From NCBI RefSeq assembly GCF_014698965.1, contig NZ_JACXAE010000057.1, positions 62,001-126,000 of the forward strand: a DNA stretch of 64,000 bases, written 5' to 3'. How positions within the stretch are numbered: position 1 is the stretch's first letter; each line of letters starts with the position of its first letter. The position numbers and the translations under genes are program-made. Under the pieces are notes generated by a model that was not told where the DNA came from, did no database searches, and saw nothing but the letters and a program-made list of their open reading frames with translations. The stretch comes from Iningainema tapete BLCC-T55 (GTDB lineage Bacteria > Cyanobacteriota > Cyanobacteriia > Cyanobacteriales > Nostocaceae). Shown here in pieces: positions 1 to 64,000 of this stretch.

Positions 1-2385
1 ACAATTGTTTATATTCTCCGAGATTCTGATTGGTTAGCTTGCCTCGCTTATTGGTCAAAATTAGCATTAATTGATGATGGCTCAACTAGTGTAGAGCCGA
101 TCTCACCGCCCAATCGCAGTAACGTTATTCCATTTCGGCAACCACAACCAGCGCCAAAACCAAAATCAAAAAAACGACTTGCCTACTTTCCCAGCCCAAA
201 GCAAAAAGTAGGGCATTGGTGGCAAAAGCTCAGTAAGCAGTATCCCTTTTATGCACAACACAGTGCCTCTGATTGTGGGGCAGCCTGCCTTGTCATGATT
301 GGGCTCTACTGGGGCAAGCAGTTTAGTTTGAATAGGTTGCGAGATTTAGCTAACACCAACCGTAGTGGGGTAGACTTACGCTCTTTGGCAGCAGCAGCAG
401 AAAGCATCGGCTTTGCTAGTCGCCCAGTCAAAGCCACCTTCGCTAAATTAGCAGAACAATCCCTACCAGCGATCGCTCACTGGGAAGGCAAACACTACAT
501 AGTAGTTAATGAAATCACAAACAAGCAGGTAATTGTTAGCGATCCTGCCATTGGCATACGGAAACTAACTAAAAACGAATTCATCGCAGGTTGGAGTGGA
601 TATGCATTATTATTGCAGCCCACCTCCGAACTCAAAGAAACAGAAGAAGCAGCTACAGGATTCTGGCAGTTTTTCGACATCATCAAACCCCATTGGAAAG
701 TACTGCTAGAAGTATTTGTCGCTTCTGTCTTACTGCAAATCTTTGGACTAGTCACACCCCTATTCACCCAATTGCTCTTCGACAGAGTGATTGTACAAGG
801 TAGCACAGCCACTTTAAACGCAATTGGTTTGGGTTTGCTAGTTTTTGGTTTGTTCCGCCTTACCATGAGTGGAGTACGGCAATATCTACTAGCACACACA
901 GCTAACCGTGTGGGCATAGCCTTGCTAGTAGGCTTTATGAAACATACCTTCCGATTGCCCCTAGCATTTTTTGAAACACGTTACGTCGGCGACATTGTTT
1001 CTCGCATCCAAGAAAACCAGAAAATTCAGCGCTTCCTCACTGGCGAGACGCTAGGAATCGTTCTGGATTTTATGACAGTGTTTATCTACCTGGGATTAAT
1101 GTTCTGGTACAACTGGCGTTTAACATTGCTAGTACTAGTCATTGTGCCACCTTATTTCATCTTGGCGTTCACTGTAACACCTTTGTTGCGGCGGATTTCT
1201 CGAGAGATTTTTAATGCTTCTGCAGAAGAAAACAGTTATTTAATTGAAGCCCTTACCGGAATTCGCTCAATTCGCTCAATGGCAGTTGAACAAACTGTTC
1301 GGTGGCATTGGGAAGAACAGCTATATAAATTAGTCAAAAAAGGTTTTTCTGGGCAGGTAATTAACATCCGCCTTTCTTTAATTAGTGGCACTATCGATCT
1401 GTTTAGCAATACTGCATTACTCTGGTTTGGCGCATGGCTAGTGATTAACCAGCAACTCACGATTGGACAATTAGTTGCTTTCAATATGTTGATTGGCAAC
1501 GTCCTTGGTCCTTTTCAACGGCTGGCGGGGCTGTGGAATCAATTGCAGGAAATAGTTATTTCCACTGAGCGCATTAATGATGTCATCCAAGCAGAGCCGG
1601 AAGAAGATTTACAAAATAAACCCCGCCAGTCTCTGCGCAAACTGCAAGGGAGAATTCGTTTTGAAAATGTAACTTTTCGCTATCACTCTCAAAATGATAC
1701 GAACGTGCTACAAAATCTTAGTTTTGAGATTCAGCCAGAGCAAACTGTGGCAGTTGTCGGGCGTAGCGGTTCCGGAAAAACTACCCTTTCCAAATTAATT
1801 TTGGGTTTATACCTTCCGACAGAAGGCAAAGTGTTGATTGATGGTCTAGATGTGACGACTATTTCCCTCCGTTCGCTGCGATCGCAGTTTGGTGTTGTCT
1901 CACAAGATACCTTTCTGTTTGGCGGTACGGTGAGGGAAAACATCAGTATCGCTTACCCACAAGCCTCTATAGAAGAGATCATTGATGCGGCACGTCTTGC
2001 AGGCGCAGATGAATTTATTCAAAAATTGCCCCTGGGTTACGAAACCCAAATTGGGGAAGGTGGCGGAATGCTATCAGGTGGGCAACGTCAGCGACTGGCG
2101 ATCGCTCGTGCCTTGCTGGGTAACCCCCGCTTCATACTTTTAGATGAAGCGACTTCTCACCTCGACTCAGAATCGGAGCGCATTATTCAAAACAATCTCA
2201 AAACAATACTTAAAGGGCGTACCAGCCTAATCATTGCTCACCGCCTTTCCACTATCCGCAATGCTGACTTAATTTTAGTTTTAGATCGCGGTGTATTGGT
2301 TGAAAGCGGTACTCACGACGAATTGATTGCCAAAAAAGGTCATTATTTCTACCTTAATCAACAACAACTAGCTCATGCAGGGTGA
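1..2385 (+). CDS. C39-peptidase-containing ABC exporter (5' partial)
   Basis: The frame is open from base 1, so the start lies outside the window; an internal ATG at 295 would cut off the peptidase cysteine. The visible protein carries a C39 peptidase with DCGAACL (catalytic Cys near codon 92), the His in GKHYIVV and the Asp in VSDPAIG. Six-helix ABC membrane segments follow, then an ATPase with GRSGSGKTT (Walker A), LSGGQRQR (signature) and ILLDEATS (Walker B). Such inner-membrane exporters clip double-glycine leaders while secreting the peptide. The HlyD adaptor starts 43 bases downstream and two GG-leader peptides lie in the same cluster, so these are the likely cargo. The first ~90 codons are not recognised; in cyanobacterial relatives this place often holds a regulatory domain. 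Confidence 0.93.
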   Translation, partial: TIVYILRDSDWLACLAYWSKLALIDDGSTSVEPISPPNRSNVIPFRQPQPAPKPKSKKRLAYFPSPKQKVGHWWQKLSKQYPFYAQHSASDCGAACLVMIGLYWGKQFSLNRLRDLANTNRSGVDLRSLAAAAESIGFASRPVKATFAKLAEQSLPAIAHWEGKHYIVVNEITNKQVIVSDPAIGIRKLTKNEFIAGWSGYALLLQPTSELKETEEAATGFWQFFDIIKPHWKVLLEVFVASVLLQIFGLVTPLFTQLLFDRVIVQGSTATLNAIGLGLLVFGLFRLTMSGVRQYLLAHTANRVGIALLVGFMKHTFRLPLAFFETRYVGDIVSRIQENQKIQRFLTGETLGIVLDFMTVFIYLGLMFWYNWRLTLLVLVIVPPYFILAFTVTPLLRRISREIFNASAEENSYLIEALTGIRSIRSMAVEQTVRWHWEEQLYKLVKKGFSGQVINIRLSLISGTIDLFSNTALLWFGAWLVINQQLTIGQLVAFNMLIGNVLGPFQRLAGLWNQLQEIVISTERINDVIQAEPEEDLQNKPRQSLRKLQGRIRFENVTFRYHSQNDTNVLQNLSFEIQPEQTVAVVGRSGSGKTTLSKLILGLYLPTEGKVLIDGLDVTTISLRSLRSQFGVVSQDTFLFGGTVRENISIAYPQASIEEIIDAARLAGADEFIQKLPLGYETQIGEGGGMLSGGQRQRLAIARALLGNPRFILLDEATSHLDSESERIIQNNLKTILKGRTSLIIAHRLSTIRNADLILVLDRGVLVESGTHDELIAKKGHYFYLNQQQLAHAG

Positions 2386-2386
2386 G

Positions 2387-2418
2387 CCAGAATTCAGAAT
2401 TCAGAATTCAGAATTCAG
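2387..2418. repeat. Tandem heptamer repeat (AATTCAG)
   Basis: About four tandem copies of a heptamer of the AATTCAG type lie between the exporter stop and the hlyD ribosome site. They are the STRR-like short repeats typical of filamentous cyanobacteria. Similar units recur at 15320-15345 and a related TCCAAAA heptamer at the window's end. Confidence 0.8.
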
Positions 2419-2428
2419 GAGGAAAACT

Positions 2429-3961
2429 ATGCCATTTGTATCTCGCAATTCATCCGCACGGGCTCAACCGTCGCCGGATGATGAACAAAATTACAAGCCC
2501 AACCAAACAGAATCGACAAACCTAAATCCGGTAGACACAGAAGATACCAACGATTGGTTTTTAGGTACTGAGGAACTGCTAGATGCTTTACCTAGACCTT
2601 GGACACGCTCTATTCTGTATGTACTCATCGGTTTTGCAATGCTCGTTGTCCCTTGGGCAATGTTGTCCAAAATTGATGAGACAGGAACTGCAAGGGGACG
2701 GATTGAACCATTGGGAGCAACCCGAAAATTAGATTCTCCGGCTACTGGTAGTGTGACTGCAGTTAAGGTAAAAGAAGGTGAGACTGTAAAAACAGGACAG
2801 GTTTTGGTAGAACTGGAGTCGGATGTTCTGCGCACAGAACTCCAACAAGCACAGGCAAAGCTATCGGGGCTACAAAGTCAGCGGCAGCAACTGAATTTGC
2901 TCAAAAACCAAGTAGAGTTAGCAATTCGCGTCCAAAATCAACAAAACCAAGCGCAACAATCAGAAAAACTTGCCCAAATACAACAGGCACAGCAGAATCT
3001 TGATACTCTCCAGACTAACTATTACTTACAAAAAGAGGAAAAGCTAGCTCAAGTTAACCAGAAAAAATTAGCAATTGATTCGATTAAAGCAGCTTACGAG
3101 CTAGCACAAGTTCGTTACCGTGGCGCTCAAGAAAAAGTACCACGCTACAAAAAAGCTTACCAAGAGGGTGTTCTTCCCCAAGATCGGTTGATGGAAATAC
3201 AACAATCAGTCAAAGAAAACTACCAAAACCTTCTGCAAGCAAAGTCAGAAATATCTCGCTCTCAATCAAGCTTGAAGGAAGAACAAAGTAGTTATGAGCG
3301 AACTATTCGTCAAGCTAACTCTGATATCCAACAAGCTCAGCTACGTCTGCAAGAGCAACAACGCAGTTATAAGACCTTAATTCATACCGGAAAACTATCT
3401 GTACTTAAAAGTCAAGAACAAATCAAAGATTTGCAATCACAAATTACGGCGATACAATCACAAATTGCTCAAACCGGTAGCATGTCCACATCGTTAAAGC
3501 TACAGATGCAGCAACGAGTGGTGCGATCGCCTGTGGATGGGGTAATTTTTGAGTTGCCCATCAAAAAGCCAGGACAAGTTGTACAACCAGGTCAATTGAT
3601 TGCTTCTATTGCACCCAACGGATCTCCTTTGGTACTCAAAGCTCAAATGCCAATTCAGCACAGTGGTTTTTTGAAAGTGGGAATGCCTGTCAAGATCAAA
3701 TTTGATGCTTATCCCTTCCAAGATTACGGAGTGATATCTGGAAACGTCAATTGGATTTCTCCAGATTCCAAAATTAGTACCACTACCGCTGGTAATCTAG
3801 AAACTTTTGAACTGGATATTACTCTCAAACAGCCTTATATCAAAACAGAAAATAAACAAACACCCTTAACGCCAGGTCAAACAGCAACCGCTGATGTAAT
3901 CATCCGTCAGCGTCGCGTCATCGATTTCTTATTAGATCCATTCAAAAAATTGCACCAGTAG
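2429..3961 (+). CDS. HlyD-family membrane fusion (periplasmic adaptor) protein
   Basis: About 510 residues. One membrane helix (around residues 62-82) follows a polar cytoplasmic N-terminus. Then come a lipoyl-like half motif (PATGSVTAVKVKEGETV), a long Gln/Lys-rich coiled coil (roughly 135-350) and the second lipoyl half with a beta-barrel region. This is the standard layout of a type I secretion adaptor that bridges the ABC exporter to an outer-membrane channel. The ATG at 2429 is preferred because AGGAGG stands just before it; the longer frame from 2375 would translate an EFRIQNSEF stretch encoded by a heptanucleotide repeat. The stop codon TAG is supplied by an interspersed hairpin repeat starting at 3958. 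Confidence 0.93.
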   Translation: MPFVSRNSSARAQPSPDDEQNYKPNQTESTNLNPVDTEDTNDWFLGTEELLDALPRPWTRSILYVLIGFAMLVVPWAMLSKIDETGTARGRIEPLGATRKLDSPATGSVTAVKVKEGETVKTGQVLVELESDVLRTELQQAQAKLSGLQSQRQQLNLLKNQVELAIRVQNQQNQAQQSEKLAQIQQAQQNLDTLQTNYYLQKEEKLAQVNQKKLAIDSIKAAYELAQVRYRGAQEKVPRYKKAYQEGVLPQDRLMEIQQSVKENYQNLLQAKSEISRSQSSLKEEQSSYERTIRQANSDIQQAQLRLQEQQRSYKTLIHTGKLSVLKSQEQIKDLQSQITAIQSQIAQTGSMSTSLKLQMQQRVVRSPVDGVIFELPIKKPGQVVQPGQLIASIAPNGSPLVLKAQMPIQHSGFLKVGMPVKIKFDAYPFQDYGVISGNVNWISPDSKISTTTAGNLETFELDITLKQPYIKTENKQTPLTPGQTATADVIIRQRRVIDFLLDPFKKLHQ

Positions 3962-3986
3962 AGACGTTCCACCGGAACGTCTCTAC
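3958..3986. repeat. Interspersed hairpin repeat, GTAGAGACG...CGTCTCTAC family
   Basis: A perfect 13-bp stem (GTAGAGACGTTCC pairing with GGAACGTCTCTAC) with a 3-base loop. Members of the same family lie at 8713, 9975, 19209 and 60153, with a shorter relative at 11249. It supplies the hlyD stop codon and may act as a transcription terminator or processing site. Confidence 0.85.
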
Positions 3987-4023
3987 ACCATCCCAAATCT
4001 CAAACGATCAAGGAAATTGCATC

Positions 4024-4797
4024 ATGTTAAATATTTCTGGTGAAGACATAATTCACCAAAACAAACTCTCTTGCCAAATACCGAGCATAGTGGAGGCGAT
4101 CGCCAAAAGAAAAATAATTGCTTCTGTAGCTAAAGAAGTAGGCGTAGAAGTCGAAGAAGAAGAACTACAGGAGGAAGGCGATCGCTTGCGGATGGCAAAT
4201 AAATTAGTCAAAGCCACAGACACTTGGGCATGGCTAAAAAAACATCATCTTTCCCTAGATGACTTTGAAGAGTTAGCACGCCACAATATTCTGGCGCAAA
4301 AATTACCAAATCATTTATTCTCTCATCAGGTCGAACCATTCTTTTTTGAGCATCAAACCAATTATGTGCAAGCCGTTACCTACGAAATCATCTTGGATGA
4401 TTACGACTTAGCGCTAGAACTGTTTTACTCACTGCAAGAAAGTGAAGCTAGTTTTCCCCAAATTGCTCGTCAACACATACTTGATCCAGAACTTCGTCGC
4501 ACTTGGGGATACCAAGGAGTGCGAAATCGCCAAGACTTCTTACCAGAAATTACTGCTGTTATCTTTGCCGCCAACCCTCCAGAAATTCTCAAGCCAATTG
4601 TCACTGCAAAAGGAGTTCATTTAATTTTGGTAGAGGAAATTATTCAACCTAAGTTAGATGAAAAATTACGCCAAAAAATTATTACTGATTTATTTGAGGC
4701 ATGGTTAAAACAACAAATTGAAACTGCGCAAACTACCATACAGCTTGACTTAGAGGCTAAATCTATACAATTTGAAGAAATGCTCAAACAGGCTTAA
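4024..4797 (+). CDS. Parvulin/SurA-like peptidylprolyl isomerase
   Basis: 257 residues, no signal peptide seen. The N-terminal half is helical (VEAIAKRKIIASVAKEVGVEVEEEEL) like SurA/PpiD chaperone domains. The C-terminal half has parvulin features: a FPQIARQHILDPELRRTWG segment, then KPIVTAKGVHLILVEEI, matching the conserved end of the rotamase fold. Such isomerases accompany C39 exporters and HlyD proteins in cyanobacterial peptide clusters and probably help keep precursors export-competent. It lies 62 bases after hlyD, with only the hairpin repeat between, so the three genes are probably one operon. Its exact partner is inferred. Confidence 0.8.
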   Translation: MLNISGEDIIHQNKLSCQIPSIVEAIAKRKIIASVAKEVGVEVEEEELQEEGDRLRMANKLVKATDTWAWLKKHHLSLDDFEELARHNILAQKLPNHLFSHQVEPFFFEHQTNYVQAVTYEIILDDYDLALELFYSLQESEASFPQIARQHILDPELRRTWGYQGVRNRQDFLPEITAVIFAANPPEILKPIVTAKGVHLILVEEIIQPKLDEKLRQKIITDLFEAWLKQQIETAQTTIQLDLEAKSIQFEEMLKQA

Positions 4798-5084
4798 TTT
4801 AGTTATTAATTAATTGAAATAGTTTGATTTTAAAAAAGAATAATTATTAAAAGTAGTCAATATAAAAGGTATATATTGGCTGATTTTGCGTCTCTATTAA
4901 TTCATATAATTAACTATAAGCAAAAAAGCATTTAAAAAGTAAAACTGATTGATAAATATAAAAAAGAATTATCAAAAAATATCCTGAAACCTATTGCTTT
5001 TAAAAGTAAATGTTGTAAAGTATAAATGTGAGCGAAAAACAGCTTACACAAAACCCAAAAATAAACAAATCCCAGGACAGAACC

Positions 5085-5405
5085 ATGATTATCTCTGATT
5101 TAAACTACTTAGAAGCAGTAACCGAAACCGTTGTTGGTGGTCGTCATCTAAACTTCGACAAGAACTTGCTCTCTAACATCAAAACCAACTTGGATTTCGA
5201 TTCTAACACCAACATCAACGAAGTTGTTAACAAGAATGCAAACATTCGTGTTAACTCTAACGTTGTAGGTAACTCTGCTACATTCGCTTTCGATAACGAA
5301 GCTATCGGTCCTAACAGCACTGCTGAAGGTACATTGAGCCAAATCACCATTGCTGGTGAAGGTTCTAGCCAAAGCGGAACATTTATTTCTGCTACCAACA
5401 AATAG
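5085..5405 (+). CDS. Double-glycine-leader secreted peptide precursor (CTB-type bacteriocin-like)
   Basis: 106 residues from ATG 5085, preceded by an AGGA ribosome site; a longer GTG-initiated reading from 5028 is less likely. The N-terminus MIISDLNYLEAVTETVVGG is a class II-like leader ending in GG, where a C39 peptidase would cut. The 87-residue core is rich in Asn, Ser and Thr, has no cysteine and shows alternating hydrophobic residues suggesting beta strands. The leader matches the family annotated as cyanobacterial CTB bacteriocins, from memory; antimicrobial activity is unproven. It sits between the exporter operon and the GT41 glycosyltransferase, so it is probably their substrate or cargo. 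Confidence 0.82.
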   Translation: MIISDLNYLEAVTETVVGGRHLNFDKNLLSNIKTNLDFDSNTNINEVVNKNANIRVNSNVVGNSATFAFDNEAIGPNSTAEGTLSQITIAGEGSSQSGTFISATNK

Positions 5406-5423
5406 TATTTAGCCTCAAATATA

Positions 5424-5451
5424 AATAATTGCTCCACATGGAGCAATTATT
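5424..5451 (+). terminator. Hairpin after peptide gene 1
   Basis: A perfect 12-bp stem (AATAATTGCTCC with GGAGCAATTATT, loop ACAT) 18 bases after the stop of the peptide gene. It has A/T-rich flanks rather than a clear U run, so it could terminate, or stabilise the 3' end of an abundant peptide mRNA. Confidence 0.65.
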
Positions 5452-5480
5452 ATGTTGACAAGTTTATTGAAGGTAAAAGC

Positions 5481-5531
5481 ATCCCCAAATACCCATAATA
5501 AAGTAATAACTTATAAAGGGTATTTGGGGAT
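5481..5531 (+). promoter_or_regulatory. Long-stem inverted repeat before the GT41 gene
   Basis: A 14-bp perfect inverted repeat (ATCCCCAAATACCC with GGGTATTTGGGGAT) with a 23-base A/T-rich loop ends 12 bases before the start codon at 5544. It could sequester the ribosome site of the glycosyltransferase gene, or act as a regulator site. Nothing in the sequence decides between these. Confidence 0.55.
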
Positions 5532-5543
5532 TTCCGTATAGCA

Positions 5544-8132
5544 ATGAAAACCGAAAATATCTCAGAATCTCATGTTAAAGCTCGCATCCAAATTGCTGTC
5601 CAGAAGCAAAAGTTAGGTCAATTGGATGAGGCGGAAACAATATATAGACAAATATTGCAAAGTCAGTTTGAACAACATGTAGAACAACAATCTTTAGGAG
5701 ATATATATAAACAAGCTATACTTAATTTTGGAGTTATCCTTCAACAACAGGGAAAGTTAACAGAAGCGCTCAAACTTTATGAGCAAACTTTAATTATTGA
5801 GCCTAACTTTGCTGAAGTTTATAACAACTTAGGAAATGTTTTTCTCAAGCAAGGTCAATCAGATTTAGCTATAAAATGTTATCAAAAAGCTTTGAGCATT
5901 AAACCTGATTTTGCTAATGCTCATAATAATTTAGGAAATGCTCTGAAAGAATATGATTTAGACGCAGCGATACAGTCGTATCAGCAGGCTTTAAAATTTA
6001 AACCTGATTGGGCTGAGGCTCTTTACAATTTAGGAACTTCGCTGAACGAACAAGGTAATTTAGAAGCATCTAAAACTTGCTTTGAGCAAGCTTTAAAAAT
6101 TAAACCTGACTTGGCTGCAGCTAAATTTGGCATTTGTATGAATCAATTGCCAATTATCTATTCTCATGTAGACGAAATTCAGTGGCGGCGAAATCAGTAT
6201 CAAAAACATCTAATTGAGTTAGCTCAGCACTATAAATTTGCACCTGCTGAAGAACAAGTAGAGATGGCGAAAGTAGTAGGTTATTTACAGCCTTTTTATT
6301 TAACTTATCAAGGTTTTAATGACCGATATCTACAGCTTATTTACGGGGAAATGATTTGTCAACTGATGGCAAGGTGTTATCCTCAGTGGGGTAAGGTAAT
6401 TCCCATTCCTGAGTTAGCCGCTCATGAAAAAATTCGCGTCGGTTTCGTAAGTGGTTTTTTTCGGGAGCATTCCAATTGGAAAATTCCGATTAGAGGTTGG
6501 GTAGAAAACCTAGATAAAAGTGAGTTTGAGTTGTTTGGGTATCATACCAGCTCACTACAAGATCAAGAAACACTCACAGCAGCCAAAGTTTTTGACAAGT
6601 TTACTCAAGGTCCTTTACTGCTGGAACAATGGGCTAATATAATTGAACGCGATCGCCTACATGTTCTGATTTTCCCTGAATTTGGAATGGACTCTATGAC
6701 GATTCGACTGGGGTGTTTAAGATTAGCTCCCATTCAAATCACTTCTTGGGGACATCCAGAAACTAGCGGAATGCCCACGATTGACTATTACTTGAGCAGT
6801 GCTTTAATGGAACCAGAAAATGCTCAAGCTCATTATACGGAAAAATTAGTCAGATTACCTAACTTATCATTTCATTATACACCTAAGGAAATTCAACGAA
6901 CAGCAATTAGTAAAAGGGACATTGGCATTGCAGATGATGAAGTGATGTTCTGGTGCTGTCAATCGTTATATAAGTATTTACCGCAATATGATGATGTTTT
7001 TCCGCAAATTGCATCATATTTAAGTAGGTGCAAGTTTGTTTTTATTAAACATCATGCTAGTGAACAGATTACCAAAGTCTTTAGCGATCGCTTAAAGCAA
7101 GCTTTTGAAGGGTTCGGACTCAATTATCAAGATTACTGCATTTTTTTGCCTCGTCTAGAACCCAAAACTTTTACCGCAACGACAGCCATTGCGGATGTGT
7201 TTCTTGATAGTATCGGTTGGTCTGGATGCAACTCGACATTAGAAGCTCTAGCTTACGACATTCCGATTGTGACAATGCCTGGTGAGTTGATGCGGGGAAG
7301 GCATACAATGGCAATCCTGACAATGATGGGTATTGATGTGACAATTGCGACAAATATTGAAGATTATGTGCAGATTGCGGTTCGTCTCGGTCAAGATGCT
7401 CAATATCGTCAACAGATTTCCCAACTTGTTGCCCAAAACAAGCACTTATTGTCTGGCGATTTAGAACCGATAACCGCTCTGGAAAATTTTCTCTTAAAAC
7501 TATTTAAAAAATCAAGAAAATGTGGTAGCATAGCAACAAGATTACTTCAACAAGCGAATCAATGTCAACGTACTCATGGCTGGGCTGAAGCTGAACATTT
7601 ATATCATCAGGTGCTAGAAATTCAGCAAAATCAGCCAGAAGCTTTATATGGGCTTGGTACAATAGCTATTCAAACTGGGCAAACCAAAGCTGCTGAGCAG
7701 TGGTTGAGCGCAGCAGCACAAATACAGCCAGATGTCAAAGTATGGTTTAGTTTGGGCAATGTGCGTCAAGCTCTGGGTAAGTGGTTACAAGCTCAAGAAG
7801 CATACCAGCAAGCGATCGCTCTCCGACCAGATGCAGCACCGATATACAATAATCTCGGCTACACTCTGCAACAACAAGGACTTTTAGATGAAGCGATCGC
7901 ATACTATCAAAAAGCTTTGGCAGTTCAACCCAACTGTATAGAAGCCGATGTCAATTTAGGCAACGCGCTTCACCAACAAGGGAAGCTTTCCCAAGAACAG
8001 CAAGTCTACTATGCACAATTAAATCACAAATTAGGTGTGCAAAGGGAAAATGCAGGCGATCTGAAGATGGCTACAGCATACTATCAACAGGCGATCGCTA
8101 TTCAACCGATAGAACTAACAAAAGAGGTATAA
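5544..8132 (+). CDS. TPR - GT41 (SPINDLY/OGT-like) glycosyltransferase - TPR protein
   Basis: 862 residues. About five TPR units (residues ~10-215; e.g. AEVYNNLGNVFLKQGQ, ANAHNNLGNALKE) precede a GT41-like catalytic region (~225-640). That region contains ITSWGHPETSGMPTIDYY (the His near residue 403 aligns with the family's conserved His) and SIGWSGCNSTLEAL (~558). A further three or four TPRs follow (~665-850). GT41 enzymes move GlcNAc or a related sugar onto Ser/Thr of proteins. TPRs on both sides of the catalytic domain are not the most common layout. It lies between two GG-leader peptide genes whose cores are rich in Ser/Thr/Asn, so the peptides are plausible acceptors (inference). The next gene starts 2 bases after its stop. 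Confidence 0.88.
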   Translation: MKTENISESHVKARIQIAVQKQKLGQLDEAETIYRQILQSQFEQHVEQQSLGDIYKQAILNFGVILQQQGKLTEALKLYEQTLIIEPNFAEVYNNLGNVFLKQGQSDLAIKCYQKALSIKPDFANAHNNLGNALKEYDLDAAIQSYQQALKFKPDWAEALYNLGTSLNEQGNLEASKTCFEQALKIKPDLAAAKFGICMNQLPIIYSHVDEIQWRRNQYQKHLIELAQHYKFAPAEEQVEMAKVVGYLQPFYLTYQGFNDRYLQLIYGEMICQLMARCYPQWGKVIPIPELAAHEKIRVGFVSGFFREHSNWKIPIRGWVENLDKSEFELFGYHTSSLQDQETLTAAKVFDKFTQGPLLLEQWANIIERDRLHVLIFPEFGMDSMTIRLGCLRLAPIQITSWGHPETSGMPTIDYYLSSALMEPENAQAHYTEKLVRLPNLSFHYTPKEIQRTAISKRDIGIADDEVMFWCCQSLYKYLPQYDDVFPQIASYLSRCKFVFIKHHASEQITKVFSDRLKQAFEGFGLNYQDYCIFLPRLEPKTFTATTAIADVFLDSIGWSGCNSTLEALAYDIPIVTMPGELMRGRHTMAILTMMGIDVTIATNIEDYVQIAVRLGQDAQYRQQISQLVAQNKHLLSGDLEPITALENFLLKLFKKSRKCGSIATRLLQQANQCQRTHGWAEAEHLYHQVLEIQQNQPEALYGLGTIAIQTGQTKAAEQWLSAAAQIQPDVKVWFSLGNVRQALGKWLQAQEAYQQAIALRPDAAPIYNNLGYTLQQQGLLDEAIAYYQKALAVQPNCIEADVNLGNALHQQGKLSQEQQVYYAQLNHKLGVQRENAGDLKMATAYYQQAIAIQPIELTKEV

Positions 8133-8134
8133 AC

Positions 8135-8335
8135 ATGGATAACTCACAATTTGTCACTAAGCGAATAGTCTCACCTGATGGCAAAGTGATTGCGGAGATC
8201 AAAAGTTTTGCTCAGGCGTCTGGTGATGGTAGTAAGATTAGCCAAAGCGTACGAATCAAGGTGTCATCTGAGGAAAACGTTCAGATTTCTTCACAATCTG
8301 GTTCTATTTCTATTTCTTGTAATCAAAGAGATTAA
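8135..8335 (+). CDS. Small protein of unknown function, coupled to GT41 gene
   Basis: 66 residues, starting 2 bases after the glycosyltransferase stop, so almost certainly translated from the same mRNA. No leader, signal peptide or membrane helix is visible. The sequence predicts beta strands (IVSPDGKVIAEIKSF, VRIKVSSEENVQISS) and ends in a Ser/Ile repeat SGSISISCNQRD. No known family was recognised. The tight coupling suggests an accessory role in peptide modification or export, but this is inference. Confidence 0.7.
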   Translation: MDNSQFVTKRIVSPDGKVIAEIKSFAQASGDGSKISQSVRIKVSSEENVQISSQSGSISISCNQRD

Positions 8336-8381
8336 TTGTCTCTAGCCTTACTTAGTTTTGTGATGTGAAAATAGAGAAGTT

Positions 8382-8645
8382 ATGATAATTTGCGATCTTG
8401 ATTATTTAGAATCTCTACCTGAAACATATGCTCAGCATATCAATGGTGGTGATGCTCTAGCTATTTCTGATTTTAGCGCCAATGGTTATGGTGATGCAAC
8501 TGACATCACTACTGTAATTGACAATAGAGCAATTAGTGACCCAGCAGGGCGTTATCATATAGCTACTAGCTATATTAATATTATTGCTAAATTTGAGAAA
8601 AACTTTTCCGTTGTCTCTAGCTCTTATGCCTTAGTAACTAGTTAA
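8382..8645 (+). CDS. Second double-glycine-leader peptide precursor
   Basis: 87 residues. The N-terminus MIICDLDYLESLPETY matches the leader of the peptide at 5085 (MIISDLNYLEAVTET) and ends in HINGG near residue 23, a likely C39 cleavage site. The 64-residue core has no cysteine and is rich in Ser, Thr, Asp and Ala. Apart from the leader it has little similarity to the first peptide, so one exporter probably handles two different cargos. Two hairpin repeats follow (8654 and 8713), closing the cluster. Confidence 0.78.
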   Translation: MIICDLDYLESLPETYAQHINGGDALAISDFSANGYGDATDITTVIDNRAISDPAGRYHIATSYINIIAKFEKNFSVVSSSYALVTS

Positions 8646-8653
8646 AATGTTAA

Positions 8654-8687
8654 AGATCCCCGACTTCGTAAAAGTTGTCGGGGATCT
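8654..8687. repeat. Interspersed hairpin repeat, AGATCCCCGAC...GTCGGGGATCT family
   Basis: An 11-bp perfect stem with a 12-base loop, placed right after the second peptide gene. An identical 34-base copy stands at 60084-60117, and relatives at 30956 and 31002. All of them sit at the 3' ends of genes or between genes, so terminator-like use is likely. Confidence 0.85.
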
Positions 8688-8712
8688 GAGAATAGACATA
8701 GCAGTGAATAAT

Positions 8713-8740
8713 GTAGAGACGTTCCATGTAACGTCTCTAC
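8713..8740. repeat. Interspersed hairpin repeat, GTAGAGACG...CGTCTCTAC family
   Basis: GTAGAGACGTT pairs with AACGTCTCTAC around CCATGT. It lies between the peptide cluster and the convergent PEP-CTERM gene. Confidence 0.85.
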
Positions 8741-8787
8741 AAGGATTCTGGATAATGCACGTTGAAATTCGGTCGATGTCTAACGTG

Positions 8788-9615
8788 CTAAGCAGCAGTT
8801 ATCTTACGTTTAGACTTGTATGCAACCACGCCAATTGCGCTACCACAATATAATAGTAAAGCTAGGTGAGTAGAAGGTTCAGGTGTTGACACTACTCTAG
8901 CTTGATTTCTCTTCACTTCTACTAAAGTGAAATCTGTTCTTTCCGCGAAGGTGCGTTTTAAAGAACCTGCGACTGAAACTGTAGCAAATTCTTGATTTCC
9001 TTCAAAATTAGCGTCTCGCAGTAAATTACTTATAGTAATGTTGTCGCTAGTTTCGAGAGCAACAAAATCAGCATCATCTGGAGTGGTTAAATTACCAAAA
9101 AGGCTAAAGAAATCTAAGACACTCATTTTATTAGTATCAAGTAATAAAAATGAGACATCTCCTGCTCCGGTGGCAATCTCATCTCTTCGATCATCTATTG
9201 ATGTTTGCAAATTTAAATTAGCGGCAAAGTCAAAAGAAAAAGGTGTACCGGCATCGGCAAAGAATTTACCAATAACTCTAGCTTCACTATTTGCCTCTCC
9301 TATATAATTTCTGCCCTCTCCCAAAGCCTCGCTAATCGAAAAATTTATTGCTTCTGGTGGAGAAATCACAAAAGATGCTTGTGCAGAACCCTGCGCTTGC
9401 ACCATGTTATTCTTACCAGTATCAATCGCCACAGCATCAACGTCTGTTTCCGTCTCCACTTCCAAAGGGCTTTGACTGAAATTACTAAATTCAAAATCTC
9501 CTTGAGAAAAAGCAAAGGTAGCAGCTTGACTAGGTGAAGCCACTAACACAGAGCCAGTAACAATTGGAGTAGCTATTTGCAGTGCGTGCTTGATATTTGC
9601 TAGGTATTGCTTCAT
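8788..9615 (-). CDS. PEP-CTERM exported protein, paralogue 1
   Basis: 275 residues from the ATG at 9615 (MKQYLANIKHA); a longer frame upstream lacks a signal peptide and is not preferred. The signal peptide ends near SPSQAATFAFSQGDF. The mature part is acidic and strand-rich. The C-terminus has the PEP-CTERM plan: STPEPSTHLALLLY, a hydrophobic helix, then the basic tail YKSKRK. Such proteins are exported and then processed by an exosortase. The gene at 10000-10824 is a clear paralogue. No catalytic motif is visible; a surface or extracellular-matrix role is likely but unproven. Confidence 0.8.
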   Translation of the reverse strand: MKQYLANIKHALQIATPIVTGSVLVASPSQAATFAFSQGDFEFSNFSQSPLEVETETDVDAVAIDTGKNNMVQAQGSAQASFVISPPEAINFSISEALGEGRNYIGEANSEARVIGKFFADAGTPFSFDFAANLNLQTSIDDRRDEIATGAGDVSFLLLDTNKMSVLDFFSLFGNLTTPDDADFVALETSDNITISNLLRDANFEGNQEFATVSVAGSLKRTFAERTDFTLVEVKRNQARVVSTPEPSTHLALLLYCGSAIGVVAYKSKRKITAA

Positions 9616-9999
9616 ACAATCCTCAGTTCCGTTCTTGCAGTTATTTTTATTTGGTAGATATATACACCTGCCCCCAATAATTAAGTAACAGCAATCGGTA
9701 ATTAGTAAGTTCAAGCTTTACCGTGTTTGCTGTAAATATTTGTCCCATCCCAAATAACGCTGTCAACTTTTTTCTCATCTCAAAGAAGGTGACAGTCGTA
9801 TCAGTTATTTATTTGGTAGATATTTCCCTATGTGATAATACTAATGCCTTTACTTTATCTTTAGCATAAATTTTCTGTAAGTTATTATCAAATTTATGCA
9901 AACATAGAATGAGCGAGGCTGTGAGGTTATGCGATCGCATAGTCTCACAGCCTTAAAAATTAATTATGATGCTTGTAAAGACGCCTCAGTGGGGCGTCT
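9616..9999. other. Intergenic region between the PEP-CTERM paralogues
   Basis: 384 bases, A/T-rich. It contains the promoter side of paralogue 1 and, at its right end, a hairpin repeat beginning at 9975. No further open frame or RNA gene was recognised. Confidence 0.5.
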
Positions 10000-10003
10000 C
10001 TAC
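9975..10003. repeat. Interspersed hairpin repeat, GTAGAGACG family (imperfect)
   Basis: GTAAAGACGCC and GGCGTCTCTAC form an imperfect stem. It overlaps the last bases of the PEP-CTERM gene at 10000-10824. Confidence 0.75.
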
Positions 10004-10824
10004 GAATATTGTGGTTGTACTTTGCGCCTACCCAAGGCAACACCCACTACACCAACACCAACAAGTGCAGTTAAGTTAGTTGAAGATTCAGGTACTGCTT
10101 TAACTTCAACCCGATTCTGCTTAACTTCAATTAAAGATATAGTTTTTGCGTCAGTAAAGAAGCGATTGAAAGAACCTTGAAATGAAGCTTGAGCAAATTC
10201 TTGATTCCCGCTAAAACTAAAATCCTTGGCTAGAGTACCTAACACTACGTTGTCGCTTTTTTCAATGGCAACAAAATCTTCATCACCGGGTGTAACTACA
10301 TCTCCCTTTAAACTAAAGAAGTCTAGGACACTGTTACTAGCAGTATCAACTAACAAAAAAGATATATCTCCACCTGCTTTGGCACTTTCAGAACGTGTAT
10401 TCTCTATTGACGCTTGCAACTTGAAATCGCCAGTGAAGTTAAAAGAAAAAGGTGTATTTGCATTGACATCGAAGTTGCCGACAACAGTAGCCTGACTGTC
10501 TGCCAATGCTAAGTAATTTCTATTCTCACCCATAGCTGTGCTTAAAGATGAGTTAGATGCTGCTGGTGGAGAGATGACAAAACTTGCTACCGCGTTAGCT
10601 TCAGCTTGTGCTGTACCGTTACCTTTTTTAGCAACAAAAACTTCCGTGTTGGCAATAGCTTCAGTGGAAACGTTAGAGGGTTCTTGACTGAAGTCGGTAA
10701 AATTGAAGTTTCCTTGTGACAAAGCGAAAGTTGCAGCTTGACTTGGTGTTGCTAATATACAGCTAGTAAAAAATGGAGCAGTGAGTAGTAAAAAGTGTTT
10801 GATCAATCCTTGGTATTGTTTCAT
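10000..10824 (-). CDS. PEP-CTERM exported protein, paralogue 2
   Basis: 274 residues with a signal peptide ending near TPSQAATFALSQGNF. It shares with the protein at 8788-9615 the MKQY start, FVISPP, SVLDFFSL and SGNQEFA segments, so the two come from a tandem duplication. The C-terminus has VPESSTNLTALVGVGV and a basic GRRK end, which is the PEP-CTERM plan with PES in place of PEP. Exported and probably exosortase-processed; function unknown. Confidence 0.8.
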   Translation of the reverse strand: MKQYQGLIKHFLLLTAPFFTSCILATPSQAATFALSQGNFNFTDFSQEPSNVSTEAIANTEVFVAKKGNGTAQAEANAVASFVISPPAASNSSLSTAMGENRNYLALADSQATVVGNFDVNANTPFSFNFTGDFKLQASIENTRSESAKAGGDISFLLVDTASNSVLDFFSLKGDVVTPGDEDFVAIEKSDNVVLGTLAKDFSFSGNQEFAQASFQGSFNRFFTDAKTISLIEVKQNRVEVKAVPESSTNLTALVGVGVVGVALGRRKVQPQYS

Positions 10825-11331
10825 ACAATTCTTAGTTGAATACTTTTTGAGTTTTTCAGTAAATTATTTACCCAACAGATTAAGCTTCTGCGATGAAAAA
10901 TTTTCACCGCCAAGCATGAAAAAGGAGTCTTACATAGCTTCTCTCTACTTTTATGCAGGAGTAAAGATGACTATATAAGTCCTAATTTTTGTGCCGTGAC
11001 TAAGTAGTACAAACTACGGAGCAGCAATACACTGATGTCTTACCGATAAAAGACGGTAATTACTGCATCATTAAGTATTGTAATAACTATAGATAGGTAA
11101 ATTATTACTTACGTAAATATACTAAAACTATGTCAACAGATCTTTGATAAATTTTCTGTAAGTATTTTTCGGGAAAAACTAGACATAGAACAAGAAAACT
11201 TTATATTTGATAAGCATGAGACTATATAAGTTCATACACATGTATTCAGGAGACGCGATTCGCGTCTCCAATTAATTATTCATTGCTTGCATATCATATC
11301 AGGAAGATATACAAAAGCTTTGTTGTACTGA
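10825..11331. other. A/T-rich intergenic region
   Basis: About 500 bases upstream of PEP-CTERM paralogue 2 and downstream of the M16 pair. Apart from a short hairpin (GGAGACGCG with CGCGTCTCC, 11249-11269), a relative of the GTAGAGACG repeats, no gene, RNA or operator was recognised. The sequence is simple and A/T-rich, in keeping with a promoter region for the PEP-CTERM gene. Confidence 0.5.
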
Positions 11332-12834
11332 TTAATTCGCAGCTTGTGTTGGTGTACCGGGAATAGTGATATCAATTGGCGTCACCTGTGCAGATAGCTG
11401 CGTCAGAGGTGGATTAATCGCAGCTTGATTACCCACCACCAAAGTCACCATCTTTTCCGGCTGCAGATACTTTTGTGCCACCCGTTGCACATCAGCAGCA
11501 GTAGTTGCAGCTACCGCCTTTTGATAGCGAAACAAAAAATCAGCCGGATAACCATAATACTCATAGCGCATCAAACGAGACAAAGTTTGACTAGGGTTTT
11601 CAAAATTAAAAACAAAAGAATTGAGAGTAGACTCCTTAGCAAAAGCCAACTCCTCCTTCGTCACCTGTTGAGATTGCAGACGCTTAACTTCCTCCTTCAG
11701 CGCCTGAACAAACTGTACAGTAGCATTAGAACGAGTTTGTCCCCCAGCGGTAAAAGTGCCAGGATAGTCAAAACTAGGACTCCAGTAACCATATACAGAA
11801 TACGCCAAACCTTGACGCGATCGCACCTGATTAAACAAACGCCCACCGAAACCATTCAAAACCCCATTCAAAACATCAAGAGCCGGATAATCAGGACTAT
11901 TATACTGTCCTCCCAAATGTCCCATCAAAACACTACTTTGAGTCAACTGCGGCTGATTAACAAAAAAAACACCACCAGTAGAAACCTGCCTCACCGGAGG
12001 TAACTCAACCTTAGCTGCATTCTGCCGAGACTGCCAATCACCAAACCCAGATTGAATCAGCCCACGCATCTTTTTGGCATCAAAATCCCCCACAATGCCC
12101 AAAATCGAATTACCAGGGAAAAAATAGCGCTCCTTAAACCCAATCAAATCAGCACGAGAAATATTATCCAAAGACTTATACTCCACCGTGCGAGCATAAG
12201 GACTATCCTTACCATAAATTAACTTTTGAAACTCACGACCAGCAATACCATCAGGATCATCATTACGACGAGCAATCTCACCCCGCTTCTGAGTCTTCTC
12301 CAAATCCAACTTATCCTGAGCAAAAGCAGGTTCGCGAATCACATCAGCAAACAAACCAAAAACCAAACTTAAATCCTCACTCAAACACTCAAACCCAGCA
12401 CTACCAAAAGTCTCACCAACACCAACCTCAACCGAAGCCGAGCGCTGCTCCAAAATCTCATTCAAACGATCCGGCGGATACCTCAAAGTACCCCCACTGC
12501 GCATCACCGAACCCATCAAATCAGCCAAACCAACCTTATCCCCAGACTCCAAACGACTACCAGTACGAACCAAAAGCGTACCATTAACCAAAGGAAGCTC
12601 ATGATCCTCCATCAAATAAACAACCAAACCATTCTTCAAAACAAACCGCTCATACCTCGGCAACCGCACCTCAGGCAAAGGAGCAAACTGCAACTCAGTA
12701 TAATGCTTAGCCTCCGCCGCTAAAGAAAAGTTAAAAGTTAAAAGTAAAAAGGAAAAAGAAAGAAGCAACGCATAAAAAAACCTTCTCCCAATTCTCCTCT
12801 TCTTGGCGCTCTTGGCGTCTTGGCGGTTCATCAC
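11332..12834 (-). CDS. M16-family peptidase-like protein, inactive-type subunit
   Basis: 500 residues. After an unusual N-terminus MMNRQDAKSAKKRR comes a hydrophobic signal segment (FFYALLLSFSFLLLTF), then two M16 folds (PRYERFVLKNGLVVYLMEDHELP; HLGGQYNSPDYPALDVLNGVLNGFGGRLFNQVRS). The zinc motif HxxEH is missing: the matching place reads VGLADLMGSVMR. It therefore resembles the non-catalytic partner of a heterodimeric processing peptidase. Its start overlaps the stop of the active M16 gene upstream by ATGA, so the two are translationally coupled. The first dozen residues are encoded by an interspersed repeat (12797-12834). Confidence 0.88.
   Translation of the reverse strand: MMNRQDAKSAKKRRIGRRFFYALLLSFSFLLLTFNFSLAAEAKHYTELQFAPLPEVRLPRYERFVLKNGLVVYLMEDHELPLVNGTLLVRTGSRLESGDKVGLADLMGSVMRSGGTLRYPPDRLNEILEQRSASVEVGVGETFGSAGFECLSEDLSLVFGLFADVIREPAFAQDKLDLEKTQKRGEIARRNDDPDGIAGREFQKLIYGKDSPYARTVEYKSLDNISRADLIGFKERYFFPGNSILGIVGDFDAKKMRGLIQSGFGDWQSRQNAAKVELPPVRQVSTGGVFFVNQPQLTQSSVLMGHLGGQYNSPDYPALDVLNGVLNGFGGRLFNQVRSRQGLAYSVYGYWSPSFDYPGTFTAGGQTRSNATVQFVQALKEEVKRLQSQQVTKEELAFAKESTLNSFVFNFENPSQTLSRLMRYEYYGYPADFLFRYQKAVAATTAADVQRVAQKYLQPEKMVTLVVGNQAAINPPLTQLSAQVTPIDITIPGTPTQAAN
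12797..12834 (-). repeat. Interspersed repeat encoding NRQDAKSAKK, inside an M16 gene
   Basis: On the - strand this reads ATGAACCGCCAAGACGCCAA and continues with GCGCCAAGAA. An almost identical copy with its own ATG starts at 63917. The sequence forms the first codons of the inactive M16 subunit and lies over the junction with the upstream gene. Confidence 0.8.
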
Positions 12835-14513
12835 TTCTTCCCTCCCTTCGACAACAACTTACCAACAGTACGATTCTCCAAAGTAAAAGTCCCCCGTGCC
12901 ACCCGTTGAACATCAGCAGCACTAACCCGAGCAATCTCATCCAACCGCTGAAACAAATTACGCCAAGAACCAGTCTTCACCTCATACTCCAACAACTGAG
13001 CCGCCATCCCCGCATTAGAATTAAGCATCCGCACCAAATCAGCCCGTTCCTGAGTCTTCACCCGCTCCAACTCAGCAGCAGAAACAGGCTCCGACTTCAA
13101 CCGCTCAATCTCCCTGCGCAAAGCCACCGCCACCTCATCCACCGAATGACCAGGAGCCGTGAGAGCATAGAAAAGCATCAAATTCGCATACTTATCACCC
13201 GGAAACCCACTAAAACCCTGAGCCGAAAGCGCCAACCGCTGCTTTTCCACCAAAGACTTGTACAACCTAGAAGTCCTTCCATCACTAAGCAACCTGCTAA
13301 TAATTTGATAAACCGCTTCATCTGGGTGATTCATAGCCGGACGATGATAGCCCTCCAAATACCAAGGTTGAGAAGACAACTGCAAAGTCACCTCCCGTGC
13401 TTGTGTCTGTTTTGGTTCCACAGCAACTTTAGTAGTAGGTTTTGGCTTCGCTTGATAGCGCCCAAAGTAAATTTGCGCCAGTCTTTTCACCTCAGTTGGT
13501 TTAACATCACCCACAAGTGCGATCGTCAAATTACTTGGTACATAATACGTATCAAAAAACTTTTGCACATCATCACGAGTTAAATTGCGGATATCTTCGT
13601 CATAGCCAATTACCGGACGTCTATAAGGATGCACCTGAAAAGCAGTATCAGTAAACTTCTCAATCATCATACCAATGGGAGAATTTTCTACCCGCAGACG
13701 ACGTTCCTCCAAAATTACATCTTTTTCTTTATAAAACTCGCGAAATACAGGTTCCAAAAATCTCTCCGACTCCAACGACATCCACAGTTCTAACTTATTT
13801 GCAGGAAAGCTGTAAAAATAACGTGTCGCTTCCGTCGAGGTATTAGCGTTTAAACCCACACCTCCCGCCTGCTCCACAATTTGCCCTAATTCATTTTGCT
13901 TGACAAAAGAGTTAGCTTGTACTTCTACTTGCTTAAACTCAGCTTCTAACTTGGTCATCTCAGCTTGATTACCTGCTGCTTTCGCTGCAGTAATTTGAGT
14001 TGCCAACTGATCCAACTTATCTAGTAACGGTGCTTCAGCCTTGTAATCTTTTGTACCAATTCGCCTTGTACCTTTAAATGCCAAATGCTCTAGAAAGTGT
14101 GCTACACCAGTTTTACCCACTGGCTCATCCACACCACCTACGTCAGCATAGGTAAGAAAAGAAACTACTGGTGCTTGATGTTGTTCTAAGACAATGAACT
14201 TCATGCCGTTGTCAAGGCGGAATTCCGTCAATTGCTTAATTACTCGATCTAAATAAGGTTGAATCGAGCTAGGCTTTGTTGGCGTTTTGGCTAAAGCTAC
14301 TCCTGGTAAAAACCCCCAGGTGAAAATTGTCACCGCTAAAAGGGTTGCTAGCACCCCCCAACCCCCCTTTACAAGGGGGGCTTTATTCCCCCCTTGTAAA
14401 GGGGAGCCACCCCCGTGCTTTGGTTCCCAAAGTTGAGGGGAGTGGCGTGGGTTAGGGGGGTACGCGGGTTGCGCATTGCTAAACGAGATGTGTTTGAAAA
14501 TCCATTGGTTCAT
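12831..14513 (-). CDS. M16-family zinc metallopeptidase, active subunit
   Basis: 560 residues. The inverted zinc motif HFLEH is present (VAHFLEHLAFKG, around residue 140), with the distal Glu in the NANTSTEATRYFYSF region; two M16 repeats follow. The signal-type hydrophobic segment (VLATLLAVTIFTW, about residues 54-66) is preceded by some 45 residues encoded by a G/C-rich interspersed repeat (PLQGGNKAPLVKGGWG). The enzyme probably works outside the cytoplasm, together with the inactive partner encoded next. Either the ATG at 14513 or a later start behind the repeat is possible. Confidence 0.9.
   Translation of the reverse strand: MNQWIFKHISFSNAQPAYPPNPRHSPQLWEPKHGGGSPLQGGNKAPLVKGGWGVLATLLAVTIFTWGFLPGVALAKTPTKPSSIQPYLDRVIKQLTEFRLDNGMKFIVLEQHQAPVVSFLTYADVGGVDEPVGKTGVAHFLEHLAFKGTRRIGTKDYKAEAPLLDKLDQLATQITAAKAAGNQAEMTKLEAEFKQVEVQANSFVKQNELGQIVEQAGGVGLNANTSTEATRYFYSFPANKLELWMSLESERFLEPVFREFYKEKDVILEERRLRVENSPIGMMIEKFTDTAFQVHPYRRPVIGYDEDIRNLTRDDVQKFFDTYYVPSNLTIALVGDVKPTEVKRLAQIYFGRYQAKPKPTTKVAVEPKQTQAREVTLQLSSQPWYLEGYHRPAMNHPDEAVYQIISRLLSDGRTSRLYKSLVEKQRLALSAQGFSGFPGDKYANLMLFYALTAPGHSVDEVAVALRREIERLKSEPVSAAELERVKTQERADLVRMLNSNAGMAAQLLEYEVKTGSWRNLFQRLDEIARVSAADVQRVARGTFTLENRTVGKLLSKGGKK
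14353..14462. repeat. G/C-rich palindromic interspersed repeat inserted in frame
   Basis: Runs such as CCCCCCTTTACAAGGGGGG and CCCCCCTTGTAAAGGGG form nested palindromes inside the N-terminal coding part of the active M16 gene. On the coding strand they give the APLVKGGWG-type peptide known from many cyanobacterial frames. A related element stands at 28783-28820. Confidence 0.75.
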
Positions 14514-14657
14514 AAAGAAAAGTAAAGTTTTCTGACCTAAGAAATACGATAGTTGAACAGCAAGGCGTTAATCTTGTATTAAGCTTTCTGAGGTTTTGTA
14601 CTTAACGTTAGACAATAATGCTGACATACCTGTTCCAAAGATATTACTATACCTACT

Positions 14658-15774
<1,117 letters not shown>

Positions 15775-15904
15775 TTTGGAAAAAGAAAAATACGTTCTTA
15801 TATTTTGACAAATTTATTTGCTGATCTTTGTTCTACCATTTTGTAAACCTAGAAATAAATTTCTAGGCTCATGAATGTTTTTCCCTCTTGCGGTTCCATT
15901 TACC

Positions 15905-17287
15905 ATGAATATCCACACCCCTAATTACCTTGCGCAAACCTTACGTCACAGAAGACAAAAACTAGCCACTCTAATTGATTTTCCTGTAGTCTTGTGGTCA
16001 GGAAATAGTATTTCGCGCAACTTTGGCGCAAATGTTTTTCCCTTCCGCGCTAGCAGCCACTTCCTTTACTTCGCTGGATTACCATTACCCAACACAGTAA
16101 TTCGCCTTGATGCTGGTAAACTCGAATTATTCATGGACGATCCTAAACCAAGTAGCGCTCTTTGGCATGGCGAAATGCCCAGAAGTGAGAAAATTGCTCA
16201 GATGATCGGTGCGGATGTCACAAGACCAATGATAGAATTAGATTTCTGGGTAGAAGATGCGGCAACAATTGCTGTGCAAGATGCTGCTACTTGGACGCAA
16301 CAGTCGCAGTTGATGAATAGATGGATTTTACCACAAAGTCCTCCGCAAGGAATTGACTTAGAGTTGGCACTCGCAATTATTCAGCTACGCTTGTGTCATG
16401 ATGATAGTGCTTTAGCCGAGTTGCGCTTTGCTGCTGCTATTACTGTAGAAGCACATAAAGCTGGGATGAAGGCGGCAACAAATGCCAAAATTGAAGCAGA
16501 AGTCCGGGCGGCAATGGAAAAAGTCATCATTGCTCATAATATGACTACTTCCTATAACAGTATTGTCACTGTTCATGGGGAAGTTCTGCACAACGAGCAA
16601 TATCACAACCCCGTGCAAAAGGGCGATTTAATCTTGGCTGATGTTGGCGCGGAAACATCTGGAGGTTGGGCGGCTGATGTTACTCGTACTTTTCCAGCAT
16701 CCGGTGAATTTTCATCTACCCAAAGAGATATTTATAATGTAGTGCTAGCTGCTCATGATGCTTGCATTGCGCAAGTACGCCCTAGTGTGGAGTATGAAGA
16801 TATTCATCTTTTAGCTTGTACTGTGATTGCATCCGGTTTGGTGGATTTGGGAATTTTGCAAGGAAATCCCCAAGATTTGGTAGAAATGGACGCTCACGCT
16901 CTATTTTTCCCTCATGGAATCGGACATCTGCTAGGTTTAGATGTTCATGATATGGAAGATTTGGGTGATTTGGCAGGGTATGAACAAGCAAGACAAAGAA
17001 GCGATCGCTTTGGTTTGGGCTACCTACGTTTAAATCGTCCCTTACGTCCGGGAATGTTAGTAACAATTGAGCCTGGGTTCTATCAAGTGCCTGCCATTTT
17101 AAATGATGTCCAGTTGCGGTCAAAATATCAAAATGTAGTTAATTGGGAGCGCTTATCTCAATTTGCCGATGTACGAGGAATTCGCATAGAAGATGATGTC
17201 TTTGTTACAGATGAAGGTAGGGAAGTCTTAACTGCGGCATTACCAACAGGCGCTAGTATTGTAGAAGATTTGGTCAAAGATAGCTGA
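15905..17287 (+). CDS. Aminopeptidase P-type M24 metallopeptidase
   Basis: About 460 residues from ATG 15905; the frame extends up to 15875 but those residues look non-coding. It has the N-terminal aminopeptidase P domain (FPFRASSHFLYFAGL) and the M24 pita-bread fold with all metal ligands: Asp in ADVGAETSGGWAADVTRTF (two Asp), His in HGIGHLLGLDVHD (~336), Glu in IEPGFYQVP and Glu in IRIEDDVFVTDEG. It should cleave X-Pro N-terminal bonds in the cytoplasm using Mn or Co. No operon partner is evident. Confidence 0.92.
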   Translation: MNIHTPNYLAQTLRHRRQKLATLIDFPVVLWSGNSISRNFGANVFPFRASSHFLYFAGLPLPNTVIRLDAGKLELFMDDPKPSSALWHGEMPRSEKIAQMIGADVTRPMIELDFWVEDAATIAVQDAATWTQQSQLMNRWILPQSPPQGIDLELALAIIQLRLCHDDSALAELRFAAAITVEAHKAGMKAATNAKIEAEVRAAMEKVIIAHNMTTSYNSIVTVHGEVLHNEQYHNPVQKGDLILADVGAETSGGWAADVTRTFPASGEFSSTQRDIYNVVLAAHDACIAQVRPSVEYEDIHLLACTVIASGLVDLGILQGNPQDLVEMDAHALFFPHGIGHLLGLDVHDMEDLGDLAGYEQARQRSDRFGLGYLRLNRPLRPGMLVTIEPGFYQVPAILNDVQLRSKYQNVVNWERLSQFADVRGIRIEDDVFVTDEGREVLTAALPTGASIVEDLVKDS

Positions 17288-17321
17288 CGAAATAGGGCAA
17301 TTCAAACAGGAGAAGTAAGGA

Positions 17322-17573
17322 ATGCAATCAACGTTACGAATTGAGACTAAGATTTTACCAGGCAACAAGATTGAGATCAATTTGCCTACCGATATGCTCT
17401 CAAGTTCTGTGGGACAAACCGTTGAGGTCATTGTCCTCCTGCCTGAGCAACCACAACTAATGCGTCAAAATATCCTCGAATGGATTGAACAAGCACGTGG
17501 CAAAGGTCCGTTCAGAAGCGTTGAAGAAATTAACCGAGATCTGCAAGCTGAAAGAGATTCATGGGACAGCTAA
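17322..17573 (+). CDS. Antitoxin-like partner of the PIN protein
   Basis: 83 residues with a good ribosome site (AGGAGAAGTAAGG). The N-terminal half is strand-rich (TLRIETKILPGNKIEINLPT) like AbrB-type or short VapB-like antitoxins. The C-terminal half is helical and acidic (ILEWIEQARGKGPFRSVEEI). It overlaps the PIN gene by 13 bases. The identification as antitoxin rests mainly on this overlap with a PIN toxin; the family is not securely recognised. Confidence 0.7.
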   Translation: MQSTLRIETKILPGNKIEINLPTDMLSSSVGQTVEVIVLLPEQPQLMRQNILEWIEQARGKGPFRSVEEINRDLQAERDSWDS

Positions 17574-18007
17574 ATTTACCAGACTCTGCCAGAATTTACA
17601 TCGATACCTTAGTTGTGATTTACACAATTGAGGTCAATCCCAATTACTGGCAACTGGTGCAACCTCTGTGGCAAAAATTTCAAGCAGGACAAATTGAGTT
17701 GATCACTAGCGAACTCACTCTCATGGAATCCCTAGTCATCCCATTTAGACAATCCAATGCCAATCTGATTGATACCTATGAGCAGTTACTTCTATCCTCA
17801 GTGCTTCAACTCATTCCAATTAATCAGATTATCTTGAGGGAAGCAGCAAGGCTACGCGCCATCACGCCTTCCCTGAAAACACCCGATGCCATTCATGCCG
17901 CAACTGCAATCACTTCAGGCTGTACCCAGTTTATTACCAATGATCGACAACTACGAACAGTCGCAAACTTGCCCGTTGTGATTCTAGATGAGGTGCTGGC
18001 ATCTTGA
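17561..18007 (+). CDS. PIN-domain ribonuclease (VapC-like toxin)
   Basis: 148 residues. PIN features: the first acidic residue in ARIYIDTLVVIYTIE (about residue 14), a Glu in LTLMESLVIP, TPDAIHAATA and the final FITNDRQLRTV, giving the usual acidic set for a metal-dependent RNase. It follows its overlapping antitoxin and together they form a VapBC-like module between aminopeptidase P and the metallochaperone. It probably cleaves tRNA or rRNA when not inhibited; targets are unknown. Confidence 0.85.
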   Translation: MGQLNLPDSARIYIDTLVVIYTIEVNPNYWQLVQPLWQKFQAGQIELITSELTLMESLVIPFRQSNANLIDTYEQLLLSSVLQLIPINQIILREAARLRAITPSLKTPDAIHAATAITSGCTQFITNDRQLRTVANLPVVILDEVLAS

Positions 18008-18149
18008 ATGAAAACTGAATTTCCAAACACAAACTTAGTTGCTTAAAAAAACTCAATTCTTCAACCATGCTAACTCTACATTTAGTAATTTCTGCTCAAA
18101 CCGGAGGTATCTCACGGAACAACAATGAAAAAACATTTATCATAGGTAG

Positions 18150-18164
18150 TGATAACGATTATCT
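18150..18164 (+). promoter_or_regulatory. Probable Zur box
   Basis: TGATAACGATTATCT is a near-palindrome close to the cyanobacterial Zur/Fur operator (TGATAATNATTATCA) and lies 27 bases before the COG0523 start codon. Zur is the better guess than Fur because the gene encodes a zinc-type metallochaperone. Confidence 0.75.
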
Positions 18165-18191
18165 AAATGTAAGAGAAGAGGCATTGAGGGT

Positions 18192-19163
18192 ATGGTAGAT
18201 AGCGTAACGAGTGATTTAGTTCCCGTTACTGTTCTCACTGGTTATTTAGGAGCAGGTAAAACAACACTTTTAAATCGCATCCTTACCCACGAACATGGTA
18301 AGAAAGTAGCTGTGATTGTCAACGAGTTCGGAGAAGTGGGCATTGATAATCAACTAGTTATTGATGCAGATGAAGAAATCTTTGAAATGAATAATGGCTG
18401 TATTTGCTGTACAGTACGCGGCGACTTGATGCGCATCATTGGCAATTTGATGAAACGCCGTAATAAATTTGACCATTTAGTAATTGAAACTACTGGACTC
18501 GCCGATCCCGCACCCGTAATTCAGACTTTCTTTGTGGATGAAGATATGCGGGAGAAGATACAGTTAGATGCAGTAGTCACAGTGGTAGACGCAAAGCATA
18601 TCTGGCAGCACTGGGATGCAGACGAAGCGCAAGAGCAAATTGCCTTTGCTGATGTAATTCTACTCAATAAAACTGATTTGGTGACACCAGAACAGCTAGA
18701 TGAGTTAGAAAAGCGGATACGTTTGATGAATGCTATGGCGAAAATTTATCGTACCCGGAATTCTGAAGTATCGATGGATACGGTTTTAGGGGTAAAAGCT
18801 TTTGACTTGAATCGCGCTTTGGAAATCGATCCTGAATTTTTAGGTGAAGATGCTCACGAACACGATGAAACTGTATACTCTATAGCTTTAGTGGCACAAG
18901 GCGCACTGGATGGAGATAAACTAAATAATTGGTTGGGCAATTTACTGCAAACTCAAGGACAAGATATCTTCCGCACGAAAGGTATTTTGAATATTGCCGG
19001 AGAAGAAAACCGCTTTGTCTTCCAAGGAGTACATATGTTGTTTGATGGTAAACCAGATCGTCCTTGGAAAGAAGGTGAAACTCCTAAAAATGAACTAGTT
19101 TTCATTGGGCGCAATCTTGATGAGGCTAAACTCAAAGAAGATTTTCTCGCTTGTATGACATAG
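18192..19163 (+). CDS. COG0523 G3E-family GTPase, zinc metallochaperone type
   Basis: 323 residues. Walker A is GYLGAGKTT (near residue 17), the CXCC metal motif is NNGCICCTVRGDL, Walker B lies in FDHLVIETTGLADP and the guanine motif is LLNKTDL. A His-rich HEHDE follows in the middle. The CobW C-terminal domain is complete. These GTPases deliver metal, mostly Zn, to client proteins under shortage. The Zur-like box directly upstream and the WD40 gene downstream fit a zinc-deficiency unit. Confidence 0.92.
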   Translation: MVDSVTSDLVPVTVLTGYLGAGKTTLLNRILTHEHGKKVAVIVNEFGEVGIDNQLVIDADEEIFEMNNGCICCTVRGDLMRIIGNLMKRRNKFDHLVIETTGLADPAPVIQTFFVDEDMREKIQLDAVVTVVDAKHIWQHWDADEAQEQIAFADVILLNKTDLVTPEQLDELEKRIRLMNAMAKIYRTRNSEVSMDTVLGVKAFDLNRALEIDPEFLGEDAHEHDETVYSIALVAQGALDGDKLNNWLGNLLQTQGQDIFRTKGILNIAGEENRFVFQGVHMLFDGKPDRPWKEGETPKNELVFIGRNLDEAKLKEDFLACMT

Positions 19164-19208
19164 CAAAATTATGAATTTTAATATTTATTTTTCATAATTC
19201 ATAATCCT

Positions 19209-19237
19209 GTGGAGACGCCCCACCGGGGCGTCTCTAC
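19209..19237. repeat. Interspersed hairpin repeat, GTAGAGACG family
   Basis: GTGGAGACGCCCC pairs with GGGGCGTCTCTAC around ACC, between the metallochaperone and the WD40 gene. It may terminate or attenuate readthrough. Confidence 0.82.
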
Positions 19238-19264
19238 GCCCATCCATCGATCCGCTGCACAATT

Positions 19265-20341
19265 ATGAACTCCTCTGCTCTCCAATCGAAAGAATTTGAA
19301 GAATACTTTTCGCATACTCTTTCCGATTATGTTACTGCGATCGCTTGGTCGCCAGATGGTACTACGGTTGCCGCTACGAATGCCGCCGGAGATGTGGTAT
19401 TATGGCAAAATGGTAGTATAACTACTTTACAGACTGGTAATGGTGAATCTGTAGATTGCGTTGCTTTTTCTGGTGATGGTCAATATTTGGCTGTTGGGGG
19501 ACAAGACGGACGAGTAAAAGTTTGGCAGAATTATGAATTAATTGCTACTTTGGAAAATTCTCCTGCTTGGGTTGATCGTTTGGCTTGGAATCCGACTAGT
19601 AATCAACTAGCTTTTAGTACTGGGCGTCAAGTACAGGTGTGGGATGCCGATACTCGTGAGATTCTTGCTGGGTTGAATTTTGAATCGTCTTCTGTTTTGG
19701 GTATTGACTGGCGTTGCGATGGTCAATATCTTGCTATCGGGGGTTATCAAGGTGTCAAGGTGTGGAATTGTCAAAACTGGAATGATGAACCATACATTCT
19801 AGATATACCTTCGGTGAGTTTGGCGATCGCTTGGTCAACTGATGGCAAGTTCCTCGCTTCTGGTAATATGGATCGCACGATTACTGTTGTGGAATCTCAA
19901 CCATTGATTAGGGGTGAAATATCTGAACCTTGGGTAATGCGAGGTTTTCCTGGTAAAATTCGTCAAATCGCATGGTCAGATCTTACCACGAAACAAGGTG
20001 CGCCCTTATTGGCTTGTTCTAGTGTAGAAGGTATTGTGGCATGGGAAAAACAAGCTGATGACTCCTTGGGCTGGGAAGCAAGAGTTCTTACCAATCATGT
20101 TGATGTAATTAGTGCGATCGCTTTTGCACCCAAGAGTTTATTATTAGCTTCCACAGGTGCTGATGGTTGGGTTTGTCTGTGGAAGAAAGCTAAGCAAGTA
20201 GCGCAAATTCTCACTGGTGCAAGTGATGGATTTTCTTGCCTGGGATGGCATCCCCAAGGTACACTACTTGCCGGTGGTGGTGAAAATGGCGAATTAATAA
20301 TTTGGTCTAAAATAACACGTGGACAAGGTTTTGGAGGATGA
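19265..20341 (+). CDS. WD40-repeat protein
   Basis: 358 residues made of about seven WD40 blades (e.g. VTAIAWSPDGTTVAATNAAG, VDCVAFSGDGQYLAVGGQDG, ISAIAFAPKSLLLASTGADG). A single beta-propeller with no enzymatic domain and no signal peptide is expected. It lies 101 bases after the metallochaperone on the same strand, and the pairing suggests a shared Zur-controlled mRNA (inference). The propeller is probably a scaffold for a metal-related protein complex. Confidence 0.85.
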   Translation: MNSSALQSKEFEEYFSHTLSDYVTAIAWSPDGTTVAATNAAGDVVLWQNGSITTLQTGNGESVDCVAFSGDGQYLAVGGQDGRVKVWQNYELIATLENSPAWVDRLAWNPTSNQLAFSTGRQVQVWDADTREILAGLNFESSSVLGIDWRCDGQYLAIGGYQGVKVWNCQNWNDEPYILDIPSVSLAIAWSTDGKFLASGNMDRTITVVESQPLIRGEISEPWVMRGFPGKIRQIAWSDLTTKQGAPLLACSSVEGIVAWEKQADDSLGWEARVLTNHVDVISAIAFAPKSLLLASTGADGWVCLWKKAKQVAQILTGASDGFSCLGWHPQGTLLAGGGENGELIIWSKITRGQGFGG

Positions 20342-20348
20342 ACAATTG

Positions 20349-21251
20349 TCAAGGCAACAAAAACCCGCGCATAGCATCCACCACGGCTTCGGGAAATTCT
20401 TCATGCATCCCTAAAGAACCAGGTAGAATTACTGTCTGTACTCCTGGTAATGTAGCCATTGCATCCATAGAAGCACGGGATTTAGCTGGGCTGGATTCTC
20501 CAATTACTACCATTAAAGGGATTGATAACCCTTGCACAAGAGCAAGAAAATCTGCTTGGTTGTTTACAGCATCAAGGTTCCCAGTTACGAAAGCGGCAGG
20601 CGCAAACCTTGCCCCTGGCTGTTGAGTGTTTTGCCATTTATGCTGAATAAAATCTGGGGTGAGTTTAGCTGGATCGACGTAGACGTGGCGACGGTACATC
20701 AAACTCAGGAAGGATGGTACTGTGTTAAGTTTATATAAAGCTTGACCGATGAGCGGCGATCGCACTAACCCTCTTACCACCCCAGCTATTTGCTGATTTG
20801 CTCCCATGGTTGGTAGAGGACCACGCCAAGTAGGAGCTACCAATACAATACGTGAAAATACGGTTGATTTTTGTGCAATTTGTAAAACGTAAGCTGCACT
20901 ATGACCTGCTGCAACAACGGCGACTGGGGTATTAAATACAGATGTCACAAACTCTGTGAGAAATTTGTGATATAGTTCCTTGCCATAGTTAACCGGAAGA
21001 CGAGAAGATTGCCCAAATCCAGGCCAATCTACAGCTACTACTTGAAAGTAGGGAGAGAGCAACTTGCCAATTTCGCCAATTTCCGAGCGCATGGAAACGG
21101 TGCTGAAAGCAGGGAGTAGTAGTAGCGGTGAACCCGTGCCGAGACTTTCATAGACAACACGGATTTGCTGGTTTTCAAAGGTAAAAAAGTATTCTTTAAC
21201 TACTCCACCGATGTCGCCAGGGGCTTTTTTCGCTAATAAATCGGTTGACAT
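20349..21251 (-). CDS. Alpha/beta hydrolase
   Basis: 300 residues. LLLLPAFSTVSMRSEIGEIG corresponds to the oxyanion region, FQVVAVDWPGFGQSSR to strand 5, and VAAGHSAAYVLQIA carries the nucleophile Ser in GHSAA. The acid is probably the Asp in FVTGNLDAVN, and a late His stands in SLGMHEEFPEAV. The substrate cannot be told; similar cyanobacterial proteins are generic hydrolases. It is convergent with the WD40 gene (7 bases between stops). Confidence 0.85.
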   Translation of the reverse strand: MSTDLLAKKAPGDIGGVVKEYFFTFENQQIRVVYESLGTGSPLLLLPAFSTVSMRSEIGEIGKLLSPYFQVVAVDWPGFGQSSRLPVNYGKELYHKFLTEFVTSVFNTPVAVVAAGHSAAYVLQIAQKSTVFSRIVLVAPTWRGPLPTMGANQQIAGVVRGLVRSPLIGQALYKLNTVPSFLSLMYRRHVYVDPAKLTPDFIQHKWQNTQQPGARFAPAAFVTGNLDAVNNQADFLALVQGLSIPLMVVIGESSPAKSRASMDAMATLPGVQTVILPGSLGMHEEFPEAVVDAMRGFLLP

Positions 21252-21332
21252 CAGACTTGATCTTCTTTTACACGATCATAGCAAAAAGGAGGATGAGGCT
21301 CCTCCTTGTTACTTGGGACTGAGTTAAGTACA

Positions 21333-21830
21333 CTAAAAATCACTCAATCTTTCCTGCCGCTTAGTGCGGTAATCATCGTAAGCTGTACAAATCCAGGCAC
21401 TAGTTAGCAAAAACACATTTTTGTCCCAGTTACCTTGGTTATTAGGCAACAATCCATCAGGTCCAATTAAGCCAAATGCGATGATGAAGCTAAAAAGCAT
21501 TAACATCATAATTATACCAGCCCATCTTACCCAACGATTAATCACAAATAATGTACCGACAATCATTTCCGCAGCAGGTAGTAAGTAAGCGTAAGGTAAA
21601 GCAAAAAAAGCAGGTAAAGGTCCTATTCCTTCAAATCCCCAACCCCAAAGCCTGAGTTTGCTGTTAATAATAGTTTCAAAAAATCCACCAGGCGCGTGGA
21701 AATGTATGTAGTTGGCAATGCCAGAGAGAATGAAGAATAACCCTAAAAGAATGCGAGTTGTGGCGATCGCTGTTTTGAGCATACTACGTTCGTTTCTTAA
21801 CCCGGCTGATTCATAAGTTGTTATCAGCAT
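21333..21830 (-). CDS. DoxX-like membrane protein
   Basis: 165 residues with four predicted membrane helices (e.g. RILLGLFFILSGIANYIHF, YAYLLPAAEMIVGTLFVI, AGIIMMLMLFSFIIAFGLI). This is the DoxX/DoxD plan. The start at 21830 has a GGAG site upstream; a shorter start (MLKTAIATT) is possible. It follows the NDH-2 gene by 15 bases on the same strand, so they probably form a small respiratory operon, in line with quinone-linked roles suggested for DoxX proteins. Confidence 0.82.
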   Translation of the reverse strand: MLITTYESAGLRNERSMLKTAIATTRILLGLFFILSGIANYIHFHAPGGFFETIINSKLRLWGWGFEGIGPLPAFFALPYAYLLPAAEMIVGTLFVINRWVRWAGIIMMLMLFSFIIAFGLIGPDGLLPNNQGNWDKNVFLLTSAWICTAYDDYRTKRQERLSDF

Positions 21831-21845
21831 GTTTTTAACTCCAAA

Positions 21846-23324
21846 TTAACTCCCGACTTTTGACTTTTGACTTTTGACTTTTGACTTCCCCAAAGGAGCT
21901 GACTCCCCTTGTTGTATTTGATTTAGTAAAGCGGGTAAACCTGTTGGTTGCAAAGCTTGTTCAAATTGAGTTTGTTGAACAGTTCGCCAAAAGAGTAAGC
22001 CACTGCTAATCATTACTAACGCAGCAGCAGCGTTACCAGCCCACTGTAGAACCGGGGTTTGCGGCTGGGATTTTAATATAGGCTGACTATAGCGGCGAAA
22101 TAGTTCATCAGTCAGCCAACCAACAGTAGCTTTGAAATTATGCACTGGTGTAGGTAGTAGTTCCAAGTAAGTTCCTTGACGAATCAAGTGTCCGGAACGT
22201 CCGATAATCATGAAGCGATCAAATAGGTTTGCAACTCCCTCACCTAAGCCTAACTTCATCAAAGTTCCCCGCATACTTACCGTCGCTGGTTTTAACTGGT
22301 TCCCTTTCGCTATTGCCTGGAGGTTATGAGCAATAGCGGCTCCCTGCTGATAAGCAACTTGTGCTGTTGCAGGTAGAGGCTGATCTAACACTGCACAGTC
22401 ACCACCGACAAATACTTCGAGAAAGTCAGGTAATTGCAAGGTGGGTGTTACGCGCAAACGACCTGCAGAATCACGCCCTTGTTCAGGAATAGATAAATTT
22501 TGTAGCAGGGGATGAACTCCATTTCCAGCAGTCCAAATCATTGTTGCTGCTGAACGAGTCTTTAATTGATCGTCTTGCTGGTATTCCAGGCGATCGCAAT
22601 AAATTGTTTTGACAGATGCGCCTAACACTAACTCCACAGGTACTGTGCGTTGCTGTAAAGCTTGGAGTGCAGTTTGCCGTAAACCAGAGTTGACATCGCC
22701 TTGAAGGATTTGCTTACCGCGATTGACAATGACAATCTTAATTTCTTCAGGATTGCCACCAAATTGTAAATACCACTTAGGTAATAAATCTGCTAAAGTC
22801 GCTGCCATTTCAATTCCAGACGGACCAGCACCAATGACAGCTACAGTTAGTAGCGATCGGCGTTGTTCGGGATCGTTAGTCTGACTAGCACGTTGTAAAC
22901 ATTCTCGTAAATGTCTTTTTAAAGCTTGTGCATCGTCACCTGTACGAAAGCCAAAGGTATACTCCTGAACTCCTTTGATCCCGAAGTAACTACTGGTACT
23001 ACCTAACGCCAACACTAAATTACTGTAAGAGTAAGATAGTCCGGAAGCCAGCTTGACCTGCCGTTGTTGCAAATCAATGTGCCGAACACTATCCTGTACA
23101 AAGGTGATCCCGTCACAGTTAAGTAATTCATCGTAGCGTGGTTGAACTTGAATGTCAGTCATTTCGCCACTGAGTAGTTCATATAACAATGGCTTAAAGA
23201 CAAACCGCTCAGCTTGATCAATTAAGATGATTGGTCGAGGATAATGCCCAGAACACAGATGCAAAGCTGTGAATAAACCAGCAAAACCTCCACCCAGAAT
23301 TACGGTTGGTGTTGTGTTGTTCAT
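21846..23324 (-). CDS. Type II NAD(P)H dehydrogenase (NDH-2)
   Basis: 492 residues. The FAD-binding motif is VILGGGFAGLFTALHL at the N-terminus and the second dinucleotide site is VAVIGAGPSGIEMAATL (~165). PQQ-like quinone-oxidoreductase features follow (EVFVGGDCAVLD, AQVAYQQGAAIAHNL). A C-terminal membrane-anchor helix (AAAALVMISSGLLFW) is present. It oxidises NAD(P)H and reduces quinone without pumping protons. The last residues (KSKVKSQKSKVGS) are encoded by a heptamer repeat at 21857-21892. Confidence 0.9.
   Translation of the reverse strand: MNNTTPTVILGGGFAGLFTALHLCSGHYPRPIILIDQAERFVFKPLLYELLSGEMTDIQVQPRYDELLNCDGITFVQDSVRHIDLQQRQVKLASGLSYSYSNLVLALGSTSSYFGIKGVQEYTFGFRTGDDAQALKRHLRECLQRASQTNDPEQRRSLLTVAVIGAGPSGIEMAATLADLLPKWYLQFGGNPEEIKIVIVNRGKQILQGDVNSGLRQTALQALQQRTVPVELVLGASVKTIYCDRLEYQQDDQLKTRSAATMIWTAGNGVHPLLQNLSIPEQGRDSAGRLRVTPTLQLPDFLEVFVGGDCAVLDQPLPATAQVAYQQGAAIAHNLQAIAKGNQLKPATVSMRGTLMKLGLGEGVANLFDRFMIIGRSGHLIRQGTYLELLPTPVHNFKATVGWLTDELFRRYSQPILKSQPQTPVLQWAGNAAAALVMISSGLLFWRTVQQTQFEQALQPTGLPALLNQIQQGESAPLGKSKVKSQKSKVGS
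21857..21892. repeat. Tandem heptamer repeat (TTTTGAC) inside NDH-2 3' end
   Basis: Four to five copies of TTTTGAC extend the NDH-2 reading frame with a Lys/Ser-rich tail. The repeat therefore supplies the present C-terminus. Confidence 0.85.
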
Positions 23325-23542
23325 ATTAGTACGCCTTAAACTGAAGTTTAAGGCTAATAGCTCAAGTCCGTTTTAACGAACCCAAAGAGTTACACGGTTA
23401 GCTAATCGCGTAGTTAAGCTCTTAGTCTTGAATTTTATTTCTTAGACGATAAAATTTATGGTGCAATTGAAGTAGGGAATTAGGAGAGAATTAAAATTTA
23501 TACTCTCCCTCTCTCTCCTACTCCCTTTCTCCCCCACTCTCT

Positions 23543-24061
23543 TTAGCGACTGGCGTTACTAGCAGGGCGCAAAGGAGCATAGCCGAAAGTAGCATTTGCC
23601 ATACGACACCAGATGACGACAGACTTGAAGTTAGCAAGGTTGATGGCAGATGGAATTGGGTAGCGCTGTGTACCGTTAAATTTTTGTAGTTTGCCTAGAT
23701 TTACGTAGCGAGTTAAATTATCATACTTCATTGGTGGTTTGTTTGAAGAGTCAAGCAGAACATGCAAGTCTGGGCCTTGATCGCTGGTTTGAAAAGCAGA
23801 ATCGAGTACTAAAAATTGTTGTCCATTTTCTGTAATAATTTGAGCAGTTCCAGAAGTAGGTTGTTCTGCTTTGACAAAAGTGCCACTTGCGGCTATCTTC
23901 TGTTGTTTCTGAGCGATGAGAGTACCTGATGTAACAGTAGAAACAGAGGAAGACACTCTTGTGACAGGATTTTGTGATGCTCTTACTGTAACAGCTGAAA
24001 CTGACAGAACACAAGCTAAAGAAGAAACGATACTTAGTTGTACAAATTGGTTAAGCTTCAT
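23543..24061 (-). CDS. Secreted DM13-domain protein
   Basis: 172 residues with a signal peptide (FVQLSIVSSLACVLSVSAV). The rest is a DM13 domain: ASGTFVKAEQPTSGTAQII, GPDLHVLLDSSNKP, VNLGKLQKFNGTQRYPIP, FKSVVIWCRMANATFGYA. DM13 domains are proposed to bind electron carriers or act in redox through the conserved Cys (here in VVIWCR). The protein should be periplasmic or extracellular. No neighbour suggests a specific role. Confidence 0.85.
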   Translation of the reverse strand: MKLNQFVQLSIVSSLACVLSVSAVTVRASQNPVTRVSSSVSTVTSGTLIAQKQQKIAASGTFVKAEQPTSGTAQIITENGQQFLVLDSAFQTSDQGPDLHVLLDSSNKPPMKYDNLTRYVNLGKLQKFNGTQRYPIPSAINLANFKSVVIWCRMANATFGYAPLRPASNASR

Positions 24062-24239
24062 AATTTCCTCACCTAAATAAGATTTATGGAAGTTTTTTGC
24101 TTTGCGCTTGTTTTGAGCACAAAATCATTTTCACCGTGTAAATCTGGTTTAGGATTAGTTTGAGATGAGAGTTCTCACTGAAATTGCTGAGAAATTTCTC
24201 AGCAAGTCAGTAAAGTGCTGCCTCTTTGACAATTAGCCA

Positions 24240-24680
24240 TTAGCCGTTAGCCATTAACTCACTTTCCAACGCCTTTTTTTGCATCGTTTTGAATATATTG
24301 TAGAATCCATTAGCACGGGAGGGTGTCAGGCTAACATTTAAACCAGTTTCTTGAATAAAATCTGGAGTAAGTTGAATAATTTCCTTTGGGGTGAGTCCAT
24401 TTAAGCCTTCAACCAACAACCCGACTAATCCTTTAGTTAATTGAGAATCAGAATCACCTTGGAATAATACTTTGCTGTCATCCAAAGTTGCTGTGATATA
24501 AACCTGAGAAACGCAACCAGAAACTTTATTTTCTGGTATTTTATCAGATTCGGGAAACTCTGGGAGTCGTTGACCATACCAAATTAGTTGTTCATAGCGT
24601 CGCTTTGGGTCAGAAGCACGTTGGAAACGTTGGACAATCTTAGCAAGTGATGGTGGCAAGGAATCTATGTTAGAGGACAT
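24240..24680 (-). CDS. sufE: SufE-family sulfur acceptor
   Basis: 146 residues from ATG 24680 (MSSNIDSLPPS); the longer frame upstream is probably not translated. The SufE hallmark Cys is in ENKVSGCVSQVYI, preceded by RYEQLIWYGQRLPEFP. The protein takes persulfide sulfur from a SufS-type cysteine desulfurase for Fe-S cluster assembly. It lies 100 bases downstream of the Tab2 gene on the same strand. Confidence 0.9.
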   Translation of the reverse strand: MSSNIDSLPPSLAKIVQRFQRASDPKRRYEQLIWYGQRLPEFPESDKIPENKVSGCVSQVYITATLDDSKVLFQGDSDSQLTKGLVGLLVEGLNGLTPKEIIQLTPDFIQETGLNVSLTPSRANGFYNIFKTMQKKALESELMANG

Positions 24681-24780
24681 AACACAGGCAAAAAAATCAT
24701 CGACATTACCTTGAGTATAGATGTTTTCAGGATGTGAGGTTGTGGGGGAAATACGATTCTCCACTCCTCCCCCCACACCC

Positions 24781-25566
24781 CTAATTTAACAACCAAAAAC
24801 CACTGTAAGTCATGCCTGAATCGTCTGGCTGTACTAACAAAAAGTGCAATCCGCGACTTTGCTGTTTGCGCTGCTCATACATTTGAGCGGCGGCTTTGAC
24901 TTGTTGATCGGTAAATGTGGCAATAATCCATCTATCTACCAAACCAGCTTCTAAAACTAACCCATCAGGTGTACCACCAATGTAATTTAGTGCAAAAGGA
25001 CGTTCGGCTTGCAACCACCGTGCCAAGCGCATCGATTGCCTTCCTCCATAGATTACTACACCGGGGATCGGTAAAGTTGATGCTAAGCCGAGATTTATGG
25101 GGAGGAGAAATTCTGGCATTTCTATAATGGGGATCGGGCGATCGCTAAACACTTCCGTAATATCACTTGCGCTAAGTGTAGCAAAACGCCATTGTTCCCC
25201 CCAGAGAGCTTCTGGCATTGGTGTAGGGGGTGGTTGATCGAGAGTGATGGGATATTGTTTTTCCTGTAACCACTGTTTTAATGCCCATGTATGGCGAGTT
25301 GGTTCTACAGTAATACCCAAACTGCGCCCTGCTGCTGCAATTAAACTTAACGACTGAGGACGAAACACCTGTATAACATCTGGTAGAAGATTTCCTGCTG
25401 CAAGCTGAATTTGAGCAGCAACCCAAGTCGAATTAGCTTGTGATTGGGGAATTGTTGCCGAATACTCAAAGTTGCGCGTTGAATCGCACATCAGTAATTC
25501 CCACAATACCTGTGCTGTATCCAAGCCTTGACGACGGTAAAAATCAGCCTGCCAAATTAAACTCAT
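24781..25566 (-). CDS. Tab2/Atab2-family RNA-binding protein
   Basis: 261 residues from MSLIWQADFYRR. Conserved Tab2 segments: WELLMCDSTRNFEYSA, LPDVIQVFRPQSLSL, and the C-terminal LVQPDDSGMTYSGFWLL ending in a WLL-type motif. In algae and plants the family binds psaB mRNA and supports photosystem I translation. A photosynthetic role in this host is inferred from the family; it also supports the cyanobacterial assignment of the window. Confidence 0.88.
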   Translation of the reverse strand: MSLIWQADFYRRQGLDTAQVLWELLMCDSTRNFEYSATIPQSQANSTWVAAQIQLAAGNLLPDVIQVFRPQSLSLIAAAGRSLGITVEPTRHTWALKQWLQEKQYPITLDQPPPTPMPEALWGEQWRFATLSASDITEVFSDRPIPIIEMPEFLLPINLGLASTLPIPGVVIYGGRQSMRLARWLQAERPFALNYIGGTPDGLVLEAGLVDRWIIATFTDQQVKAAAQMYEQRKQQSRGLHFLLVQPDDSGMTYSGFWLLN

Positions 25567-25655
25567 TTTCTGCAAGTGCACATGAACGTGGTTTAAACCA
25601 ATTTCCAGAGTTAAAATACTAGGTTATTGTTTAGCCATTCAGCTACAAGTCCTCT

Positions 25656-27023
25656 TTGTACAACTTAGGGTTTGCGGTGCAAGAAATCAGTAAGGAAATA
25701 TCATCAACATTTTTATCGGTTGGAAACCAGAGCGATTTAGGTTTGGAATCAACCCTCCAGGAGCTATCATTATACAACTTCTCCGTGGAAATTAGTTGCA
25801 CTGGTGTGGAAGTTGCTCAATTTTTGGAAAAAAACCCGTTACTACCTGGAGCTATCTTGGTAGAAGCAGGAAAGTACGTAGGGATGATTTCACGGCGACG
25901 ACTGCTGGAATTTTTAATTCGCCCCTTAGGACAAGAGTTGTTCCATCAACCGCTGCGCATTCTCTACAGCTATGCTCGCACGGGTGTTTTGCTGCTTGCC
26001 GATACTACGCCAATTTTGACAGCAATGCAGTTGGCGTTGAAGCGAATGCCGGAACTTTTAGCCGAACCAGTGGTAGTGCAAACCGATCTTGACACATACA
26101 AGTTACTTGATATGCAGGAATTGAACATTGCTTCTTGGCAAATTCGGGGTATAGAAACTCAAGTGCGGTATGAACGCAGTCAAGCGCAGATGATTCAAAA
26201 TGATAAAATGGCGAGTTTAGGGCGTTTAGTGGATGGGGTAGCACACGAAATTTTAGACCCCGTAAATTTTATTTGGGGTAACTTAACTCACGTTTCTAGC
26301 TACAGCCAAGACTTGATTAAGCTGGTAGCAGCTTACGAAAAACAATTAACTAGTACTTCCTTTGAAATCATCAAAATTAAACAAGAAATTGAATTTGATT
26401 TTTTAGAAGAAGATTTGACAAAAGCACTCGCCAGTATCCGCAACGGGGCAGAAAGATTAAACAAACTCGTTACTGGGTTACAAAACTTTTGTCACATTGA
26501 TGATGTTTATCCTAAGCCAGCCGATTTACATGCTTGTTTGGATAGTATTGTCTTACTAATTAATAGCAGTATTCAAGGAGAAATTGAAATTGTTAAAGAC
26601 TACGGTCGTCTCCCTCTAGTATATTGTTTTATTGGTCAGTTGAACCAGGTATTTATGAACATTATCAGTCAATCTGTAGATACATTACTTGATGAATCAG
26701 TGCGACAGCAATTAAATCCAGAATCTCATACCGCTAAACCACAAATAGTAATTACAACCAAGGTCATTTCTCAGGAAGCAACAATACCAGAAGGACTTTC
26801 ATCTCGTTTGGTTTCTATTCGCATAGCCGACAATGGTCCGGAAATGTCTCAGCAGTTGCAACAGCAAATTTTAGAGTCTTTTTCTGTTGAGAAAAGGGCT
26901 GATAAAGAAACAAGTTTAGCTGTGAGTTATCGAATTGTCACAGCAAGACATGGTGGCAATTTAAATTTCCGTTCTACACCAGGAAAAGGTACTGAATTTG
27001 AGGTTCTGTTACCTTTAGTTTGA
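25656..27023 (+). CDS. Sensor histidine kinase with degenerate ATP site
   Basis: 455 residues; TTG at 25656 or GTG at 25677 may start it. An N-terminal CBS-like region (VAQFLEKNPLLPGAILVEAG... VGMISRRRLLEFLI, to ~170) precedes the phosphorylation region with MASLGRLVDGVAHEILDPVN (His ~194). The N box is weak (LNQVFMNIISQSVDT). The G1 box is IRIADNGPEM, and the G2 position reads KETSLAVSYRIV without the usual GxGLG. A final TPGKGTEFEVLLP is present. Autophosphorylation may be poor. No response regulator is adjacent. Confidence 0.85.
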   Translation: MYNLGFAVQEISKEISSTFLSVGNQSDLGLESTLQELSLYNFSVEISCTGVEVAQFLEKNPLLPGAILVEAGKYVGMISRRRLLEFLIRPLGQELFHQPLRILYSYARTGVLLLADTTPILTAMQLALKRMPELLAEPVVVQTDLDTYKLLDMQELNIASWQIRGIETQVRYERSQAQMIQNDKMASLGRLVDGVAHEILDPVNFIWGNLTHVSSYSQDLIKLVAAYEKQLTSTSFEIIKIKQEIEFDFLEEDLTKALASIRNGAERLNKLVTGLQNFCHIDDVYPKPADLHACLDSIVLLINSSIQGEIEIVKDYGRLPLVYCFIGQLNQVFMNIISQSVDTLLDESVRQQLNPESHTAKPQIVITTKVISQEATIPEGLSSRLVSIRIADNGPEMSQQLQQQILESFSVEKRADKETSLAVSYRIVTARHGGNLNFRSTPGKGTEFEVLLPLV

Positions 27024-27232
27024 TCATGTAGGGTGGGCATTGCCCACCAAAACTGTAAAAAGCGCTGTTTTCAGTTGTTAAATTATTCATTTTTTTCCTT
27101 TAATGTTATCTGTTGGGTATTGCAGATTTTGCTTCTGGCATCGTTTTTACCTCGACTTACCCTGTTGGTATTTTACCGATGAGGGAGTACAAAACTAAGT
27201 TGAGGAATGGGAAAGGTTTACTATCTTCTTGC

Positions 27233-28132
27233 TTACAACTTGTCGGCAGATACGAAAGAAACCAGGTTTTTGAACAAAGACACATCCCTGAAAGGATAAA
27301 TCTTACTCAACAAACCTGATTTCTGTATAAGTCGTTTCAGTTTTTCGTAAATTGGTTTTCTAGACGCTTGCGGAGACGCAATCTGTAAAATTTTCTCCAA
27401 CAGCCAAGGGGCAAAGCGTTGACACAATACTGCTAAATGACTCTGCCATCCAACTAATATTTCCGGCGAATCCCTTTGTAGTCCGGTAACGAGTGCTTGA
27501 GCCACCTTTTCGGGAGTCATGGGCATCACCCACCGGAATAGTTGTAAGTCGCGTATCATGTCTGTGTCTGTAAGAGTTGGCAGTAATGCTATTACCTGGA
27601 TGTTGTATTCAGATAGTTCGCTGCGTAAGGCTTGGGTAAAGCCTAAAATTGCAAACTTGGTGGCAGAATACGTCGCCATCGTCGGTGCAGCTACTTTCCC
27701 CATCAAACTCGACACATTCACAATCGTCCCTTCTCTTCGGCTTGCCATCCGTCGAGCCAACATATGAGTGATAGTGTATGTTCCCAATATATTCAGAGAG
27801 AGTTCTTCTTGAACTTGAGGGAGTTTAGATTGCAAAAAGGAGCTTTGATAGGCTACGCCTGCACAATTAACCAGCAGATGAATCGGACCGTAACTGCGCC
27901 AAACTTGCGCACAGGCAATATTTACCAACATTGGCTGAGTCAAATCTAAAGCCATAATCACAGCTTCGACTCCCATTGCCTCAATCTCTTTTGCTACCTC
28001 GCTGAGTTTTTGGCGATCGCGTGCGATTAATATCAGCCGCTTTGCCCGTTGTTGCGCTAATGAAAGCGCGATCGCACGCCCGATCCCACGGTTCGCGCCA
28101 GTAATTAGGACAACTTTGCCTTGAATATTCAT
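27233..28132 (-). CDS. Short-chain dehydrogenase/reductase
   Basis: 299 residues. The cofactor motif is TGANRGIGRAIALSLA, with NCAGVAYQS (NAG-type) and the catalytic YSATK. The Ser lies in IVNVSSLMGKVAAP. It uses NAD(P) to oxidise or reduce an unknown substrate. About 60 extra residues at the C-terminus follow the Rossmann core; the last part may come from a repeat-rich stretch at 27233-27330. Confidence 0.9.
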   Translation of the reverse strand: MNIQGKVVLITGANRGIGRAIALSLAQQRAKRLILIARDRQKLSEVAKEIEAMGVEAVIMALDLTQPMLVNIACAQVWRSYGPIHLLVNCAGVAYQSSFLQSKLPQVQEELSLNILGTYTITHMLARRMASRREGTIVNVSSLMGKVAAPTMATYSATKFAILGFTQALRSELSEYNIQVIALLPTLTDTDMIRDLQLFRWVMPMTPEKVAQALVTGLQRDSPEILVGWQSHLAVLCQRFAPWLLEKILQIASPQASRKPIYEKLKRLIQKSGLLSKIYPFRDVSLFKNLVSFVSADKL

Positions 28133-28876
28133 ATTTGGTGATAACCTCCTGTATCTACGTCTTACCTGACTGATATGAGCCAGACATAGTTAAAGCTTCT
28201 TCGTTTCCTGGCTCTTAGTAAGACAATTTGATCAATGTTGATGCCTAGATGAGTTAGACTGTCTATATTTTTGACTCATCTGCTGCTATAACCTCATAAT
28301 TGCCGATAACAGGCATAAATTTTTCTCTTTATCACCGATTAACAATTATCACTATGGATAAAGCTCATAGGTTTTACCTCCTCTATATGCACACTAGCCT
28401 GTGTGTTCTTACACACCTTAACAATTAAATCAAGTAGTTGCAATCTTTTTTTATAAGAATTTCTTAATGATTTTTAATATCTAGTAATATATACAATATT
28501 TTTTTAATAATTTTTTCTTAATAAGTAGCAAAAACTTCAATTTTTTGACTCGTAAACTGAGATTTTTGCTAAAATCATCCAGATATTTCCAGCTAGCTGT
28601 GCGAAAAGAAGAACTCAGTTGTCAGAATATAAGAATTCCACTCCTCTACCTCGTTCCTACGCTCTGCGTGGCCAGAGGCTCCACCTCGAAAAGTTTAGTT
28701 TACCAGAGGTAGCAGCCCACAAGTCTGCATTCTCAGGCTCCTGCCTGGGAACGAGAGACGAAAAAAGAGGGATTAATTGCCAACCCCCCTTGCCCCCCTT
28801 AATAAGGGGGGCAAGGGGGGATCAAGCAGATATTGAGAAAATTTAAGTGGGGATCAAGTAAACTCTTGACTCCTGA
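28133..28876. other. Intergenic region with interspersed repeats
   Basis: About 740 bases. The left two thirds are A/T-rich without any clear frame. The right part holds a palindrome (CCCCCCTTGCCCCCCTTAAT with its complement, 28783-28820) of the same type as the one in the M16 gene. A short frame over it (28619-28846) ends in PPLIRGARG and is repeat-derived, not a gene. Confidence 0.6.
28783..28820. repeat. G/C-rich palindromic interspersed repeat
   Basis: CCCCCCTTGCCCCCCTTA faces TAAGGGGGGCAAGGGGGG, nearly a perfect hairpin. Related to the element at 14353-14462. Confidence 0.8.
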
Positions 28877-29764
28877 TTAACCTTTAGAGGTACGATTAAA
28901 CCACTCTTGGTATGTTTTTTGGCGTTCCTCATTTTCGACAACAACTGTTACTTGCACCTTCAGGGTACCATGCTGACGCTCAAGAGCGATCGCATTCAAT
29001 AGCAAACTAGCGATTTTAGGCGAATCAAATTCACCGCTTACAGTTAAACTGTCATCTAAATCTGTTACAGGTATTTTTTCTTTCGACTCAAGTGCAGAAA
29101 TTTCCTGTTGACCTAAATCTATTTCGGCAATTTGTTTGCGTTCTGAGCCAACTTGTTCTATAATCAGTTTCTCTCGCCGGACAGGAATTTGTACCATGCG
29201 AGTTTCTATTTCTTTACGAACAATTACCTCTCCAACTTTACGCTTGCTACGCTCAACAACTAATCTTTCTCCTAGCAAACGAATAATATCTGCTTGTAAA
29301 TTTTCTCCGTCTTCTCTAATTACTGACTCTATCTGATTAATATTCTGTTTTACTACTGTATCAGACGTAGTGTTATAAGTTGAATGCTGCTCATCGGCTG
29401 AATTTTGTGCCATTTTACTTCCTGTACTTTCTTTCTGTACATTTACATCATATTTTTGAATATATTCTATTTGTGATTGCTCAATATTTATTGATACACT
29501 CTTCGTCACCGGATCAATCTTATCTACTACATTGCTTTTTAAGCGAAACAACAATTTTCGTTCTTTCTCTACTAATTTAGACACAATAATGTTTAGTTGA
29601 CGATTAGCATCAACAACTAAATCTCTGACTTCTCCTACTAGCTTACCTTGCTTATCTACTACAGTAAAATTTTTGACTTTTCTCCGCAATTTTTCTAGTA
29701 AGTTGGCAATTTTTGCGTTTGTTTTAGAAGTGTATGTATCGAAAGAAACTGTTTTATTACTCAT
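28877..29764 (-). CDS. PRC-barrel / DUF2382 protein, copy 1
   Basis: 295 residues from MSNKTVSFDTYT. An N-terminal PRC-barrel (NFTVVDKQGKLVGEVRDLVV) is followed by a linker and a DUF2382 region (LLGERLVVERSKRKVGEVIV, TRMVQIPVRREKLIIEQV). It differs from copies 2 and 3 in lacking the DHQTLRLYEERL motif and has an extra C-terminal beta-rich part. DUF2382 proteins are stress-associated; the barrel may bind a ligand or RNA. Function unproven. Confidence 0.82.
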   Translation of the reverse strand: MSNKTVSFDTYTSKTNAKIANLLEKLRRKVKNFTVVDKQGKLVGEVRDLVVDANRQLNIIVSKLVEKERKLLFRLKSNVVDKIDPVTKSVSINIEQSQIEYIQKYDVNVQKESTGSKMAQNSADEQHSTYNTTSDTVVKQNINQIESVIREDGENLQADIIRLLGERLVVERSKRKVGEVIVRKEIETRMVQIPVRREKLIIEQVGSERKQIAEIDLGQQEISALESKEKIPVTDLDDSLTVSGEFDSPKIASLLLNAIALERQHGTLKVQVTVVVENEERQKTYQEWFNRTSKG

Positions 29765-29856
29765 TGTTATTTTATATATAATTAACACCTTAATTAAGTA
29801 TGGTGCGTTATGCTATTTGCCTAACGCACCCTACCTACATTAGTTATATTTTACTA

Positions 29857-30819
29857 TTAGCGTTCTTCAATTGGAAGACCAGGAGCATTTACATCCAATT
29901 CTTCACGGCGAATTGTTTCTTGAGCTTCAACAGTTTCTTGATCTACTACTTTTCTGACTCTGACTTCTTCACGCACAACAGCTTCTTTGCGGATGTCAGG
30001 AGTTTCTTCGTAGATTTCTACACGAGCAACTTCACCTTCCCGGAAGTTAGCTACGCCTGGAGCAACTGCTCTACCTGCGTCTTCTGGAGTTACTCGCTCA
30101 ACAACTACTCTTTCTCTTTCTACAGGAACTGCCACCCGTGCGGTTTCGGTTTCAATATGCTTACCGATCGCTACTTCCCCAGTTTTCTGACGTGTCTTAC
30201 TAGCAATCAATCTTTCTTCGTACAGTCTGAGAGTTTGATGATCTGTGTCGTTCAACCCAAATAAAGAAGGCTCTTGCTCGTATTTGTAGCTATTGCGATC
30301 ATAAACTGGAGTCGCTGCGGTATTTTGTTGATTAGCTGTAAAAGCAGGAATTGGAGTAGTACCTACATTTGCTGTACCTAGAGGAGCTGATGCATCTAGA
30401 GATGTAGATGTATCTACAGGTTGAACGTAGTCTCTTTCTACTGTAGTTGAAGTTGTGTTAGCTGGATTGCGGTATACACCACGTACACTTTCTTCATAAT
30501 CGTAGTCAACAGCTAAGCGATCGCTGAACTCAGGTAAATTGTCAGCTTGTTCTCTTGTTAAACCAACTGCATACACGCGATCGCTGTTATAGTCTACGCG
30601 AGAACGACCTACTGGTAACAATACTTTCTTCCCAAAAATCCAGAAACCTAAATCAACAACTAGATAGCGGAAACGACCTTCTTCATCTACAAGAATTTCG
30701 CTCACTGTGCCTATCTTTTCATCATTACCTTCTGTATAGACACCCAGTCCTTTAATATCATTACCTTGAAAAGTGTCGCGGTAATTTGGATCGAAATCTG
30801 TAATCTTGTAAAGAGCCAT
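29857..30819 (-). CDS. PRC-barrel / DUF2382 protein, copy 2
   Basis: 320 residues from MALYKITDFDPNY. PRC-barrel: IGTVSEILVDEEGRFRYLVV. A low-complexity Thr/Ala linker (~110-180) leads to DUF2382: TLRLYEERLIASKTRQKTGE, VAIGKHIETETARVAVPV, RVVVERVTPEDAG. It is close to copy 3 in every domain, so these two are recent duplicates. Likely cytoplasmic and stress-related; no enzymatic motif. Confidence 0.85.
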   Translation of the reverse strand: MALYKITDFDPNYRDTFQGNDIKGLGVYTEGNDEKIGTVSEILVDEEGRFRYLVVDLGFWIFGKKVLLPVGRSRVDYNSDRVYAVGLTREQADNLPEFSDRLAVDYDYEESVRGVYRNPANTTSTTVERDYVQPVDTSTSLDASAPLGTANVGTTPIPAFTANQQNTAATPVYDRNSYKYEQEPSLFGLNDTDHQTLRLYEERLIASKTRQKTGEVAIGKHIETETARVAVPVERERVVVERVTPEDAGRAVAPGVANFREGEVARVEIYEETPDIRKEAVVREEVRVRKVVDQETVEAQETIRREELDVNAPGLPIEER

Positions 30820-30955
30820 ATTATTTTCCCTCTCGCTGGTTTCTATTCTTATCACCTAATGTAAGAGTCTTTGTTATTAATAGCATCTTCCTTATGACTG
30901 AATTAAATTAATTATTAATATTCACCAGTAGTATGTTGTTGTTAGGATAAAATTT

Positions 30956-30989
30956 AAATCCCCGACTTTTGAGAAGAAGTCGGGGATTT
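30956..30989. repeat. Hairpin repeat, CCCCGAC family (short form)
   Basis: AAATCCCCGACTT pairs perfectly with AAGTCGGGGATTT around an 8-base loop. It lies between DUF2382 copies 2 and 3. Confidence 0.85.
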
Positions 30990-31001
30990 GAAGAAAGAAC
31001 A

Positions 31002-31035
31002 AGATTCCCGACAACTTTTACGAAGTCGGGGATCT
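31002..31035. repeat. Hairpin repeat, AGATCCCCGAC family (inverted copy)
   Basis: The reverse complement of the elements at 8654 and 60084 with one change (AGATTCCCGAC). It stands 13 bases after the stop of DUF2382 copy 3 in its direction of reading, a terminator-like place. Confidence 0.85.
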
Positions 31036-31048
31036 TTGGAAAAACTAA

Positions 31049-31891
31049 TTAGATGCGATCATTGATATTACGTCCAGTTTCATCTACAGGCAAATTACCT
31101 TCAGTGCGAATATCTAACTCTTCGCGTCGAATAGTTTCTTGAGCTTCAACAGTATCACGATCTACAACTTTCGTAACACGAACTTCTTCGCGTACAAATG
31201 CTTCTTTACGAATCTCTGGTGTTTCTTCGTAGATTTCGATGCGTGCTACTTCGCCTTCAGTAAACTTAACATTAGATGAATCTACTACTGTTTCTGCTGT
31301 GGTTGGAGTAACTCGCTCAATCACAACGCGCTCTTTTTCAATTGGTACTGAAACCCGTGCGGTTTCGGTTTCAATGTGCTTACCGACTGCGACTTCCCCT
31401 GTTTTAACACGAGTTTTGCTAGCAATTAACCGTTCTTCGTAGAGTTTAAGGGTTTGATGATCGCGATCGTTTAGGTTGTATAAGGTTGGCTCTTGCTGGT
31501 AATTGTAAGTATCTCGGTTGTAGTTAACATTGCTAGTTGCAGGACGATAAGCTGTGCGTACCTGTTCTTCGTAATCGTAGTCAACAGTTAAGCCTTGTTT
31601 GTACTCAGGTAAACGCTCTAATTGTTCTCTGCTCAACCCGTCAACATATACGCGCCGTTCGTTATAATCGATGTGAGATAGACCAATTGGTAGCAATATC
31701 TGTTTTCCTGTAAAATCAGAGTGAGTTGCAACAACTAAATAACGAAAACGACCTTCGGGATCAACTAATACATCATCTACTGAGCCTACTTTTTGTCCAC
31801 CTTGTGTATAAACATCTAAAGCCTTAATATCATCACCACCAAAAGTTTCACGGTAGTTGGGATCAAAGTCCGCCAGTTTGTATAGAGGCAT
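31049..31891 (-). CDS. PRC-barrel / DUF2382 protein, copy 3
   Basis: 280 residues. PRC-barrel: VGSVDDVLVDPEGRFRYLVV. DUF2382: TLKLYEERLIASKTRVKTGE, VAVGKHIETETARVSVPI, and the shared IEIYEETPEIRKEAFVREEV. It lacks the long linker of copy 2 but is otherwise its close paralogue. The three consecutive genes all read leftward and are separated by hairpin repeats. Confidence 0.85.
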   Translation of the reverse strand: MPLYKLADFDPNYRETFGGDDIKALDVYTQGGQKVGSVDDVLVDPEGRFRYLVVATHSDFTGKQILLPIGLSHIDYNERRVYVDGLSREQLERLPEYKQGLTVDYDYEEQVRTAYRPATSNVNYNRDTYNYQQEPTLYNLNDRDHQTLKLYEERLIASKTRVKTGEVAVGKHIETETARVSVPIEKERVVIERVTPTTAETVVDSSNVKFTEGEVARIEIYEETPEIRKEAFVREEVRVTKVVDRDTVEAQETIRREELDIRTEGNLPVDETGRNINDRI

Positions 31892-32091
31892 AATATTTTT
31901 ACCAAGCTTTCTAGAACATCTGTTAACAGCATAAGTATATATTTGGTTTATTACATCTTGCTGGCGACTTAATTTAAGTGATAAATATAAGCAGTTGTTG
32001 AAGAAGAATTGTTATTTAGTTGACTAATTCCTCAGTCTAAATATCTATTCCTCATGGTTGAAAAAGAAAATCCTAAATTTTAAAAGAAAGA

Positions 32092-32724
32092 ATGTCTGGT
32101 CAAAATTGGTTATCATATTTGCAACAACAAAGAGCAATTGCAGTAATTCGCGCTCCGTCCAAGTCTTTGGGATATAAAATGGCATTGGCTGTGGCGTCAG
32201 GAGGAATGCAGTTAATTGAAATAACTTGGAATAGCGATCGCGCTCCTGAATTGATTGCCCAATTACGGAAAGAATTACCCCAAAGTGTCATAGGGGCAGG
32301 TACATTGTTAAATCTGCACTCAATGCAAGAAGCAATTACAGCAGGGGCAGAGTTTTTGTTTACACCTCATGTGGATTCTGCAATGATCGCTGCGGCAGTG
32401 GCTTTAGATATACCAATTATACCAGGAGCGCTTTCCCCGACGGAAATTGTCAGCGCTTGGACAACGGGAGCAACCTGTGTAAAGGTATTTCCCGTACAAG
32501 CGCTAGGAGGAGCAAGTTATATCAAAAGTCTACAAGCACCACTTGGTCATATTCCCTTGATTCCCACAGGTGGTGTTACCTTGAAAAATGCCAAAGAATT
32601 TTTACTTGCAGGTGCTTACGCCGTTGGTTTAAGTAGTGAATTGTTTCCCAAAAAGCTGGTAGCAGCCGGAGATTGGCATTTGATTACTCAACAGGCAAAA
32701 CAGTTAATGCAAAGTTTAGTGTAG
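32092..32724 (+). CDS. eda: KDPG/KHG aldolase
   Basis: 210 residues, the usual length. Schiff-base Lys in TCVKVFPVQALGG (residue ~130), catalytic Glu in LIEITWNSDRAPEL, and the phosphate-binding LIPTGGVTLKNA. Splits 2-keto-3-deoxy-6-phosphogluconate into pyruvate and glyceraldehyde-3-phosphate (Entner-Doudoroff), and often 4-hydroxy-2-oxoglutarate as well. Stand-alone here: no edd neighbour. Confidence 0.93.
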   Translation: MSGQNWLSYLQQQRAIAVIRAPSKSLGYKMALAVASGGMQLIEITWNSDRAPELIAQLRKELPQSVIGAGTLLNLHSMQEAITAGAEFLFTPHVDSAMIAAAVALDIPIIPGALSPTEIVSAWTTGATCVKVFPVQALGGASYIKSLQAPLGHIPLIPTGGVTLKNAKEFLLAGAYAVGLSSELFPKKLVAAGDWHLITQQAKQLMQSLV

Positions 32725-32818
32725 AAACGCAATCACCAACGCCGTAAATTCTTTGCGAAAATTTGGGAACTATAGATTGAGAAAGCATCCTTACCATCAG
32801 TTTTGATGGGACAAACTG

Positions 32819-33290
32819 ATGTCACCGAAAACCATAACTAATTCCCGTACCCAACTTGCTCAAAAAGTACCTTTCCGCCTGATTTTAGTCGTTATTTATG
32901 GAGAGGGTAGTAAATTTTGGTTTGATTTAAATTTACTAGAAGCAACAGGTTGGATTGAGATAGAATCTCTTCAGCAAAATGTAATTGGCTATCAAGGAGA
33001 AAATCGCCAAATTTTGATGGATTTATGAAAATAATGGTAAAGATCAACTTGTCTTTTCTACTCAACAAACTTCAACCGAGCTTGATGACATGCTGTTTCC
33101 TCCACGAGAAGAACTTACTGCACTATATCAAGCAGCTAAAGCTGGTTATATTTTGCAAATTAAACAGGAAGCTCATCGGATCAAGCAGCTAGATGTTAAA
33201 TATATAGTCTTTGCCCACTATGTATTAAAGTTAGCTGAAGAATTTGAAGATGAGGCGATCGCTAATTTACTCAAACCGCACTTGACATAA
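32819..33290 (+). pseudogene. Remnant of a hybrid sensor histidine kinase
   Basis: Two short frames are parts of one ancient protein. The first (32819-33028) has GEGSKFWFDLNLLEATGWIE, the end of a histidine-kinase ATPase domain, then GYQGENRQIL, the usual lead-in to a receiver domain, and stops there. The second (from about 33032, ending 33290) has LFPPREELTALYQAAKAGYI and a FEDEAIANLLKP tail, which in complete cyanobacterial hybrid kinases follows the receiver. The receiver itself and everything upstream are missing, so this is a collapsed fragment with a frame change. Confidence 0.75.
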
Positions 33291-33360
33291 CACTACGCTA
33301 TCAAGTTTAAATTAGTTTAGGGATACATAGCATCTCAACTTAACTTAATGGTAATATATA

Positions 33361-33831
33361 ATGCTAAATCTGATTCGGTGTAATTGGATACGTCGTTCAG
33401 GTAACTTCTGGACGGGTATACTGTTAATGTTTGTGGCTTTATTGTCTTGCTCAACGCCTGCTTCTGCCTACAATTCATCGTCTCGCCGGATTCAAGTAGA
33501 CCTTTCCGACCAAAGGTTATATGCATGGGAAGGTAAAAATCTTGTTTACTCAATGCGTGTTTCCACTGGAAAACGCTCTACACCCACACGCACGGGTAGA
33601 TTTACAATTCAAACTAAGCTTCGCACTACTCGAATGCGAGGCAGAAACTATAACATTGCTGATGTTCCCTACACAATGTATTACTCAGGAGATTATGCCA
33701 TTCATGGAGCATATTGGCATAACCGTTTTGGCAGACGAGTTAGTCGTGGCTGCGTAAATTTACCTGTTAGACAAGCTCGAAAGTTGTATAACTGGGCATC
33801 AGTGGGAACGCGAGTGGTAGTAAATCAATAA
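33361..33831 (+). CDS. L,D-transpeptidase (YkuD fold), secreted
   Basis: 156 residues. A signal-type helix (NFWTGILLMFVALLSCSTPA) is followed by a YkuD domain: RIQVDLSDQRLYAWEG, STGKRSTPTRTGRF, YAIHGAYWHNRFGRRVS and the catalytic SRGCVNLP. The His before the cysteine motif is present; Arg replaces His in the common SHGC, as in many members. It would cross-link peptidoglycan 3-3 or attach proteins in the periplasm. Its stop adjoins the convergent Hsp70-like gene without a gap. Confidence 0.9.
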   Translation: MLNLIRCNWIRRSGNFWTGILLMFVALLSCSTPASAYNSSSRRIQVDLSDQRLYAWEGKNLVYSMRVSTGKRSTPTRTGRFTIQTKLRTTRMRGRNYNIADVPYTMYYSGDYAIHGAYWHNRFGRRVSRGCVNLPVRQARKLYNWASVGTRVVVNQ

Positions 33832-35427
33832 CTAGCTCAACTGTGCCACAAGTTGATTATCTAACAGCGTTTCATTGGTTAACAAGTCTTCAACTGTAAT
33901 CCGTAAAAAGCGCTGTTCATCAACTTTAAAGAAAATTTTAATGCGATCGCTCCCCGGATTTCCTGGTGGTGAAAGTTGGGCGATAGTTCTAGCACCATCT
34001 GTATCATTGAGAGGTTTAACGCTAGTTTGCTCGGAATCAAGACGACGAGTAACAAGGCGCTCACCATCAAAATAAACTTCTGTACCACCGGTGTCTGCCC
34101 CCAACTCTCCCATAATTAATTCAATACTAGGTTGACTTTCCACAGAAGCGCCCAAGACTAATTCTACTGCTTGACTCATGGGGTAAGCTTGCCCTGCCTT
34201 CACGATGGGATGCCAGTTGTGGCGACTGTGACGGCGATCCCAGTAACGGATACCGTAGCTGTGGTAGAGAAAATCTTTGAGTTCCACCCCTTGGGCAAGT
34301 TGTAAGGCACCTTGGGCAATGGCTTCAAAAGGACGTTCACAACGAATTTTCTCTGCTGCAAAATACTGCTTTACCCAAGTTTGCACGAATGGTAGTTGCA
34401 CGGTTCCACCAACCAACAAAACCGCATTAATATCAGAAACTTCGATGCCCTGGCGTCGTGCTTGTTGCAGCAAAGATGTCATTGACTCATCCAGTAACTC
34501 AAAAAACGAGTGTTCTTTAAGGATAGTTTCCAAAGTGTCGCGGTTAAGTTCTAATTCATAACTTTCAAACGTCTCATCATTGAAGTAAACTTCACCTGCT
34601 TGAGTTTGGGTTGATAGCTGAATTTTCACTCGTTCTGCTAATCTTGTAGTTAAGGGACTCACCACCAGCCCTTGAGTTTTGGCAAAGTAATCAACTATCC
34701 AATTATCAATATCAGTACCACCTAAATTTTGTCCAGCTTTAGCTAATACGCGGGCAGTTTTTACCTTCTGCTTTGATTCGCTTAGAGACTTATTACCCCA
34801 CTTGAGAATAAACCCCAGAGGTTTTTGGGTTGTTTGCAGGCTTTGATCTAACCTTACCAGAGACAAATCTAAAGTTCCGCCACCAAAGTCAATTACCAAA
34901 AGAATTTCTTGATTAGCTAAGCCATAACCCAAAGCTGCCGCTGTAGGTTCATCTAGCATCCGCACCTGTTCGATATTTAAACCTTGACAAACTTTTCCCA
35001 GCCAATGGCGGTATGCTTCAAAACTATCTACAGGTACAGTTAATACTAGAGAATCTACCCCACCTTGAATGAGTGATAATTGCTCAATTATTTGGGTAAG
35101 GAACAATTCCCCCACTTGCTCGAAAGTAATAATTTCTCCATCTAATTCAGGTAAAAAACCTTGAATTTCTGCACCAATCCCGCGTTTGAAACTACGGAAA
35201 AAACGGGGATCGCTTTTCAAATCTAGCCCACCATCGCGCACTTGTTGCCCCACCAAAACTTGCTTTTTCGCTGCATTTTCCAGATAAACCAAACTCGGAA
35301 TCAGTGGAGGATTGAGACTTTGTTGAACAGATAAACCAGGTAGATTAAGAGTTTCTGGCTGTTGGGTAACAGGGTTCCAACGAGCAATAACAGTATTACT
35401 TGTACCAAAATCTATTGCCACTACCAT
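33832..35427 (-). CDS. Hsp70-family (DnaK-like) protein
   Basis: 531 residues. The ATPase domain is recognisable: AIDFGTSNTVIARW (phosphate 1), LLVIDFGGGTLDLSLV (phosphate 2), RMLDEPTAAALGYG and AVLLVGGTVQLPFVQ (adenosine). The region after ~390 is shorter and unlike the DnaK substrate domain and lid. Such cyanobacterial Hsp70 relatives are separate from DnaK proper; their clients are unknown. Confidence 0.88.
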   Translation of the reverse strand: MVVAIDFGTSNTVIARWNPVTQQPETLNLPGLSVQQSLNPPLIPSLVYLENAAKKQVLVGQQVRDGGLDLKSDPRFFRSFKRGIGAEIQGFLPELDGEIITFEQVGELFLTQIIEQLSLIQGGVDSLVLTVPVDSFEAYRHWLGKVCQGLNIEQVRMLDEPTAAALGYGLANQEILLVIDFGGGTLDLSLVRLDQSLQTTQKPLGFILKWGNKSLSESKQKVKTARVLAKAGQNLGGTDIDNWIVDYFAKTQGLVVSPLTTRLAERVKIQLSTQTQAGEVYFNDETFESYELELNRDTLETILKEHSFFELLDESMTSLLQQARRQGIEVSDINAVLLVGGTVQLPFVQTWVKQYFAAEKIRCERPFEAIAQGALQLAQGVELKDFLYHSYGIRYWDRRHSRHNWHPIVKAGQAYPMSQAVELVLGASVESQPSIELIMGELGADTGGTEVYFDGERLVTRRLDSEQTSVKPLNDTDGARTIAQLSPPGNPGSDRIKIFFKVDEQRFLRITVEDLLTNETLLDNQLVAQLS

Positions 35428-35510
35428 ATTTTATTCACCCTATCACCCAAAATGCCAACTAACTTTTTGCGCCTACCCTACGGGAAGCCGCTTTGCGTCT
35501 ATGCGTGAGA

Positions 35511-36482
35511 CTATTTTCCCATAATCCACCAAGAACGCAAATGGGCGATCGCCTCTTCCTTACGTTTAGCCTCAACTTCTATCCAAGGAGCTTCCCGATA
35601 CACACTAGGCATATCAGTAATTAACTCACTGTGTTTTCGATCCCCAAAAGCTTCTTCACCATTAGAAATGTGAACTAATTGCCAATCCGGGTTAGCCCAA
35701 GTTGCTCGTGCTGCATAAAACATGGATGCTACAGTGCGATCGTCGTAACTATCCAAGTTTTCATGACAAATATGGTGATGGGCATCAAACACCAATGGTA
35801 TACCAGTCCGTTGACACACTTCTAGAATTTCACTAGCACTGTAAGCGTGTTCGTCATTCTCTAAAGTTAAACGACTTGTGATATTTTCTGGCAATTCTGA
35901 AATTACCCGCACCAATTGATCCGCCCGATTGGATTTGCCACCATGTATATTCATTAAAGACCAAGAAGATTGTGGTAAACCCATCAAATCCATTGTATGG
36001 GCATGTCCTGCTAAAATTTTGATACTTGAGGCAACTACTTCCGGTGAATCTGAACTTAGCACAACATATTGATCTGGGTGCAGCACCATTCTGATCCCCA
36101 ATTCTGTTGCTCTTTGTCCGATTTTGGCTAAATCAGCGCTCATCTCCTCTAATATAGTTGCACCCACTTCATCCTCCCAATCACTCAAGGGAAATAAAGC
36201 AGAAGACATGCGGTAAAGCTGAATTGAGTGCTGCTGACAAAAAGACAGTGCTGTATTCAAGCGCTGCAAGTTATCTTTATAAAGATCTCTTAGGGCAGTT
36301 TCTCGTTGCTCCTCAGTTAATTGTAAATAGCGTGTGCGCGTAATAGTTCGCAAACGCACTTCCTTAGAAAAGGTAATGCAAACTAGCCCTAAGTGCGGCG
36401 GAGTGTTTTGCCACTGCTTTGCACTAGATGAATTCTTTGTTTTAACCCCTACTGGGGACTTAGACTCTCGTACTGCCGACAT
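35511..36482 (-). CDS. uvsE: UV damage endonuclease UvsE
   Basis: 323 residues from MSAVRESKSPVG. TIM-barrel AP-endonuclease-like features: LGLVCITFSKEVRLRTITRT, YRMSSALFPLSDW, HPDQYVVLSS, MNIHGGKSNR, LENDEHAYSA and FDAHHHICH, which carry the metal-binding His, Glu and Asp residues. It nicks DNA 5' to UV photoproducts and some other lesions, opening an alternative excision repair route. Confidence 0.92.
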   Translation of the reverse strand: MSAVRESKSPVGVKTKNSSSAKQWQNTPPHLGLVCITFSKEVRLRTITRTRYLQLTEEQRETALRDLYKDNLQRLNTALSFCQQHSIQLYRMSSALFPLSDWEDEVGATILEEMSADLAKIGQRATELGIRMVLHPDQYVVLSSDSPEVVASSIKILAGHAHTMDLMGLPQSSWSLMNIHGGKSNRADQLVRVISELPENITSRLTLENDEHAYSASEILEVCQRTGIPLVFDAHHHICHENLDSYDDRTVASMFYAARATWANPDWQLVHISNGEEAFGDRKHSELITDMPSVYREAPWIEVEAKRKEEAIAHLRSWWIMGK

Positions 36483-36938
36483 CTTACACCGTATCAAGAC
36501 TAGTCATTATTTTGATTTAACTAAGTTTTGCCCGTGAATGATGAGTATCTAAAGGAAGAATTGAGCAAATATTGGGTGTGGGATGTGGGGTGTAGAGATA
36601 AAGTTTTTTCTCAATAAATCTATCTTTAGAACGATTTTTTAACACTTCACTCGATGGGTTTTTTGTCAAGTGTGTTACAAAGCAACTTCAACCCCGCGTT
36701 GAAATTCCCAAACCATAAGCATTGCTGTTTATTAGAGTCATAGAAAAAATGCTCAAGGGAGGGTATGTATCTTTTGGTAGTGATGTCAAGTAAGTGAAAT
36801 TTTTATTAATATATATATAACTTTATAGACAGGAGTGAAAACAAATCTTTACATGCGCTAACTACCACAAATTCACGCAATGTCACCACTGGTGACTCCC
36901 TCTCGACTCACAGACTTTACTCAACAAAGCAAAAAATC
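36483..36938. other. Intergenic region, nothing recognised
   Basis: About 455 bases between uvsE (leftward) and a small rightward gene; it must contain both promoters. Only A/T-rich stretches and short runs were seen, with no repeat family, operator or RNA structure worth naming. Confidence 0.5.
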
Positions 36939-37157
36939 ATGACTAACCAGCAATCTTCAGACTCTAGAGAATTTGTCGGAAATCTCAGAAATGGGATTTG
37001 GCTGTTTGGTATCTCATCCTGGCTGTTTGGCATTACGGATCGCAGTATCGCTTCATTGTCGGATGGTTATCTATCGGCTTTAGACTTAGTGCAACTATTT
37101 ACTGCTGCTACCTTCTTTGTCGCTTGGCTGTTTTTGAAGCCCACTTCTAGAGCATAA
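36939..37157 (+). CDS. Small membrane protein of unknown function
   Basis: 72 residues. After a polar start (MTNQQSSDSREFVGNLRN) come two hydrophobic segments, GIWLFGISSWLFGI and LVQLFTAATFFVAWLFL. It is probably a small integral membrane protein. No family was recognised; it is kept because the frame begins with ATG and has normal composition. Confidence 0.55.
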   Translation: MTNQQSSDSREFVGNLRNGIWLFGISSWLFGITDRSIASLSDGYLSALDLVQLFTAATFFVAWLFLKPTSRA

Positions 37158-37413
37158 TCAGATTTCGGATTTTGGATTGAATGCAAATATCGGAGCCAGA
37201 AGACCAAACAGTGTAACATTAGAAAATTTGTCCAGCTTTGACGCTAATCTTTTTTAAAAGGTTAGGTAGATGAAGAGAAACGCTATTTAAAGCAATCGAG
37301 GGAGCGCCGTCATAGTGCGTTGATATTTCTTTGTATTATTAATAAAGTTGGGGTAATTGTCGAAAATTTGCAAATTACCCTGATTTTTTGCTTGTTTAAA
37401 TTTATTAGACGGG

Positions 37414-37878
37414 TTAATCCGAAATGTTGGTAAGCCATTCACGGAAATCTTCTGGTGTCATTGCAGAACTATTGTCGAATTCAGAGAAAGCTTCTTGTAA
37501 AGCTTCAGTCACTTTTTGCTCATATTCTGGATGCTCTTTCTCTATGGCTGTAAGTACAGCATTTCTCAAACGCTGTAAAGCATTTAAGTAGTCAATAAGA
37601 GCATCAATTTCTCCCTTTATCAGTATCCAGGCTAGCGATAGTCTGGCACTTAGAGATGAAAGTAAACCAATGATACCACGACGTTCGGCAATTAATGTGT
37701 AAATTATAGCTTCAAGTAAACTACGTTCTTGAGGAGAAAAATCTTCCCACTGCTTTTCTACCGCTATGGCTAATGCTTCAGATCTTCGTGCAAGAACTCT
37801 CAATTGTGAAGAACTTATTGTACGCGGTAGAGATATTTGCTTAATTTCATCAGGGTTAAGGGTGATGGTAGCTGACAT
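37414..37878 (-). CDS. Hypothetical helical protein beside the CRISPR arrays
   Basis: 154 residues, all-helical, with an acidic C-terminal third (LQEAFSEFDNSSAMTPEDFREWL) and a hydrophobic middle (LLSSLSARLSLAWILIKGEI). No signal peptide, zinc motif or known defence domain. It reads away from the small array, whose first repeat lies 14 bases before the start codon, so the promoter must overlap or lie within the array. Not recognised as any cas gene. Confidence 0.65.
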   Translation of the reverse strand: MSATITLNPDEIKQISLPRTISSSQLRVLARRSEALAIAVEKQWEDFSPQERSLLEAIIYTLIAERRGIIGLLSSLSARLSLAWILIKGEIDALIDYLNALQRLRNAVLTAIEKEHPEYEQKVTEALQEAFSEFDNSSAMTPEDFREWLTNISD

Positions 37879-37892
37879 ATACTATCCTGCGT

Positions 37893-38072
37893 GTTTCAAT
37901 CCCTAATAGGGATTCGCTGAAATTGAAACAGTAGTGAAACGCACAACAGTGCGCCGCGCGTTTAGTTTCAATCCCTAATAGGGATTCGCTGAAATTGAAA
38001 CATGTACCACCAAAGCCCTCTGTAACTAGTTTGTAGTTTCAATCCCTAATAGGGATTCGCTGAAATTGAAAC
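37893..38072 (-). CRISPR. Satellite CRISPR array: 3 repeats, 2 spacers
   Basis: Three identical 37-base repeats (37893-37929, 37965-38001, 38036-38072) with spacers of 35 and 34 bases. Read on the - strand, the repeat starts GTTTCAATTTCAGCG and ends GGGATTGAAAC. Its 3' 22 bases, including the hairpin and the ATTGAAAC handle, equal those of the big array, while the 5' 15 bases differ. A leader homologous to that of the big array stands at its right end. So it probably uses the same Cas proteins. Confidence 0.95.
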
Positions 38073-38232
38073 GAAACGCCAGTACTTGAAACACTTACTG
38101 TATTTAATTTTTTAGGTTCAGTTGCGCGAATTGATAAAACTATGCCACTTTTGGCGCGGCTTTATGAGTTTATGATATATCATACAAGCTAAAAGCTAGC
38201 TATGGCAAACTTTTGGGAAATTGCGTGGATGG
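38073..38232 (-). promoter_or_regulatory. Leader of the satellite array
   Basis: Shares with the big array's leader a GTTGCGCGA core (38121-38129; 46735-46743) and, 86-88 bases further out, the block GAAATTGCGYGGATGG (38217-38232; 46833-46848). The -10 position reads TAGTTT instead of TAAACT and no good -35 is seen, so transcription is probably weaker. Confidence 0.75.
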
Positions 38233-38330
38233 AAAATCGGGTAATAAATGCTGGAATCCTTTTATCATGGGCTGTTCCTTCATTTTATTAACTGCTCTCC
38301 TGCCTGTGATCGCCATATTTGCAATAACTA

Positions 38331-41300
38331 TTAGGAAATTTCAACTTTTGAAGCTAGTTTGGGAACCTTAACTACAGGTTGGTTTCAATCTCTAATAGGG
38401 ATTTTAGGAAATTTCAACTTGACTGTAGCAATTGTGACGTCAATCCCAGTTTTGTTTCAATCCCTAATAGGGATTTTAGGAAATTTCAACCTTGAAAACA
38501 GATCTCGCTTGGGTTGAAGAGTTAGCGTTTCAATCCCTAATAGGGATTTTAGGAAATTTCAACAATATGTTTTATGTAGGTATTATGAACTAAATTAGTG
38601 TTTCAATCCCTAATAGGGATTTTAGGAAATTTCAACGCTAGTGATATTCACGAAATTGGCATAGTAATGTCGTTTCAATCCCTAATAGGGATTTTAGGAA
38701 ATTTCAACCTGGGAATTGACGAGAGAGTTGCTCTAAATAAACTTGTTTCAATCCCTAATAGGGATTTTAGGAAATTTCAACGGAAGAAGATACGGCAACA
38801 TCTTCCGTGAGCGACAATGTTTCAATCCCTAATAGGGATTTTAGGAAATTTCAACGCGCGATCGCTTCTGCTGGCATTTGTTGAAGTTTTTGTTTCAATC
38901 CCTAATAGGGATTTTAGGAAATTTCAACTTTTTGTGTATTAATAATGGTAAGTTTATTTTTCGTTTCAATCCCTAATAGGGATTTTAGGAAATTTCAACA
39001 AGACGGAACGTCAGCAACAAGAATCAGACAGATGTTTCAATCCCTAATAGGGATTTTAGGAAATTTCAACCCCTGATACCGCCCAAGAAAATGGATCATC
39101 CCGTGTTTCAATCCCTAATAGGGATTTTAAGAAATTTCAACTTGAATATTTAATTTTGTCAGCTTTTCTATTATCGCGTTTCAATCCCTAATAGGGATTT
39201 TAGGAAATTTCAACATCCTAAAGCCACCATTTACAACGATGGTTTTGAGTTTCAATCCCTAATAGGGATTTTAGGAAATTTCAACATGGCATGTCTGTTG
39301 TTTTCTTTGCTCTTGAGATGTTTCAATCCCTAATAGGGATTTTAGGAAATTTCAACAAGTGATTAGGTTGCGGATGCGCTCTTTTTCTGCCTTGTTTCAA
39401 TCCCTAATAGGGATTTTAGGAAATTTCAACAATTGTGCTTTAGCTGCTTCTTTTTCCGCATCAGAGTTTCAATCCCTAATAGGGATTTTAGGAAATTTCA
39501 ACTTGTAAAGAATTATGGCAAAAAGTCGCGATCGCGTTTCAATCCCTAATAGGGATTTTAGAAAATTTCAACACTATTTGCTCGTACCCATCACCCAATC
39601 TTGTACGTTTCAATCCCTAATAGGGATTTTAGGAAATTTCAACTCGTCTATACGCCTGCCACGGCAACAGAAAATACGTTTCAATCCCTAATAGGGATTT
39701 TAGGAAATTTCAACATTCAAAATTTTTGCTTTAGTGTTTTTTTTTGCTGGGTTTCAATCCCTAATAGGGATTTTAGGAAATTTCAACCTGGAAGCTCGCT
39801 GAAGTCAAGGAATGCTTCGGACTTGTTTCAATCCCTAATAGGGATTTTAGGAAATTTCAACTAATCGAATTTGGGGAATAGAAGGGCTAGAAGCTGGTTT
39901 CAATCCCTAATAGGGATTTTAGGAAATTTCAACACTATCGTTTGTAGTCAAAGGTACTAGATTATGCCTGTTTCAATCCCTAATAGGGATTTTAGGAAAT
40001 TTCAACCCCAGTGTTCGTACCACTGGATGACTTCCCAACCCCCAGTTTCAATCCCTAATAGGGATTTTAGGAAATTTCAACTATTAAGTCAAATAGTTGA
40101 AAGAAACGCACGTCTGTTTCAATCCCTAATAGGGATTTTAGGAAATTTCAACCAAGAAGCGCGGCGCAAAACTTTGAAGATGGAATTCTGGGAAAGTTTC
40201 AATCCCTAATAGGGATTTTAGGAAATTTCAACATATGACTCAGAACAACCAATCTCATCAGCAATATCGTTTCAATCCCTAATAGGGATTTTAGGAAATT
40301 TCAACTTTCCCTTGTTCCCGGATGTAGTTCATCCCATTCATGTTTCAATCCCTAATAGGGATTTTAGGAAATTTCAACGATCTATGCGCTGACGATGAAA
40401 ACGAAATTAGTGAGTTTCAATCCCTAATAGGGATTTTAGGAAATTTCAACCGCGAGTCCGAAAAAGCTATGCCTAAGTTCGTTTTAGTTTCAATCCCTAA
40501 TAGGGATTTTAGGAAATTTCAACTCGCATCTAAATTATATCCTAAAGCCACCATTTACGTTTCAATCCCTAATAGGGATTTTAGGAAATTTCAACTCATC
40601 TAAAACCTCCCTCTATTTGATGTAATTTGGTTTCAATCCCTAATAGGGATTTTAGGAAATTTCAACCTTTTTAATTTTTTCTATCTGTCCGATTGCAGTA
40701 AGTTTCAATCCCTAATAGGGATTTTAGGAAATTTCAACACGTCGCATCATCCGTCGTTGCTCCATCCTGTCCTTGTTTCAATCCCTAATAGGGATTTTAG
40801 GAAATTTCAACGTTGTACTGTCATGTTCTATTAGTAATCAATTAAATGTTTCAATCCCTAATAGGGATTTTAGGAAATTTCAACCTTTTTTTCGATGATG
40901 AAGTACATCGGCTACCTTCGTTTCAATCCCTAATAGGGATTTTAGGAAATTTCAACGATAATGCTTCTTTCCGCACCCAAGGAGAGAGTGGACGTTTCAA
41001 TCCCTAATAGGGATTTTAGGAAATTTCAACTGCCTTCTCCTTGATGAGAGAAGATATCTGTGTAGTTTCAATCCCTAATAGGGATTTTAGGAAATTTCAA
41101 CTTAGCTGCTTCTTTTTCCGCTTCCGTTACATTTTTGGTTTCAATCCCTAATAGGGATTTTAGGAAATTTCAACAATTTCCACGTAAAAAAAGACACCCA
41201 TCAAGCTTTTGTTTCAATCCCTAATAGGGATTTTAGGAAATTTCAACGAGAGACACGCGAGGGCAAGAGGAGAAAGTGCTTTGTTTCAATCCCTAATAGG

Positions 41301-44300
41301 GATTTTAGGAAATTTCAACGCAATTGAACACTGTTACTTGTATTCGTCAAAAGTGTTTCAATCCCTATTAGGGATTTTAGGAAATTTCAACAATTCGTGA
41401 ATTAGTTCTCTGTCTGGCTCATCTCGTTTCAATCCCTAATAGGGATTTTAGGAAATTTCAACTCAAAAATTTTCGCTTGGCGATTGGAGATATTTAGCTA
41501 AGTTTCAATCCCTAATAGGGATTTTAGGAAATTTCAACCAAAACGTCTTCTGGTATTTGTTTTATTAGTGAGCTGTTTCAATCCCTAATAGGGATTTTAG
41601 GAAATTTCAACTCTTTTTGTCTTTGCTCTCTTGCAGCGTTGGTTGTGTTTCAATCCCTAATAGGGATTTTAGGAAATTTCAACCTTTGAGGCGACTGAGG
41701 CGCAAGTCAAAGCTGTGCATGTTTCAATCCCTAATAGGGATTTTAGGAAATTTCAACTCGGTAATCATCATCGGTCATTTGCTTGATGCCACCACGTTTC
41801 AATCCCTAATAGGGATTTTAGGAAATTTCAACTTCTTCGATATCTTTACCTTTATGGATGAATGCTTTAGTTTCAATCCCTAATAGGGATTTTAGGAAAT
41901 TTCAACTACACCATTGCAGCCTGATGGGTCATTTTTCCCAGTTTCAATCCCTAATAGGGATTTTAGGAAATTTCAACCATCGGTAGAAAGAATGCAGGTG
42001 TTCTTGTTCGTGGTTTCAATCCCTAATAGGGATTTTAGGAAATTTCAACCCCCGCGCACCATTCAAATCTCTATCCATAGTTTGTTTCAATCCCTAATAG
42101 GGATTTTAGGAAATTTCAACCATAACAAAGCTAATCCTAATGACAAAATCAAATTTCCGTTTCAATCCCTAATAGGGATTTTAGGAAATTTCAACATTTG
42201 TATATACAAACGGAAATAAGTATTTACAAAAGTTTCAATCCCTAATAGGGATTTTAGGAAATTTCAACGAGAGTTCTAATCCAGCACTAGTGATACGTTT
42301 TTTGTTTCAATCCCTAATAGGGATTTTAGGAAATTTCAACTTGATTTTGTGGCGGTAAGCTACTGATATAAGATGCGTTTCAATCCCTAATAGGGATTTT
42401 AGGAAATTTCAACCCACTAGGTCTTAGAACATACTTCTGGGTTAGCTTGTTTCAATCCCTAATAGGGATTTTAGGAAATTTCAACTCAAAAAAATGGAGA
42501 AATATATGCCTAAAATTACTGCGTTTCAATCCCTAATAGGGATTTTAGGAAATTTCAACGTTACCCCCACGGAGTAATCAAAGCTATTACTCCGTTTCAA
42601 TCCCTAATAGGGATTTTAGGAAATTTCAACAGATATCCTTTGGAAGAAAAGTTTGCTTTTGGGATGTTTCAATCCCTAATAGGGATTTTAGGAAATTTCA
42701 ACTCAACTGGTCTTTTAAAGATTGCATAAATCTTTGTTTCAATCCCTAATAGGGATTTTAGGAAATTTCAACACTAATCCATCTACGTAGTCTTGAGTAC
42801 CTGCATTGTTTCAATCCCTAATAGGGATTTTAGGAAATTTCAACTGACTTACTTGCGACTAGTCGCAAGTGTACCGTAAGTTTCAATCCCTAATAGGGAT
42901 TTTAGGAAATTTCAACAATACCAAAATGTTCGTCATCTAGAGGAATGTTTTTGTTTCAATCCCTAATAGGGATTTTAGGAAATTTCAACATTGCTTCTTT
43001 ATTTGTTCCACTATTACTTACAATGTTTCAATCCCTAATAGGGATTTTAGGAAATTTCAACTCTAGGTGTTTCGATTAGAAAAGCTGGATTAACTGAGTT
43101 TCAATCCCTAATAGGGATTTTAGGAAATTTCAACTATCACATCTATTATTTAACAAATATACCGGAAAGGTTTCAATCCCTAATAGGGATTTTAGGAAAT
43201 TTCAACTGTTGTATCAGATGTTTCTTCTTTTAATGTGCCAAGTTTCAATCCCTAATAGGGATTTTAGGAAATTTCAACGTTGCTTCGCCCTGTCTCTGGA
43301 CAGCCCAAGAATCGTGATGTTTCAATCCCTAATAGGGATTTTAGGAAATTTCAACTATACACTTCTGTACCAGAGGAATCGTAGCCAATAAAAGTTTCAA
43401 TCCCTAATAGGGATTTTAGGAAATTTCAACACTAGTCCTGCGTAGATAGCAGGCGTAAGCGCTAGTTTCAATCCCTAATAGGGATTTTAGGAAATTTCAA
43501 CGAGGCTATCTGTGTACTGATGCGGGATGAAATAGGTTTCAATCCCTAATAGGGATTTTAGGAAATTTCAACAGTAGAAAAAATTTCAATTAGCTGATTT
43601 AGCTCTTTGTTTCAATCCCTAATAGGGATTTTAGGAAATTTCAACATTTTCACATACCCACTTCAAGTTCATTGCTTTTGCTAGTTTCAATCCCTAATAG
43701 GGATTTTAGGAAATTTCAACACTTAAGAAATATCGGTTTGTATCTCTAATTGTTAGTTTCAATCCCTAATAGGGATTTTAGGAAATTTCAACAATTGTTA
43801 ATCAACATCGTAAAAATAGTAAATTGAGTTTCAATCCCTAATAGGGATTTTAGGAAATTTCAACCACCTGACTGTACGTGTTTTCGCTGCATTAGAATAA
43901 GTTTCAATCCCTAATAGGGATTTTAGGAAATTTCAACTTAAAATCGTTAGTTTGTTGTTAGTTAATAAAGGGTTTCAATCCCTAATAGGGATTTTAGGAA
44001 ATTTCAACTTTAAAATCGTTAGTTTGTTGTTAGTTAATAAAGGGTTTCAATCCCTAATAGGGATTTTAGGAAATTTCAACCATTAAAAATATAGCCAATC
44101 CAAAGGGTGTTTTTGTTTCAATCCCTAATAGGGATTTTAGGAAATTTCAACCTAAATTAAGCAGGTGCTATTTTAAGCTTGTTTAGTTTCAATCCCTAAT
44201 AGGGATTTTAGGAAATTTCAACATGACCGAAAACTCAGGCAGCGATCGCCGTCATCAAGTTTCAATCCCTAATAGGGATTTTAGGAAATTTCAACATGAA

Positions 44301-46691
44301 TGCACAGATCTTGGGGTATCAGTGCTATTACTTGTTTCAATCCCTAATAGGGATTTTAGGAAATTTCAACGTCATCCGTTGTATTTTTTGTATTATTGCA
44401 AAGTTAAGTTTCAATCCCTAATAGGGATTTTAGGAAATTTCAACTTTTTGCCTGCCGCTACACCGCCTTGGTTACTATGTTTCAATCCCTAATAGGGATT
44501 TTAGGAAATTTCAACTAATTGTTTAAACTCAACAAAGAGAAACAATGAGTTTCAATCCCTAATAGGGATTTTAGGAAATTTCAACTGTTGTTCCTTGACG
44601 GCTTGACTTAATTGATGAGGTTTCAATCCCTAATAGGGATTTTAGGAAATTTCAACCGGACGAGTTGACAGGAATCGGAAACCGTCGTAAATTCGTTTCA
44701 ATCCCTAATAGGGATTTTAGGAAATTTCAACTTATGTACTGCAATTTGAGGCTTATTTGCTTGCATCCGTTTCAATCCCTAATAGGGATTTTAGGAAATT
44801 TCAACCAGATTGACCCTGCCGCGCCTATGCTCGTCGCTCATTAGTTTCAATCCCTAATAGGGATTTTAGGAAATTTCAACGCACAGTAGAAATATATGCT
44901 GATTAAGTAAACAAAGGTTTCAATCCCTAATAGGGATTTTAGGAAATTTCAACAGATATCCTTTGGAAGAAAAGTTTGCTTTTGGGATGTTTCAATCCCT
45001 AATAGGGATTTTAGGAAATTTCAACTCAACTGGTCTTTTAAAGATTGCATAAATCTTTGTTTCAATCCCTAATAGGGATTTTAGGAAATTTCAACACTAA
45101 TCCATCTACGTAGTCTTGAGTACCTGCATTGTTTCAATCCCTAATAGGGATTTTAGGAAATTTCAACTGACTTACTTGCGACTAGTCGCAAGTGTACCGT
45201 AAGTTTCAATCCCTAATAGGGATTTTAGGAAATTTCAACAATACCAAAATGTTCGTCATCTAGAGGAATGTTTTTGTTTCAATCCCTAATAGGGATTTTA
45301 GGAAATTTCAACCTTTCAATTTAGACTTAAATATTGAAATTAATTATGTTTCAATCCCTAATAGGGATTTTAGGAAATTTCAACATCACCAGGTATACTT
45401 GCGAAGATTTACAAGGAAAGTTTCAATCCCTAATAGGGATTTTAGGAAATTTCAACACTTAAAAGCGTTGGGATTACCAACGAATTATGATAAGTTTCAA
45501 TCCCTAATAGGGATTTTAGGAAATTTCAACTTTTTCACTTGTGAGAAATGCGGGCCAGTACTTTCGTTTCAATCCCTAATAGGGATTTTAGGAAATTTCA
45601 ACGGAGTTACGTACAGGTTACTCAACCATCAGTTACTTTGTTTCAATCCCTAATAGGGATTTTAGGAAATTTCAACGTAGTGGGAGCATATCTGTCGCGC
45701 CACTCAGTCACCGCGTTTCAATCCCTAATAGGGATTTTAGGAAATTTCAACTTGGATCTGATATGGGTTGAGCCAGCATGTAATTGGTTTCAATCCCTAA
45801 TAGGGATTTTAGGAAATTTCAACCTTGTCTTCAACAGCCCAAGAACCGCGTTTACCGTTTCAATCCCTAATAGGGATTTTAGGAAATTTCAACCCCACCT
45901 TGCAATAGCTTGGTTTAATACTTCTAATCTACAGTTTCAATCCCTAATAGGGATTTTAGGAAATTTCAACTAGATACTGAAGTACAGTTTGATTCCGCCC
46001 CTGAGTTTCAATCCCTAATAGGGATTTTAGGAAATTTCAACGAGCACCAGTGCGGTGGATGTAAATTTCGTAACCCGTTTCAATCCCTAATAGGGATTTT
46101 AGGAAATTTCAACTCTTGTGATTGGGATAGGTTGGTGCATAAATTGCTGTTTCAATCCCTAATAGGGATTTTAGGAAATTTCAACGTTTTTGTACTGTGT
46201 ATCCATTTCTTACTAGGCAGTTTCAATCCCTAATAGGGATTTTAGGAAATTTCAACCTAGTGCCTTCCATGCCCTAGCATCGTCCTTCTAAAGTTTCAAT
46301 CCCTAATAGGGATTTTAGGAAATTTCAACTATAATACAAACTCTGTTCCTCCATCTTTGCAAAGTTTCAATCCCTAATAGGGATTTTAGGAAATTTCAAC
46401 AACCGTATATGTCAATAAAATTTTACACCCCTATAGTTTCAATCCCTAATAGGGATTTTAGGAAATTTCAACCTCCAGACACTCTCGCTTGGATTGGATT
46501 AGTAGCCGGTTTCAATCCCTAATAGGGATTTTAGGAAATTTCAACCAAACTTGCACGAGCTAATCTCGCGCAATACATTGTTTCAATCCCTAATAGGGAT
46601 TTTAGGAAATTTCAACCAAAAGACAATGAACCAACTTTCAAAACTCAAAATATTGTTTCAATCCCTAATAGGGATTTTAGGAAATTTCAAC
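38331..46691 (-). CRISPR. Long type I-D-like CRISPR array, about 115 repeats
   Basis: 37-base repeats starting GTTTCAATCCCTAATAGGG on the + strand; spacers are mostly 33-40 bases. I count 115 full repeats (first 38382-38418, last 46655-46691). To the left lies a truncated repeat with only its last 15 bases (38331-38345), and the first full repeat has one base change. Decay at the left end means the leader is on the right and the array is transcribed leftward. The crRNA repeat then ends in AUUGAAAC, the usual handle, with hairpin AAUCCC-UAUUA-GGGAUU. Single-base variants occur near 39130, 39560 and 41366. Confidence 0.99.
42631..45275. repeat. Five-spacer duplicated block inside the array
   Basis: Spacers 42631-42665, 42703-42735, 42773-42807, 42845-42879 and 42917-42952 recur in the same order at 44954-44988, 45026-45058, 45096-45130, 45168-45202 and 45240-45275. 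Both copies are 322 bases long and 2323 bases apart. The flanking spacers differ. Confidence 0.97.
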
Positions 46692-46956
46692 GCCTGCTTC
46701 TAAAAAGCTTACGATATGTAGTTTTCAAGGTGCGGTTGCGCGACAATTTAAGTTTATAGCACTTCCAGAGATTGGTCAAGAGATTGTTGGTTGTTTTCAT
46801 ATCGCTAAAAGCCTTATGCTACAAGGTTTTGAGAAATTGCGCGGATGGTAAAGCTGGGAAATAGGGCTGAAATCTTTACATTAAAGGTGTTTGCGCTTGT
46901 TTTCGACTTTGCCTGGGAAAAACACCCACCCATCCGCGCAGAATCCTGAAAATAAA
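46692..46956 (-). promoter_or_regulatory. Leader and promoter of the long array
   Basis: Lies between cas2 and the first repeat. On the - strand a TTGACC (46774-46779) stands 17 bases before TAAACT (46751-46756), within an extended -10 TGCTATAAA. A start near 46744 would give a ~50-base RNA leader. The motif TTAAGTTTATAGCAC (46748-46762) recurs at the cas promoter. An inverted repeat TGCGCGGATGG / CCATCCGCGCA (46838-46848; 46930-46940) lies further out. Confidence 0.8.
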
Positions 46957-47238
46957 CTAGGCAAAGAAGATGGTTTCATCTCGCGGTTGTTCTCCGCCTA
47001 TCCTTTCTACTTTACCTTGACAACAGGCGCAGAGGAAGTAGAACCGGACGCTATCTCCTTTGACAATGACTTTGGTAAGGCGCGATCGCAGCTTAGCATA
47101 CTGAGTTTCTGTCAAGTTGCATTCAAAAATACTATACTGCACCCACTGTCCATAGGATTTGAGTATGGAGTGAATTTTAGTGCGGCGCTTGTCTTCGGAG
47201 ATGTCATAGGATACAACAACAAACTTACTCACCGTCAC
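46957..47238 (-). CDS. cas2: CRISPR-associated endoribonuclease/integrase subunit Cas2
   Basis: 93 residues, GTG start. Ferredoxin-like fold with FVVVSYDISEDKRRTKIHSI (conserved Asp) and GQWVQYSIFECNLTETQY. With Cas1 it forms the spacer integration complex. It is the last gene of the cas operon, 2 bases after cas1 and next to the leader where new spacers enter. Confidence 0.97.
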   Translation of the reverse strand: MTVSKFVVVSYDISEDKRRTKIHSILKSYGQWVQYSIFECNLTETQYAKLRSRLTKVIVKGDSVRFYFLCACCQGKVERIGGEQPRDETIFFA

Positions 47239-47240
47239 CT

Positions 47241-48242
47241 CTACTTAATTACTAAAGGAGGATACTTATCGGTTTCGCCCATCAAGTACTTCGCCAGTAA
47301 CCGCGCTTGAATTTCAAACGCTTCTTGGTAAGTACATTGACGACCCAGGACTGGATGCTTAAACTTGGATTGTTTCTTCTGTTCGTACAATCGCAAAAAT
47401 GTGCGCAGTCCTTCTTTTGTTAAAGATACTGCTCCAGATAGCGGCTCTGTGGTAAAATCGGTAATAAGCAGTGCTTTCTTATTCAACGCTGAAAGTACAA
47501 CTGCATCCACAACTGTAGGTCTAAATTCCTCCATCAGATCTAAGGATAGTGAAGGACGACCGTAACGCTCAACGTGCAAGTAGCCCAAGTATGGATCAAA
47601 ACCGACGATATTTACTGCACTTTGCACGTCGTGACGGAGTAAAGCATAACCCAAACTTAATAGAGAGTTTACAGGATCGGTGGGCGGTCGGCGGCGTCTG
47701 CTTTCAAAGCTAAAACCTTCGGCACGAATTAATTTATTGAAGCAACCGAAGTATGCAGCACTACCAGCACCTTCCAAACCACGTAAAGAATCAATCGATG
47801 CGGTTGTATTAATTGGTGCTAGGGCGTTTTCTAAGTGTGTGATACTTGCATTTAAGTCAATAGCATTTTCTCGTTGAGCGCGAAGTAAGACGTTGCGGTA
47901 ATTTTTCAACTTCCCCCGCACAAAACCCTTGACAACATGCACTGCTTGTGATGTTTCTCCGGCGGCTTGCCACTGCGCTTTACGCACAAAGATATTTTTA
48001 GTCACTTCTGGTTCTAACCTACCAAGATATTTACCTGTATCTGTCAAAAAACTGAGGGGAATATGCCGTTCGAGAAATTCGGAAATAGCAGATGGAGAAA
48101 CTGTTGCCCGTCCTAAAACTACAATACCATCTACTTTGATTAACGGTACATCCAAAAGAGTTTGTTTGTTTGATTTTACACTGAGACGTTCATCTGTTTT
48201 ACCGATAAATGCATCGGCTTCGGTAATGTATACTGTTCCCAT
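47241..48242 (-). CDS. cas1: CRISPR integrase Cas1
   Basis: 333 residues. N-terminal beta domain (MGTVYITEADAFIGKTDERL) and C-terminal helical domain with the metal ligands: Glu in LRGLEGAGSAAYF, His in GYLHVERYGRPSLSLDLMEE and the later acidic residue of the same motif. It joins new spacers at the leader end. Full length and apparently intact. Confidence 0.97.
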   Translation of the reverse strand: MGTVYITEADAFIGKTDERLSVKSNKQTLLDVPLIKVDGIVVLGRATVSPSAISEFLERHIPLSFLTDTGKYLGRLEPEVTKNIFVRKAQWQAAGETSQAVHVVKGFVRGKLKNYRNVLLRAQRENAIDLNASITHLENALAPINTTASIDSLRGLEGAGSAAYFGCFNKLIRAEGFSFESRRRRPPTDPVNSLLSLGYALLRHDVQSAVNIVGFDPYLGYLHVERYGRPSLSLDLMEEFRPTVVDAVVLSALNKKALLITDFTTEPLSGAVSLTKEGLRTFLRLYEQKKQSKFKHPVLGRQCTYQEAFEIQARLLAKYLMGETDKYPPLVIK

Positions 48243-48262
48243 AATTGTTCTAAAAGTGAGTA

Positions 48263-48856
48263 TTAATTGGCTTCTTGATAGCGGTTAACTTTTGCAGTTG
48301 CTTGCGGTAAGCATTGGGAATACAAACTACAACCAGAACAGCGCTCGCCATACACTGGTGGTGGCATTTTTCCTGTTTCAAGCAAATTATTGACAGCTTG
48401 AATTGTTGCCAAGGTAGCTTCTCGCATTTCGGCACTTATTTCTACTAACTGACGCTGGTGAGATTCAGCATAATAAACATAACCTTGAGTCACTTTTTCA
48501 CCAGTCATATCTTCCAAACAAAGTGCTTGGGCTATGACTTGCATTGCATCATTATCCCACTCTCCCTTGCGTCCGCGCTTGTATTCTACAGGGTAAAAAC
48601 GTCCGTCTGTTTCTTCAATTAAATCAGCTTTACCAATTAATTGATAACGCTCAGACTTTAACCAAATAGCGCGTATTTGCCAAGTTTCTTCCCGTTGTCC
48701 TTCTCCTAATGTATGGACGCGAGAATGTAAACTAGTCCCTTCAATTGTGTATTGATTATCAGTAAATTCTCCAGCACAAAACATTCTCCAGCATCGATGG
48801 GGACAATAGCTATATTGATTCAGAGCAGCAATGGGAATATATTCAGTATTATTCAT
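48263..48856 (-). CDS. cas4: Cas4 nuclease, adaptation factor
   Basis: 197 residues. The Fe-S cysteines are in NQYSYCPHRCWRMF near the start and in GERCSGCSLYSQCLP near the end. RecB nuclease motifs: IGKADLIEETDG and YPVEYKRGRKG. Cas4 trims prespacers and selects those with the right PAM. It sits between cas6 and cas1 as in other type I-D loci. Confidence 0.96.
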   Translation of the reverse strand: MNNTEYIPIAALNQYSYCPHRCWRMFCAGEFTDNQYTIEGTSLHSRVHTLGEGQREETWQIRAIWLKSERYQLIGKADLIEETDGRFYPVEYKRGRKGEWDNDAMQVIAQALCLEDMTGEKVTQGYVYYAESHQRQLVEISAEMREATLATIQAVNNLLETGKMPPPVYGERCSGCSLYSQCLPQATAKVNRYQEAN

Positions 48857-48861
48857 GGTAT

Positions 48862-49710
48862 TTAATCAACATTGCGTCTGGTCATTTTTAATCGTCGTGT
48901 CATTCCCATACCCATAGTGGTTTTTCTTCCTACACCAGAGTAAAGAGCAAAATCCGCTAGGGTATTGATTTGTTTAATAATTAAAGGATTGACTTCTCCT
49001 AATATTCGATAGTTAATTTCGCCGACGCAGCCGATAAATTTGCTGCGGGAATCTGCTCCAATGGCAGTGCGAATATTAAAGAAACTGGGAAAAAGAACTT
49101 CTGTGAGATTAGGTTCTAAGGGTATACCGCTATATTTGTGCCAACGTTGAAGTAGACTGTTAAAGACACATTCTCTTGTTGGTAAAGCAGTATCAAACTC
49201 TCCTTGGCGGAAGTTGGTGAGAGTGGAGAAACTCAAGAAAATTTGGCGATCGCTTTCCGAAGCCTGCTCGTACAATTGAGCGTAAGTAGTAGCATTTGCC
49301 CAAGGTTGTGTAGACTGGGGAGTGCCAAGGATGCTGGTAATATACAAGTCAGCAGAACCCAAGTGCCAAGGATGGGTAGGGTTAATATTGAGCCACAGTT
49401 GGGTAAGCTTACTAAAAAGAGTGTCATCTAGTAAAGAGATGCGCCACCAACAAGGAGTTCCTGTTTGTATGGGTTGTTGATGTTCCCATTGCAAAGCGTG
49501 ATCTGAGTTTCTGTTTCTGGTAGTATGGTAAACTTGCAAGGGGCTGAGGGTGAAAGCTTTGTCAGCGGTGGATTCGTGGAGGCGCGAGCCTAATTCCTTA
49601 TCCACCGAACTAACCAAGGTGAGAAATAGGGCATGGAGATGTCTACCTGTTAAGAATTGTGGGTAAATGGGAGATTGGGGAAGTAGGTTGAGGACGAGAC
49701 TGTGAGGCAT
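48862..49710 (-). CDS. cas6: crRNA-processing endoribonuclease Cas6
   Basis: 282 residues. Two RAMP-type ferredoxin folds; the glycine-rich loop near the end reads GVGRKTTMGMGMTRR. It should cut each repeat 3' of the AAUCCC hairpin, leaving an AUUGAAAC handle. Both arrays in the window carry the same hairpin, so this single Cas6 can serve both. Candidate general base His lies in the first half (TGRHLHALFL) but is not proven. Confidence 0.93.
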   Translation of the reverse strand: MPHSLVLNLLPQSPIYPQFLTGRHLHALFLTLVSSVDKELGSRLHESTADKAFTLSPLQVYHTTRNRNSDHALQWEHQQPIQTGTPCWWRISLLDDTLFSKLTQLWLNINPTHPWHLGSADLYITSILGTPQSTQPWANATTYAQLYEQASESDRQIFLSFSTLTNFRQGEFDTALPTRECVFNSLLQRWHKYSGIPLEPNLTEVLFPSFFNIRTAIGADSRSKFIGCVGEINYRILGEVNPLIIKQINTLADFALYSGVGRKTTMGMGMTRRLKMTRRNVD

Positions 49711-49721
49711 TTTCAGTAAAC

Positions 49722-52400
49722 TTAATAAGTTTGGGGATTTAAAGCTTTTGTATATGTAATAATCGCTGATTTATTGTCAGTATGCTTACAGAGCAACTTT
49801 TCCTCAAAATCGTTGGTTTTGAGTTTAATGAACACACCCGGTAGTTCTACAAAACCTAGTTCTGGATTGTAAGGGTACTCTGGTTTATCTTCATACATTA
49901 GAGCAGCTTCATTATTTGGGTGAATCTCAATTACTATATCTTTCAAGTAAGCTGAACCCCATCCTAAATTTCGTACATCCCAGCGAGTTGTTTCCTGATT
50001 ATAGTAATGCTCGTACACATGAGTATTAGCGTACTGGTTATTGTCATTTTTAATCAAGCGGTCAATTGGGACTTTAATTTTATGCTGGTCTTTGCTACCA
50101 TCTTTATAAATCAATGTTGCTGAGGGTGTCCAACTGCGAGTGATTACTAAACCTTTTTCATGGGCTGTTTTACAAGTGAGGTCAGCACCATAAACGTAGT
50201 CGTGTAGCATTGAGAACACTTCCACTACTCGATAGTCGTCAACATGCTCAGAACGCGAAATACATTCGATAATCGCTTGAGTATCAAATTTTTCTAATGA
50301 TGTTAGTGTTTCTTGGTATTTTTGCCACCCGGACTCATCTAAGCTGTTTGCAAAGTCAGGGATGGAATTACCTACCACTATAACTTTGGCATCAGAAATA
50401 TTTCCTTTACGGTTACAACGTCCTGCTCTTTGAATCAAGTTTTCAGGAGGGCAAATTTCGGAAACAAGCACCTCAGCATTCAAATCACAACCAACTTCTA
50501 TTGCACTTGTTGTAATTAAAAGGTAAGGCTGATTTTTGGAATCGCGTTCTTGCAGTTGTTTATAAATACTTGGTCTAAGTTGGTCGGCAATTCTACCATG
50601 ATAGAGGAATAAAAACCTTCCTTGAGCATCAGTATTGCCACTTAAATAATTGTTTAAATACTGATAAATGGCTGCTGCATCTTTGACCCGTTCAACTACG
50701 GCAATAAGTCTCCGGTCAGTTTTAACAGTCCATTCTCGGAGAATTATTTGAGCAAATTCATGTTGGAAAATCTCAGGTACTTCAGAATCACGCTGAATAT
50801 GGCTAATCCATTCAAAGCCTTTTTGATTGAGGTAAGGTTGTCTTAAAGTTTGCTGCTGAAACTGCTTGAGTTTTTCAACCTTTTCAAGTTCATCAACATA
50901 ATCTATAGAGTTAAGATAATCAAAGCGTTCGATATACTCCTTAGGCATTGTGGCTGTCATCAGGATGAGCGATCGCCCTGCTTCGTAAAGTGCTTTGACT
51001 AAACTGTGAAAGTTTGTGAAGGAAATTTCATCATAGCTGTGAGCCTCATCAAAGCAGATGAGTGTTTTTTCTCGATGTATTCTCAAAGGGAAGGTAAATG
51101 ACTTCTGTTTGTCACCGAAACCAAAATAACGATAGAGAAATTTATCCAATGTTGTAAGGATAACATCACCTTTGTACAAATGGCGTCGGAGATTTGAAGT
51201 GCGTTTGGTTTCATCCCCATTTTTGTACACCCAGCGATACATCTGTGAGCCTGTGTCTACAACCAAAGAAACTTCTCTATCTTTTTGCAATATGGAAAAC
51301 TTCTTCAGGTATTTTTCGATACGCTCCTTCTGGTCTTCTAACAAGCTGCGAGCGGGTAAAGGCAGAATTAGGCGATAATTTGATGCTAATGCTGGAAACA
51401 ATACTGACTCAAACTTACCTGAACCAGTAGAACTTTTCAGCAAAATTGCAGGATGTTTTTCATCATTGGGGTCATAAATTGCCTCAAACATCTCAGCTTG
51501 CATAGGGTTAGGTGTAAAACCTGCTAACTGCTGATAGAAATCTTTTGCTGTCCACTCTTTTGATGTAATGGCTGAGCGATAAGGTTTGAGAATAATAGTT
51601 TTGGAAATAGATTCCTTTGGCTGACCCTGCTGAGATTGCCACCAGCGTTTAGTTATACGGTCTAGCGTCTTGCCTAAATCCCCCTCTCGATTATCTTTCA
51701 GGCATTTTTGCAACTCTCCATCTGTATCTAATTCAGCAGGTTGCATTGACCAACACCTAAAAGTTAGTTCAATGAAATTTAACTCTGGCTCAAATGCCCA
51801 AGGGTCTATCAGATAAGTTGTAGGTTCTGACTCATCTTGTGTAATGGTAAAGTCCATAAAAGCGCGAGATTCTGCCTGTTTTCCGTCTTCAAAAACTCGA
51901 CAAGCTAGCTCAGCCTCAATTTGATCGCACATTTCTAGAATGTAAAGTTCACGAGCATAGGCAAGCGGTTCTTTAGTTAAGATTTCAGCATAATGCTGTT
52001 CTTTTTTCAAGGTATAAGCATCACGACAGATATCCTCAACAGAAAAATCATGATGTCCAATTGCCAAAGCTTCTGCCCAAGCATCTTTTTTACTTTTAGC
52101 TAAGAACCGATGCCCTCGAAAAGAATAAGTGTATTCTTGAAATTTGCTTTTTGCAATTTTTGCTATAATTTCAAACCTTTGTGGTTTGCCATTGTCATGA
52201 ATGCTTGCGGCTTCGAGAACTTGGTCGAATGAAGACTCAGAGGGAAAGTCGTTTTTACGCCAACACTTCACCAATTTCCTGACATTACCGACATGATTAC
52301 CTAGTGCTTGAAAACGTACCTCAGAAGGAATTGGATTAACTTCACTAGGGAAGAAAACTCGACCAAACTTAAATGGATATTGGCGTTGTGGTTTAGACAT
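49722..52400 (-). CDS. cas3: Cas3 with N-terminal HD nuclease and DEAH-type helicase
   Basis: 892 residues from ATG 52400 (AGGTGA site upstream); a GTG nine bases earlier is possible. The N-terminal HD domain has SIHDNGKPQRFEI (near residue 67) and IGHHDFSVEDI. Helicase motifs: Walker A region SSTGSGKFES (~323), FDEAHSYDEI (~450), LMTATMPKEY, and IQRAGRCNRKG (~660). Canonical type I-D has an HD-less Cas3 and the HD domain on Cas10d; here it is on Cas3. Walker A has Phe where Thr/Ser is usual (GSGKF). The gene stands between csc1 and cas6, overlapping csc1 by 8 bases. Confidence 0.93.
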   Translation of the reverse strand: MSKPQRQYPFKFGRVFFPSEVNPIPSEVRFQALGNHVGNVRKLVKCWRKNDFPSESSFDQVLEAASIHDNGKPQRFEIIAKIAKSKFQEYTYSFRGHRFLAKSKKDAWAEALAIGHHDFSVEDICRDAYTLKKEQHYAEILTKEPLAYARELYILEMCDQIEAELACRVFEDGKQAESRAFMDFTITQDESEPTTYLIDPWAFEPELNFIELTFRCWSMQPAELDTDGELQKCLKDNREGDLGKTLDRITKRWWQSQQGQPKESISKTIILKPYRSAITSKEWTAKDFYQQLAGFTPNPMQAEMFEAIYDPNDEKHPAILLKSSTGSGKFESVLFPALASNYRLILPLPARSLLEDQKERIEKYLKKFSILQKDREVSLVVDTGSQMYRWVYKNGDETKRTSNLRRHLYKGDVILTTLDKFLYRYFGFGDKQKSFTFPLRIHREKTLICFDEAHSYDEISFTNFHSLVKALYEAGRSLILMTATMPKEYIERFDYLNSIDYVDELEKVEKLKQFQQQTLRQPYLNQKGFEWISHIQRDSEVPEIFQHEFAQIILREWTVKTDRRLIAVVERVKDAAAIYQYLNNYLSGNTDAQGRFLFLYHGRIADQLRPSIYKQLQERDSKNQPYLLITTSAIEVGCDLNAEVLVSEICPPENLIQRAGRCNRKGNISDAKVIVVGNSIPDFANSLDESGWQKYQETLTSLEKFDTQAIIECISRSEHVDDYRVVEVFSMLHDYVYGADLTCKTAHEKGLVITRSWTPSATLIYKDGSKDQHKIKVPIDRLIKNDNNQYANTHVYEHYYNQETTRWDVRNLGWGSAYLKDIVIEIHPNNEAALMYEDKPEYPYNPELGFVELPGVFIKLKTNDFEEKLLCKHTDNKSAIITYTKALNPQTY

Positions 52401-53220
52401 AAGCTTCACCTTTCAGCAGGTTGACGATAGAGACAGGGATATTAATTTCATTCCCATCAGTGTAGTATTCGAGGGTAGGAGCATAACCAGTTTGTTTTGA
52501 AAAATAAGCTGTAACAAACGGGACAAATCCCTCTACTTTAGCTGGCTGATTGTCCAGAAATCCTTCTGGCTCACATTGGTTTTGGGCATCTGTCGCCCAT
52601 TTGTAGCGATAGAGATTATAAATATCGCACCCGCTAACAAACTGGTTACTCTGCAAGAGAGTTTCCATCGGCACAATTGTTGAAGGATGAACTGTAGCGG
52701 TTTCTTGGCGTAACTCCAATATTTCTGAAACCTCTAAAACAATAGCAAAGCCTTCTTTACCTAACTTGCAGCCGTAACCTTTTAAGTCTCGAAAATGCTC
52801 TAATCCTTTTGGAGAATTAGCTACTACATAGCCAACCAATTCTTCTGCAATTAAATATTCCCAAGTGTGCAGTTGAAAATTTTCCTTGTCTCCATCTTGA
52901 TAAAGCCTGGAAAAAGCATCATGGTTAAACTCGCGCATTCCTTTGCGGTAAGTTCGATGTACTGCGCTCCAGGTTCCTTTAACTGGATATGCTCCTAGAG
53001 CCAAGTAACGTGGAGGTAAAGCATAAATTGGTGGGTTTTCATTGTTGACGCGAGTTTCAGGAATGTCTAACCCAACACTCATCATGCCTAACCTCCGCAA
53101 GAAACCAGATAGAGTAGTTGGAGGAACAAAAGGATAGGTGGCAATGTTGAGAATTGACCCAGGCAGTATGCGAAAGGTCATAGCTGCAGTGGGTTGAATT
53201 TTGAGTTCAACACAGTACAT
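52393..53220 (-). CDS. csc1: Csc1, Cas5-type backbone subunit of type I-D Cascade
   Basis: 275 residues. RAMP-like N-terminus (VELKIQPTAAMTFRILPGS) and the glycine-containing stretch VPPTTLSGFLRRLGM, typical for Cas5 proteins that cap the 5' handle of crRNA. The type I-D assignment rests on the neighbouring Csc2-like and Cas10d-like genes. Starts 3 bases after csc2. Confidence 0.85.
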   Translation of the reverse strand: MYCVELKIQPTAAMTFRILPGSILNIATYPFVPPTTLSGFLRRLGMMSVGLDIPETRVNNENPPIYALPPRYLALGAYPVKGTWSAVHRTYRKGMREFNHDAFSRLYQDGDKENFQLHTWEYLIAEELVGYVVANSPKGLEHFRDLKGYGCKLGKEGFAIVLEVSEILELRQETATVHPSTIVPMETLLQSNQFVSGCDIYNLYRYKWATDAQNQCEPEGFLDNQPAKVEGFVPFVTAYFSKQTGYAPTLEYYTDGNEINIPVSIVNLLKGEAYV

Positions 53221-53223
53221 AAT

Positions 53224-54096
53224 TCATGCTTGTAAAACAGTGTCTACGAACTGGCTGGAATACTCTTGTAATTTTTCCAAAGCAACATCCCCTATCCAGC
53301 GCTCAAAGTGCGTAAGTTGAATGTGATTAGTGTTTGCTTCTGGAGTTTTGGCAAGGCGAAGGAAGTCACTAATAGCCTCTTGAGGATTGGTAATTGATGG
53401 AGAAATAACTGGGCGCTTGCCTTTGGGAACAAGGTAGCGATCTACAACTAGAAGAGGCATTTGGTCAGCGGTTTCAGCGATCGCAATCCCCTTCGGATTC
53501 CCAGAACCAATGCGAGGCAAGGAATCTAGAAAAGCGTAACCAACAGAAGCAAACTCTGCGTCGGTGACACTGAGCGCATGGGTAGAGACAGGGTAGAGAA
53601 TTCCTGGCTGGTTATACTCGCGCTTAAACGGAATCGGGGTTTCTTCTTTCTGGTTGACAATGCGTGCAGGATGCATAGCTCGTTGCTTTTCCACTGGATA
53701 AATATCCTGCACCGCCACGCCGCCGCCGTGTGTCACGCGACCAATTAAAGTCTTTTTCCCAGCTATCAAACCACCATAGGGAGCGCAAATCGGACAGTTT
53801 GGCAAAGCGCAGGTTTCAGGAATGCCGCACTTTAGCTTGTCTCCCAGCAGTTCTCCGTTTTTGACAGGTGCCCAGATCAAACTGCGTCGTTCGACTCCAC
53901 GTCGTTTTGTTGGAGAGATGTAACATTTTTCTAGCGATCGCCCATCCTTCGTCGTTAGTTTGACCGACTCAACCAAGTTAACATTCACCTGTACTTCGTG
54001 ACCCAAGTAAAGTTCTTGAGAGCCTTCCAAAATTGCGTAAATATCAAAGTGTAGACGTGGATGCTTATCATCAGTTTTAGGAAGTCCAGTTGCCAT
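53224..54096 (-). CDS. csc2: Csc2, Cas7-type backbone subunit of type I-D Cascade
   Basis: 290 residues. RAMP fold with the type I-D-like cysteine cluster CGIPETCALPNCPICAPYGG and RVTHGGGVAVQDIYPVEKQ. The C-terminal part has DSLPRIGSGNPKGIAI. Several copies would form the spine along the guide part of the crRNA. Starts 2 bases after the large-subunit stop. Confidence 0.9.
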   Translation of the reverse strand: MATGLPKTDDKHPRLHFDIYAILEGSQELYLGHEVQVNVNLVESVKLTTKDGRSLEKCYISPTKRRGVERRSLIWAPVKNGELLGDKLKCGIPETCALPNCPICAPYGGLIAGKKTLIGRVTHGGGVAVQDIYPVEKQRAMHPARIVNQKEETPIPFKREYNQPGILYPVSTHALSVTDAEFASVGYAFLDSLPRIGSGNPKGIAIAETADQMPLLVVDRYLVPKGKRPVISPSITNPQEAISDFLRLAKTPEANTNHIQLTHFERWIGDVALEKLQEYSSQFVDTVLQA

Positions 54097-54098
54097 AG

Positions 54099-56558
54099 TT
54101 ATTTCTCACTTGTAGATTTCAGCTTGCGAACCAGTTCAGGAAAACGAGTGTAGAGAGAAAGTTTGAGTTGATAGGTCAACTCGTTCCAATCTTTTGGTTG
54201 AATATAATTACCTTCAGCAAAGTAAGTATAAGCTCTTAAAACATCATCAGCATATAGAGTCAGATAAATTTTTCCTGCCTCATCTTGCTCTTGTCTGTTA
54301 GAAATGCTCAAAGTCTCCATTAGCTTTTTAACTTGCTCATAAATAAAGTAGTTATCAGGATGTTGGTATAACCGAGCTTGAACACTCTTTTTTGTTTCAT
54401 CTCCAAGGGTAGCGTAATAGCAAAATGCAACAGCATCATCAACCTTTTCAATCAACTTGCTCACCTCTCGCTCAACATCTTCTTGCTTCATAGCCTTTTT
54501 TGCTGTACTCTCTAAAGACTGAGCAAATGCATAGGTCAAGCCAGTTAATGCAGCAACATCTCTGTATAACCTAGCTCGTTTTGATAATTGGTTATCTGAA
54601 CCCATAGAAACTCCTTTTGCGTCTAAATCCTTTTGTATCGCTCGCCAGTATCGCTCACGAACTTGTTCTAATTTAAATTCGTCTGAGAACTGGGCAACTT
54701 TTGTTAGAGTATAGTCTGCTAGATAAGGTAAATCCTGCTGTACATAACGCACTGCGTCTCCTAAAGTCATATTGATTTCTTTGCCAGCATTAATGATTGA
54801 CTGATTATAACTGTCCATCAACCCTTTGATGAAAATTAGATGCCTACTTTGTATATGTATCGGCTGACTGCCCTGAGTAATTAACGAAAATAGAAAATCT
54901 GCTAAAACTTCAACAGGAAAAAGAGAGGCTGCTTTAGCAATGGCATACTGTACTTGACCCAGCTTCTGAGATGCTAATTCTCCTTTGTTTGTCCGGTCTG
55001 AAGTCAAAATTAAATAGCGACCTGCACTCAAATGCATCTGTTTATTCGTCAGCATTCTGATGTAGTCTTTGATTTTTAGTTCAGAAACAGTGCTACTGTC
55101 AGCAGGTTCAAGCCGCAGAATAACGCTTTCATCTGTTACTTTGAGCGGAGAAGCAAAGGCTAATGCTGAACAGGAAGCACAGATATGAGGTCTACCTTCA
55201 CTCGAAGCTGACTGGCGACGTTGGGAAGGTTTCTCAAACATGAATCTTAAGACTTGCCATCGTGCTGTTTTGGGGTCAAGCGCAACCCCGCAGGAGTAGC
55301 AAAATTCTTTGCTGTCGTCTCCTGGCGATCGCACCTCTGGCAAAACAGGTTGCTCAGTAAGTAATGGTTGAGGCAATGGATCACTTGGTTTAGTTTCCAA
55401 AAGGCGATACATCTCGGTAATGCATTGCGTAAAAATATCACCACGAGTTGAGTTAATTTGATCGGTTGCCATTTTGGTAAAGTTCTTGGCGAGCGCACGA
55501 ATATCCTTGAAATTCTCTGGATTATTCTGCTCGTCTAGCTGAACAAACTCAAATGGATCGCCTTTAGATTCATTGAATAAATCCTGCTTCTGCTGAATAG
55601 ACTCTTGAGAAAAAACTAACTTTTCCCTCAGCTTCTCTTGCTGCTTTTGTAATTTTCGTTGGTCAGATTTAGTCAAATTTTGCTTTGCCAACTTAGATTC
55701 AAGTTGTTTTAGCTCTTGCCACACAGTATTTTGTTCTTCTAAATTTTTGCCAAAGGACTTGTGAAAATACTCAACGTATTTCTGAGCTTCCTTTGCCTGC
55801 ATTGCCTGCTTATCCTGCAAATCTTTTGCTTTGGATTTGCGTTCCTTCTCGTTGAGGTCGAGGTTAGCAAGGTCTTTTTCTAAGTCATTAATCTGCTGCT
55901 GACGAACTACCTGACGTTTTCTAACATCCCGAATAACTGCATAATACCAGGCAGCTAATACATTGGATTGCTCTTGAGTCAGAATTGGCACATCCAAAGT
56001 GCTGAATCCTCTTCCTGATAAAGTAATAGCATTCAGCATCACGATGAAAGTCTGAACTAAGCCTGGTAACTGATGCTTAGTATAGCCGTAAGCAGAGAAG
56101 GCAACTTTTTTAAGAAACTCTTCCCATTCTGTGAAGTTTTGTATTTGCTGATTGGGAATGAAAACTTTTACATGGCGATCGCTCTCATCGAGTACGACGA
56201 TTTGGTATTGCTTTTGCAAATACTCCAAAAATCTATCTATTGCACTCTCAATTGCTAATCTTGCTTGCAACTCACCAGGTAATGGGTATTTATAGAGAAT
56301 TTGAATTCTACCGATTGTTTGACCCTGATATATGACTTGGTTTTGTTCAAAGTCCAGTTGTAGAGATGCGTCTGTTATTTCATTTTGCTTTGCCAACGTT
56401 AACTCTCGCATGAGCCTGGGAGAGTTGAACGACGGTGCGATCGCCATTATATCCGGCATATTCGCTAGTACTGCAATTAGTGCTGACTTCTGAGTGGAGA
56501 CAACATCAGCAACTAAAGCGCTCAAGAGAATGCATATTTGAACGCTGCCTATATTCAT
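54099..56558 (-). CDS. cas10d: Cas10d/Csc3-like large subunit without HD domain
   Basis: About 819 residues from ATG 56558; a TTG at 56576 is possible. A zinc-finger pair typical of Cas10d lies in the middle (FCYSCGVALD near residue 419; HICASCSALAF near 461). A charged coiled-coil-like insertion (~210-350) precedes it. No HD nuclease motif is found at the N-terminus, where canonical Cas10d has one, and no GGDD cyclase motif. In the complex it should recognise the PAM and the target strand. Assignment rests on the zinc fingers and the csc2/csc1 neighbours; a Cas8-like name is possible. Confidence 0.8.
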   Translation of the reverse strand: MNIGSVQICILLSALVADVVSTQKSALIAVLANMPDIMAIAPSFNSPRLMRELTLAKQNEITDASLQLDFEQNQVIYQGQTIGRIQILYKYPLPGELQARLAIESAIDRFLEYLQKQYQIVVLDESDRHVKVFIPNQQIQNFTEWEEFLKKVAFSAYGYTKHQLPGLVQTFIVMLNAITLSGRGFSTLDVPILTQEQSNVLAAWYYAVIRDVRKRQVVRQQQINDLEKDLANLDLNEKERKSKAKDLQDKQAMQAKEAQKYVEYFHKSFGKNLEEQNTVWQELKQLESKLAKQNLTKSDQRKLQKQQEKLREKLVFSQESIQQKQDLFNESKGDPFEFVQLDEQNNPENFKDIRALAKNFTKMATDQINSTRGDIFTQCITEMYRLLETKPSDPLPQPLLTEQPVLPEVRSPGDDSKEFCYSCGVALDPKTARWQVLRFMFEKPSQRRQSASSEGRPHICASCSALAFASPLKVTDESVILRLEPADSSTVSELKIKDYIRMLTNKQMHLSAGRYLILTSDRTNKGELASQKLGQVQYAIAKAASLFPVEVLADFLFSLITQGSQPIHIQSRHLIFIKGLMDSYNQSIINAGKEINMTLGDAVRYVQQDLPYLADYTLTKVAQFSDEFKLEQVRERYWRAIQKDLDAKGVSMGSDNQLSKRARLYRDVAALTGLTYAFAQSLESTAKKAMKQEDVEREVSKLIEKVDDAVAFCYYATLGDETKKSVQARLYQHPDNYFIYEQVKKLMETLSISNRQEQDEAGKIYLTLYADDVLRAYTYFAEGNYIQPKDWNELTYQLKLSLYTRFPELVRKLKSTSEK

Positions 56559-56648
56559 TGTGTGTGTAATTTTCAAGTTTAAGTAAGTGGGAGAAGTAGA
56601 TACTATCCCCCCACATCAAAGCAATGCTCTTTAAGAGAGTAGTTTTGA

Positions 56649-56837
56649 CTAAATCATTAGTCGATACTCGTGTTGCTGACCTTCAATTCGGCGTTTATCG
56701 AACTTGTAACCCTGCTTCTTCAAGATATGTATAGTTGCGGAGAACCTGTGACTAACTTTCTCTACCAGTTCCTTGGAAGAGTGCCAGCATCCATCCGACA
56801 TGAGTCGGAGTAAACGGTCTGGAAGGTTATCATTCAT
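56649..56837 (-). CDS. Small winged-helix protein at the head of the cas operon
   Basis: 62 residues from MNDNLPDRLLRLMSDG. LLRLMSDGCWHSSKELVEKV followed by HRFSATIHILKKQGYKFDKR is a winged helix-turn-helix pattern. It lies between the cas promoter and the large-subunit gene on the same strand, so it is the first gene of the cas mRNA. It may be an autoregulator of the operon or a small Cascade accessory; neither is shown. Confidence 0.7.
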   Translation of the reverse strand: MNDNLPDRLLRLMSDGCWHSSKELVEKVSHRFSATIHILKKQGYKFDKRRIEGQQHEYRLMI

Positions 56838-56955
56838 GGCAATTGTGTCCAAAGGGTGTACAACCAGACAAGCCATGCGCTATCCTATGAATTGCGAGAA
56901 CATAGGCGGACTGGGCGCTTGTCTAGTTCGCTTTCCAATCTACAATAATTTAATC

Positions 56956-56993
56956 GTCTGTGTCAATGGATGCTAAGTTTATAGCACAAAGAC
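56956..56993. promoter_or_regulatory. cas operon promoter overlapping a PAM-flanked guide match
   Basis: On the - strand an extended -10 TGCTATAAA (TATAAA = 56978-56983) should start transcription near 56971, ~134 bases before the winged-helix gene. On the + strand GTC (56956-56958) precedes TGTGTCAATGGA (56959-56970), which matches the first 12 bases of the pseudo-spacer at 57077 (11 of 12). A bound Cascade would cover the start site and -10. Confidence 0.6.
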
Positions 56994-57055
56994 TATTCAA
57001 AGTATTTCAAAAACTGTATGCTGTATAGGCTCCAGTAAAAATACACTCTAATTCC

Positions 57056-57163
57056 ATCCCTATCAGGGATTGAAAATGTGTAAATGGAGCGCTTAAGTTA
57101 ATAGCACAACTTTTTTGAATCCCTATCAGGGATTGCCAGCCAGACTTAGACGCTGGCTTTTTT
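57056..57163 (+). ncRNA. Candidate CreR-like crRNA: degenerate repeat, pseudo-spacer, degenerate repeat
   Basis: Two repeat-like halves ATCCCTATCAGGGATTG (57056-57072; 57119-57135) match the 3' half of the crRNA repeat with the same T-to-C loop change. The first continues into ATTGAAAA (57069-57076), a handle with one change. The 41 bases between begin with TGTGTAAATGGA, a near copy of the cas promoter start site. A Rho-independent terminator follows on the same strand. The design matches Cas-regulating guide RNAs known from other type I loci; that it is one is inference. Confidence 0.6.
57135..57163 (+). terminator. Rho-independent terminator after the pseudo-repeat
   Basis: GCCAGC (57135-57140) pairs with GCTGGC (57152-57157) around an 11-base loop, then TTTTTT. 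No gene ends here on the + strand, so it should terminate a short RNA from the region before it. Confidence 0.85.
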
Positions 57164-57280
57164 AGTGTTTTTTGAGCAAATACAATGATACTTTTAGTCT
57201 ATATTCTCCTATTTAACTTTGATACAATTACAATAACGGTTAAAAACGGATAATGTCAATAGTGTAATTAGAAAAAAGTG

Positions 57281-58147
57281 ATGACACGAAAAAAAGAAAC
57301 AATTACACTGTCAATTCCACCAGGGACGAAAGAGCAACTAGAGGCGATCGCTCGTCGCTTAAACATCCTTTGGGGCAAAGAACCCAGTATTTCTGGGTTA
57401 ATTGTGGCGATCGCCCAACAATCTGTAGAAGTTGGAAAGCCATTTACCCTTGACTCCAATCAAGTCAATGCCTTGCAGCAAGCCATCAAAGCTTTAAATG
57501 ATGCAGGTCGTGTGGGGGAAGCACAAACTGTACTTGCACTTTTGCTTGACAGAAGCAACCTGGAAGCTCCTTTACGTCAATCCCTGATGAAACAACTCAA
57601 TCAACCCACCCAACTATGGCGGAATCAAATTGAAGAGCTAGTTAAACAACAGCAACCATTCCATCTTCTCTACCACAACTCACAAGGAGAGGATTTAGAT
57701 TATACAGTTCGTTATGCTGAAGTTCGCTTCTTCGACAACCGCTTCTATCTGATGATCTGGTGCGAAGAAACTCAAGACGTAGAAAATGACATCCCAGATA
57801 TACCAGAACTATGGCATAACCGTTGCTTGGTTTTTAACGGCATTCAGTCAGTTATCCCAACCAGTGGTAATTGGCGAGGTGAACTAGATCATCTCAAAGT
57901 GTACTTACACTTTCGGGGATGGCTGAAAAAATCCTACAAGCGTAGACCTGAAGAAGACATAGACGATAAAATTGTCGGAGACGTGCGACAGGTGGAGCGC
58001 AAAGTCGTAAATCATTTTTGGTTAATTAGAGAAGTCTTGCGCTATTGGGATGAATGCGTGATTGTTGCACCTGATAACCTGCGTCAACGCATACAGCAAA
58101 AGCTACGCACCCTATGCGATTTTTACGATATCGAAACTAAAGAGTGA
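57281..58147 (+). CDS. WYL-domain regulator of the CRISPR locus
   Basis: About 288 residues. N-terminal ribbon-helix-helix-like part (ETITLSIPPGTKEQLEAIAR), then a WYL domain: FHLLYHNSQGEDLDYTVRYA, RFYLMIWCEETQDV, with a WCX-like end (VIVAPDNLRQRIQQKLRTL). A WYL protein (Sll7009) stands divergent to the type I-D operon of Synechocystis 6803 and was reported to repress it. The same position here suggests the same job. WYL domains may bind nucleic acid or nucleotides. Confidence 0.88.
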   Translation: MTRKKETITLSIPPGTKEQLEAIARRLNILWGKEPSISGLIVAIAQQSVEVGKPFTLDSNQVNALQQAIKALNDAGRVGEAQTVLALLLDRSNLEAPLRQSLMKQLNQPTQLWRNQIEELVKQQQPFHLLYHNSQGEDLDYTVRYAEVRFFDNRFYLMIWCEETQDVENDIPDIPELWHNRCLVFNGIQSVIPTSGNWRGELDHLKVYLHFRGWLKKSYKRRPEEDIDDKIVGDVRQVERKVVNHFWLIREVLRYWDECVIVAPDNLRQRIQQKLRTLCDFYDIETKE

Positions 58148-58194
58148 ATGGGTGATGTGGGGCGATCGCCTGAATTTTTCTACCCATTGTCCAT

Positions 58195-58623
58195 TTAAAA
58201 CGAACGTAAATAAGTGTTGATTTGTTGTACATAAAAGGGATATTGCCTTAAAGCAAAATTAATTGCCTTAAAAACTTGGTTAGGGTCAAGGTCGTCATAT
58301 TCATGGACAAGGCGATTTCTTAATCCGGCTGACTGTGCCAATTGTCTTGCTAATTCAGGAGTAATGATGCCACATCTGCCAAGTTCAATAAATGCCTCAA
58401 AGTTAGTTGCTGAATTTCCTTGAAGTAAACTTGACAGTATATGTTCGTTAATATCTATTGCTGCCTGAATCATTAATTGCAATAGTCTTTCTACAATTAA
58501 TTGCTTATCGAAGTCATTTAGGTAGTCATCTATTGTAATCGCCTCAAATCTTTTAAGACTTTCAAGATAGCGAGTAATTAATTCAAGTCTAGTTGCGATA
58601 ACTACAGAATCGATAGCTGTCAT
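58195..58623 (-). CDS. hepT: HepT-like HEPN toxin
   Basis: 142 residues from an ATG that overlaps the mntA stop (ATGA). Helical HEPN fold with the motif RNRLVHEY (RX4HXY), the RNase or modification site of HepT toxins. It forms a module with the nucleotidyltransferase upstream. In characterised pairs MntA adds AMP to a Tyr of HepT to silence it; the Tyr of the motif is present here. Confidence 0.92.
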   Translation of the reverse strand: MTAIDSVVIATRLELITRYLESLKRFEAITIDDYLNDFDKQLIVERLLQLMIQAAIDINEHILSSLLQGNSATNFEAFIELGRCGIITPELARQLAQSAGLRNRLVHEYDDLDPNQVFKAINFALRQYPFYVQQINTYLRSF

Positions 58624-59087
58624 ACACCCCACCTTTGCAAAAAATGCTCAATATTTTGCCGCTTAGCCTGCTCTATCTTTTTTATTTCTACATCGCTAAG
58701 TAATACCCGATGTCGAAACTTATCAAATTCTCCTATTTCCTGCTCGTATAACACTTTTCCGTCACGGGCAACAAAATGCGCCAATAGTGGAGAACAATGA
58801 TTAAGTTCTACAACATCAATTTTGTCATGGTTTATTCCAAAAATTTCACCAAGAATTAGAGGTGCTTCAAACAAACCCCAAGCATTATCTCTAATAGAAG
58901 TATTACGTATTTCTTGATCGTAAAATGCAGCAAAATCCCAGTCACTATTTGCATGAGTTTTCCCAGTAGCTCTAGAACCAAACAGAACCAACATTTTTAG
59001 ATAAGGAATTTTATCAGGTAGTTGTTGAGCAAGTTCCCTGAGTTCTACAATTGTTGGTGTATTCATTTCAGTATCCTTATTAACCAT
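58620..59087 (-). CDS. mntA: MntA-like minimal nucleotidyltransferase antitoxin
   Basis: 155 residues; an ATG at 59066 with AAGGA before it is the likelier start. Nucleotidyltransferase motif GSRATGKTHANSDWDFAAF (GSX10DXD) and a third Asp in KIDVVELNH. It should AMPylate and neutralise the HepT encoded next. The gene pair lies just beyond the WYL gene of the CRISPR locus. Confidence 0.92.
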   Translation of the reverse strand: MVNKDTEMNTPTIVELRELAQQLPDKIPYLKMLVLFGSRATGKTHANSDWDFAAFYDQEIRNTSIRDNAWGLFEAPLILGEIFGINHDKIDVVELNHCSPLLAHFVARDGKVLYEQEIGEFDKFRHRVLLSDVEIKKIEQAKRQNIEHFLQRWGV

Positions 59088-59104
59088 TGTCTACTTCCCA
59101 ATTT

Positions 59105-59406
59105 TCATTCCACTCCTTCTAACAGTTTAGCAACTTGCTCTGGAGCGGGAAATTGTGAGTCCAACCAATTTCTGCAACCATTGGTTGCAGTTTTTCGTTC
59201 TGGCTGTAAGCAACATAAAAACTGCGCATATTCCAAATATTACGGGCAGAAAACCCGCTAATTCCTGGAAACTCTGCTTGCAAGTCCTTTGCTAACTGTT
59301 CCACCACTGATTTACCCCAGCTAGCTCCCTGCTGTCGGTTGACAATTATCCGTCCAATATCCCAGTAGAGGGCATTTAGCTCATAAATCTGTTTCCTCTT
59401 CTTCAA
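59105..59406 (-). pseudogene. Collapsed DUF1016 (YhcG-type) nuclease gene
   Basis: The frame gives YELNALYWDIGRIIVNRQQG, WGKSVVEQLAKDLQAEFPG and FSARNIWNMRSFYVAY, the N-terminal domain of YhcG-like proteins, then ends soon after IGWTHN. Switching to another frame gives FPAPEQVAKLLEGVE and a stop, like the end of such proteins. The PD-(D/E)XK nuclease part in between is absent. The start (TTG at 59406) is also doubtful and overlaps the next gene. An internal deletion with frameshift is the simplest reading. Confidence 0.75.
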
Positions 59407-59767
59407 TTGGTTGATACTCTCGAATTGTTCCTTTTTGGATCATCCACAACTTACCTGTAACTTCTGCTTGTTCCAACCACAGGATTAATGTTTCTATAGC
59501 TTCGCGCCAGTCTGGAAAAGTAGCGTGGGATGGCAGACGAATCACCACTATTTCTGCATATTCAGCAGGATTATACCGAATGCGATTGCCAAAACCCCTG
59601 TCTGCGGTAACTAAACATCTATCTTCGCTGCGACAAACATCAATTAATTCCTCATCTGGTGCTGAAATCAAACCCTGTTCTCGTACTGTGGTAACATCAT
59701 GTCCTGCCATGCGTAACCATGTAGCAACCCGAAGACTGCCAAGATTTTCATCAAGTTTGATATTCAC
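59381..59767 (-). CDS. DUF5615 PIN-like protein (toxin candidate)
   Basis: 128 residues, GTG start overlapping the preceding stop. MNIKLDENLGSLRVATWLRM holds the first acidic residues, DEELIDVCRSEDRCLVTADR GF-type motif the others, as in Mut7-C/PIN-like nucleases. Together with the DUF433 gene it makes a recognised toxin-antitoxin pairing. Its 3' end overlaps the collapsed DUF1016 remnant. Confidence 0.85.
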   Translation of the reverse strand: MNIKLDENLGSLRVATWLRMAGHDVTTVREQGLISAPDEELIDVCRSEDRCLVTADRGFGNRIRYNPAEYAEIVVIRLPSHATFPDWREAIETLILWLEQAEVTGKLWMIQKGTIREYQPIEEEETDL

Positions 59768-60024
59768 TTACTTGTTTCCTTGTGAGTTCCAATTGGAATT
59801 TCAACAAAGCGATCTCTGCTCATTTCAGCACCGTAGGCGATACAAGCCAGAATGTCCTCTTTTTCCAAACCAGGATACTCCTCCAAAATTTCCTCAATTG
59901 TTGCGCCACCAGCTAAGATGTCTAGTATCAGAGATACCCAAATCCGATGTCCTTTAATACAAGGTTTGCCGAAACAGATATTTGGATCGATAGAAATTCG
60001 GGAAAGCAGATTGTCTTTAGTCAT
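59764..60024 (-). CDS. DUF433 antitoxin-like protein
   Basis: 86 residues. RISIDPNICFGKPCIKGHRI and ILAGGATIEEILEEYPGL are the DUF433 signature, with a winged-helix fold. Such proteins accompany DUF5615 toxins as antitoxins (VapB45-like). Overlap with the toxin start by 4 bases shows coupling. Confidence 0.88.
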   Translation of the reverse strand: MTKDNLLSRISIDPNICFGKPCIKGHRIWVSLILDILAGGATIEEILEEYPGLEKEDILACIAYGAEMSRDRFVEIPIGTHKETSK

Positions 60025-60083
60025 TGATTTTCCTCCCTATGAGTGCGTATTCAATAAATATAGCAATCCCATTGCTCTGATTG

Positions 60084-60117
60084 AGATCCCCGACTTCGTA
60101 AAAGTTGTCGGGGATCT
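60084..60117. repeat. Interspersed hairpin repeat, AGATCCCCGAC family
   Basis: Identical over 34 bases to 8654-8687. Located upstream of the DUF433 gene. Confidence 0.88.
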
Positions 60118-60152
60118 TGTTTCTCACGAGTTCCAGATTAAGTATCCTAGAA

Positions 60153-60180
60153 GTAGAGACTTCGTATTTCGTGTCTCTAC
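60153..60180. repeat. Interspersed hairpin repeat, GTAGAGAC family
   Basis: GTAGAGAC faces GTCTCTAC with an imperfect inner stem. As at 8713 it stands about 60-70 bases to the right of an AGATCCCCGAC element. Confidence 0.8.
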
Positions 60181-60203
60181 ATGAAAATTTTCAAATACAA
60201 ATT

Positions 60204-60524
60204 ATGACTTTAGAAGAATTTAAGCAATTAATAGAAAAACAGCATAAATGCCCTCAGTCACTGCCAATACAACTGCAAGGCTTGTGGTATGACAAACAAG
60301 GCTTGTGGGATGCAGCACATGAAACAGTTCAAGATGCCAGTGATGCTGATAGTGCATGGGTTCACGCCTACCTGCACCGTAAAGAGGGCGATTTGAGCAA
60401 TGCCCGTTACTGGTACAGACGTAGCGGGCAGCCAGAATTTGCAGGCAGTTTAGATCGAGAATGGGAGCAGATAACTTCTGAGTTGCTAAAGAAGGCAAGC
60501 CAAGTATGGACAGTGACGAATTAA
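60204..60524 (+). CDS. Conserved small protein of unknown function
   Basis: 106 residues from ATG 60204. LQGLWYDKQGLWDAAHETVQ and WVHAYLHRKEGDLSNARYWY RRSG-type ending are a pattern I have seen in widely conserved bacterial proteins without assigned function. The amphipathic helices resemble half TPRs. Its stop overlaps the pentapeptide gene by 19 bases, so the two are coupled. Confidence 0.75.
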   Translation: MTLEEFKQLIEKQHKCPQSLPIQLQGLWYDKQGLWDAAHETVQDASDADSAWVHAYLHRKEGDLSNARYWYRRSGQPEFAGSLDREWEQITSELLKKASQVWTVTN

Positions 60525-60874
60525 AACGACGTTATAATGCAGGAGAAAGAGATTTTGCTACAGCGAAATTAAGTAGAGTCAGGTTGATTGGAGCCAACTT
60601 AGTTGGAATCAATTTATTTGCCGCCGACTTAACTGCAGCTAATCTAGCCAAAGCCAAACTCTGGGGAGCTAACTTAGGTGGAGCGAACTTAGCTCACGCC
60701 AACTTGACGCGAGCCAACCTCAGCGGTGCAAATTTACAAGAAGCCAATCTCCGGGGAGCCAAGCTTAATTATACCAAGCTCTTCGGAGCAGACCTAAGTG
60801 GAGCTTGCTACGATGATAGCACCCGCTTTTCCAGAGGTTTTGACCCTATTAGTAAAAATATGCGAAAGATTTAA
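60506..60874 (+). CDS. Pentapeptide-repeat protein
   Basis: 122 residues. About twelve A(D/N)LXX units (LVGINLFAADLTAANLAKAK and so on) form a right-handed quadrilateral beta helix. Such proteins are abundant in cyanobacteria; functions range from DNA mimicry to scaffolding, unknown here. The start lies inside the previous gene. Confidence 0.88.
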   Translation: MDSDELKRRYNAGERDFATAKLSRVRLIGANLVGINLFAADLTAANLAKAKLWGANLGGANLAHANLTRANLSGANLQEANLRGAKLNYTKLFGADLSGACYDDSTRFSRGFDPISKNMRKI

Positions 60875-60953
60875 AAAGAGGGGGTAGGGTGTAGGGTATA
60901 GGGAATAAATTTCTTCACCACACCCTAAACCCCAAACCCCACACCCTCTCTTC

Positions 60954-61259
60954 CTAACCCTTTTTCACATCTTTCGCCATGTTGAGGTAGTAATCATCCG
61001 TCTTGATTTTAGGACGACGACGAGTAGTAGTAGAGACTTCAGGATTCACAGACTCAGTTTCATTTAGCTGAGCTTGTGCGCGTTTGATAGTCTGTGCTTG
61101 CTCTGATTCCAAATAGTATTCTGATGTGGAAAATCCGAAAAGCTTGGCAAATAAACCAAAGACATTTCCGAAAAAGCTAGAAATCTGTCGAAATATAACA
61201 GAGAAAAAGCCTTGAAGCCGAAGAAAAGAGTTTTGAATAATTTGATTGAGACGAGACAT
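60954..61259 (-). CDS. Small amphipathic protein, cyanobacterial, unknown
   Basis: 101 residues from MSRLNQIIQNSFLRL. The first half is Phe-rich and amphipathic (GFFSVIFRQISSFFGNVFGL FAKLFGF-type), suggesting membrane association; the second half is polar with a basic TTRRRPKIKTDDYYL. No family function is known to me. Confidence 0.7.
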   Translation of the reverse strand: MSRLNQIIQNSFLRLQGFFSVIFRQISSFFGNVFGLFAKLFGFSTSEYYLESEQAQTIKRAQAQLNETESVNPEVSTTTRRRPKIKTDDYYLNMAKDVKKG

Positions 61260-61382
61260 GGTAGCGCCTCCCATAACTGCCTACTAATATTGTGACTTAC
61301 TGCACAGAAATATTGACGACGATCGACATTATTGCTAATACTTCATGCACAATAGAAATAAGTTGCGGAAAAAATCTAACTT

Positions 61383-61739
61383 ATGGCGGATGTAAGTGGT
61401 ACTTGGCTGGGAACTTATTGGCAAGGAGATACACCTACTCGGTTTGAGGTGACATTGATTCAAAGTGGCAACACTTTAACTGGTAGCATTTTAGACGATA
61501 GTTATTTGGGAGAAGCCCAGCTATCTGGTGAGGTGATTGGGCGTCGGATTAGCTTTGTTAAAACATATTTAACTACCTCACCAGCCCCAATTACTTACGT
61601 AGGCACACTTTCAGAAGATGAAAATTTTATGCAAGGGCAATGGCAAATCAAACGCTCTGACTCTGGTGCTTGGGAAGCCAGACGTAGTGGGGAAAATCTC
61701 ACGGTGGATTTTAAATATCAGTTAACAGTTAACCGTTAA
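61383..61739 (+). CDS. Conserved lipocalin-like small protein, unknown
   Basis: 118 residues, all-beta: VSGTWLGTYWQGDTPTRFEV, VTLIQSGNTLTGSILDDSYL, QGQWQIKRSDSGAWEARRSG. The pattern resembles a small beta-barrel. It is convergent with and overlaps the PhzF gene by 18 bases, both stops lying in a GTTAAC-rich palindrome. Confidence 0.75.
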   Translation: MADVSGTWLGTYWQGDTPTRFEVTLIQSGNTLTGSILDDSYLGEAQLSGEVIGRRISFVKTYLTTSPAPITYVGTLSEDENFMQGQWQIKRSDSGAWEARRSGENLTVDFKYQLTVNR

Positions 61740-62522
61740 CAGTTCTCCTTGTAGGACGGTAACTGCTTGTCCACTCAAGTAGACACGGGCATCTCCATTG
61801 TAGCGAACCTTGATTATACCACCTCGACTTGATGCTTGGTATGCTAAAAACTCATCTTTTCCCAAGCGATCGCGCCAAAAAGGAGCAAGGCAACAGTGGG
61901 CAGCCCCAGTTACAGGATCTTCATTAACTCCTAATCCTGGAGCAAAAAACCGTGAGATGAAATCGTATTCTGAACCCTTTGCAGTTGAGCTAGTCACAAT
62001 TACTTCAGATAAAGCGAGTAGTTGTTGGAAATTGGGCTGAATCTTTCTTACCACATCTTCAGACTCCACCTCTACCAGATAACCCAGGGAATTCTTCATT
62101 ACAGTTTTCACGGGAACACCCAAAGCTTGAGTAAGTTCAACAGGTGCATTTGTTTCTTCTGAATGATTCACGGGAAAATCGAGTTCAATCCACTCACCCT
62201 GTTTCTTAGCTATCAGTAGTCCACTTTTTGTATGAAAACGAGCAACTTCTTCAGGAGATAAATGTCCCTCTGTCCACAAAACATGCGCACTAGCTAGAGT
62301 AGCATGACCGCACAACGGCACTTCAACTGCTGGTGTGAACCAACGCAAATTAAAACCATCCTCCTGCTTGACCAAAAATGCAGTTTCAGATAAATTCATC
62401 TCTTGTGCTACATTCAGCATCCAATCGGACGACTTCTGTTCAGTCAACACGCACACAGCAGCCGGATTGCCTGAGAAAGGTTTGTTGGTAAAAGCGTCTA
62501 CTTGAGTTATTATTTGTTTCAT
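61722..62522 (-). CDS. PhzF-family isomerase-like protein
   Basis: 266 residues. VDAFTNKPFSGNPAAVCVL at the N-terminus, NLSETAFL with the conserved Glu, RWFTPAVEVPLCGHATLASA and GVNEDPVTGAAHCCLAPF are the PhzF hallmarks. Substrate unknown; no phenazine genes are near, so a general epimerase/isomerase role is likelier than phenazine synthesis. Confidence 0.92.
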   Translation of the reverse strand: MKQIITQVDAFTNKPFSGNPAAVCVLTEQKSSDWMLNVAQEMNLSETAFLVKQEDGFNLRWFTPAVEVPLCGHATLASAHVLWTEGHLSPEEVARFHTKSGLLIAKKQGEWIELDFPVNHSEETNAPVELTQALGVPVKTVMKNSLGYLVEVESEDVVRKIQPNFQQLLALSEVIVTSSTAKGSEYDFISRFFAPGLGVNEDPVTGAAHCCLAPFWRDRLGKDEFLAYQASSRGGIIKVRYNGDARVYLSGQAVTVLQGELLTVNC

Positions 62523-62632
62523 GATGATGAAATTGTAAGTTTTCTGTAAATTAACTACAGTTTTACTTTGCTATCATGGCATTCTCTCGCTACATTGGTT
62601 AATAGTTAGTTCGATTACCATTTTCACAGCCT

Positions 62633-63916
62633 ATGAACCCTGCCCTGACTAAAATTGGCGCTCAAATGTCCAACCTGACTGGTGTCAGAGCCATTATGAA
62701 GGACATTATCGAAACTTTACAAGCTGGTGCGGGGCAGCAGTTTATTAATTTGAGTGCTGGCAACCCGTTGATTCTGCCAGAAGTTGAAGAGCTTTGGCGG
62801 GATTGTACATCACAACTGCTAAATAGTCAAGAATATGGTGAAGTAGTTTGTCGCTACGGTTCAAGTCAGGGCTACGCACCATTAATTGAAGCGATCGCCA
62901 ATGATTTCAATCAGCGCTATGGGTTAAACTTAACACAGCGCAACATCCTCATCACCCCCGGCAGTCAATCGCTGTACTTCTACGCAGCCAATGCCTTTGG
63001 CGGCTACACAAACAGCGGCAATCTCAAGCAAATCGTTTTACCTTTAAGTCCAGATTACACCGGATACGGTGGTGTTTGCTTGTTTCCAGAAGCTTTAATC
63101 GCCTACAAACCAACTCTAGATATTGATGCGGCAGCACACAAGTTCAAATATCGCCCCGACTTTAGTAAGTTGTCAATTACAGAAAACACGGGTTGCGTGA
63201 TTTTCTCTCGCCCTTGTAACCCTACTGGTAATGTCCTTACTGATGAGGAAGTGAAGAAAATTGCTGCTATGGCTGCACAGTTTGATGTGCCAGTGTTGAT
63301 TGACTCTGCTTATGGTCCTCCTTTCCCAGCGTTGAACTTTACGCAAATGACGCCTATATTTGGTAATAATATCCTGCATTGTATGAGTTTATCAAAGGCG
63401 GGATTACCAGGAGAACGGATCGGGATTGCGATTGGGGATGAACAGTTAATTGAAGTTTTGGAGTGTTTCCAAACGAATGCTTGTCTTCATGCTTCTCGTT
63501 ATGGACAAGCGATCGCTGCTCGTGCTATTAATTCGGGGGCGCTTGCTCAAATTTCTCTTGATGTGATTCGCTCTTTTTATCAGAATAAGTTTACGGTGTT
63601 GGAAAGTACTTTAGATGCAGCGATGCCTAAGGATTTACCTTGGTTCCTCCATCGCGGTGAAGGGGCGATTTTTGCTTGGTTGTGGTTGCAGGATTTGCCG
63701 ATTTCTGATTGGGAGTTGTACCAGGATCTGAAGCAAGTGGGTGTTATTGTTGTGCCTGGTAGTACTTTCTTCCCTGGTTTGCAGGAGGAGTGGGAGCATA
63801 AGCAGCAGTGTTTGCGTATTAGTTTGACTGGTAGTGATGAGGAGATTGTTACTGGGATGCAAGGTTTGGCAAGGGTGGTTGAGGGGGTTTATCAGCGTGA
63901 GGTTGTGGGTGTTTAA
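62633..63916 (+). CDS. avtA: Valine-pyruvate aminotransferase
   Basis: 427 residues, fold type I PLP enzyme. SLSKAGLPGERIGIA has the PLP Lys, CNPTGNVLTDEEV the Asn/Pro signature and LIDSAYGPPFP the Asp/Tyr. Length and the opening NPALTKIGAQMSNLTGVRAI agree with AvtA, which makes valine or alanine by transamination with pyruvate. Complete in the window. Confidence 0.9.
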   Translation: MNPALTKIGAQMSNLTGVRAIMKDIIETLQAGAGQQFINLSAGNPLILPEVEELWRDCTSQLLNSQEYGEVVCRYGSSQGYAPLIEAIANDFNQRYGLNLTQRNILITPGSQSLYFYAANAFGGYTNSGNLKQIVLPLSPDYTGYGGVCLFPEALIAYKPTLDIDAAAHKFKYRPDFSKLSITENTGCVIFSRPCNPTGNVLTDEEVKKIAAMAAQFDVPVLIDSAYGPPFPALNFTQMTPIFGNNILHCMSLSKAGLPGERIGIAIGDEQLIEVLECFQTNACLHASRYGQAIAARAINSGALAQISLDVIRSFYQNKFTVLESTLDAAMPKDLPWFLHRGEGAIFAWLWLQDLPISDWELYQDLKQVGVIVVPGSTFFPGLQEEWEHKQQCLRISLTGSDEEIVTGMQGLARVVEGVYQREVVGV

Positions 63917-64000
63917 ATGAACCGCCAAGACGCCAAGGGCGCCAAGAAGGAAATGGAGAAGGTTCCAAATCCAAAATCCAAAATCCAAAATCCAAAATCT
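63917..64000. repeat. NRQDAK-type repeat followed by TCCAAAA heptamers
   Basis: From 63917 the sequence ATGAACCGCCAAGACGCCAA continues like the start of the inactive M16 gene (12797-12834). From about 63963 to the end are five TCCAAAA-type heptamers. A frame runs through it to the edge but looks repeat-derived. Confidence 0.75.

Follow-up and report, generated by a model that had tools for sequence, protein, structure and literature searches.

A predicted CreR-like guide unit beside a mosaic cas operon in Iningainema tapete BLCC-T55, with co-varying guide/promoter pairs at other cyanobacterial loci

The window, a stretch of 64,000 nucleotides from Iningainema tapete BLCC-T55, carries a minus-strand operon in the order winged-helix-like ORF, Cas8b, Cas7b, Cas5b, Cas3, Cas6, Cas4, Cas1 and Cas2, followed by a CRISPR array (Table 1). 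The effector is classed as type I-B by PADLOC models only (Cas8b, Cas7b and Cas5b); its Cas8, Cas7 and Cas5 gave no NCBIfam or Pfam match. No type I-D effector (Cas10d/Csc3, Csc2, Csc1) was recovered in the window, the PADLOC Cas7d model reaching only 16.9 bits, and the type I-D label that a first-pass annotation had attached to the effector gives way to the PADLOC assignment. I-D-like Cas1 and Cas6 were both present, and the region 46957-56576 reads as a mosaic in which a I-B effector and Cas3 are joined to these I-D-like proteins. Cas2 was assigned from position and likeness, without a profile. Within the array, a stretch of 300 nt is duplicated exactly (42594-42893 and 44917-45216, spacing 2,323 bases). 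The small protein that leads the operon showed only weak, sub-threshold winged-helix matches in Pfam. It is 64-74% identical to products of six of the sister loci described below (L090, L093 and L095-L098), where it is kept upstream of differing, I-D effectors, and is possibly an extra regulator.

Table 1. Coordinates and supporting evidence for features of the window
Feature	Position	Strand	Evidence or remark
CRISPR array	38454..46691	-	111 exact copies of GTTGAAATTTCCTAAAATCCCTATTAGGGATTGAAAC; spacers mostly 34-36 nt
cas4, cas1 (I-D-like), cas2	46957..48856	-	TIGR04093 Cas1d 448.1 bits; TIGR00372 Cas4 172 bits
Cas6, I-D-like	48862..49710	-	PADLOC Cas6d 499.8 bits
Cas3 helicase	49722..52409	-	HD-like N-terminal stretch seen by eye only
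Cas5b	52393..53220	-	PADLOC 429.1 bits
Cas7b	53224..54096	-	PADLOC 442.9 bits
Cas8b large subunit, type I-B	54099..56576	-	PADLOC Cas8b 1123.6 bits
Small winged-helix-like protein	56649..56837	-	62 aa from conserved start; leads cas operon; translation
Predicted cas promoter	56937..56966	-	TTGACA (56966-56961), 18 nt, TAGATT (56942-56937)
PAM GTC	56956..56958	+	Adjoins target; sequence reading
Target seed TGTGTCAATGGA in cas promoter	56959..56970	+	Gapped homology to pseudo-spacer continues to 56989
Psi-repeat 1	57050..57076	+	Ends in 5' handle ATTGAAAA (57069-57076); sequence reading
Pseudo-spacer/guide TGTGTAAATGGAGCGCTTAAGTTAATAGCACAA...	57077..57117	+	41 nt
Psi-repeat 2	57118..57137	+	Sequence reading
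Rho-independent terminator-like stem GCCAGC/GCTGGC and TTTTTT run	57135..57163	+	Sequence reading, fold
WYL-domain regulator	57281..58147	+	Divergent from cas operon

Between the cas operon and the WYL gene, on the plus strand, lies a psi-repeat unit, that is, a degenerate-repeat mini-CRISPR adjoining the cas genes, which is one mark of the CreR RNAs compared below. Two degenerate repeat halves around a pseudo-spacer had been proposed here, and both could be read, at 57050-57076 and 57118-57137. The end of psi-repeat 1, ATCCCTATCAGGGATTGAAAA, is identical at 19 of 21 positions to the end of the array repeat in crRNA sense, ATCCCTATTAGGGATTGAAAC, and Rfam CRISPR-DR5 matched psi-repeat 2 (57118-57135) below threshold (24.1 bits, gathering 40; E 0.41). 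The 17-mer ATCCCTATCAGGGATTG has exactly two copies in the 9.5 Mb genome, both in the unit; with up to 2 mismatches, the matches were arrays and one other pair, and a reversed control gave 0. The terminator proposed at 57135-57163 was likewise recovered as a stem and T run that are terminator-like by sequence, and a promoter/terminator scan with a loop limit of 8 did not flag the stem. A similar motif follows psi-repeat 2 in L016, L020, L088-L098, L125, L140, L161 and L167 and is absent in L086, L087 and L099-L101. In the minimum-energy fold of the whole unit (-35.4 kcal/mol, z -3.19), psi-repeat 1 pairs with psi-repeat 2, and such predicted pairing might form at the expense of the Cas6 hairpin.

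Elsewhere in the same genome, on the minus strand at C13:186065-186137 (L025, about 1445-1520), stands another degenerate repeat-spacer-repeat that is crRNA-like. Its guide had no GT-PAM target within 1 mismatch, the sole other site, C72:83319, being without a GT PAM. The neighboring gene had been taken by eye for an integrase, an identification dropped in the absence of a Pfam match.

The guide of the window unit, TGTGTAAATGGA..., begins at 57077, directly 3' of the handle, and differs from TGTGTCAATGGA only at base 6 of 12. The earlier description of this match (11 of 12 bases, mismatch at base 6, start at the handle border, GTC before it) was confirmed by reading the sequence, and a second mark of CreR, limited complementarity to the predicted cas promoter that starts from the handle beside a PAM, is met. 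The match had also been placed over the cas start site and -10, which did not hold: the protospacer lies over the predicted -35 box TTGACA, and the PAM falls between the predicted -35 and -10. The promoter scan found 4 promoter-like sites, against 1.9 expected. Similarity between guide and target extends for about 20 further columns beyond base 12, giving 27 identical columns of 32 overall, and none of 500 shuffles scored as well as the distal part. Because this extension needs two gaps, in-register pairing stops at base 12. Chance was dropped as the source of the match on the strength of shuffled guides: the 10/10 seed match with GT PAM (window unit, L076) was not reached in 200 tries on the same upstream DNA. 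Genome-wide, the seed with a GTN PAM, base 6 left free, occurs at 2 places, one in the cas promoter and one where an ATP-grasp, sucC-like gene starts. This second place (C1:40885-40899, L240; PAM GTG; about 0.3 estimated by chance) is possibly a second regulated site.

For examination of covariation, units were selected by their psi-repeat pair, using pattern searches of 388 and 217 genomes. Twenty-one units were scored, comprising all 16 from the 217-genome search and five from the 388-genome search, the latter also picked by length: among the matches listed from the 388 genomes, ten short ones were chosen, of which four were shared with the 217-genome search and one (L069) was left unscored. 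Further units beyond the matches listed in the 388-genome search may exist. Selection of the scored units was blind to the guide/target match; their loci are related. Of the 21, 14 have a site upstream that shares 9 or more of the 10 seed bases (1-5 and 7-11) and stands behind a GT PAM, a level reached by shuffled guides in 6 of 4,200 trials. Seven units fell short of it: L072, a member of the GAATAAGTCTG family that scores 8/10; L077, L083, L067 and L068, which resemble ordinary arrays or unrelated pairs; and L079 and L082, which have psi-repeats and no target that could be found. Psi-repeats without a promoter match had been named in advance as a refuting case, and such cases do occur in L079 and L082, but they are a minority (2 of 21 units). 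The idea that L082, or the WYL-linked locus L003, had lost its cas genes was rejected, as the I-D genes are present and only the promoter side differs.

Guides vary by family (TGTGTnAATGGA, TAGTGnCATATA, TGTAGnAAAGA, GAATAAGTCTG, GCTGTnGCCTT and others), each fitting its own locus. An earlier search free of any PAM or strand condition had such sites among the best matches of the psi-repeat units; most stood behind GTC, at a distance of 85-100 nt upstream of the repeat pair. In family D (L064, L065 and L072) the target is on the opposite strand, with PAM GTT, an arrangement permitted for an RNA guide and not for a tandem duplication. The L101/L066 pair is weak, with mismatches at 6, 7 and 12, and was kept in the set. 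L094 carries the promoter target twice, once 88 nt and once 287 nt upstream of its unit, each copy with GTC as PAM. The covariation check proposed in the first-pass annotation came out in its favor: psi-repeat, guide and promoter match occur together at other loci, starting at the handle border, with GTC or GTT PAMs and differing guides, so that the promoter target changes along with the guide from locus to locus. Among 40 genomes (own and relatives), the first 16 bases of the window guide are matched exactly in the window only. A 1-mismatch relative of the window guide, L244 in G014, was discarded for want of repeats around the site. With no other genome seen to carry the window guide, covariation is shown between families and not within the window's own family A.

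Units were also sought from the WYL gene and from Cas8b. A WYL protein search brought 21 loci, two of which pass the strict GT-PAM seed-pair test: Nostoc paludosum FACHB-159 (L016) and Cylindrospermum sp. NIES-4074 (L020), both with a window-like layout, the guide TAGTGACATATATACATAGG and promoters reading GTC TAGTGTCATATAAACATTG. In two others, L003 and L010, psi-repeats are present and a target is lacking, and no GT-PAM seed pair was found by the strict scan in the remaining 17. The WYL gene has a match in 218 of the 388 genomes. A repeat-agnostic scan was then run on 110 WYL loci, made up of 30 and a further 80 hand-chosen among the matches listed, excluding six genomes already fetched (G058, G273, G289, G309, G379 and G382). 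The scan looked for the handle TTGNAAN followed by a word recurring nearby, with no PAM required and position 6 free. It returned 22 matches, 7 of them with the handle ATTGAAAN; 6 of these 7 have a GT PAM and fall in five loci, namely the window and the newly found L119 (two targets), L125, L140 and L161, and the seventh, L123, has PAM TAA. Psi-repeat 1 is visible in all four new loci, and psi-repeat 2 and a terminator in L125, L140 and L161; neither could be seen in L119. The L140 guide resembles that of L016, so the two may not be independent families. Allowing one mismatch added L167; the matches with an 'AA' PAM in that scan were for the most part genuine arrays, joined by a tandem word in L093/L103 that is unrelated. 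Array matches in L087 and a low-complexity match with GT in L121 were not counted as units.

A relative of the window Cas8b occurs in 24 of the 388 genomes, with a guide/promoter pair in five, all GTC: the window, G008 (L219, the L161 unit), G034 (L220, the L167 unit), G262 (L232) and G299 (L234). GT-marked matches in L225 and L230 were excluded, being inside or beside coding sequence and without a psi-repeat. L216 has psi-repeats and a terminator and no convincing target, and in many WYL loci, such as L001, L004 and Nostoc sp. UHCC 0302 (L238), the strict scan did not find the unit. The psi-repeat unit occurs in more than one strain without being universal.

Across 25 guide/target pairs the PAM was GTC in 18 and GTT in 7, part of the pairs having been picked with a GT PAM in view. 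A PAM of 5'-GTN-3', as for type I-D Cascade, fits all 25, and GT PAMs also came up in the searches run without a PAM condition; GTN is the type I-D PAM reported for Synechocystis in the portion of PMC10212523 consulted. For the I-B effector of the window, no independent PAM determination stands behind this fit: when array protospacers were sought in phage records, only an array of Nostoc phage YongM matched. This is a two-repeat CRISPR array (L237 1505-1612) with the same repeat core as the window array, and a functional CRISPR array in Nostoc viruses is reported in the title of PMC4916379.

Seed mismatches were then tabulated over bases 1-12 in 14 distinct pairs, these being the 14 units at 9/10 or better and L072, with L081 and L084 merged. 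Positions 6 and 12 account for 14 of the 20 mismatches (binomial 2e-7, assuming an independence that is not true of related loci). When mismatches were united per family, 7 of 11 fell at 6 or 12 (p 6e-4). Base 6 was free in scoring, so that choice of the best site could give part of its excess; base 12 was never scored. In the repeat-agnostic scans the excess at base 6 is there by construction; in that set base 12 is changed in L119, L125 and L161, whereas L140 differs at 13 and 14 and L167 at 11. In type I Cascade the free position recurs every six bases, and mismatches concentrated at 6 and 12 are as expected for such a complex; drift of this kind would be surprising in a protein operator. 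The type I Cascade seed is given as the first 8-10 nt except position 6 in the part of PMC10212523 available.

These data bear on whether the two similar stretches are simply a duplicated operator for the WYL or winged-helix protein, the repeat halves being fortuitous or a relic. The adjoining WYL gene and the roughly 32 columns of similarity in the window, with two gaps and a significant distal part, would suit such an origin. However, in 23 of the other 24 pairs distal similarity fell short of significance (all above 0.05), the remaining one, an L119 pair, being borderline at 0.036. The WYL proteins of the window and L088 are 77% identical and have the N-terminal ETITLSIPPGTKEQLEAIAR in common, whereas the words TGTGTnAATGGA and TAGTGnCATATA are wholly different; it was on these near-identical N-termini with different repeated words that WYL operator duplication was dropped. 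The units in L086 and L099 have no WYL match in the fetched stretch, and neither the handle-border start nor the GT PAM nor the 6/12 mismatches would be predicted. The promoter duplication that the first-pass annotation had kept as its alternative founders on the same register, PAM and mismatch pattern, and on the opposite-strand family, and a duplicated operator is considered very unlikely.

Alternatively, the unit could be a dead self-spacer, an old repeat-spacer-repeat captured from the promoter and decaying without function. The spacer-length homology in the window, 1-base register slips in L232 and L234, and the absence of a remaining target in L079 and L082 can be read in this way; against it, bases 1-5 and 7-11 are mostly retained while 6 and 12 drift, a promoter-like box and terminator of the unit's own recur across loci, and several genera carry the unit with new guides. 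Decay without function is accordingly scarcely credible, even though an origin by self-capture is compatible with current function. As a general origin, self-capture was set aside, distal homology being significant in the window only.

Sixteen sister stretches (L086-L101) were compared for their CRISPR type. Effectors are near that of L088 in ten and near that of L100 in four; L095 has a distant third and the effector of L099 was not classed. NCBIfam type I-D models were passed by Csc2 and Csc1 in L088 and by Cas10d, Csc2 and Csc1 in L100; the L088 large-subunit ORF, split from its HD part, gave no NCBIfam match. Most sister units adjoin type I-D effectors. The window Cas8, Cas7 and Cas5 had no tblastn match at 1e-5 in any of the sixteen, while a Cas6 64-74% identical to that of the window is present in 13. 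Cas6 being conserved while effectors differ, the guide slot follows the Cas6/adaptation module and not the effector. In the type I-D locus L088, the cas operon is headed by a DUF433/DUF5615 gene pair (3060-3667), which we take to be often a toxin-antitoxin.

Promoter geometry was tabulated by consensus matches in 20 loci, many of them kin. In 16 of them, the -35-like hexamer with the highest score has its start 7-10 bases from the PAM and is followed, 16-19 nt farther on, by a TATATT/TATACT/TACATT/TATGTT/TAGATT box; L119, L125, L161 and L167 did not match this -35/-10 register. A TATACT/TATATT/TATAAT-like box stands 19-21 nt before psi-repeat 1, also in 16 of 20 loci, which suggests, from such matches, that the unit has its own promoter. 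No good box was present at the usual place in the window, L119, L125 or L161, the nearest in the window being TATGCT at 27. This weak box, together with the freedom of base 6 in scoring, slightly lowers confidence in a CreR-like reading of the window.

That reading nevertheless remains the one we hold with high confidence: the window unit would encode a CreR-like, crRNA-like guide that autorepresses the cas genes. It had been put forward in the first-pass annotation, and it is supported here by anatomy, handle register, PAM, covariation between loci, mismatch pattern and predicted promoter geometry; transcription, Cas6 processing, binding and repression are inferred. A short RNA would start upstream of 57050 and end at 57163, and Cas6 would cut in psi-repeat 1 to leave a plus-strand RNA with the handle AUUGAAAA and the 5' end AUUGAAAAUGUGUAAAUGGA. 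This guide RNA would enter the operon's own Cascade (I-B effector, I-D-like Cas6), which, once loaded, would bind GTC and about 11-12 bp over the -35 box and block RNA polymerase. With so few base pairs, and with the register lost past base 12, Cas3 cutting would not be triggered, and the locus would repress rather than destroy itself. Repression would lift when the effector is occupied by array crRNAs or disabled by an anti-CRISPR, the response to crRNA load being likewise an inference.

A guide of the same kind could instead act as a CreA-type antitoxin, the silenced promoter driving a toxin (RNA or small protein) that makes the cas operon addictive. The target promoter does first transcribe a leader and the small winged-helix ORF, and the gene pair at the head of the L088 operon would fit, but the conserved small protein resembles a regulator and no toxin ORF was recognized by eye in 56838-56956. 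An RNA toxin would be invisible to sequence. We regard an addictive operon of this type as highly improbable.

Extending the CreR-like reading beyond the window, we lean slightly toward a portable cyanobacterial CreR cassette, in which the promoter target, the self-guide and, in many cases, the WYL gene remain with Cas6/Cas4/Cas1 while interference genes swap between I-B and at least two I-D lineages. The guide would be rewritten for each local promoter under selection that treats every sixth base as free; that of the window would be a promoter-derived spacer, capped by small gaps after base 12 and binding without cutting. If so, this would be the first CreR recognized for a type I-D system, with its Cas10-like large subunit. 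If the CreR-like reading itself is true, cyanobacterial I-D and I-B systems would possess an intrinsic RNA feedback that gauges free effector and acts beside the WYL repressor so far proposed for the Synechocystis system. The natural guide/target pairs, in which the ignored positions 6 and 12 are shown, form a set of evolved, presumably non-cutting guides useful for the design of repressing guides.

CreR (cas-regulating RNA; Liu et al. 2023, Cell Host Microbe 31:1481) is covered, in the parts seen, by the reviews PMC13131331, PMC12737573 and PMC12948488, and is described as a crRNA-like repressor of cas genes that works through partial promoter complementarity (PMC13131331, PMC12737573). The passages seen give its subtypes as I-B, I-E and V-A (PMC13131331, which also mentions Cas9 autorepression) or as type I and V-A generally (PMC12737573). 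As these reviews already describe CreR, the kind is known and the window unit is a new member. No CreR in type I-D or Nostoc was among the literature matches listed, which were mostly off-topic, the original CreR study being outside their scope; as far as checked, the type I-D cases widen the CreR range. The window resembles CreR in its mini-CRISPR, crRNA-like guide, limited cas-promoter complementarity and predicted autorepression by the cognate effector. Unlike the CreR of PMC13131331, as far as the consulted part of that review describes it, its I-B effector is cyanobacterial with I-D-like Cas6 and Cas1, and sister loci are type I-D. The degenerate psiR1 and psiR2 of haloarchaeal CreTA (PMC9458426, in the part seen) have a counterpart in the degenerate repeats of the window, whose crRNA-like guide is likewise inferred to repress, as does CreA, but the target here is the cas promoter and no toxin was recognized by eye. 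Sll7009, a WYL regulator, is described in the available text of PMC10212523 as a protein repressor of the Synechocystis type I-D CRISPR. The window WYL protein is similarly tied to a cyanobacterial CRISPR operon; unlike that protein repressor, the guide RNA would be a separate layer of control. The Cas9 self-guide of Streptococcus is a long tracrRNA that targets Cas9's own promoter with pairing too short to cut. The window effector would likewise be turned on its own promoter through short pairing, as inferred here, whereas Streptococcus Cas9 is a Class 2 effector with a tracrRNA-derived guide.
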